Shown piece by piece: positions 1 through 34,848 of a DNA stretch of 34,848 nt. The notes beneath the pieces are model-generated. The model did not search any database. It saw nothing but the letters and a program-made list of their open reading frames with translations, and was not told the origin of the DNA. The DNA is from Elusimicrobia bacterium HGW-Elusimicrobia-3 (lineage in GTDB: Bacteria; Elusimicrobiota; Elusimicrobia; Elusimicrobiales; UBA9959). Position 1 is the stretch's first letter. The number at the start of each line of letters is the position of its first letter. The stretch is from positions 1 to 34,848 of the forward strand of contig PHAL01000029.1 in NCBI GenBank assembly GCA_002840355.1, written 5' to 3'. The position numbers and the translations under genes were made by a program.

Positions 1-246
1 GTGGCGGGCGGCGTGTGGGCTCGGCGGTGGGGCGGGGACCGGCCGGAAGTCCGGTGGGATGGCTTGCTGACCGGGATTCTTCTGCTGGCGTTGGGGGTTC
101 GCTTGATTCATCCGTTGCAGACATGGGCGCTGGGGCAGTCGGATGCGTACAGCCATCTGGGATTTATGATGGATGTGCTGGCGCGCGGGCAGGTGGCGAA
201 TGCGGATTATCCGCCGGCGTATGCGTGGGTGCTGGCGCTGCCGGCG
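1..246 (+). CDS. N-terminal fragment of a membrane protein (glycosyltransferase-like), fused in frame to PurH remnant
   Basis: The first ~82 codons encode a hydrophobic segment (residues ~21-36, GLLTGILLLALGVRLI) followed by a D-A-Y-S-H-L motif and Y-P-P-A-Y. This pattern resembles the first loop of multi-spanning membrane glycosyltransferases, where an Asp in the first external loop binds the lipid-linked sugar. That family assignment is a guess from pattern only. The segment has no stop before it merges in frame with a PurH C-terminus. Its codon use differs from the rest of the window: of twelve Ala codons eleven are GCG, one is GCT and none is GCC, and Asp is mostly GAT, whereas downstream genes favour GCC and GAC. 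The exact join lies around 225-250. The GTG at position 1 may not be the true start because the frame is open at the window edge. Confidence 0.45.
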
Positions 247-732
247 CCGGTGCTTTCTCCCTACGAGGTGAACCTGCGCTCGGTGGCTGGCGGCTTGCTG
301 ATAGAGTCCAGGGACAACCGGCTCTACTCGGCCGAACCGGTGTGCGCGACTAAACGCAAGCCCACGGAGGCCGAGGCGGCCGCGCTGCGGCTGGCCTGGA
401 AGACGGTGAAGTACGCCAAGACCTACGCTGTGGCGCTGGCCGAGGGCCGCTGCGTGGCGGCTATCAGCGCCTCGGAGAGCTCCACCTACGACGCGGTGCG
501 CAACGCCCTGTGGAAGATGCGCGAGAAGCGCTCCATCCTGCCGGGCGCGGGGCCGCTGGTGCTGGCGGCCGACGCCGCGCTGCCGCTGAAGACGCTGCAG
601 GCCGCCCTGGCCGGCGGCGTGACGGCCGTGATACAGCCGGGGGGCTGGCAGGACGACGAGGACTGCGCCCGGTTCTGCGACGAAAGGAATGTCGCGATGT
701 TACTGGCCGGCATCCGCCATTTCAGGCACTGA
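247..732 (+). pseudogene. purH: PurH C-terminal part (AICAR transformylase domain), partial and divergent
   Basis: From about residue 83 the frame matches the last ~155 residues of bifunctional PurH, which formylates AICAR and closes the ring to IMP in purine synthesis. Landmarks are RSVAGGLL, the K-R-K-P-T-E segment, GVTAVIQPGG and the terminal RHFRH. A full PurH is about 510 residues, so the IMP cyclohydrolase domain and most of the transformylase domain are missing here. Several usually conserved motifs are altered: K-S-N-A reads K-T-Y-A, so the Asn that contacts the substrate is Tyr, the GIGAGQMSR loop reads AAISASESST, and DAFFPF reads DAALPL. Either the real gene is broken by the upstream join, or an assembly chimera hides a complete but divergent PurH. 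Identity of the family is sure; function is doubtful. Confidence 0.7.
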
Positions 733-743
733 TCCCACATCTA

Positions 744-969
744 CAGGCATGGCCCGGCTTGCCACTCGCTCATAGAGCTGGCGCCGCTATAGGGGGCCCG
801 CCAAGGGTACGCCTTCTCCGGGTACGCTCGGCCACACCGTGGCCTCGCTCTTTCGCTTCGGTTCGGCGCTGCGCAAGCCTCACCTACGCGAGGCCCCTCC
901 GAAGGCATACCCTCGTCGGGCCTTTGCACTGCGTACTAAAATCGAGAGCGGCAAGCCGGGGCATGCCTG
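744..969. repeat. Long inverted repeat enclosing repeat copy A
   Basis: Two 24-base arms at 744-767 and 946-969 are reverse complements at 22 of 24 positions. They lie 178 bases apart and enclose the palindromic repeat at 804-912, so the whole purH-glnS spacer could fold into one long stem with internal hairpins. No reading frame of interest lies inside. It could be a small non-autonomous (MITE-like) element, but no flanking target duplication is evident by eye. The other repeat copies in the window lack these outer arms. Confidence 0.6.
804..912 (+). repeat. Intergenic palindromic repeat, copy A
   Basis: This 109-base element is nearly identical to 6881-6990. Its ends are imperfect inverted repeats: AGGGTACGCCTTC at the left, and GGGTATGCCTTC on the opposite strand at the right. 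Inside is a perfect hairpin at 830-844 (GGCCAC, loop ACC, GTGGCC) and a second GCCTC/GAGGC pairing near 878-893. Copy A differs from copy B by a few substitutions and one base of length. It lies between the purH remnant and glnS. Confidence 0.85.
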
Positions 970-1017
970 CCGCCTCTACTAGTTTATTGTGCCTGAAACT
1001 GGCGGAGGGGAAATTGT

Positions 1018-1030
1018 TATAATTAAATTT
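1018..1030 (+). promoter_or_regulatory. Probable glnS -10 box, leaderless start
   Basis: A perfect TATAAT at 1018-1023 ends seven bases before the glnS ATG at 1031. Transcription would therefore start at or next to the initiation codon. No Shine-Dalgarno sequence lies in the preceding ten bases (TAATTAAATTT), which fits a leaderless mRNA. No convincing -35 hexamer is seen at the usual 16-18 base spacing. Confidence 0.5.
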
Positions 1031-2725
1031 ATGGAAAACACGGAGATCAAGAGCAATTTTATTCGCGAGATTATCGATAAGGATATGGAGAGCGGCAGGT
1101 TCGACGGCCGGGTGCATACGCGCTTTCCCCCGGAGCCCAACGGCTACCTGCATATCGGCCACGCCACTTCCATCATCCTCAACTCCGGCATAGCGGCCGC
1201 CTACAAGGGCAAGTTCAACCTGCGCTTCGACGACACCAACCCGGCCAAGGAAGAGCAGGAGTACGTGGATTCCATCGTAGAGGACGTGCGGTGGCTGGGC
1301 GGCAATTTCGAGGACAGGCTGTTCTTCGCCTCCGACTATTTTCAGCAGATGTACGACTGGGCCATGCAGCTGGTGAAGGCCGGCAAGGCCTTCGTCTGCG
1401 ACCTGAACGCCGAACAGATCCGCGAGCACCGCGGCGCCCCGGGCACGCCCGGCAAGGACAGCCCGTTCCGCAACCGCTCCATCGAGGAGAACGTCGACCT
1501 CTTCGAGCGCATGAGGAAGGGGGAATTCCCCGACGGCAGCCGCACGCTGCGCGCCAAGATAGACATGGCGCACCCCAACATCAACATGCGCGACCCGGTG
1601 ATGTACCGCATCCTGCACGCCGAGCACCACCGCCAGGGCAATAAGTGGTGCATCTACCCGATGTACGACTGGGCCCACGGCCTGGAAGACTCCATCGAGG
1701 GCATCACCCATTCCATCTGCACGCTGGAGTTCGAGGACCACCGCCCGCTCTACGACTGGTACCTGGACCAGCTGGGCGTCTACCACCCGCAGCAGATAGA
1801 GTTCGCCCGCCGCACGCTGGGCAACACCATCACCAGCAAGCGCAAGCTGCTGGAACTGGTGAAGGAGAAGTTCGTGGAAGGCTGGGACGACCCGCGCATG
1901 CCCACGGTCTCCGGCTACCGCCGCCGCGGCTACACCGCCAGCGCCCTGCGCGCTTTCTGCGACGAGATCGGCATCACCAAGGTGCCCGGCATCTCGGATA
2001 TCTGGGTGCTGGAGAACGCCCTGCGCAACGAGCTCAATGCTTCTGCCCCGCGCGCCATGGCCGTGCTCAAGCCGCTCAAGGTGGTGCTCACTAATTACCC
2101 CGAGGGCCAGACCGAGGAGATGTGCGCCGCCAATCACCCCGAGAACCCGGAGGCCGGCACCCGCAAAGTGCCGTTCTCGCGCGAGCTTTACATCGAGCAG
2201 GGCGATTTCATGGAAACGCCGCCCAAGAAGTTCTTCCGCATGACGCCCGGCCAGGAAGTGCGCCTGCGCGCCGCCTATATCGTAAAGTGCGAGAGCGTGG
2301 TGAAGGACGCCGCCGGCAACATCACCGAGGTGCATTGTACCTACGACCCCGCCACCAGGGGCGGCGACGCGCCCGACGGCCGCAAGATCAAGGGCACCAT
2401 ACACTGGGTCTCGGCCCGGCACGCCCTGCCCGCGAAAGTGCGGCTTTACGACGCGCTGTTCACGGTGCGCAACCCTGAGGCCGTAGAAGAGGGGCACGAT
2501 TACAAGGAAAACATCAACCCCGCCTCGCTCGAGGTCATAGAGCGGGCCATGCTGGAGCCGTCGCTCGCCGCGGCTGCCCCCGGTTCGCGCTGGCAGTTCG
2601 AACGGCTGGGTTATTTCTTCGCCGACCCCAAGGATTCCGTTCCCGGCGCCCCGGTGTTCAACCGCACCGTGACGCTGAAGGACACCTGGGCCAAGATAGA
2701 ACAGAAGGCCCCCGGCGCTAAATAG
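1031..2725 (+). CDS. glnS: Glutaminyl-tRNA synthetase (GlnRS)
   Basis: This 564-residue class I synthetase charges tRNA-Gln with glutamine in the cytoplasm. The HIGH signature lies at residues 41-44 inside [13 protein letters not shown], and the KMSKS counterpart reads ITSKRKL at 267-273, the usual GlnRS form. The tRNA anticodon-binding beta-barrels fill the C-terminal half, and length fits the bacterial family. The frame is open 14 codons further upstream, but [10 protein letters not shown] is the natural start, because family alignment begins there and a TATAAT box lies directly before it. With a direct GlnRS present, the GatCAB route is not needed for Gln. nadK follows 17 bases downstream and is probably co-transcribed. 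Confidence 0.95.
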
Positions 2726-2742
2726 CGCGGGGCGGTAAACTT

Positions 2743-3585
2743 ATGAAGCGTATCAAGAGCGTAGTTCTTTTTTACAACTCCAAGCGGCGCAAGGCCATCT
2801 CCTGCGCCGCGGCCATTGAGCGGCGCCTGCGCGCCGCCGCGGTCAGGGTGCAGAAGGTCTGCGTCAATGACCCCGCCTGCGAGATCAAGCAGGGCGACGC
2901 CGCGGTGGCTGTCGGCGGGGACGGCACCGTGCTGTACGCGGCGCGCCACGTGATCCGGCTGGGCATCCCGGTGCTGGGCATCAACGCCGGCGGGCTCGGC
3001 TTCCTGAGCGGCATGGAGCAGAAAGATTTCCTCAAGAACGCGGAGCTCTTTCTCGCCGGCAAATTCCACAGGGAGAAGCGCAGCCTGCTCTCCGTCAGCG
3101 TGCGCCGCGCCGGCCGTACCGTCTTCGGCCCGCAGCCCGCGCTCAACGACTGCGTGATGCGCAACCCGGAGGCCCGCGCCTTCCAGCTGCGCGCCTCTTT
3201 CGGCGGGCAGTTCCTGTCCGACTATTTCGGCGACGGGCTGATAGTCTCCACGCCCAGCGGCTCCACGGCCTACAGCCTGGCCGCCTCCGGCCCCATAGTG
3301 ATGCCGGACCTGGAAGTGTTCCTGCTTTCGCCCATCTGCCCTCACACCCTCACGCACCGCCCGATAGCGCTTTCGGCGGCCAAGGAACTGGAGGTCTCCG
3401 TGCGCCCCGGCAATTACGCCCCGCGGGCCCTCTCGCTGTCCATAGACGGGCAGGAGAACTTCGGCCTGGAACCGGAGGATTCCGTGCTGGTGTCCCGCTA
3501 CCCGCGGTCTTTCGAGCTGCTGGTGCCGGACAATTTCTCCTATTTCGACATCCTGCGGCGCAAATTGAGCTGGGGAGAGAGGTAG
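2743..3585 (+). CDS. nadK: NAD kinase
   Basis: This 280-residue enzyme phosphorylates NAD to NADP, the only de novo route to NADP. The GGDGT nucleotide motif is at residues 58-62, the NE/D motif reads ALND at 133-136, and the glycine-rich STPSGSTAYSLAASGP block is at 169-184. All catalytic elements are present at normal length. A GGGG stretch a short way upstream may serve as ribosome site. It sits between glnS and recN; nadK-recN adjacency is common in bacteria. Confidence 0.95.
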   Translation: MKRIKSVVLFYNSKRRKAISCAAAIERRLRAAAVRVQKVCVNDPACEIKQGDAAVAVGGDGTVLYAARHVIRLGIPVLGINAGGLGFLSGMEQKDFLKNAELFLAGKFHREKRSLLSVSVRRAGRTVFGPQPALNDCVMRNPEARAFQLRASFGGQFLSDYFGDGLIVSTPSGSTAYSLAASGPIVMPDLEVFLLSPICPHTLTHRPIALSAAKELEVSVRPGNYAPRALSLSIDGQENFGLEPEDSVLVSRYPRSFELLVPDNFSYFDILRRKLSWGER

Positions 3586-3587
3586 TC

Positions 3588-3693
3588 GGGAGGGATATCG
3601 CCCCGCCCGGCCGGGAAGAGGGAACCGTTGCGCGGTTCCCCCCCGAGGCGGGGCCCCCCTTCCCCAACGGCCGTTCGGAACGATACCCCTCCC
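3588..3693. repeat. Nested inverted repeats in the nadK-recN spacer
   Basis: Three pairings are nested around one centre. The outer arms are 3588-3600 and 3681-3693 (13 bases, one mismatch), the middle arms GCCCCGCC at 3600-3607 and GGCGGGGC at 3647-3654, and the inner perfect hairpin is GGGAACCG/CGGTTCCC at 3620-3627 and 3633-3640 with loop TTGCG. The element starts just after the nadK stop and ends before the recN ribosome site. It could be a mobile palindromic element or an mRNA-stability or attenuation structure. It lacks a terminal T-run, so an intrinsic terminator is unlikely. Confidence 0.7.
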
Positions 3694-3729
3694 TCCTTGA
3701 GAACTATAACGGAGGGGAAGAGAATTCAG

Positions 3730-5379
3730 ATGCTGAAGAAACTTTCTATTAAAAATTTCGCGGTCATCGACGCGCTGGACCTGGAACCGGGGCCGGGGCT
3801 GAACATCTTTACCGGCGAGACCGGCGCGGGCAAGTCCATCATTATCTCGGCGCTGGGCTTCCTGCTGGGCGAGCGCTCCGGCGCCGACATCCTGCGCCCC
3901 GGCGCGGCCTCCGCCGAGGTGGAGGGGGAATTCCTCGCCGATAACCTGCCGCCGGCCCTGGCCGAGCGCTGGGCGGTGAAGAGCAAGACTTTGAAAGTAC
4001 GGCGCCAAGCCGACCCCAAGGGCCGTACCCGCGCCTCCATCAACGGCGCGCCGGCGGCGCTGGCGCAGCTGTCCGAGATCGGCGGCTACCTGGTGGATTT
4101 CCACGGCCAGAACGAGCACCAGAGCCTGCTCAAGCCCGAGACCCAGCGCGACCTGCTGGACCGCTACGGCAGGCTGGAGAAAGAGGTCAGGGCCGTGGCC
4201 GAGGCCTGGGCCGCCGCCCGCGCGCTGGAGGAGAGCCTCAACGCCGTCTCCATGTCGGAGGATGAGCGCGCGCGCCTGCTGGACCTCTATAAGTTCCAGC
4301 TCTCCGAGATAGAGGCCGCAGGTTTGAAGCCTGGAGAGGAGGAGGAGCTGGAAGCCCTCTGGCCCCGCCTGAAGAACTCTGAAAAACTTTTTACGCTGTC
4401 CGGCGAGGCCCACGCCCTGGCGGACGACGCCTCCGGCGCCGCCGAGAAGGCGCTGGAGCGCCTGAAAGCCCTGGCGGCCATAGATCCCACGGCCGAGCCG
4501 CTGGTAACCAGGATGAATTCCGCGGCGATAGAGCTGCGCGACCTCACCGGCGAGCTGCGCGCCTACGGCAAGGGCGTGCACAGCGACCCCGGCGAGGTGG
4601 ACCGCGTGCTGGGCCGGCTGGAAAAATTCAAGACCCTGAAGAAGAAGTACGGCGTCGACATCCCCGCCGTGCTGGCCCGGGCCGGCGAGCTGCGGGCCAA
4701 GGCCGACGCGCTCGACGGCCTGACGCTGGACCGCTCCGAGCTGGAGCAAAAGCTGGCCGCGGCGAGGGCGAAGCTGGAGAAGCTGGCCCTGGCCCTGCAC
4801 GACCGGCGCGAAGCCGCCGCCAAAAAGCTTTCGGCGGAGATCCTGAAAGAGGCGCAGGGGCTGGGTTTCAAGGAAGTCCGCTTCGCCGTGGACGCCGCCT
4901 ACGACGAGAACGCCATCGCCTCTTTCGGCGGCGACTCGGTGGAGTACCTCTTTACGGCCAACCCCGGCTACCCGCTGCGGCCGCTGCGCTATACCGCCTC
5001 GGGCGGCGAGATGGCCCGCATCATGCTGGCGCTCAAGACCGCGCTGTCGAAGGCCGACCATATCGGCGCGCAGGTGTTCGACGAGGTGGACGCCGGCGTG
5101 GGCGCCGTCACGGGGCGGCTGGTGGGCGAGAAGCTGGCCCGCCTGGCCGCCGACAAACAGATCTTCTGCATCACGCACCTGCCGCAGGTGGCGGCTTTCG
5201 GCTCGGCGCATTTCTTCGTGGAGAAGGACGTTAAGGCCGGCGTGGCCGCGGCCGCGGTGCGGCGGCTCGACGAGCCGGCCCGCGAGCTGGAGATAGCGCG
5301 CATGCTGGGCGGCAAGAAGCAGAGCACCGACCTGGGCCTCAAGCATGCCCGCGAGCTGCTGGCCGAGTCCCGCAAGTAA
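3730..5379 (+). CDS. recN: DNA repair protein RecN
   Basis: This 549-residue SMC-like ATPase acts early in double-strand break repair. Walker A (GETGAGKS) lies at residues 29-36, followed by the family block DFHGQNEHQSLL near 121-132. A long coiled-coil middle follows, then the ABC signature SGGEMA at 424-429, Walker B VFDEVDAGVG near 449-458 and the switch segment ITHLPQVA. Length and order match the family. The frame is open upstream, but MLKKLSIKNFAV is the conserved N-terminus and a GGAGGGG lies upstream at 3711-3717, giving a start at 3730. gltX follows 33 bases downstream. Confidence 0.96.
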   Translation: MLKKLSIKNFAVIDALDLEPGPGLNIFTGETGAGKSIIISALGFLLGERSGADILRPGAASAEVEGEFLADNLPPALAERWAVKSKTLKVRRQADPKGRTRASINGAPAALAQLSEIGGYLVDFHGQNEHQSLLKPETQRDLLDRYGRLEKEVRAVAEAWAAARALEESLNAVSMSEDERARLLDLYKFQLSEIEAAGLKPGEEEELEALWPRLKNSEKLFTLSGEAHALADDASGAAEKALERLKALAAIDPTAEPLVTRMNSAAIELRDLTGELRAYGKGVHSDPGEVDRVLGRLEKFKTLKKKYGVDIPAVLARAGELRAKADALDGLTLDRSELEQKLAAARAKLEKLALALHDRREAAAKKLSAEILKEAQGLGFKEVRFAVDAAYDENAIASFGGDSVEYLFTANPGYPLRPLRYTASGGEMARIMLALKTALSKADHIGAQVFDEVDAGVGAVTGRLVGEKLARLAADKQIFCITHLPQVAAFGSAHFFVEKDVKAGVAAAAVRRLDEPARELEIARMLGGKKQSTDLGLKHARELLAESRK

Positions 5380-5412
5380 TTTCATTCAAACCCAGCCACA
5401 AGGAAACACAAC

Positions 5413-6852
5413 ATGGAAGTCAGGACCAGATTCGCCCCCAGCCCGACGGGCTACATGCATATCGGCAACCTCCGCACGGCGCTCTACGCCTACCTCTACG
5501 CCCGCAAGAACAAGGGCGTCTTCATCCTGCGCATAGAGGATACCGACCAGGCCCGCCTGGTGGGGGACAGCGTTAAGGTGATCTACGAGAGCCTGGCCGT
5601 GACCGGCCTGGAACACGACGAGGGTCCGGACAAGGGCGGCCCGGTGGGGCCTTACGTGCAGAGCGAGCGCAAGCCTATCTACCGCGAGTACGCGGACAAA
5701 CTGCTGGCCTCCGGCCAGGCCTACCGCTGCTTCTGCGAGAAGACCGAGAAGCAGGAGGAGCCCGGCGAGGAGCAGGACGGCCCGATACTGGGTTACGACG
5801 GGCGCTGTTCCAGGCTGAGCGAGGCGGAAATCCAGCAGAAGCTGTCGGCCGGCCTGCCTTTCGTCATCAGGCAGAAGATAGACCGCGAGGGCAGCACCAC
5901 GTTCAAGGATTTCGTCTACGGCGAGATCACCGTGGACCACAAGCAGCTCGACGACCAGATCCTGCTCAAGCGCGACGGCTTCCCGACTTACAATTTCGCC
6001 AACGTGGTGGACGACCATTTGATGGGCATCACGCACGTGATGCGCGGCTGCGAGTATATCTCGTCTACGCCCAAGTACCTGCTGCTCTACGGCGCCTTCG
6101 GCTGGACCGCCCCGGAGCACATACACCTGCCCCATATCATGGGCGCCAACGGCAAGAAGCTGTCCAAGCGCGAGGGCAGCGCGGCGCTGTCCGACCTGCT
6201 GAACAAGGGCTTCCTGCCCGAGGCCATCCTCAATTACATCGCGCTGCTCGGCTGGAACCCCGGCACCGAGCAGGAATTCTTCACCAAGGCCGACCTGATA
6301 GAGAAGTTTGACATAGCCCGCATCGGCAAGGCGCCGGCCATGTTCGACGAGACCAAGCTGGCCTGGCTCAACGCCCAGCACGTGAAGGCGCTGCCCCCGG
6401 AGAAGGCGCACGAGCTGTTCCTGAAATTCTATCCCGAGGCCGTCGTTAAGGGCTTCGACGCCGCCAAACTGACCGGCTACATACAGGGCAAGGTGGAGAA
6501 GCTCTCCGACATCCCGGCCATGGTGGCTTTCCTGACCCGGCTGGACGAGCAGTACTCGGCGGAGCTTTTCGTCCACGCCAAGAACAAGACCACTCTCGAG
6601 AGCAGCAAGGCGACGCTGGGTGAACTGCAGGGCATTCTTTCCGTCCTGCCGGCCTGGGATTACGCCTCCATACTCGCCGCCGTGAAAGGCTATGCCGAGG
6701 CCAAGGGCGCCAAGCTGGGCCCGGTGATGTGGCCGCTGCGCATAGCCATCTCCGGCCAGGCTGTCACGCCCACCGGCGCCGTGGAAATAGCGGAGCTGCT
6801 CGGCAAACCCGAAACCCTCCGCCGCGTCTCCCTGGCCATAGCTAAATTATAG
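5413..6852 (+). CDS. gltX: Glutamyl-tRNA synthetase (GluRS)
   Basis: This 479-residue class I synthetase attaches glutamate to tRNA-Glu. The HIGH-type motif is HIGN at residues 16-19 within PSPTGYMHIGNL, and the KMSKS motif is KLSKR at 249-253. The C-terminal ~150 residues form the anticodon-binding helical domain. An AAGGA ribosome site lies about 9 bases before ATG 5413. It closes the glnS-nadK-recN-gltX block; a 550-base non-coding region follows. Because glnS is also present, this GluRS is probably discriminating for tRNA-Glu. Confidence 0.96.
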   Translation: MEVRTRFAPSPTGYMHIGNLRTALYAYLYARKNKGVFILRIEDTDQARLVGDSVKVIYESLAVTGLEHDEGPDKGGPVGPYVQSERKPIYREYADKLLASGQAYRCFCEKTEKQEEPGEEQDGPILGYDGRCSRLSEAEIQQKLSAGLPFVIRQKIDREGSTTFKDFVYGEITVDHKQLDDQILLKRDGFPTYNFANVVDDHLMGITHVMRGCEYISSTPKYLLLYGAFGWTAPEHIHLPHIMGANGKKLSKREGSAALSDLLNKGFLPEAILNYIALLGWNPGTEQEFFTKADLIEKFDIARIGKAPAMFDETKLAWLNAQHVKALPPEKAHELFLKFYPEAVVKGFDAAKLTGYIQGKVEKLSDIPAMVAFLTRLDEQYSAELFVHAKNKTTLESSKATLGELQGILSVLPAWDYASILAAVKGYAEAKGAKLGPVMWPLRIAISGQAVTPTGAVEIAELLGKPETLRRVSLAIAKL

Positions 6853-6880
6853 CCAGGTAGGCGAACCGGGGAGGGCAGCG

Positions 6881-6990
6881 AGGGTACGCCTTCTCCGGGT
6901 ACGCTCGGCCACACCGTGGCCTCGCTCTTTCGCTTCGGCTCGGCGCTTACGCAAGCCTCACCTACGCGAGGCCCCTCCGAAGGCATACCC
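6881..6990 (+). repeat. Intergenic palindromic repeat, copy B
   Basis: This 110-base element matches 804-912 almost throughout. The perfect hairpin GGCCAC-ACC-GTGGCC is at 6907-6921, and the ends are imperfect inverted repeats. It begins about 29 bases after the gltX stop. Relative to copy A it reads CGCTTACGCAAGC where A reads CGCTGCGCAAGC. No target-site duplication is obvious. Confidence 0.85.
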
Positions 6991-7110
6991 CCGCCGCCCT
7001 TACGGTCACCATCCCAGAGGTTTACGCTGATCCTTGGCAATATTTCTGCAAAGTCTATGGCTTATAGTTTATAGACAGGGATGACGGAGGGCTGGGTTCG
7101 GAAGGCCCTC

Positions 7111-7176
7111 ACGGAGGGAGGAGCTTGCGTAAGCGCGACGACTGGGTGGAGCGAAGCGACACCGCAGTGTGAGGAG
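7111..7176 (-). repeat. Diverged relative of the palindromic repeat (copy D)
   Basis: The stretch GAGCTTGCGTAAGCGC at 7121-7136 matches the opposite strand of copy B, where GAGGCTTGCGTAAGCGC occurs. It is followed by a GAGCGAAGCGA block and a small ACAC/GTGT stem at the place of the central hairpin. Similarity is partial, so this is either an old copy or a related family. Confidence 0.4.
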
Positions 7177-7200
7177 GGAACGTTCGTGTGCGCGACGCCA

Positions 7201-7292
7201 CGCATAAACCGCATAGCGGTTTTGCGCGGCCCCGCCTCGGCGATTTTCTCTGAAAAATCGCCTCCGGCCTTGCGGACCGGCACAGCCGGTCC
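7201..7292. repeat. Array of three consecutive hairpins
   Basis: Hairpin 1 at 7201-7226 pairs CGCATAAACCGC with GCGGTTTTGCG (11 pairs, one bulged T, loop ATA). Hairpin 2 at 7239-7262 pairs GGCGATTTT with AAAATCGCC. Hairpin 3 at 7274-7292 pairs GGACCGGC with GCCGGTCC, loop ACA. They are spaced about 12 bases apart. They could be parts of a structured RNA, remnants of palindromic elements, or protein-binding sites. None is followed by a T-run. Confidence 0.65.
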
Positions 7293-7392
7293 TCACGTGC
7301 CTGACGGGCCCAGACCTCCGGCAGCCCACTGGCATCCTGTAACAAATTTTCTACATCTTTGTATCAAATCCAACATTGGGGAGTGGTAGAAT

Positions 7393-7414
7393 TTTCATAG
7401 CGACTACTATGAAA
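7393..7414. promoter_or_regulatory. Inverted repeat spanning the start codon of the GYF-domain gene
   Basis: TTTCATAG at 7393-7400 and CTATGAAA at 7407-7414 are perfect reverse complements separated by six bases. The right arm contains the ATG at 7409. A possible -10 box, TAGAAT, lies at 7387-7392, so the dyad would sit at the transcription start. It could be an operator or an RNA hairpin that hides the start codon. No Shine-Dalgarno sequence is present. Confidence 0.5.
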
Positions 7415-9844
7415 TACTGGTTCTACTCAGAAGGCAATATCCTAGGCCCTTACGAGCCGGCAGAAATGCTGGCCCTGCCCGCTTTTGCCGACGAGAGCCT
7501 GGTCTGCCCCGAGAGCGCCACCGGCGACAACCCCGGCGACTGGCGCCCCGCCTCCCAGGTGGCCGAGATAGCGGCCGCCCTCAGCGTGGGCGTGGGGCAC
7601 ACCGTCAGCGCCGGCGCCATGACCGGCTCCTACGAGTATGAGACCGGCTTCAGCTCCTCCGTGAACTATTTCGACAACCGCGAGCCCGCGGCCGGCGCCA
7701 GCTACGGGGAACTGCTCGACACCATAGACAATATCCTGGGCGCCTATAAAGAAGGCCCCGCCGCCCCCGGCAAGCCCGCCGAGACCGATTACGACCTGGC
7801 CGAGAAGTTCGACATCCGCCTCTCCCGCATACAGGAAGAGCTGGAGGCCGCCCGCTGGGAGAAGAACCTCCTCCTCGAGAAAATGCGCATGAAGGAGATG
7901 GAGGAGAAGAAGAACAAGGCCCGCATAGAGGAGCTCGAGGCCCGCCTCAAGGGCGAGAAGGAAAAACTGGACGGCAGCGTGAAGGAGACCGCGCAGGCCC
8001 TGCACCTGGCCGATCTGAAAGACAAGGCCGAAACCCTGCGCCAGATAGAAGAGATCAAGAAAGAAGAACTTTCGCTGAAAGAAGACGAGGCCCGCCGGCC
8101 CGCGCCCGCCCCCGCTGCCGAAGCGGCAGGCGTGCCGGTTCCCGAGGCGGCCGCGGAGCCGGTTTCCGAGACCCCCGCCGAGCCCGAGGCGCCCGCCGTT
8201 GAACCCCGCGGCTTTAAGGCCCAGCCCATCTCCGCCGCGGCTTTCCCCGAGACGGCCCCCGCCGCCGACCAGGCCGCCCCCAGGATAGAGACCCGCTCCT
8301 TCAAGAGCATCAAGGCCGGCGCCGAGATAAAGCTCGCCCGCACCGTGGGGGACGAACTCAAGGAAGAGGCAGAAGACCCCGGCATGACCAAGCGCTCCTT
8401 CAAGAGCCTCGGCCAGACCCAGCCTCCGGCTTACGTCTACGGCTCCCATTATGACAAGCCGCTCCCCGGCCCCGAGGCCGCGCCCGCCGGCGCTTTCCCC
8501 GAAGCCGCGTCCGAGCCCCTGCCCCAGCAGGCCGGCGGCATAGTGTACGACTTCACCGTGGTCACCACCAGGCCCGCGGACGTGCAGCAGTTCAAGATCG
8601 AGGCCCGCCAGGAGCAGCCCATAGATTACAGGCCGGTCAAGCCGCCTACCTACGACATGGGCATACAGCAGGCCGCCCCCGCGCCGCAGGCCCAGCCGGC
8701 GCCTCAGGCCCAGCCCCAGCCCGCGGCGAGCCCGGCCCCTGCCCCCGCTCAGGCGCAGCAGCCTTTCCAGTTCCAGCCCGCCTACCAGGCGCCCGCACAG
8801 GCCCCCACGCCCACTTTCCAGCAGGCGGCCCAGGCCCAGCCCGCTTACCAGTTCCAGCCCGGCGCCGCGGCCCAACCCGCGCCGGCCCCCGCTCCCGTGG
8901 CGCAGATGGCCCCGGCCGCCGCCGCGCCCCAGGCCGCCCCTGCTCCCGCCGCTGCCCCCGAGGCCGGCCCCGATTCTCCCGATAAGACCGTGCGCCTGGT
9001 CATGCCCTCGCAGAAAGGCAAGCCGGCGGTGAAGGCGGATGAAAAGCCCCGCAAGAAGGGCGGCAGGACGGCTTTCCTGGCCATACTCGTGATCTTCGGC
9101 TCCATAGCCGCCGGCGGTCTCGGTTACTTCTTCCTCGGCGAGGGCGTAACTTTCTCTGAATTCTCGATGCTGAGCCTGGGCGGCAAGAAGAAGCCTTCCA
9201 CCCTGCCCAGCCAGCTTGACCCCCAGGCCGGCGAGGATGCCGCCGCCCGGACCGCCGCGCCCGTAGCGCAGCCCGAGGCCGAGGCGCAGCCCGCGCCCGC
9301 TCCGGCTCCCGCGCAGCAGCCCGTCAACGAGAACATCAAGAAGGCCATAGACATAGTCAAGAACTACAAGCTTTCCGGCGGCCGCGGCGGCATAGCCACC
9401 TGGTTCGCCAATTCCTTCCTGTCCAATACCGGCGGCGCCAACGAGGAGTGGACCGCCACCCCGCTGCACGGCGACATTTTGGTGGTGCAGTACCGCCTGC
9501 TGCGGCCCAAGCAGGAGCCGCTGGTGTACCAGTTCGAGGTGGATTCGGCTAAAAGGGACATCGTGCGCGGTATCAACAATAACGCGCTGGAACTGTTGGA
9601 CTTTGCCGCCAAAGAGAAGAGCGTGAGCGCGGCCCCGGTCAGGAAAGCCGCCCCCAGGAAAGCCGCCCCCAGGAAGCCGGTGCGCAAGGTCGTCAGGAGT
9701 TCCGAACCGGATCTTCTGCCGCTGCCCGAAGCCCCCTCAGCGGGGTCCGGCGACCAGGACCCGACCGGCTTCGAGAATCCAGGGGCCGATTCCGAGCAGG
9801 TGAAGTACCTGAAGGCGCAGGAATCAGACGAGGAGCTGTTCTAA
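7409..9844 (+). CDS. GYF-domain, proline-rich single-span membrane protein next to pilus motor genes
   Basis: About 811 residues from MKYWFYSEG. Residues 1-50 resemble the bacterial GYF_2 fold (YWFYSEGNILGPYEP), a module that in other proteins binds proline-rich peptides. Residues ~130-230 form a charged coiled coil, and ~231-527 are Pro/Ala/Gln-rich and disordered, including the short motif R-[SG]-F-K-[SA] three times. Residues ~551-577 form one transmembrane helix after a basic stretch, so the N-terminal bulk is cytoplasmic. The outer part carries a compact domain (~638-731), a Lys/Arg/Ala/Pro tail with two RKAAP copies, and an acidic end. It precedes pilB by 114 bases, suggesting a pilus or secretion accessory role; this is inferred only from position. 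An upstream in-frame ATG at 7376 is less likely because homology to GYF starts at 7409. Confidence 0.75.
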   Translation: MKYWFYSEGNILGPYEPAEMLALPAFADESLVCPESATGDNPGDWRPASQVAEIAAALSVGVGHTVSAGAMTGSYEYETGFSSSVNYFDNREPAAGASYGELLDTIDNILGAYKEGPAAPGKPAETDYDLAEKFDIRLSRIQEELEAARWEKNLLLEKMRMKEMEEKKNKARIEELEARLKGEKEKLDGSVKETAQALHLADLKDKAETLRQIEEIKKEELSLKEDEARRPAPAPAAEAAGVPVPEAAAEPVSETPAEPEAPAVEPRGFKAQPISAAAFPETAPAADQAAPRIETRSFKSIKAGAEIKLARTVGDELKEEAEDPGMTKRSFKSLGQTQPPAYVYGSHYDKPLPGPEAAPAGAFPEAASEPLPQQAGGIVYDFTVVTTRPADVQQFKIEARQEQPIDYRPVKPPTYDMGIQQAAPAPQAQPAPQAQPQPAASPAPAPAQAQQPFQFQPAYQAPAQAPTPTFQQAAQAQPAYQFQPGAAAQPAPAPAPVAQMAPAAAAPQAAPAPAAAPEAGPDSPDKTVRLVMPSQKGKPAVKADEKPRKKGGRTAFLAILVIFGSIAAGGLGYFFLGEGVTFSEFSMLSLGGKKKPSTLPSQLDPQAGEDAAARTAAPVAQPEAEAQPAPAPAPAQQPVNENIKKAIDIVKNYKLSGGRGGIATWFANSFLSNTGGANEEWTATPLHGDILVVQYRLLRPKQEPLVYQFEVDSAKRDIVRGINNNALELLDFAAKEKSVSAAPVRKAAPRKAAPRKPVRKVVRSSEPDLLPLPEAPSAGSGDQDPTGFENPGADSEQVKYLKAQESDEELF

Positions 9845-9864
9845 GGCCGGCCGGGGGGTTGCTC

Positions 9865-9892
9865 TTGCCAATCGGTGCCGTCTATTTATAGT
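9865..9892 (+). promoter_or_regulatory. Probable sigma-70 promoter of pilBTC
   Basis: TTGCCA at 9865-9870 and TATAGT at 9887-9892 are separated by 16 bases. Transcription would begin near 9899, giving a leader of about 60 bases before pilB. Confidence 0.5.
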
Positions 9893-9914
9893 ATTATGTA
9901 AGTCCAAGCTGGGG

Positions 9915-9952
9915 GGCCTGCGCCGCGGAGGCGCGGGCCTGTCTCGCTTTTT
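9915..9952 (+). promoter_or_regulatory. Hairpin plus T-run in the pilB leader (attenuator-like)
   Basis: GGCCTGCGCC at 9915-9924 pairs with GGCGCGGGCC at 9930-9939 (ten pairs including one G-U) around loop GCGGA. Nine bases later comes TTTTT at 9948-9952. The shape resembles an intrinsic terminator placed after the promoter and seven bases before the pilB ATG, so it may attenuate transcription. The distance to the T-run is longer than in a textbook terminator. Confidence 0.4.
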
Positions 9953-9958
9953 CAGACT

Positions 9959-11728
9959 ATGGCAGAGAAAGGAATATCCGTAAACATTTCAAGGCGCCTC
10001 GGGGAGATGCTTGTCTCCGCGGGCCTCGTTACCGCCGCGCAGCTGGCCGAGGTGCTGGAGATGCAGCGCACCAGCGGCGGCAAGCTGGGCCAGCTGCTGG
10101 TGCACAAGAAATTCATAGACGAGCGCAAGCTGCTGGAGTTCCTCAGCAAGCAGTTCGGTATAGAGTTCGTGGACCTGCGCGGCCTCGCCATAAAAGACGA
10201 GATCCTGAAGATCATCCCCGAGAACATCGCCCGCCGTTACGGCCTGGTGGCCGTGGATAAGACCGAGAATAAGCTGAAGGTGGCGATGGAGGACCCGCTC
10301 AACATCGTCGTCCTCGACGACCTGAAGATGATGACGGGCTTCGACATCAAGCCGGTCTTCGGGGCCGAGTCCGACATCAGCGCGGCGATAGACAAGAATT
10401 ACGGGGCCAAGACCTCCAAGGAAGCCCTGGACGACATCCTGCGCAAGACCGTCAACGGCACCACCGAGGTGTCGCTGGTGGAGGAGGACTCCAATAAAGG
10501 CGGCGGCGACGACCTGATCTCGCTGGAGGCCACGGGCGAGGCCGCGCCTATCGTGAAGATGGTCAACCTGATCATCTCCAGCGCGATCAAGGCCCACGCC
10601 TCCGACATCCATATCGAGCCGACCTACAAGGAGACCAAGGTCCGGTTCCGCATAGACGGCGTGCTGCACGCGCAGCCTTCGCCGCCCAAAAAATTCCACA
10701 ACGCCATCGTCAGCCGCCTCAAGATCATGTCCACCCTCGACATCTCCGAGCGCCGCATGCCGCAGGACGGCCGCACCAAGCTCAAGATCGAGGACCACGA
10801 GGTGGACCTGCGCGTCTCCGTCCTGCCCTGCGGCCCGGGCGAGAAGGTGGTCATGCGCATCCTGGACTCCTCCGGCCTCAAGCTGCGGCTGGAGGACCTG
10901 GGCATGGAGCCGGAGAACCTGGCCATCTTCGCCAAGTGCCTCAAGGCCCCGCACGGCATCAATCTGGTCACCGGCCCCACCGGCTCGGGCAAATCCACCA
11001 CCCTCTATTCCGCCCTCGCCACGCTCAACGAGCCCGACGTCAACATCGTCACCATCGAGGACCCGATCGAGTACCAGCTGGAGGGCATCAACCAGGTGAT
11101 GGTCAACAACGACGTCGGCCTCACTTTCGCGGCCGGCCTGCGCTCGTTCCTGCGCCAGGACCCGGACGTGATCATGGTGGGCGAGATCCGCGATTTCGAG
11201 ACCATGGCCACCGCCATCAACGCGGCCATGACGGGCCACCTGGTCTTCTCCACGCTGCACACCAACGACGCCCCCGGCGCCATCACCCGCATAGGCATGA
11301 TGGGGGTGGAGCCGTTCCTGACCTCTTCGACGCTGCTGATGGTGGTGGCGCAGCGCCTGGTGCGCTGCATCTGCAAGGGCTGCAAGGAAACCTACGAGGT
11401 GGCGCCCGAGCTGCTGGTCAGCCTGGGGGTGCCCAGGGCTATCCTTGATAATAATATTAAAAATGGTAAAATTACCCTGTCCAGAGGGAGGGGGTGCGAC
11501 ATCTGCGCCCAGACCGGCTATAAAGGCCGCATGGGTATACACGAGATACTTGAGGTCAGCGACGCCATCAGGGCCCTGATCATAGAGAAAGCGCACACCT
11601 CGAAGATAAAAGAGGCCGCGCGCAAGAATGGCATGATCACGCTGCGCGAATCGGCCCTCCGCAAGCTTTTTTCGGGAGCGACCACGGTGGAAGAAGTCAT
11701 CCGCGTCACCGGGTCCGACGTGGATTAA
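9959..11728 (+). CDS. pilB: Type IV pilus assembly ATPase PilB
   Basis: This 589-residue hexameric ATPase powers pilus extension at the inner membrane. An N-terminal MshEN-type domain (residues ~10-150, with LGEMLVSAGLV and LGQLLVHKKFI) may bind a cyclic dinucleotide. Walker A GPTGSGKST is at 339-347, Walker B DPDVIMVGE at 401-409, and the His box STLHTNDAP follows. The zinc knuckle has Cys470, 472, 475 and Cys513, 516. Length and order are those of PilB/GspE. There is no strong ribosome site before ATG 9959. pilT starts 30 bases downstream. Confidence 0.95.
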   Translation: MAEKGISVNISRRLGEMLVSAGLVTAAQLAEVLEMQRTSGGKLGQLLVHKKFIDERKLLEFLSKQFGIEFVDLRGLAIKDEILKIIPENIARRYGLVAVDKTENKLKVAMEDPLNIVVLDDLKMMTGFDIKPVFGAESDISAAIDKNYGAKTSKEALDDILRKTVNGTTEVSLVEEDSNKGGGDDLISLEATGEAAPIVKMVNLIISSAIKAHASDIHIEPTYKETKVRFRIDGVLHAQPSPPKKFHNAIVSRLKIMSTLDISERRMPQDGRTKLKIEDHEVDLRVSVLPCGPGEKVVMRILDSSGLKLRLEDLGMEPENLAIFAKCLKAPHGINLVTGPTGSGKSTTLYSALATLNEPDVNIVTIEDPIEYQLEGINQVMVNNDVGLTFAAGLRSFLRQDPDVIMVGEIRDFETMATAINAAMTGHLVFSTLHTNDAPGAITRIGMMGVEPFLTSSTLLMVVAQRLVRCICKGCKETYEVAPELLVSLGVPRAILDNNIKNGKITLSRGRGCDICAQTGYKGRMGIHEILEVSDAIRALIIEKAHTSKIKEAARKNGMITLRESALRKLFSGATTVEEVIRVTGSDVD

Positions 11729-11758
11729 ATCAGGCAACCCTACAGGAGCTAAACGAAT

Positions 11759-12835
11759 ATGGTAACAATGAGCGAACTGTTCATAATGATGCACGAGAAG
11801 AACGCCTCGGACATCCACATTACCGCCGGCGCCACCCCGATGCTGCGCATAGACGGCGACCTGGTGCAGACCCCTTTCGAAAAGCTCACCCCCGAGATGT
11901 GCCAGACGCTGATCTTCTCGCTGATGACCGACGCGCAGCGCCAGCGCTTCGAGGCCACCAACGAACTCGACTTCGCCTTCGGCATCAAGGGCATGGGCCG
12001 CCTGCGCATGAACGCCTACCGCCAGCGCGGCGTGGTCGGCGCGGCCATCCGCTCCATCCCGAGCAAGTACAAGACTTTCGAAGAGCTCAACCTGCCCCCG
12101 GTCGTCTATGAACTGATGAAGATGACCAAGGGCCTGCTGCTCATTACCGGCCCCACGGGCTCGGGCAAGTCCACCACGCTCGCTTCGATGATAGACTACC
12201 TCAACGAGCACCGCAACTACCATATCATCACGGTAGAGGACCCTATCGAGTACGTGCACACGCACAAGAAGAGCATAGTCAACCAGCGCGAAGTCGGCGC
12301 CGACACCGAGACCTTCGGCGCCGCGCTGCGCCACGTGCTGCGCCAGGACCCCGATGTCATCCTGATCGGCGAGCTGCGCGACCTGGAGACCATCGGCGCC
12401 GCCCTGAACATCGCCGAAACCGGCCACCTGGTGTTCGCCACGCTGCACACCTCCGACGCCGCCCAGACGATCAACCGCATCATCGACGTCTTCCCGCCGC
12501 ACCAGCAGGAGCAGATCCGCGTGCAGCTGTCGTTCGTGCTGCAGGGCGTGTTCGCGCAGCAGCTGCTGCCCCACGCCAGCGGCACCGGCCGCACCCTCGC
12601 CTGCGAGGTGCTCATCGCCAATTCCGCCGTCCGCAACCTCATCCGCGAGCAGAAGATCGAGCAGATCGCCACGATCATCCAGACCGGCGGCAAGTTCGGC
12701 ATGGTCACGATGAACCAGTCGCTCGTCGAACTTTACAAGAAGCAGAAGATCAGCTACCAGGAAGCCGTGAACCGCTCCACCGACCCCGAAGACCTCAAGA
12801 AGCTCCTGCAGAAGTCGCTGTCGGTCACGGGTTGA
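11759..12835 (+). CDS. pilT: Type IV pilus retraction ATPase PilT
   Basis: This 358-residue ATPase depolymerises pili and drives twitching or DNA uptake. Walker A GPTGSGKST is at residues 131-139, Walker B DPDVILIGELRD at 197-208, and the His box ATLHTSDA follows. The C-terminal motif reads AVRNLIRE, close to the PilT hallmark AIRNLIRE needed for retraction. It lacks the zinc cysteines of PilB, as expected. An AGGAG ribosome site lies about 12 bases before ATG 11759. pilC begins 6 bases after the stop, so the two are coupled. Confidence 0.95.
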   Translation: MVTMSELFIMMHEKNASDIHITAGATPMLRIDGDLVQTPFEKLTPEMCQTLIFSLMTDAQRQRFEATNELDFAFGIKGMGRLRMNAYRQRGVVGAAIRSIPSKYKTFEELNLPPVVYELMKMTKGLLLITGPTGSGKSTTLASMIDYLNEHRNYHIITVEDPIEYVHTHKKSIVNQREVGADTETFGAALRHVLRQDPDVILIGELRDLETIGAALNIAETGHLVFATLHTSDAAQTINRIIDVFPPHQQEQIRVQLSFVLQGVFAQQLLPHASGTGRTLACEVLIANSAVRNLIREQKIEQIATIIQTGGKFGMVTMNQSLVELYKKQKISYQEAVNRSTDPEDLKKLLQKSLSVTG

Positions 12836-12841
12836 TGAACG

Positions 12842-14041
12842 ATGCAATTCGCCTATAAAGCCAAGGACAATAACGGCAAGCTCACCGAAGGCATGGTGGA
12901 GGCGCCGGACGAGAAGGCGGCGATCGCGCGCCTGCGCGGCCAGCGCCTCTCCGTCACCGAGATCAAGGCCGGCGGCAAGGTCGGCAGGCAGGGCAAGAAG
13001 GGCGGGTCGATCGACAACAAGGACGTCGTCATCTTCTCGCGGCAGCTCTCCACGCTGGTGTCCTCCGGCGTGCCCATCGTGCAGGGCCTGACCATCCTCA
13101 GCGAGCAGGCCGAAACCCCCAACTTCAAACTGGTGCTGGGCGCGCTGCGCACCGACATCGAGGCCGGCCTTTCCATCGCCGACGCGATGAAGAAGCACCC
13201 GAACGCATTCACCGAGCTGTACGTGGCCATGATCCGCGCCGGCGAGGTGGGCGGTATCCTCGACACCATCCTCGAGCGCCTGTCCGCCTACCTGGAGGCC
13301 AACGAGGCCCTGAAGGCCAAGGTCAAGGCCGCGATGATGTACCCTATCGTCGTCTTCAGCGCCGCCGGCCTGATCACCATCTTCCTGATCGTCTTCGTGA
13401 TCCCGATCTTCAAGGATATCTTCGCCGGCTTCGGCGCCGAGCTGCCCTTCATCACGCAGATGCTGATCAACATCTCGGACTTCATGCGCTCCAAGATCCT
13501 CTACATGCTGCCGGTAATAGGCGGCCTTGTGTGGGGGATCAAGCGCTGGATGAAGACCGAGAAAGGCCGGTGGAAGGTGGACGAGCTTTCACTGAAACTT
13601 CCTGTCTTCGGCATCCTGCTCAAGAAGGTGGCCATCGCCAAGTTCAGCCGCACGCTGGGCACGCTGATCAAGTCCGGCGTGCCGATCCTGCAGGGGCTCG
13701 AGACCGTGGCCAAGACGGCCGGCAACAAGGTCATCGAGGCCGCCATCGACAACAGCCAGAAGTCCATCAAAGAGGGCGGCCGCATCTCCGACCCGCTCAA
13801 GAAGGCCAACATCTTCCCGCCGATGGTCATCCAGATGATCAGCGTGGGCGAGGAGACCGGCGGCCTCGACAACATGCTCACCAAGATCGCCGACTTCTAC
13901 GACCAGGAGGTGGACACGGCCGTGAAGGGCCTCACCTCCATGCTCGAGCCGCTGATCATGATCTTCCTGGGCGTCGTCATCGGCACTATCGTCATCGCCA
14001 TGTTCATGCCGATGTTCAGCCTGGGCGAAATGGTCGGCTAG
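12842..14041 (+). CDS. pilC: Type IV pilus inner-membrane platform protein PilC
   Basis: This 399-residue platform protein couples the PilB/PilT motors to pilin assembly. Two GspF-type helical domains (about residues 65-190 and 265-390) are separated by membrane segments; hydrophobic stretches are near residues 170-195, 220-236 and 360-390. The opening QFAYKAKDNNGKLTEGMVEA is typical of the family. It is the last gene of the pilBTC block and a strong terminator follows. No pilin, pilMNOPQ or prepilin peptidase gene is present in the window. Confidence 0.95.
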   Translation: MQFAYKAKDNNGKLTEGMVEAPDEKAAIARLRGQRLSVTEIKAGGKVGRQGKKGGSIDNKDVVIFSRQLSTLVSSGVPIVQGLTILSEQAETPNFKLVLGALRTDIEAGLSIADAMKKHPNAFTELYVAMIRAGEVGGILDTILERLSAYLEANEALKAKVKAAMMYPIVVFSAAGLITIFLIVFVIPIFKDIFAGFGAELPFITQMLINISDFMRSKILYMLPVIGGLVWGIKRWMKTEKGRWKVDELSLKLPVFGILLKKVAIAKFSRTLGTLIKSGVPILQGLETVAKTAGNKVIEAAIDNSQKSIKEGGRISDPLKKANIFPPMVIQMISVGEETGGLDNMLTKIADFYDQEVDTAVKGLTSMLEPLIMIFLGVVIGTIVIAMFMPMFSLGEMVG

Positions 14042-14058
14042 CGCCGCGCCGCCCGCTG

Positions 14059-14085
14059 AAAAGCCCGGCCCTCGCCGGGCTTTTT
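14059..14085 (+). terminator. Rho-independent terminator after pilC
   Basis: AAGCCCGGC at 14061-14069 pairs perfectly with GCCGGGCTT at 14074-14082, loop CCTC, followed by a run of Ts to 14085. It separates the pilus block from the giant-protein operon. Confidence 0.9.
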
Positions 14086-14107
14086 CATTTCTGCCTGGGA
14101 AGCGGTA

Positions 14108-14137
14108 TTACCAACGCCGCCCCGTATTTGTTATCAT
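14108..14137 (+). promoter_or_regulatory. Possible promoter of the giant-protein operon
   Basis: TTACCA at 14108-14113 and TATCAT at 14132-14137 are spaced by 18 bases, just after the pilC terminator. Transcription would start near 14144, leaving a leader of about 130 bases. Confidence 0.4.
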
Positions 14138-14144
14138 AGAGGCA

Positions 14145-14167
14145 GCGCCGCTCTTGTTTTGCGGCGC
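14145..14167 (+). promoter_or_regulatory. Hairpin at the 5' end of the giant-protein leader
   Basis: GCGCCGC at 14145-14151 pairs perfectly with GCGGCGC at 14161-14167 around a 9-base loop. It would lie at the extreme 5' end of the predicted mRNA, where such stems protect transcripts from decay. Confidence 0.4.
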
Positions 14168-14273
14168 GACGGGGAACTGGGGGACAATAAGCAACAGCTC
14201 TTCCTTATTCCCGCATAATAAGCACAGAAACGCCGATAAACCGCGGCCGGCAATCCTTCGATAGAGGTGAATG

Positions 14274-17200
14274 ATGCGAAAATACCTTTGGGCCCTCCTT
14301 GCTGTTTTTGTCTGCTCTCTCCCTTCTCTGCTGGCCGCCGCCCCGGGTTATTACACGGACCCGTTCTCCAAGTTCCAGACCGCCGTTAAACCGGTGAGGA
14401 ACCTGCCCGACGGCGCCGCGCAGTGGAAGGCCATCGCCGCCGGCCTGGCGGCGGACCCGCTCTTCGCCTCCCTCGGCCTCGACAAGCTTACCTACTCCGG
14501 GGGCAACCAGCTCTCTTACGATTTCGACCTGCGGCTGGGCGAGATAGACCTGGACCTGAAGGGCACGCTCACCTTCGACGCGGCCGCTGCCGACGGGCAG
14601 CCCGTGGCCACTCTGACCTCCGCGGCCCAGTCCCGCACCGCGGCCGACCTGGTGGATATCGGCGCGCTGCACGCCACCTCGGCCAGCCTGGAAGCCGCCG
14701 TCTATAAGGAAAGCGGCGAGTACAAGCTCTACGCCCGGATCATCCCGAGGTTCACCAATTACAACAAGCCCCCGCTGCCTTCCCTGCTGCTGTCCAAGAG
14801 CAAAGGCGGCCTGGACTATACCGTGATAGGCGGCAATCTGGCGCTGAGGGATATCTTCCCTTTCGCGGCGCAGGCCCCGCTCTACAAGCAGTTCGCCTTC
14901 GAGAGCCTCTCCAAGAGCGGCACCACGCTGTCGGTCAAAGGCTCGGTCGGCGGCCGCGCCGTGACGGCTGCCGGCGACACCGTGAAGGATACGCTGTTCG
15001 TTACCGGCGACGGCCTCACTGCCGCCGATTTTTACCCTGAAACCGCGGCCCTGCCCCTGCTCAATGGTCTCGCTTTCGACAGTTTCTCCCTGACCGCCGC
15101 CGGCGAGGCCGTGGCCGGCCGGCTGAACGGCAAGAAAGTCTCCGTCTCCCGCGGGGCCGACAAGAAATCCTTCGCCGTGACCGGAGACGATATTAAGCTG
15201 GAAGATTTTATTCCCGCGGCGTCCCAGGTGCCCTGCGTCAACGCCCTGGCCCTGGACAGCGTACTGGCTTCCGACACCAGTCTCGCCATCTCCGGCAAGG
15301 TCAACGGCAAACCGGTTTCCGTCTCCGGTTCCCTGGCGGACAATAAAGTGGAAATGACCGGCCCAGGCCTGAGCCTGCCCTCCTGCATACCGCTGTCGCT
15401 CAACCTGCCCTATCTGAAACTCTTCAGCTTCGGCGGCCTGGTCCACTGGCCGGACCGGCTGGAAGTGGACGGCACGGTGAACGGCAAGGACGTCAAGGTG
15501 GTGTGGATCTTCGCTCCGAACACCGTCACCGTGACCGGCGAGAGCATAAAGCTCGGGGACATGATCCCCGCGGCCGCCAAGGAACCCATGCTGGAGAGCT
15601 TCGCTTTCCTGAGCCTGGAATATTCCAAGGCCGCGCTTAAAGTGAACGGCAAGGTCAGCGGCAAGGCCCTTACCGTTACTCAGGACAACGCCGCCAAGAC
15701 CTTTACGGTCTCCGGCGCCGGCCTGACCCTGGCCGATTTCATTCCCGAGGCCGCCGGCATACCCTACCTGCGCAGGTTCGACCTGAACCTGGTGCGGCAG
15801 CGCCCCGGCGGCGTGCTGGTAGCCGGGGACGTGGCCGGCAAGGCCGTCACGGTGGAGAGCGACAGGGCCGCCGGCTCTTTCACGGTGACCGGCGAGGGGC
15901 TGAAGCTGGCCGACTTCGTGCCGGAGGCCTCGCAGATCGCCTTCCTCGACGCTTTCGCGCTCGACGGCGTGCGCAGCTCGGCAGACGAGTTCGTGGTGAC
16001 CGGGAAGGTCGGCGACAAGGCCGTGATGGTGGACGACCACCTCGCCAGCAATATCTTCACGGTGACCGGGCAGGACCTTAAACTTTCCGATTTCTTCCCG
16101 GACACCAAGGCCATCCCCGCGCTGGACCGGTTCGCTTTCGACAGCTTCACCCATACCGCCGACTCCGTGGAGGCGGCCGGCAAGCTCAACGGCAAGGCCG
16201 TAAGCGTAGCACGCAATGCCGGGACCGCGGAACTGACCGTAAAAGGCGCGGGACTCAAGCTGTCCGATTTCGTGCCGCAGGCCTCCGGCGCCCCCTACCT
16301 CGACCGGTTCGCCTTCCTGGACATGACCTGGACCCCGGGTGTGACCCGCGTGGACGGCACGGTTAACGGCAAGAACGTTTCGGTTAACCTCGACAACGCG
16401 AAGAAGACCTACACGATATCCGGCTCGGCTATGAAACTGTCCGATTTCGTGCCGCAGGCCGCGAAACTCACCTACCTCGAGAATTTCGACCTCGAGAGCG
16501 TGCAGAGTTCCACCGGGAGCGTCACGGTCAAGGGACACGTGGAAGGCAAAAGGCTCGCCATCGAGGTCGCCAAAACCGGCGGGGCCTTCGAGGTCACCGG
16601 CGAGGACCTGAAGCTCAAGGACTTCATAGCCGAGGCGGCCTCCGTGGCTTACCTGGACAATTTCATGTTCGACCGTTTCGCCTGGTCGCCCGACCGCATG
16701 GCGGCGGACGGGAAGATCCACGGCAAAAGCGTCGCCGTGGTAAAAAAACAGGATTCCCCGGAATTTTCCGTGACAGGCGACGACCTCAAGCTCTCCGATT
16801 TCGTCCCCGGCGCGGCCCAGGTCGCCTGCGTGAACGCCTTCGCCCTGGACAAAGTGAGCCGCTCGGCTGCGGAACTCGCCATAGCGGGCAAAATAGACGG
16901 CAAGCCCGTCGCGGTCTCCGCGGCGGCGGACGGCAAGGTCTCCATGACCGGCACGGGCCTGAGCCTGCCCGCCTGCATCCCTCTCTCCCTGAACATCCCC
17001 TTCCTTAAGTGGTTCAGCTTCGGCGGGCTTTTCTACTGGCCCGACCGGCTGGAGATAGACGGCACGGTCAACGGCAAGGCGGTCAAAGTGGTCTGGGTAT
17101 TCGCGCCCGACACCGTCACCCTCACCGGCGACTCTATCAAGCTGGCCGACCTGGTGCCGGCCGCCGCAAAGGTGCCCGAGCTGAACAACTTCGCCTTCCT

Positions 17201-20200
17201 GTCCATGCTCTACGGCCCGTCCGGGACGACCGTCTCCGGCCGGCTGAACGAGAAAGCCGTCAGCGTCATCGTCTCGAAGGCCGACGGCTCTTTCGAGATA
17301 AAGGGCGACAAGCTGGTCCTGGCAGACTTCGTGCCCGAGGCGGCCTCTGTGCCCTTCCTGAATAATTTCGCCTTCTACGACTTCAAGGAGGACAAGACCC
17401 TCGTGACCGTGGAGGGGGCGATACACGGCAAAAAAGTGTCCGTCTCCAAGCCCGTCGGCGCGAGCGGCGCCTTCACCGCGACCGGCGAAGGCCTGACAAT
17501 GCGCGACATGGTCCCCGAGGCCGGCGCGCTGCGGGCCTTCGACGCGCTGCAGCTCGACCAGGTCTCCGTCTCGCAGGCGGCCGTAGAGGTCGCCGGACGG
17601 CTCAACGGCAAGGGAGTGAAGTTCGTCCGCACGCGCGGCGACAAACCCGTGGTCACCGTGACCGCCGACGCCCTCACCCTGGGCGACGTCTTCGCCCCGC
17701 TGGCCGGCCTGCCCGGAGTGAACGCCGTGGGGATAGAGAAGATAGAGCTCGACGGCAAGTCCGTCGAGGCCGAAGCCAAGCTCAACGGCGTGACCGTGGA
17801 CGTGGTCGCGCACGCCAGGGCCGGAAGCGACGGCGCCTATACCGCGATCTTCTTCGACCGCCTGGGCGCGGCCACCTTCGTTCCCGCCGCGCAGGGGAAC
17901 GTGGTCAACGACATCGCGCTGGAGAAGGCGCTTTTCGTGATACAGCCCGCCGGCTCCCCGGCTAAGACGGTAGCGGCCGCGGACCTGCCCGGCGACCTGC
18001 CGAAACTGGTCGGCTGGTCCGGAAAGGATTCCATGACGCTCTCCGAGGGCGTCAACATGTCGGCCTGGCTCAACGTGTCAGCCTCCGGCGGACTGGCGAA
18101 GGCCTTCGGGACGGCCGGCCTGCCGGCCAACGTCCGCCCCCTGCTGCGCGGCACACTGCCGCCCGGCGCCTTCAAGGGCCTGAGCGCCGGCAAAGCCGCC
18201 TCCGCGCTGTCCGACGCCGACAAGCAGTCCATGCTGGCCGGCCTCGAGCTGGAAGTGGACCTGCCGCTGCCTTCGCTGCCCGCCATCGCGGGGCTGGTGA
18301 CGGTCAAGAGCCCGGTCACGCTGCGCATCGGCGGCGACGCGCGCTCCAAAAGTTCGCTCTGGGCCCGCGTGCCGGAGCCGATAGCGGCCTCGCGCCCGGC
18401 CGGCGACCTGGACGTCTCGGTGCAGTTCGGCCTCGACATAAAAGGCTCGGGCATAAACGAGAAGATAGACGCTCTCATCAATCTCGACAAAGGCTCGCGC
18501 GCCGGCTACAGCCTGCTGGCGCTCTACGAGGGCGCCTGGAAGGAGCCTTTCGGCATAAAGGGCTTCACGCTCGACAACGGCGGCTTCGAATTCTCCCTCG
18601 AAGGCGACAAGGGCGCGCAGAAGGACGCTGAATTCGCCTTCTTCGCCACCGCCGATATCGCCTCCAAGAAAGTCTCCGTCACCGCCGACCTCAAGCGGGC
18701 CGACGGCAAGCTCTCGCTTAACTACTTCGAGCTGGACGGCAAGTTCGGCCTCGGCGACTTCCCCGGCGGCAAGAACATTCCCGGCGCCGACAAGTTCGAG
18801 CTGGACATGGTCAAACTCTCGCCGCAGGGCATAGAGGCCGCGACCATGATAGCCGGCAAGAAGGTGAAAGCCTACCTGTTCGACGCCGGCGCGGCCGGAA
18901 CCCCGAACTGGATCTTCGCCATAGACCAGAAGAACTTCAACATAACCGAGCTCATGCCGCCGGCCAAGGACATAAAGCCGCTGGCGGCCATGACGCTGCC
19001 CGAAGCCGCGCTGATCATATCCGAGAAAGGCCTTATCGCGCCCTCCCGCGCGGGGCTGGGCGTCATAGCCAAGGACATGTTCGACGACATCTTCGGCAAG
19101 ACCGACGTGCCGCTGAACCTGCCCTCGGGCATAGCGCTGCTGGCCGCCTTCGACCAGAAGGCGATGGGCGACCTGGGCAAAGGCCTCAGCCGCCTGGGCG
19201 TGCACGAGGACGCCATCATAATGGGCGCCGTCACCGGCGTCTTCCAGGGCAACCCCGGCGTAATGCTGGCGCTGGCCATGCAGCAGCAGGGCAAGGCCCA
19301 CGGCCTGCCCGGCAAGGTCATGAGCTACAAGGACGGCGTGCAGCCTTCCTTCTTCATACAGTGGGCCGGCGAGGATTTCGACGCCGGGCTTAAGATCCCG
19401 ATGTTCGTCAAGGCCGGCAAGGACACGCTGGTACTGGCCGCCTCGCTGGAGCTCCAGTTCAACCTGGAGGGAGTGGGGATCAAGGTGCTCGGCGAGATGG
19501 ACGGGACCTGGCATCAGCCTTTCGGCATCAAGGGTTTCGCCCTGGCCAACGTGAAGATGGACGCGGCGATAGACGACGTGGGCGAGGTGCAGTTCGGCCT
19601 GGCCGGCGACCAGCAGTACGGCCACTGCGGCGACCCCAAGTCGCCCGACTGCGTGGACGTGAACCTGGCGATGAGCGTCAAGATCCTGCTCGAGGACGCG
19701 CTGCCCGACGGCGTGGCCTTCGCCGGCAGCGTAAACAAACTGAGCGTGCCCGCGCTCATGGATATCACCGAGCACCTGATGGGCCTGCCCCCGGGCAAGC
19801 TCGGCGCGCTGCCCTTCCCGTTCTTCCAGATAAACGACGCGCTGCTGGCCTTCGCCACGCCCGGCGCCTCCGACCCCCAGCTGGGCCTGGTCAGCGACGG
19901 TTTCGCCTATGGCGGAGACTTCTTCTTCATGGGCCGCGAACTGGGCAAAGTGCAGGGCACGGGCGGGCCGCAGGGCACCACGCTCAAGGGCAAGATAGAC
20001 GACATAGATCTCGACGTTCTGCAGTTCCGCAACAACGCCGTCGACATAGCGCTCAACCTGGACCCTCATTACATCATAGACTCGGATATACAGCTGCTCG
20101 GCGGCAAGCAGCACGTCAAGCTGGATATAGAGCCTCCCTACATGGAGTTCGACCTGACCGAGAAACTGGGCGTGTTCGGCGACGCGGACATGACCGTCAA

Positions 20201-22157
20201 GCTGGACGGCTTCGATCTAAAGACCGGCGCCTTCGACAAGGCGGCCGACATAAGCGTCATAGGCGCGTTCAAGTCCACGCTGGTCCCGTGGCTCAAGGGG
20301 GAGATCAAGAACGGCATAGAGGACCTGCGCGCCTCGGCCAAGGCCAAGTTCGAGGCCGACACCAAGGCCCTGCGCGACGCGGAGAAGAAAGTGGACGAGA
20401 TCAACGCCAAGATCAAGAAACTGAAGGAAGAGGACCAGAAGGCCAAGGACCGCGCCGAGGAGGCGCTCAGCTCGGCCGAAAGGCGCGTCAACTCGCTGCA
20501 GAGCACTTACGACCACGAGGAACACGAGGCGCATCACTGCGGCTCCCGCTGGACGCACTGGGCCTGCGCCCCGGGCTGGCGCATAGCCGCCGCCGCCACC
20601 TGGACGGTCAGGGAAGTCGCCGTCGGCGCCCTCGAAGCGGCCAAGAAAGCCGTCTCGGCCGCCAGCAACCTCGACCCGCGCATCGCCGGGCTCATTGCCG
20701 AGCGGGACATAGAGCACGCCGGGCTTGCCGTGGCGGAAGCGGTGGTCAAGGTGACAGAGGACGTAGAGGACTTCGTCATGAAGGAACTCGAGAAGGTCCT
20801 CGAGTCCACGGTATCCCATCTGCCGCTCGAGATAGACCAGGCCGTGATAATCGGCGACCTGCGCGGCATGATACTGCGCAACGAACCGATGGTGCTGGAC
20901 ATGAAGTTCAAGCTGGCCGGGAGCGCGCAGCGCCAGTACTTCGCGGTGAAGGTGCCGGACAGCGCCGAGAACGCGCAGTTCGACGCGGTCTCGTTCGCCC
21001 TGCTACCGGCCCTGGGTCTGGACGCCATCACCGAGGCCCCGCTCAAGAAGATCTCGCCCGACGCGTCCAAATGGGTCCATTCCCATATCGCCGTCAAACT
21101 CGCGGCCGCGCAGGAGAACGTGCGCAACCAGGTGGGAGCAGAAGAGGAGAGGTATAAGAAAGTGCTGGATTCCTTCGAGAACGGCACCGCCAAGTACCGC
21201 AAGGCCTTCGAGGACCAGGCCGAGGAGCACCTCAGGCTGGTGTCGGAGCTGGAGATCACCGACCTGATGCCCGACAGCCTGCAGTACTCCAACACCTACC
21301 TGGCGATAGGCCACAGCAATCTCTGCCTGGCCGTCTCCAAGGACGGGATGAGCGTGGAACAGATACACTGCAAGGACACCGACGCCGAGCAGTGGCACAC
21401 GGTGGCGCTCAAGGACGACGACAAGGGCTACGTGGAACTGCGCAACAAGGGGCTCTGCCTCAAGGCGCGCAACGGCGACGCCAAGGATAACTACGAGCCG
21501 CTCATCCTGGCCGCCTGCGACACCAAGGACAGCCACCAGCAGTGGAAGATCGTCTCCTCGGACGGCTTCTACGACCAGATAGTCAACCGCTTCTCCCAGA
21601 AGTGCCTGCACTTCGACAAGGAGAACGCCAATCCGCGCTCGGCCTTCGCGGTCTGGACGTCCTGCCTGGGCAACGACAGCCAGACCTTCCGCGATATCAC
21701 CGACGCTGAGAAACCGACCCTCCGCAAGGCCAACGAGCTCGTGAAGGCCTCCAACGGCCTCTGCCTGGACGTTATAGAGGAGACGGAGGGCTCGCTGCAG
21801 CTGACCGCGCAGAACAAGGAGGCGAAACTATACGCCCACCCTTGCGGCGACAAGAGCGAGCGCTTCAACTACATAGAGGAAGTGGACGGCGATATACGGC
21901 TGGTGCACACCGAGACCGGCGCCTGCGTCTACCCGCAGGAGAAGTCGCGGACGCTGGCGCTCCGGGCCTGCGACCGCGGCCAGGACATGTTCTGGCGGCT
22001 TAACGTTGCGGACAACAATACGATGCAGCTCTTCAACCCGAGCAGGAATTCTTGTATGATAATGCCTGCTCCCGACAAGGGAACGTCTAACTACAAGGAG
22101 GCCGGGATAGCCCCGTGCGCCGCCGACGGCGCGCAGCTCCTGGACCTGGTAAAATGA
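14274..22157 (+). CDS. Giant secreted repeat protein with C-terminal ricin-type lectin region
   Basis: About 2,627 residues. A signal peptide (residues 1-~23, ending LLAAA) directs export. Residues ~190-1183 hold about seventeen tandem units of ~59 residues, with consensus L-x-D-F-[VI]-P-E-A-A, x-L-x-x-F-A-F-D, V-x-G-K-[VL]-N-G-K-x-V-x-V, F-x-V-T-G. Residues 1184-2015 are a beta-rich region with two copies of PFGIKGF preceded by Trp (near 1425 and 1749). Residues ~2016-2079 form a coiled coil, followed by a His/Cys-rich patch (2080-2098). The end (~2338-2626) has six C-L/Q-x-W-like subdomains, matching two ricin-type beta-trefoils that bind sugars. I do not recognise the repeat family. Two ATGs occur; GAGG at 14264-14267 sits six bases before ATG 14274 but only three before 14271, so the second is preferred. 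The stop overlaps the next start (ATGA). Confidence 0.85.
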   Translation: MRKYLWALLAVFVCSLPSLLAAAPGYYTDPFSKFQTAVKPVRNLPDGAAQWKAIAAGLAADPLFASLGLDKLTYSGGNQLSYDFDLRLGEIDLDLKGTLTFDAAAADGQPVATLTSAAQSRTAADLVDIGALHATSASLEAAVYKESGEYKLYARIIPRFTNYNKPPLPSLLLSKSKGGLDYTVIGGNLALRDIFPFAAQAPLYKQFAFESLSKSGTTLSVKGSVGGRAVTAAGDTVKDTLFVTGDGLTAADFYPETAALPLLNGLAFDSFSLTAAGEAVAGRLNGKKVSVSRGADKKSFAVTGDDIKLEDFIPAASQVPCVNALALDSVLASDTSLAISGKVNGKPVSVSGSLADNKVEMTGPGLSLPSCIPLSLNLPYLKLFSFGGLVHWPDRLEVDGTVNGKDVKVVWIFAPNTVTVTGESIKLGDMIPAAAKEPMLESFAFLSLEYSKAALKVNGKVSGKALTVTQDNAAKTFTVSGAGLTLADFIPEAAGIPYLRRFDLNLVRQRPGGVLVAGDVAGKAVTVESDRAAGSFTVTGEGLKLADFVPEASQIAFLDAFALDGVRSSADEFVVTGKVGDKAVMVDDHLASNIFTVTGQDLKLSDFFPDTKAIPALDRFAFDSFTHTADSVEAAGKLNGKAVSVARNAGTAELTVKGAGLKLSDFVPQASGAPYLDRFAFLDMTWTPGVTRVDGTVNGKNVSVNLDNAKKTYTISGSAMKLSDFVPQAAKLTYLENFDLESVQSSTGSVTVKGHVEGKRLAIEVAKTGGAFEVTGEDLKLKDFIAEAASVAYLDNFMFDRFAWSPDRMAADGKIHGKSVAVVKKQDSPEFSVTGDDLKLSDFVPGAAQVACVNAFALDKVSRSAAELAIAGKIDGKPVAVSAAADGKVSMTGTGLSLPACIPLSLNIPFLKWFSFGGLFYWPDRLEIDGTVNGKAVKVVWVFAPDTVTLTGDSIKLADLVPAAAKVPELNNFAFLSMLYGPSGTTVSGRLNEKAVSVIVSKADGSFEIKGDKLVLADFVPEAASVPFLNNFAFYDFKEDKTLVTVEGAIHGKKVSVSKPVGASGAFTATGEGLTMRDMVPEAGALRAFDALQLDQVSVSQAAVEVAGRLNGKGVKFVRTRGDKPVVTVTADALTLGDVFAPLAGLPGVNAVGIEKIELDGKSVEAEAKLNGVTVDVVAHARAGSDGAYTAIFFDRLGAATFVPAAQGNVVNDIALEKALFVIQPAGSPAKTVAAADLPGDLPKLVGWSGKDSMTLSEGVNMSAWLNVSASGGLAKAFGTAGLPANVRPLLRGTLPPGAFKGLSAGKAASALSDADKQSMLAGLELEVDLPLPSLPAIAGLVTVKSPVTLRIGGDARSKSSLWARVPEPIAASRPAGDLDVSVQFGLDIKGSGINEKIDALINLDKGSRAGYSLLALYEGAWKEPFGIKGFTLDNGGFEFSLEGDKGAQKDAEFAFFATADIASKKVSVTADLKRADGKLSLNYFELDGKFGLGDFPGGKNIPGADKFELDMVKLSPQGIEAATMIAGKKVKAYLFDAGAAGTPNWIFAIDQKNFNITELMPPAKDIKPLAAMTLPEAALIISEKGLIAPSRAGLGVIAKDMFDDIFGKTDVPLNLPSGIALLAAFDQKAMGDLGKGLSRLGVHEDAIIMGAVTGVFQGNPGVMLALAMQQQGKAHGLPGKVMSYKDGVQPSFFIQWAGEDFDAGLKIPMFVKAGKDTLVLAASLELQFNLEGVGIKVLGEMDGTWHQPFGIKGFALANVKMDAAIDDVGEVQFGLAGDQQYGHCGDPKSPDCVDVNLAMSVKILLEDALPDGVAFAGSVNKLSVPALMDITEHLMGLPPGKLGALPFPFFQINDALLAFATPGASDPQLGLVSDGFAYGGDFFFMGRELGKVQGTGGPQGTTLKGKIDDIDLDVLQFRNNAVDIALNLDPHYIIDSDIQLLGGKQHVKLDIEPPYMEFDLTEKLGVFGDADMTVKLDGFDLKTGAFDKAADISVIGAFKSTLVPWLKGEIKNGIEDLRASAKAKFEADTKALRDAEKKVDEINAKIKKLKEEDQKAKDRAEEALSSAERRVNSLQSTYDHEEHEAHHCGSRWTHWACAPGWRIAAAATWTVREVAVGALEAAKKAVSAASNLDPRIAGLIAERDIEHAGLAVAEAVVKVTEDVEDFVMKELEKVLESTVSHLPLEIDQAVIIGDLRGMILRNEPMVLDMKFKLAGSAQRQYFAVKVPDSAENAQFDAVSFALLPALGLDAITEAPLKKISPDASKWVHSHIAVKLAAAQENVRNQVGAEEERYKKVLDSFENGTAKYRKAFEDQAEEHLRLVSELEITDLMPDSLQYSNTYLAIGHSNLCLAVSKDGMSVEQIHCKDTDAEQWHTVALKDDDKGYVELRNKGLCLKARNGDAKDNYEPLILAACDTKDSHQQWKIVSSDGFYDQIVNRFSQKCLHFDKENANPRSAFAVWTSCLGNDSQTFRDITDAEKPTLRKANELVKASNGLCLDVIEETEGSLQLTAQNKEAKLYAHPCGDKSERFNYIEEVDGDIRLVHTETGACVYPQEKSRTLALRACDRGQDMFWRLNVADNNTMQLFNPSRNSCMIMPAPDKGTSNYKEAGIAPCAADGAQLLDLVK
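14846..17820 (+). repeat. Coding repeat array, ~17 units of ~59 codons, with a nine-unit super-duplication
   Basis: Each unit carries an L-x-D-F-x-P element, here spaced 59 residues apart in the cleanest stretch. Two special units contain IPLSLN and WPDRLE plus FAP-x-TVT; they lie about 1,596 bases apart (about 15,370 and 16,965), which is nine 59-codon units. The neighbours on both sides also match, for example PCVNALALDS and ACVNAFALDK. This shows that a block of about nine units was duplicated as a whole after the first units arose. Confidence 0.8.
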
Positions 22158-24064
22158 GTAAATCGATAAACATCCTGCTTAGCCTCGCTCTCCTGGCCCC
22201 TACGCTGGCCGGCTGCGCTCCCGCGGCCCGCTCCGCGCGGCGCGTGCCGCTCAGTCCGTCCGTTGAGGGAATGCTCGACGAGGTCGCCCGGCGTCCGGCC
22301 GGGGACGCGGTGGCGGAAGCCGTACGGGGCGGCATCGGCGACATACGCCGCGGCCGCTATGAGGAGGCGGTAAAGAAGTTCGCGGCCGGGCTCCGGGCGG
22401 ACCCGACCAACGCCAGCCTGCACTTCCTCAGCGGCCTGGCCTACCACCTGGGCTCGCGCTCCGGCGACCAGGGCAGGCTGGAGCTGGCCGAGGCGGGCTA
22501 CTCTCTGGCGCTGCGCTTCGACCAGGACAATTACTGGGCCTCCTTCTTCCTGGGCCACGTCTATTTCGCCCAGAAACGTTACAAGGACGCGCAGAACCAG
22601 TTCTCCTACGCCCTGCTCTACGCCCCGTCGGAACCGGACTTCCTGCGCTCGCTGGCTGTCGCCTCCTATTACGCCCGCGACCTTGAAGCCGGCGGCTGGG
22701 CCGCGGAGAAAGCGGTCGCGGCGGACCCGGACAGGGCTTCGGGTTGGCGCATAGCCTCTCTGGTCCGCGCCGCCCGCGGCGACCTCAAGGGGGCCGAAGA
22801 GGGTTTCCTTCGCTACAGGGACCTGTCGGGGCGGACCGGCGGCCCTATCATGGAATGGACCGTGGAGCGCTTGCGCGGCAGGCTGGACGACTGGCGGGCT
22901 TTCCACGCCGCCAATCCCGCCGTGCAACCCGCGGCGGGAGTTTTCGGCAGGGGAGCCCAGCCCGAGGGCAGGCCGCTGGAATTGGGGGACGGTGAGGATA
23001 ATTACGACGACAGCACCGAGACCGGCTCACCCCCGGCAGCCTCCGCCGACGGCGCGGCCGCAGGCCAGCCGGCCGCCAAGAGCGACCCCAACGCCCCCAA
23101 GATGGCGCTGGTGGACGTGGTGATACTCAGCACCGAGGAGAGCCGCAGCCAGTCCAAGGGAATGAATATACTAGCCGGACTGAAAGCGACGCTGACCGGC
23201 ACGCTCTTCCAGTACAAATGGGCCTCGGGCGGGACCATAGTCGGCGGTTCCGGTCACGGGATGGCCGTTTCCCCCACCTTCGCCCTGGAAGGGCTGGAGT
23301 ACAACCTGAATATCTGGAACGACAGCGCCAACAAGGCCGAAGTGCTGGCCAGGCCCTCGCTGCTGGCGGTGGAAAACCAGGAATCGAAGTTCTACTCCGG
23401 CGCCATCCTGCACGTGCAGCTCAACAGCAACAACTCGGACGGCTCGCTGGTGGACGTGCCGGTAGGCATCAACCTCTCGGTCACGCCGACCTTCCTCGAC
23501 CCCGACACCGTGCGGATAAAGGTCCACGCCGACCGGAGCTACATCGAGACCCGCAGCGAGAAACTGGGCTTCTCGGCTTTCTCACAGACGTCCAAGACCT
23601 CGGTGGATTCGACCGCGATACTGCGTTTTGGAGAGACCCTGATACTCAGCGGCCTCACCGAGAACGAGACCGCGGTTTCCAAGAGCGGCGTGCCTTTCCT
23701 GCAGAGTATCCCGATAGTCCAGTGGTTCTTCTCCCACAAGGCCGAGGAGGAGACCAAGAAGTCGGTGCTCATCCTCCTGGCGCCGCATAAGGCGCGCCGG
23801 GCCAGCGAGCACATGACGCCGCGCGAGATAAGGGCCGCAAAACATGCCTCCAGGCTCGGGCAGCAGGCGGTGGACCATCTTAAGTCCCTGAAGAAAAAGG
23901 AGGGCATGGGCGGAAAGGACAATCTGGACACGGTCTTCGAGATCATGGACGGCGGCAGGTATTACCGCGAGTTCCAGACAGGCGACCTGCAGCTCGACGA
24001 ATGGCATAACTCCGACACGCTCTTCGGGTCCATTAAGCGGGTGCTCGGCTTCCTCTGGTACTGA
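22154..24064 (+). CDS. TPR-secretin outer-membrane lipoprotein
   Basis: This is a 636-residue protein. The lipobox LAGC puts the acylated Cys at residue 21. Residues ~55-240 contain TPR-like helical repeats (for example GRYEEAVKKFAAGLRADPTN and the FAQKRYKDAQNQFSYAL type). After a linker, residues ~316-544 match the C-terminal secretin domain (PF00263 family): V-D-V-V-I-L-S-T, A-R-P-S-L-L-A-V, PVGINLSVTPTFL, LRFGETLILSGL, GVPFLQSIPIVQWFF and K-K-S-V-L-I-L-L. Secretins form multimeric outer-membrane channels. The usual N0-N3 periplasmic domains are absent and TPRs take their place. Lipidation may let it reach the outer membrane without a separate pilotin. The ATG overlaps the giant gene's stop, and the MSKS start fits the signal sequence. 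About 90 residues follow the secretin domain. Confidence 0.85.
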   Translation: MSKSINILLSLALLAPTLAGCAPAARSARRVPLSPSVEGMLDEVARRPAGDAVAEAVRGGIGDIRRGRYEEAVKKFAAGLRADPTNASLHFLSGLAYHLGSRSGDQGRLELAEAGYSLALRFDQDNYWASFFLGHVYFAQKRYKDAQNQFSYALLYAPSEPDFLRSLAVASYYARDLEAGGWAAEKAVAADPDRASGWRIASLVRAARGDLKGAEEGFLRYRDLSGRTGGPIMEWTVERLRGRLDDWRAFHAANPAVQPAAGVFGRGAQPEGRPLELGDGEDNYDDSTETGSPPAASADGAAAGQPAAKSDPNAPKMALVDVVILSTEESRSQSKGMNILAGLKATLTGTLFQYKWASGGTIVGGSGHGMAVSPTFALEGLEYNLNIWNDSANKAEVLARPSLLAVENQESKFYSGAILHVQLNSNNSDGSLVDVPVGINLSVTPTFLDPDTVRIKVHADRSYIETRSEKLGFSAFSQTSKTSVDSTAILRFGETLILSGLTENETAVSKSGVPFLQSIPIVQWFFSHKAEEETKKSVLILLAPHKARRASEHMTPREIRAAKHASRLGQQAVDHLKSLKKKEGMGGKDNLDTVFEIMDGGRYYREFQTGDLQLDEWHNSDTLFGSIKRVLGFLWY

Positions 24065-24840
24065 TGAAGGGCGCGCTCCTGACGCTGCTGCTCCGGCTGG
24101 CGGCCGCTCCCGCGGCCGCCGCGGACGCGGCCGGGCTCCAGGAGACATTCGCCGCCGTCGCGGGCTCGGCCGCTCCCGCGGTAGTTTCGGTGTACTCCGG
24201 CGGTCCGGCGGCCGCCGCCCGTCCGCCCTTCGGCGAACCGGACGACCTGTTCGGACAGTCGTTGCTCGGCCGTGAACAGGCTGCCGCCGTTCCGGGGAAA
24301 ATCCCTCCCGCCGCTTATCACCGCTCCGGCTCGGGGCTGCTGGTAGACCCGGCCGGATACATACTTACCAACGAACATGTCGTGCGGGGCAGCACGGCCC
24401 CCGTGGTCGTTCTTGCGGGCGATCCCGGGCGGGAATTCCCGGCCGAGGTGATAGGCTCGGACAGGGATAAGGATCTTGCGCTGCTTAAGATCTCCGCCGG
24501 CGGACCGCTGCCTTTCATGCGGCTGGGCTATTCGATTCCGCCGCGGGCCGGCGACTGGGCCATCGCTCTTGGCAATGCCCTGGGAATGGAAGGCTCTATT
24601 ACCGTAGGGGTGGTCTCATCGCCCCGCCGCGTGCTCAAGTCTCCGGGCGGAGCCGCCCGCGAAGCCCTGCAGACCGACGCGGCCATAAACCCCGGTAACT
24701 CAGGCGGGCCGCTGTTGAATTTGAAAGGTGAAGTGATAGGGCTGAACGCGGCCAGCTACGCGCCGGCCGGCCCCTATCCCGGCATAGGCTTCGCCATCCC
24801 CGCCTCCGCCGCCAGCGCCTTCCTGCAAAAGCACCGCTGA
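24064..24840 (+). CDS. Secreted trypsin-like (HtrA/DegP-type) serine protease without PDZ
   Basis: 258 residues. A short hydrophobic N-terminus ending in AAAPAAAA is a plausible signal peptide, placing it in the periplasm or outside. The triad is His105 (TNEHVV), Asp137 (RDKDLALLKI) and Ser213 (NPGNSGGPLL), the normal HtrA arrangement. It stops shortly after the protease domain, with no PDZ domain, unlike DegP or DegS. The start ATG overlaps the upstream stop by one base (TGATG), so it is the third gene of the operon. It could process or quality-control the giant protein or secretin; that role is inferred from coupling only. Confidence 0.88.
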   Translation: MKGALLTLLLRLAAAPAAAADAAGLQETFAAVAGSAAPAVVSVYSGGPAAAARPPFGEPDDLFGQSLLGREQAAAVPGKIPPAAYHRSGSGLLVDPAGYILTNEHVVRGSTAPVVVLAGDPGREFPAEVIGSDRDKDLALLKISAGGPLPFMRLGYSIPPRAGDWAIALGNALGMEGSITVGVVSSPRRVLKSPGGAAREALQTDAAINPGNSGGPLLNLKGEVIGLNAASYAPAGPYPGIGFAIPASAASAFLQKHR

Positions 24841-24884
24841 CGCCCCGCGCACAGCCTAGGCGAGGTTAAGAGGGAAGCCGCCTT

Positions 24885-25181
24885 CTAAAGCGCGCCCTCT
24901 TTCTTGAGCAGGCGCAGCTTGGCCGCCCGGCCGCCCGCGGCCGAGAAGCCGCCCAGCCCGCCGTCGGACTTGATCACGCGGTGGCACGGCACCGCTGGCG
25001 CGAAGGGATTCTTCCCCAGCGCGGAACCTACGGCCCGCACCGCGCCCGGTTTGCCTATCTGTTCCGCTATCCACTTATAGCTGCGCGTCTGTCCCGCCGG
25101 TATGCGCATGCAGGCCCGCCACACCGCCTGCTGGAACGGCGTATAAGCCTTCATCCTCTCAAGGATTTCCTTTTTCTCCAT
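24885..25181 (-). CDS. MGMT-family alkyltransferase-type protein (short form)
   Basis: 98 residues, covering only the C-terminal DNA-binding and active-site domain of O6-alkylguanine-DNA alkyltransferase. The active-site motif PCHRVI is intact with Cys66, so this is not the Trp-bearing ATL type. TPFQQAVWRAC and SYKWIAEQIG are the helix-turn-helix parts, and GLGGFS follows. The N-terminal domain of Ada/Ogt is absent. The frame is open upstream into repeat sequence, but MEKKEILERM has a GGAG ribosome site and fits the family start. It lies convergent to the protease gene and downstream of uvrC. Confidence 0.88.
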   Translation of the reverse strand: MEKKEILERMKAYTPFQQAVWRACMRIPAGQTRSYKWIAEQIGKPGAVRAVGSALGKNPFAPAVPCHRVIKSDGGLGGFSAAGGRAAKLRLLKKEGAL

Positions 25182-25251
25182 ATTCTTTTCTCCAGCTTCG
25201 ACATCAGGTGCTACAAGGCACGTGGGTGACGCCCGTGCCGGGTTAGCAAAA

Positions 25252-25333
25252 CCTTCATGAGGGCGAGGCTTGCGCAGCGCCGAGCCCGATTGATGAGCGA
25301 GCGCACGGTGTGCGCGAGCGCGTTTTGCGCTCC
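25252..25333 (-). repeat. Intergenic palindromic repeat, copy C (inverted)
   Basis: Read on the opposite strand this matches copies A and B: GAGGCTTGCGCAGCGCCGAGC on the + strand corresponds to the reverse complement of their right half. The central hairpin at 25301-25315 is GCGCAC-GGT-GTGCGC, where A and B have GGCCAC/GTGGCC: two base pairs are changed on both sides so that pairing is kept. The left end is diverged. It lies just beyond the uvrC stop. Confidence 0.65.
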
Positions 25334-25354
25334 GGCATGGGCGGCGCCTCAAGG

Positions 25355-26659
25355 CTATTCAGTTAGTTCCGACTTTCCTCTTAGTTTCCTGTGGTACGTG
25401 ATGCCGAAGCGGTGGGCTTCGTCGCGTAAGGCCTGAAGAAGACGCAGGCCGGGATGGGCGCGTTCCAGCAGCAGCGGCCTCGCCCGGCGGGGGGAGTAGA
25501 TCTCCTCCAGCCGCTTGGCCAGGCTGATAACTTCGATCTTCACTTTCGCGGCGCCTATCGCCTTCATGGCGGCGGCCAGCTGGCCGGGGCCGCCGTCTAT
25601 CACCAGCAGGTCCGGGAGCTGTTCGCCGCGGCGCTTTATCTGCGCCAGGCGGCGGCCCACTATCTCCTCTATCATCGCGAAATCGTCGGAGCCGCCCGGC
25701 GCGTTCTCGAACTTTATGCGGTAATGCCTGTAATGGGCCGTGTTCTTCTCGCCGTTGACGAAGCAGACGGACGAGCCCACCGCATGGCGGCCGAACAGGC
25801 TGGAGGTGTCGAAGCACTCTATGTGGGCAGGCGGCCGGGCCAGCCCCAGCGCCTCTTTCAGGGCCGTCACCGCGCCGGTGCGCGTGACCGCCTTCTCGAG
25901 GAAATCCGGCTCGAGCTTGCCTATCATGACCCGCTCGGCCATGTGGTCGAAGGCGTGCAGGAAGTCGCGGTAGCGCGCGGCCTCCTCGTAGCGCCGCTCC
26001 TCGGCGGCGGCCCGCATCTTGGCCGTGAACTCGCCCCGCAGCTTTTCGAAATCCCCCGCGAGGAAATGCCCCACGCGCGAGGCCAGTGCGCCGTAGTCCG
26101 CTTTGCTGATGCGGCCCGCGCAGGGCGCGCTGCATTGGCCGGTGTGAAAATAGAGGCAGGCCTTTATCTTTTTCTCTTCCAGCGGCGCCGCCAGCGAGAA
26201 GTCCCAGCGGCAGCGCCGCAGGTTCAGGAACTTGATGCGCCACAGCTGGGCCAGCAGTTTCTTGAGCGGCTCGGCCTTGGGGTACGGCCCGAAATACCGG
26301 GCTCCGTCGCGCTCGCGCAGGCGGGTGTAGACCAGGCGGGGAAAATCCTCCCGCGTGATCTTGAGGTACGGGTAGGACTTGGAGTCCTTCCACATCTCGT
26401 TGAAGAACGGCTGCAGCTTGTGTATCAGTTGCCGTTCCACCAGCAGCGCCTCGCGCTCGCTCGCGCTGGCCACGTAGTCTATGCGCCGGATCAGCGCCAC
26501 CAGATTGGGGATCTTGCGGCGCTTGTCCGCCGGGTTGCCGCCGAAGTACTGCGCCACGCGGCGGCGCAGGCTCTTGGCCTTGCCGACGTAGAGCACCGCG
26601 CCGGAGGCGTCGCGCATCACGTACACGCCGGGGCCGTCGGGCAGGTGGGAGAGGTCCAT
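25355..26659 (-). CDS. uvrC: UvrC-type excinuclease subunit, lacking the C-terminal HhH domain
   Basis: 434 residues. The N-terminal GIY-YIG nuclease (residues 11-36, GVYVMR and LYVGKAKSLRRR) makes the 3' incision. The UvrB-binding UVR motif lies near 180-215, and the RNase H-like 5' nuclease keeps Asp284 (ECFDTSS), Asp355 (VIDGG) and the His in DEAHRFGITYH. Full UvrC is ~600 residues; this one stops right after ITYHRKLRGKSELTE, where the two helix-hairpin-helix motifs would begin. Downstream is repeat copy C and no HhH coding. ATG 26659 overlaps the murJ stop (TGATG). The annotation is firm; whether it is fully active is not. Confidence 0.92.
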   Translation of the reverse strand: MDLSHLPDGPGVYVMRDASGAVLYVGKAKSLRRRVAQYFGGNPADKRRKIPNLVALIRRIDYVASASEREALLVERQLIHKLQPFFNEMWKDSKSYPYLKITREDFPRLVYTRLRERDGARYFGPYPKAEPLKKLLAQLWRIKFLNLRRCRWDFSLAAPLEEKKIKACLYFHTGQCSAPCAGRISKADYGALASRVGHFLAGDFEKLRGEFTAKMRAAAEERRYEEAARYRDFLHAFDHMAERVMIGKLEPDFLEKAVTRTGAVTALKEALGLARPPAHIECFDTSSLFGRHAVGSSVCFVNGEKNTAHYRHYRIKFENAPGGSDDFAMIEEIVGRRLAQIKRRGEQLPDLLVIDGGPGQLAAAMKAIGAAKVKIEVISLAKRLEEIYSPRRARPLLLERAHPGLRLLQALRDEAHRFGITYHRKLRGKSELTE

Positions 26660-28227
26660 CAGAAGCGCCCCCCGGTCACCAGCCGCCGTTCCTCTACGCG
26701 CAGCAGCCGCAGCAGCAGGAAATAGACCGCCACGGCCGCGGGCACGGCGGCCGCGGTGACGGCGAGCGGACCGCGGGAGGCCAGGGACTCCCGCAGAAGG
26801 AAAGCGGCCAGGGCCGAGGCCGCCGCGGCCAGCGCGGGGCGCAGCAGCGGCAGGTCCGAGAGGGGGCTGAAGCCGGAGCGCCGTCGCAGTTCGTAGAGAA
26901 AGGCCAGCGCGGCGGCCCAGGAGCTCAGCGAGGTGGCCAGCATCAGACCGCCGGCGCCCATGTTCCCCATGAAGACCAGGCACAGCAGGGCGTTGAGCGC
27001 CAGCTGCGCCGAGACTATGGCCAGGGGCCCTTTAGGCCGGCCCAGCGCGTAAAGCGCGGAGGCTGCCACCTTGTTGAAGCCGTAGGCGGGCAGGCCGAGG
27101 GCCAGCCAGAACAGCGACTGCGCCGTGATGACGCTGGCTTCGGGCGTAAAGCGGCCGTGCTCGAACAGGGCGCGGCAGACCGGCAGCGCCGTGACCATTA
27201 TCCCGGCGGCGGCCGGCAGCATGATCAGCCAGGAAGCCGCCATGGCGTCCTTCAGGTGATGCCGGAATCCCGCCTTGTCACCGGCGGCGCTGCGGCCGGA
27301 CAGTTCCGGCAGCGAGACCGCGGCGGCCGCGGCGGCGAAAAGAGAGACCGGGAACTGCACCAGCCGGGCCGAGTTGTAGATGGCCGTGATGGCGCCGGCC
27401 GGCAGGAAGCTGGCGTAGAAGGTGTTGATGAGCAGCGAGACCTGGTCCTGCGCCAGCGTGACGGCCGCGGGGGCAGCGGCCAGCAGGGCGGGGGCGGCGG
27501 ACAGGCCCAAGAACGGGTTGGAGAACTTCAGCCTGTAGCCTTCCCGGAACAGCGAGGGCAGCAGCAGCGCGGCCTGCAGCAGGCCGGAGGCCGAGGCCAC
27601 GGCGGCTACCGCTATGATCCTGCCGCGCGCGTCCAGGGCGGGCAGCAGCCCGGCCTGGAAGGCCAGCAGCAGCGCCACCACCGACAGTGAGAAGGCCGCG
27701 GGCGCCAGGCCGGGCAGGAAGAACCTGCGCGCGGAATTGAGGGCGGCCGTGAAAAGGGCGGAGACGTTGACGAAGAGGAGGTGCGGCATCAGCACGGCCG
27801 CCAGCAGGGCCGTCAGCGCGAATTTTTCAGGGTCGGAGCGGAAGCCCCAGGCCGTCAGCAGGGCGAACTGCTCCCGGAACAGGATGCCGGCGGCCGCCAG
27901 CAGCGCGGAAAGGGCGAAGATGACGGTCCAGGCGGCGGAGAAGAAGGCCTGTGCCTCGGACGGCCCCTTGAGCTTCTCCGCTTCCAGCCGCGGGATGAAG
28001 ACGGCGTTGAGGGCGCCCTCCCCGGCCGTGCGCCTGAAGACGTTGACCAGCCGGAGGGCCGCGTAGTAGGCGTCGGCCAGCGCGCCGGCGCCGAAGACCG
28101 CCACCAGCAGCGCGTCCCTGGCGTAGCCCAGCGCCTTGGTAACCAGGTTCGCCGCCGTCATGCCGGCCATGCCCCGCGTGAAAGCCCGGCTTTCGGCTGC
28201 CGGCGGCGTATTTGCTTTTTCTGTCAT
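26659..28227 (-). CDS. murJ: Lipid II flippase MurJ (MviN)
   Basis: 522 residues with about fourteen hydrophobic helices, the MOP-superfamily topology. It flips the peptidoglycan precursor lipid II across the inner membrane. The N-terminal family block is clear (ANLVTKALGYARDALLVAVFG, then ADAYYAALRLVN and AGEGALNAVFIPRL). The frame is open far upstream across rpsT, but MTEKANTPP is the sensible start. Its stop overlaps the uvrC start, so the two are coupled. Its ATG lies only 22 bases from the rpsT start on the other strand. Confidence 0.93.
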   Translation of the reverse strand: MTEKANTPPAAESRAFTRGMAGMTAANLVTKALGYARDALLVAVFGAGALADAYYAALRLVNVFRRTAGEGALNAVFIPRLEAEKLKGPSEAQAFFSAAWTVIFALSALLAAAGILFREQFALLTAWGFRSDPEKFALTALLAAVLMPHLLFVNVSALFTAALNSARRFFLPGLAPAAFSLSVVALLLAFQAGLLPALDARGRIIAVAAVASASGLLQAALLLPSLFREGYRLKFSNPFLGLSAAPALLAAAPAAVTLAQDQVSLLINTFYASFLPAGAITAIYNSARLVQFPVSLFAAAAAAVSLPELSGRSAAGDKAGFRHHLKDAMAASWLIMLPAAAGIMVTALPVCRALFEHGRFTPEASVITAQSLFWLALGLPAYGFNKVAASALYALGRPKGPLAIVSAQLALNALLCLVFMGNMGAGGLMLATSLSSWAAALAFLYELRRRSGFSPLSDLPLLRPALAAAASALAAFLLRESLASRGPLAVTAAAVPAAVAVYFLLLRLLRVEERRLVTGGRF

Positions 28228-28249
28228 AGAATGATAAACTATGTCCACT
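28204..28249. promoter_or_regulatory. Compact divergent promoter region, murJ and rpsT
   Basis: Only 22 bases separate the murJ ATG (28227) from the rpsT ATG at 28250 (13 if 28241 is used). For rpsT, TTGCTT at 28212-28217 is 17 bases from TAAACT at 28235-28240, and TAGAAT lies at 28227-28232. Either would start transcription within about ten bases of the ATG. For murJ, TATCAT reads on the - strand at 28236-28231. Neither gene has a Shine-Dalgarno sequence here, so one or both mRNAs may be leaderless and each promoter must extend into the other gene. Confidence 0.45.
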
Positions 28250-28546
28250 ATGGCAAAACTCAAGACCGGAAGGCATACCAGCGCTATCAAAGCCTGGCGC
28301 AAATCAGAGAAGCTGGCGTCCCGCAACAGGGGCATAAAGACCAGGATCCACGACAGCTCCAAGGAATTCGGCGCGCTCGTCGTCAAGAAGGACGTGGAGA
28401 ACGCGCAGAAGATGCTGCCCAAGTCCTACTCCCTGCTGGATAAGGCCGCTAAGTCCGGCACTATCCACTGGAAGGCCGCGGCTCGCAAGAAGTCCCGCCT
28501 GGCTGCGCGCGTCAAGTCGATAGCGCAGAATCCTTCCGTAAAATAA
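28250..28546 (+). CDS. rpsT: 30S ribosomal protein S20
   Basis: About 98 residues, very rich in Lys/Arg, from MAKLKTGRHTSAIKAW to QNPSVK. S20 binds 16S rRNA early in 30S assembly. The pattern K-x-x-x-x-R-N-R-G-x-K-T-R-I near residues 20-33 and LLDKAAKSGTIHWKAAARKKSRL near the end is typical. An ATG three codons earlier (28241) is possible, but family members begin M-A-x-x-K, so 28250 is chosen. A terminator follows directly. It stands alone, divergent from murJ and convergent with holA. Confidence 0.93.
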   Translation: MAKLKTGRHTSAIKAWRKSEKLASRNRGIKTRIHDSSKEFGALVVKKDVENAQKMLPKSYSLLDKAAKSGTIHWKAAARKKSRLAARVKSIAQNPSVK

Positions 28547-28568
28547 CTTTCCTTAAAAGAAAGAGCGG

Positions 28569-28594
28569 ACCCCGGCGCAGTCAGCCGGGGTTTT
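28569..28594. terminator. Terminator between rpsT and holA
   Basis: ACCCCGGC at 28569-28576 pairs perfectly with GCCGGGGT at 28584-28591, loop GCAGTCA, then TTTT. On the - strand the stem is followed by CCGCTCTTTCTTTT, so it may also end holA transcripts. Confidence 0.88.
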
Positions 28595-28595
28595 G

Positions 28596-29597
28596 CTATT
28601 TGGCCGCGGTGATCTCGTAGATCAGCTGGCGCACCACCAGGCCCGGGTCGCGCCGGGAGGTGGACTTGAGCAGTTCCTCGGCTTCCAGGCAGCGGCGCAG
28701 GGAGCGCAGCAGCTTGTCTTCCGTGTAGGAGGAGGCGTCGCGCAGGGCGGAGTGGTACTGGCCGGGCGACATGCCCGCCTGGTAGGCCGCGCCGGGGCCT
28801 TCCCCGCCCTGGGAGAGGCGCTTGGCCTTGAGCAGGCGCTCCAGCGACCTGGAGACCTGCGCCAGCAGGGCCAGCGGCTCCGCCCCCGAGGCCAGCATGC
28901 GCGCGGCGGCCCCGGCGGCCTGCTCGGCTCGCCTGCCGCAGACGGCGTTGGCCAGTTCGAACGGATTCTGCGTCCGGGCGAAGCCGGCCAGCGCCAGCGC
29001 GTCCTCCGCGCTGAAGAACCTGTTCTGCCCGTGCATGTATAAGGTGATCTTTTCGGCTTCGCCGTCGAGCGTGACCGAATCGGTGCCCAGCAGCTCCACC
29101 AGCGTTTCCAGCGCCTCGGCGTCGGTCTTGACGCCCTTGGCCAGCAGGGCCGAGTTGAGGCGCTCCACGGCCTGGGCGCCGGTCATGGGGGCAAAATCCA
29201 CCAGCGCGCAGTCGGCGCCCAGCGCGCCCGGTATCGGGTCGTTCTTCTCGCGCGGCCAGTCGGCCAGCAGCAGCACGGTCGCGCTGGGGCAGGGATCCTC
29301 CAGATAGGCCAGCAGGGCCTTCATCGGCTCCTTCTTGAGCTTTTCCACGCGCTTGAGGGCCACGAAGCGCACTTCGGCCAGCATCGGGGAGGTGCGGGCC
29401 TCGTCCAGGGCCTGGTCAATGTCGGCGCCCTCGGCGTCGCGCACCGAGAAGTTGAAGGACTCGGGCTTGAAGATGCCCTCCAGCGTTTTGAGCGCCTTTT
29501 CCTTCATGGCGGTCTCTTCGCCGCAGAGGTAGTAGACGGGGCGGGTCTTCTTCTTGGCCCATTCGTCAGCCAGGGCCCTGGGGGTAAGCGTTTGCAT
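28596..29597 (-). CDS. holA: DNA polymerase III delta subunit
   Basis: 333 residues. Delta opens the sliding clamp within the clamp loader. The N-terminus RPVYYLCGEETAMKEKAL is the typical delta start, in which the P-loop-like region is degenerate. The middle domain includes TSPMLAEVRFVALKRVEKL, and the C-terminal helical collar runs to the end. Length is normal. The start ATG lies two bases after the lptE stop, so translation is coupled. It is last in leuS-lptE-holA, an order seen in many Gram-negative bacteria, which supports the call. Confidence 0.92.
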   Translation of the reverse strand: MQTLTPRALADEWAKKKTRPVYYLCGEETAMKEKALKTLEGIFKPESFNFSVRDAEGADIDQALDEARTSPMLAEVRFVALKRVEKLKKEPMKALLAYLEDPCPSATVLLLADWPREKNDPIPGALGADCALVDFAPMTGAQAVERLNSALLAKGVKTDAEALETLVELLGTDSVTLDGEAEKITLYMHGQNRFFSAEDALALAGFARTQNPFELANAVCGRRAEQAAGAAARMLASGAEPLALLAQVSRSLERLLKAKRLSQGGEGPGAAYQAGMSPGQYHSALRDASSYTEDKLLRSLRRCLEAEELLKSTSRRDPGLVVRQLIYEITAAK

Positions 29598-29599
29598 GG

Positions 29600-30193
29600 T
29601 CAGGGGTTGGGGTTCACCGTGCCGGCGGGCTGCGCGTCCTGCGAGCCCGGCAGCTTTTTTTGCGAGGTACTCGAGACCGAACCGAAACCGGAAACGGTGC
29701 GCAGCACCACGTCCTTGGCCAGGATCTCCCAGAGGGCCTCGCGCGCCTGTTCCTCGGTGAGGCCGCCGGGCAGCGTGGCGGCGGAGTACATCTTGGTGGC
29801 CTGCAGGGCCGGCTCCTCCCAGAGGTAGCGGTTCTGTTCCTTGTCGAGCAGGCGCACGCCGGCTATCACGTTCAGCTTGTAGACCGTGGGCACCAGATTG
29901 ACGTCGTACTGTATGGGCGTCAGGATGTAGTGGTTGATCTCGCCCACCACCACGCCCTGCGCGATGTTCTCGGGCGCCACCGTGTACTCGCCGTTCTTGA
30001 GGAATTCGTCGATGACCTTGAGCGTGATCTTTTCCTCCAGGCCGAACTGCTGCGTCTTGTTGGAGAAAGGCCGCACCGCTATCTTCTTGATATGCTGCGG
30101 CAGCTTCTGCTCCGCGGGCTTGTAGATGATGTCCGAGGACGCGCCGCAGGCGGCCAAACCCAAGGCCGCCGCCAGTATCGCAAGTTTCTTCAT
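29600..30193 (-). CDS. lptE: LptE-like LPS-assembly lipoprotein
   Basis: 197 residues. The signal peptide MKKLAILAAALGLAAC has a lipobox with Cys16. The body reads KIAVRPFSNKTQQFGLEEKITLKVIDEFLKNG in its first part, the typical opening of the LptE/LPS-assembly family, with GVVVGEINHYIL following. LptE plugs and assembles the LptD barrel that inserts LPS in the outer membrane. The frame opens at 30208, overlapping the leuS stop, but AGGGGGT lies five bases before ATG 30193, which also gives a clean signal peptide. Position between leuS and holA supports the call. Confidence 0.85.
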   Translation of the reverse strand: MKKLAILAAALGLAACGASSDIIYKPAEQKLPQHIKKIAVRPFSNKTQQFGLEEKITLKVIDEFLKNGEYTVAPENIAQGVVVGEINHYILTPIQYDVNLVPTVYKLNVIAGVRLLDKEQNRYLWEEPALQATKMYSAATLPGGLTEEQAREALWEILAKDVVLRTVSGFGSVSSTSQKKLPGSQDAQPAGTVNPNP

Positions 30194-30204
30194 ATTACCC
30201 CCTG

Positions 30205-32718
<2,514 letters not shown>

Positions 32719-32776
32719 TGTGAAGCCTCCATGCTCGTGCCCTTAGCGGGACGGCCGCGGCGCAGGCCGCGGAATT

Positions 32777-32796
32777 GTTATATTTTATCAAATATG
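32777..32796 (-). promoter_or_regulatory. AT-rich promoter island upstream of leuS
   Basis: The only AT-rich stretch between the CheC-like gene and leuS contains, on the - strand, TAAAAT and TATAAC. It lies about 60 bases before the leuS GTG. No good -35 is found at 16-18 bases, so the promoter is tentative. Confidence 0.35.
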
Positions 32797-32814
32797 GTCC
32801 GGTGAGGGACGGGG

Positions 32815-33417
32815 CTAGGGGCGGCCGGGGGGGGTGTGGATGTTTTCCAGCTCCAGCGCCATTTCTTCCGGGATCAGCGCCAGCATCTCGCTCTTGGCGG
32901 AGCACTCGGTGGCGCTCATCCCCAGCGTGACCGTGATGATGCGGAAGCTGGTGTTTATTCCCACGGCGTTGAGCAGTTCCCCGGCCAGTTTGGCCTTGCC
33001 GCCTTCCACGAATTTCGGGACGGTGGGCATGAAACTTTTCTTCAGGGCGTTGAGCAGGGCGCTGATCAGGGAGTTGATGACCACGTTGCCCAGCTCCACC
33101 AGCAGCATCTCGTCGGCGGGCGTCAGCTTGCCCTCCCTGTGGAAGGACTGCCCGGTATAGCACTTGGAGACGCAGGCGATGTCGTCGGGGTCGAAGACCA
33201 TCATCGCCGTCAGGGGGGACATGCCGCGCAGGCCCATGTAGACCGCCACCGCGTCACGCTTGAAATCGTGCGGTTTCAGCGCGTCCTCGAACGTGCCGTA
33301 GGAGACCTTCACGTCCAGGACCTGCCAGGTGCCGGCCGAGGCGCGCGAGAGCCGCTGCAGGCAATAGGCCACGCTCTGCGCCGAGAGGCTTTTGAGGGGT
33401 TCTTCGGGGAGGTCCAT
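32815..33417 (-). CDS. CheC/CheX-like phosphatase-family protein
   Basis: 200 residues. The stretch DEMLLVELGNVVINSLISAL contains the E-x-x-N signature of CheC/CheX/FliY phosphatases (Glu108, Asn111), which remove the phosphate from CheY. Only one such helix is evident. The C-terminal half (ITVTLGMSA and following) fits the beta-sheet of this fold. It follows the CheY-like gene by 9 bases, in the same operon, so the two probably work as a pair. No CheA, receptor or flagellar gene is present in the window, so the output is unknown; pili are a possibility. It could alternatively be a CheC-type dimer without phosphatase activity. Confidence 0.7.
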   Translation of the reverse strand: MDLPEEPLKSLSAQSVAYCLQRLSRASAGTWQVLDVKVSYGTFEDALKPHDFKRDAVAVYMGLRGMSPLTAMMVFDPDDIACVSKCYTGQSFHREGKLTPADEMLLVELGNVVINSLISALLNALKKSFMPTVPKFVEGGKAKLAGELLNAVGINTSFRIITVTLGMSATECSAKSEMLALIPEEMALELENIHTPPGRP

Positions 33418-33426
33418 GGGTGGCGG

Positions 33427-33777
33427 TTAAAACTTCTTCAGGAGCGCTTCGAGCTCCTCGTACATGAAAGGTTTGTGCAGGATGCCGGTCGCGCCCTTTT
33501 CTATCAGCTCGCCGGTTATCGGGCCCTGCTGCACGGCCGTCACCATAACCACGCGCGCGGCGGGGTCCAGGGCGCGGATCTCCTGCAGGGCTTCCAGGCC
33601 GGACTTGCCCGGCATGATGAGGTCCATCAGCACGAGCTCGGGTTTCTGCTGCCGGTAGGCTTCGATGGCCTCATCCCCGGTCTCCGCTTCGCCGGTGATC
33701 TCGTGACCCATCTCGGTCAGCAGGTCCTTTATCATGGACCTGGTGAGGATGTTGTCGTCCACGATCAGTATCTTCAT
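33427..33777 (-). CDS. CheY-like single-domain response regulator
   Basis: 116 residues, one receiver domain only. Acidic pocket Asp7-Asp8, phospho-acceptor Asp52 (LVLMDLIMPG), Thr80 and Lys102 (HKPF) are all in place, so it is expected to be phosphorylated. An AAAGGGA ribosome site precedes ATG 33777. It is first in an operon with the CheC/CheX-like gene. No kinase gene is adjacent. Such stand-alone receivers usually act by binding a motor or a kinase. Confidence 0.92.
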   Translation of the reverse strand: MKILIVDDNILTRSMIKDLLTEMGHEITGEAETGDEAIEAYRQQKPELVLMDLIMPGKSGLEALQEIRALDPAARVVMVTAVQQGPITGELIEKGATGILHKPFMYEELEALLKKF

Positions 33778-33833
33778 AATTTTCCCTTTCGCTCCCGGCC
33801 GCTGTCCGGGCCGGGGCGGCCCACAAAGATTAT

Positions 33834-33862
33834 ATTATAAAAGCGCGTTTAGCGGCGCTCAA
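33834..33862 (-). promoter_or_regulatory. Sigma-70 promoter of the cheY-like operon
   Basis: On the - strand TTGAGC (33862-33857) is 17 bases from TATAAT (33839-33834), with a second overlapping TATAAT at 33834-33829. Transcription would start near 33827, about 50 bases before ATG 33777. Confidence 0.65.
33838..33859 (-). terminator. Possible weak terminator after ybeY, overlapping the promoter
   Basis: AGCGC and GCGCT pair around an 8-base loop just past the ybeY stop, followed by TTTTATAAT on the - strand. The stem is short and it overlaps the next operon's promoter. Confidence 0.3.
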
Positions 33863-33868
33863 GCCCGG

Positions 33869-34291
33869 CTAAAGTTTCTTCAGCAGCGCCGCGGTGCGCT
33901 CGTTCATGCGGCGGCGCAGGGCCGGGGTGGCGTCGTCCATGCCGGCCAGGTGCAGCGCGCCGTGCAGGCTGAGCACCAGCAGCTCGGTCAGCGGCGAGTG
34001 GCCCAGGGCCGCGGCCTGGCTCCTGGCCACCGGCAGGCAGACGTAGATCTCTCCCCACGGGAACCCCGGCACCGGGGCCGGGGGGAGGTTGAAAGCGATG
34101 ACGTCGGTGAGGCGGTCCTTGCCGAGGAAGCGGCGGTTGAGCCGCTTGATGCCGGGGCCGCCGGTGAAGATCAAATTGACCTGCTTGCGGGAGAATTTCC
34201 CCAGGCCGAGCGCGGCCGCCCGGGCCGCCGGTTTTTTAGCGCCCTTGGCCCAGGCCGGTTCGGGAGTTTCAAAGAATACGCTGACCGGCAT
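33869..34291 (-). CDS. ybeY: YbeY-like endoribonuclease, third metal ligand changed
   Basis: 140 residues. YbeY matures 16S rRNA and takes part in ribosome quality control. The family block L-N-R-R-F-L[11 protein letters not shown] is at 51-67. The zinc motif H-G-x-L-H-L-x-G-x-D-H reads [11 protein letters not shown] at 110-120: His110 and His114 are kept, but the third His is Asp120. Asp can bind zinc, so activity may remain. It overlaps the end of phoH by 23 bases; phoH-ybeY is a standard pair, which makes the call firm. Confidence 0.88.
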
Positions 34292-34848
34292 CGGGATGCT
34301 CCTCTTCCCAGCTCTCGTAGGCGGCCAGGATATTCTTTACCAGCGGGTGGCGGGCGACGTCTTTGGCGCTGAAATTCACGAACTTGACGCCCTCGGTCTT
34401 CTTCAGGATCTCCCTGGCGAGCACGAGGCCGGAGCGGTCCTTCTCGCGGATGTCGATCTGCGTGGCGTCGCCGGTCACCACCACGCGCGAGTACATGCCC
34501 ATGCGCGTCAGGAACATCTTCATCTGTTCAGGCAGCGTGTTCTGGGCCTCGTCGAGGATGATAAAGGCGTTCTCCAGCGTGCGGCCGCGCATGTAGGCCA
34601 GCGGCACGGTCTCTATCACCTCGTCGTTGCGCAGCGACCGGAACCGGTCGGGGCCCAGCAGCGCGTGAAAGGCGTCGTAGAGCGGGCGCAGGTAGGGGTG
34701 CACTTTCTCCGAGACGTCGCCGGGCAGGTAGCCCAGCTTTTCGCCGGCCTCCACTATGGGGCGGGTCAGGATGACGCGCTTCACTTCCCCGGCGCGCAGG
34801 GCGCGCAGGGCGCAGGCGGCGGCCAGGAAGGTCTTGCCCGTACCCGCC
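34269..34848 (-). CDS. phoH: PhoH-like ATPase, 5' end outside the window
   Basis: About 193 residues are visible, from Walker A (A-G-T-G-K-T at the window edge) to the stop. Walker B reads [10 protein letters not shown], followed by the PhoH-type block [20 protein letters not shown]. The N-terminal region is cut off by the window end, so the gene continues beyond 34848. PhoH/YbeZ is an ATPase partner of YbeY in RNA metabolism, and the ybeY start lies inside its last codons. Confidence 0.93.

What the first reader, a model, noticed from the sequence alone, without database searches (positions are those of the whole stretch)
7409..9844. GYF domain and long proline-rich tract in one membrane protein next to pilBTC
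GYF modules bind proline-rich peptides, and this protein carries both a GYF-like domain and about 300 Pro/Ala/Gln-rich residues, cytoplasmic side, before a single membrane span. It could self-associate into clusters, for example as a polar scaffold for the pilus motor.
Basis: inference. Interest (0 to 1): 0.5.

Follow-up and report, generated by a model that had tools for sequence, protein, structure and literature searches.

The report
Pilus-linked GYF membrane adaptor in Elusimicrobia
This gene makes an inner-membrane protein with a peptide-binding-type domain inside the cell and a small folded domain outside the membrane, and in one bacterial class it has mostly stayed beside the gene for the pilus-retracting motor, so it may tether or control that motor.

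Summary
The gene at 7409-9844 encodes 811 aa: a predicted GYF-fold domain (1-62), a conserved coiled coil, a ~310-residue Pro/Ala/Gln-rich disordered tract and one membrane helix. Sequence support for GYF is weak (Pfam GYF_2 below cut-off), but the best structural matches of the predicted domain are solved GYF domains, first that of the Myxococcus gliding protein GltJ. Linkage to pilus genes is strong: pilT follows in 65 of 69 loci. pilB lies between in only 34; in gut-type genomes GYF directly precedes pilT. So the likely partner is the retraction ATPase PilT. The 24 gut-type genomes searched lack a strong PilM match but keep GYF with the orthologous PilT. Self-association through the proline tract is not supported: its dense part is the least conserved segment, linker proline falls to 5-8% in six orthologs, the window copy has no PPG, and pocket residues of eukaryotic GYF domains are replaced. 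Best reading: a GltJ-like bitopic adaptor for PilT. Contact with PilT is inferred, not shown. New variant of a known kind; moderate interest.

The parts
7409..9844 (+). gene for the 811-aa GYF membrane protein
   Evidence: ORF and translation; orthologs; purifying selection
7409..7594 (+). residues 1-62, predicted GYF-fold domain, cytoplasmic
   Evidence: Pfam GYF_2 sub-threshold; AlphaFold, Foldseek and VIA matches to GYF domains; Y3, G13, P14, F26, W45 in 36 of 36
7691..7753 (+). residues 95-115, short conserved motif
   Evidence: conservation 0.81 in the window's family
7787..8116 (+). residues 127-236, coiled coil with very conserved core 130-163
   Evidence: helix 128-227 in model; core conservation 0.9 in the window's family
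8117..9043 (+). residues 237-545, Pro/Ala/Gln-rich disordered tract
   Evidence: composition; mostly pLDDT under 50; low conservation except about 330-395
8396..8593 (+). residues 330-395, conserved island inside the disordered tract
   Evidence: conservation 0.77 over 337-395 in the window's family, 0.2 in the gut family
9062..9136 (+). residues 552-576, membrane helix, positive flank on the N side
   Evidence: model helix; hydropathy and charge in 47 orthologs
9317..9622 (+). residues 637-738, folded domain after the span, presumably periplasmic (two helices, four strands, helix)
   Evidence: block pLDDT 90-95 for 641-730 except 65 at 671-680; conservation 0.84 and 0.57 in the two families; no confident PDB match
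9794..9841 (+). residues 796-811, near-invariant C-terminal tail of the window's family
   Evidence: conservation 0.93 in 28 rows, absent from the 19 gut-family rows
9959..11728 (+). pilB, extension ATPase (variable neighbour)
   Evidence: TIGR02538 E 7.1e-195, under its cut-off; not between GYF and pilT in 31 of 65 linked loci
11759..12835 (+). pilT, retraction ATPase (constant neighbour)
   Evidence: TIGR01420 495 bits, over cut-off; tree of locus copies
12842..14041 (+). pilC, platform protein
   Evidence: T2SSF E 5.5e-69

Best explanation
It is a bitopic inner-membrane adaptor for the retraction ATPase PilT. In the cytoplasm the GYF domain, a short motif and a coiled coil form a docking unit, probably for PilT or for a protein that controls PilT. 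The long disordered tract is a flexible tether, or a hub of short motifs, between that unit and the membrane. One helix crosses the membrane, and the folded domain beyond it fixes the protein to the pilus base or cell wall. The layout works like GltJ of Myxococcus gliding. Shown here by computation: a conserved gene, a predicted GYF fold, predicted topology, a second predicted folded domain, and inherited linkage to one PilT lineage, also where PilB is not beside it and PilM is not found. Inferred: contact with PilT, tethering, the periplasmic anchor, and any control of retraction.
For: Of 69 loci from named records, 65 have pilT downstream on the same strand: 34 with pilB between, 31 without; 3 of the other 4 end with the contig. 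Where pilT is next the median gap is 20 bases (31 loci). In the 24 gut-family loci, pilT is beside GYF, or beside its profile match in L036, while the window's nadK, recN and pilC are not detected in the stretch held. PilT of 30 GYF loci, window included, plus the relocated G034 copy form one clade (96/94), so the gut-family copies tested are orthologs of the window's pilT. PilM (PF11104, E<=1e-20) is found in 34 of 37 genomes of the window's family and 0 of 24 of the gut family, yet all 24 have a match to the GYF protein. G036 (89% complete) has no such PilM, no pilB between, and keeps GYF-pilT. Fold. The two folded domains are among the most constrained parts.
Against: No interaction or localisation data. 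PilT copies 62-68% identical to the window's sit in pil clusters with no GYF gene seen nearby in G084, G106, G154 and in other classes, so PilT does not need it in general; these copies were not put in the tree. Linkage is broken in L104, G034, G128 and G108. In 34 of 65 linked loci pilB, not pilT, is the next gene. Pocket residues of eukaryotic peptide binders are missing. The three relatives without the gene (G002, G005, G007) have contig ends or missing neighbours at that point, so co-loss could not be tested. Weak PilM-like matches do exist in gut genomes.
Confidence: 0.45

Rival explanations
1. One reading: the GYF domain binds the protein's own proline tract, so molecules cluster into a polar scaffold for the pilus motor.
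For: A predicted GYF-fold domain and a 309-aa P/A/Q-rich tract occur in one chain; 34 of 47 aligned orthologs print a linker proline fraction of 0.14 or more.
Against: The dense tract is the least conserved segment; with residues 237-336 it has the highest dN in three of four comparisons, while against L010 the C-terminal tail exceeds it. Linker proline is only 5-8% in L034, L035, L037, L039, L055 and L067, and PPG occurs at most once per ortholog and not in the window copy. Alanine content follows G+C (rho 0.85). Pocket positions are replaced.
Confidence: 0.12
2. It is a structural part of the pilus base on the periplasmic side, in the manner of PilO/PilP-type alignment proteins, and the GYF part only recruits a cytoplasmic partner that is not PilT.
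For: The domain after the span is about as conserved as the GYF domain, and pilus genes are adjacent.
Against: It is kept in gut genomes without a strong PilM match. The one gut cluster read (G045) has its own weak PilM, a PilO and a secretin elsewhere in the genome. Outgroup pil clusters lack it.
Confidence: 0.2
3. It is a passenger gene, co-transcribed with gltX and the pil genes but with a different role in the envelope.
For: Some genomes keep it after gltX and apart from pilBTC (G034, G128, G108). Paralogs sharing the N-terminal domain lie at other loci.
Against: The gltX-GYF-pilT order survives where other gene order is lost, and the partner PilT is one lineage.
Confidence: 0.15

Closest known systems
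GltJ/AgmX of Myxococcus xanthus gliding motility (GYF domain structure 7z3c)
   Same: Listed as a 674-aa potential integral membrane protein (PMC3169522, passages). Its GYF domain is the top Foldseek match of the window domain, E 0.19; VIA Z 4.3, 3.5 A over 58 residues, 22% identity. Both lie with motor genes.
   Different: GltJ serves the gliding machine and is named an MglA effector (PMC12288465, one passage). The window protein lies beside pilT and has one cysteine, so no zinc ribbon; that GltJ has one is recalled. No Arf/MglA-type match in a short frame was found in 9 genomes.
Bacterial GYF_2 domain proteins (Pfam PF14237)
   Same: N-terminal domain aligns over 49 of 50 profile positions.
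   Different: Below the curated cut-off; no other Pfam match at E<=1 in the window protein.
Bd0075 of Bdellovibrio bacteriovorus
   Same: Cytoplasmic domain resembling GYF in a membrane protein (PMC12034629, passages).
   Different: No pilT linkage is mentioned in the passages I saw. No sequence comparison was made.
Eukaryotic GYF domains (GIGYF1/2, SMY2, CD2BP2)
   Same: Fold matches to GIGYF1 and SMY2; weak profile match to GIGYF1 and GIGYF2, E 0.13 and 0.17.
   Different: The W..GYF half of the signature is reduced to an invariant F26.

Membership tests
GYF-fold domain | GYF fold (of the predicted model) | tested here: met
   The top 7 of 35 Foldseek matches are GYF domains, best E only 0.19; VIA's 10 entries include GIGYF1, GltJ, GIGYF2 and SMY2, Z 3.6-4.5, below TOC-TIC rows at 5.2-6.1
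Pfam GYF_2 (PF14237) | score over the curated cut-off of 25.8 bits | tested here: not met
   19.6 bits for the first 80 residues, 12.6 for the full protein; 31 of 36 N-terminal pieces match at E<=1
Eukaryotic peptide-binding GYF (PF02213 type) | W-x-Y ... GPF ... W ... GYF signature (first W-x-Y part recalled; rest quoted in PMC12034629) | tested here: not met
   First half kept in most rows; no W at position 23 and no Y at 25 in 36 rows, F26 in all
GltJ family | N-terminal zinc ribbon (recalled) | tested here: not met
   One cysteine in the whole protein
GltJ family | GYF domain, one membrane span, folded part beyond it (GltJ side partly recalled) | tested here: met
   for the window protein
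GltJ family | works with the GTPase MglA | tested here: inconclusive
   Arf-model matches in 9 genomes lie in open frames of 299-851 aa, none of MglA size (size recalled)
Type IV pilus operon component | conserved linkage with pil genes | tested here: met
   65 of 69 loci
Type IV pilus operon component | needed for pilus assembly or retraction | not testable with these tools
   needs a mutant

The most novel reading that the evidence does not exclude
Elusimicrobia evolved a family of GYF-headed bitopic adaptors, each tied to a different envelope motor: this one to PilT, and a paralog in the same genome encoded 3 kb from MotA/MotB-type proton-channel genes. If so, GYF adaptors would be a general way to connect bacterial motors to the envelope, and this one would be a dedicated PilT tether that outlived a replacement of the pilus machine.
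Probability: 0.25. Interest if true: 0.65.

Novelty: new variant of a known kind. Interest (0 to 1): 0.48.

Why it matters
How PilT is held at, or kept away from, the pilus base is not settled (recalled). A membrane protein that stays with one PilT lineage where PilB has moved away and PilM is not found is a direct candidate for a PilT tether or switch. It would also carry the GltJ-type layout from gliding to pili and to another phylum. My searches for GYF with pilus, GltJ, motility or PilT, and for Elusimicrobia with type IV pili or PilT, listed no title that describes it; I opened passages of one of those papers only (PMC12034629), and the library lacks most subscription journals.

Tried and rejected
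Self-binding by proline motifs: counted PPG and PxxP and linker composition in 47 orthologs; no shared motif stood out.

Co-loss with PilT: G002, G005 and G007 seemed to lack both, but the neighbouring recN lies near a contig end (G002), is partial (G007) or is not found (G005), so this is likely assembly loss and not counted.

PilT-dependence in general: similar PilT copies occur without a GYF gene nearby in outgroups, so GYF looks like a later addition.

MglA-type control: no Arf/MglA-type match in a short frame in 9 genomes.

Known fold for the domain after the span: Foldseek best E 0.11 for the whole model, VIA Z at most 5.1 there. YpmB-, NTF2- and CaMKII-hub-like rows are not taken as kinship.

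A PDB sequence search with the N-terminal profile gave an unrelated top row (butyrophilin-like, E 0.021) above GIGYF1/2.

hhalign of A1 against three paralogs aligned only the GYF domain, so a shared outer domain in the paralogs is not shown.

G108: the phylum search placed its gene, but a profile rebuilt from A1 missed it in L172, so its identity is less sure.

Rows left out: A1 holds 47 of the orthologs found; repeats of the same gene in other loci, truncated copies and a few more (such as L007, L033, L038, L040, the 1460-aa L056) were left out. The PilT tree holds 49 rows picked from the loci held; G128_L174 is a long branch. Gene names such as coaD, recG, hrcA, grpE and dnaK in other genomes were read by eye from translations, not searched.

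Full report
WHAT IS THERE. The gene at 7409-9844 (+) encodes 811 residues. It lies after a glutamyl-tRNA synthetase-type gene (5413-6852) and before pilB, pilT and pilC. The 69 related loci come from records titled Elusimicrobia, Elusimicrobiota, Elusimicrobiales and the like, or just bacterium, so the window is most likely from that phylum. The gene is under purifying selection, dN/dS 0.13-0.31 over its length against four relatives.

ANATOMY. An AlphaFold model from 47 orthologs (A1) has mean pLDDT 58 and pTM 0.29. Confident parts are residues 1-61, a long helix at 128-227, and a folded domain at 639-736; a membrane helix is drawn at 552-576 with lower confidence; most of the rest is under 50. 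The tract at 237-545 is 52% Pro+Ala+Gln. Each of 47 orthologs has one strong hydrophobic segment and none elsewhere over the threshold; net charge before it is +1 to +6 and exceeds that after it in 45 of 47, which fits N-terminus in. The window protein has one cysteine, C33, present in 34 of 36 N-terminal pieces.

IS IT GYF? By sequence, weakly: GYF_2 8e-4 and 19.6 bits for the first 80 residues, under the 25.8 cut-off; 31 of 36 N-terminal pieces match at E<=1 and 28 of 47 full-length proteins. By predicted fold, yes: the domain predicted alone gives seven GYF chains as the seven best Foldseek matches (GltJ, GIGYF1, SMY2), although the best E is only 0.19 and none is under 0.001. VIA lists GIGYF1 at Z 4.5 (3.2 A, 54 residues) and GltJ at Z 4.3 (3.5 A, 58 residues), below three TOC-TIC rows at Z 5.2-6.1; that the latter contain a GYF-like domain is recalled. 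VIA's own note says that middling Z is common. In 36 of 36: Y3, G13, P14, F26, W45. The W and Y of the eukaryotic W..GYF half are replaced.

LINKAGE. In the 69 loci, pilT follows on the same strand in 65; pilB lies between in 34 and not in 31; 3 of the remaining 4 stop at the contig end, and L104 has other genes in the 3 kb held downstream. In 61 of the 65 the gap to the next pil gene is 300 bases or less; in L100 it is 4 kb. In the gut-type family the usual order is gltX-GYF-pilT without pilB. The label gut-type is my reading of the record titles. Other exceptions: G034 has GYF before hrcA-grpE-dnaK-like genes and pilB-pilT-pilC on another contig; G128 and G108 have GYF after gltX and a small gene, with pilBTC elsewhere. 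Other families of the class still show GYF-pilB-pilT (L167, L168, L169, L171).

WHICH PARTNER? At E<=1e-60 the window's genome has five PilT-family and six PilB-family matches; each of 24 gut-family genomes has one PilB-family and two PilT-family matches (three in G045, whose locus copy is frame-broken). In a tree of 49 PilT rows the 30 from GYF loci and the relocated G034 copy form one supported clade, with an extra copy of the own genome just outside. PilM at E<=1e-20 is found in 34 of 37 genomes of the window's family and 0 of 24 of the gut family; weaker PilM-like matches exist in the two gut genomes tested. The gut genome read, G045, has a second pilus- or secretion-type cluster with weak PilM and PilO matches, a secretin, PilB, PilC and a pilin-type protein. 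GYF and PilT therefore stayed together where PilB moved away and PilM is not found. I infer that PilT, not PilB, is the functional partner. PilT copies 62-68% identical to the window's sit in pil clusters after coaD-like genes without a GYF gene in G084, G106, G154, G101 and in three genomes of other classes (G063, G065, G067), so GYF was probably added later. Of 149 genomes across the phylum 67 match the A1 profile, only one of them outside the class, and marginally (6.2e-4); some of these matches are paralogs.

Conservation in the window's family (28 rows) is 0.87 for GYF, 0.90 for the coil core, 0.77 for 337-395, 0.84 for the domain after the span and 0.32 for 421-525. Residues 237-336 and 421-525 have the two highest dN values in three of four comparisons; against L010 the tail exceeds 421-525. 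Linker alanine follows G+C (rho 0.85 over 47 rows); proline does so among the 19 gut-family rows (rho 0.67) but not clearly over all 47 (0.22). Proline is 5-8% in six orthologs and 0.14 or more in 34 of 47, so proline richness is common though not universal. The tract looks more like a tether than a kept GYF ligand. The island at 330-395 is a better candidate for a binding motif, but only in the window's family.

COMPARISON. The nearest known kind is GltJ: its GYF domain is the top structural match. PMC3169522 lists it as a potential integral membrane protein without recognised domains, and PMC12288465 names it an MglA effector (passages seen). The window protein lacks a zinc ribbon and lies beside pilT, so I do not call it GltJ; I say it may work like it. 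Bdellovibrio Bd0075 is another bacterial membrane protein with a GYF-like domain (PMC12034629, passages).

VERDICT. Observation confirmed; interpretation partly supported; new variant of a known kind; mechanism inferred.

Noticed in passing
L047 9024-10934 (own genome, contig C83): A second GYF-headed, proline-rich protein of 637 aa lies 3 kb from MotB- and MotA-type genes; a relative (L050) also has MotA/MotB-type genes 3-5 kb away. A third copy (L049) showed none that I recognised by eye.
   Followed up: partly
14271-24840: After pilC: a 2628-aa protein with a C-terminal ricin-type trefoil lectin domain, then a TPR-secretin, then a trypsin-like protease gene.
   Followed up: partly
5413-6852 and the same place in L041, L045, L046: In these three relatives the gltX at this position is only 40-43% identical to the window's while recN beside it is 78-83% identical; in others (L042, L043, L044) gltX is 79-94%, as if two gltX types replace each other in place.
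   Followed up: no
L066 7500-8850 (G045): The locus pilT of this single-contig gut genome is split by a frame break.
   Followed up: no
9794-9841: The last 16 residues are nearly invariant in the window's family though predicted to be disordered and beyond the membrane; absent in the gut family rows.
   Followed up: no
L051 8127-8699: A short GYF-headed protein of 191 aa; similar frames of about 200 aa occur in several relatives.
   Followed up: no
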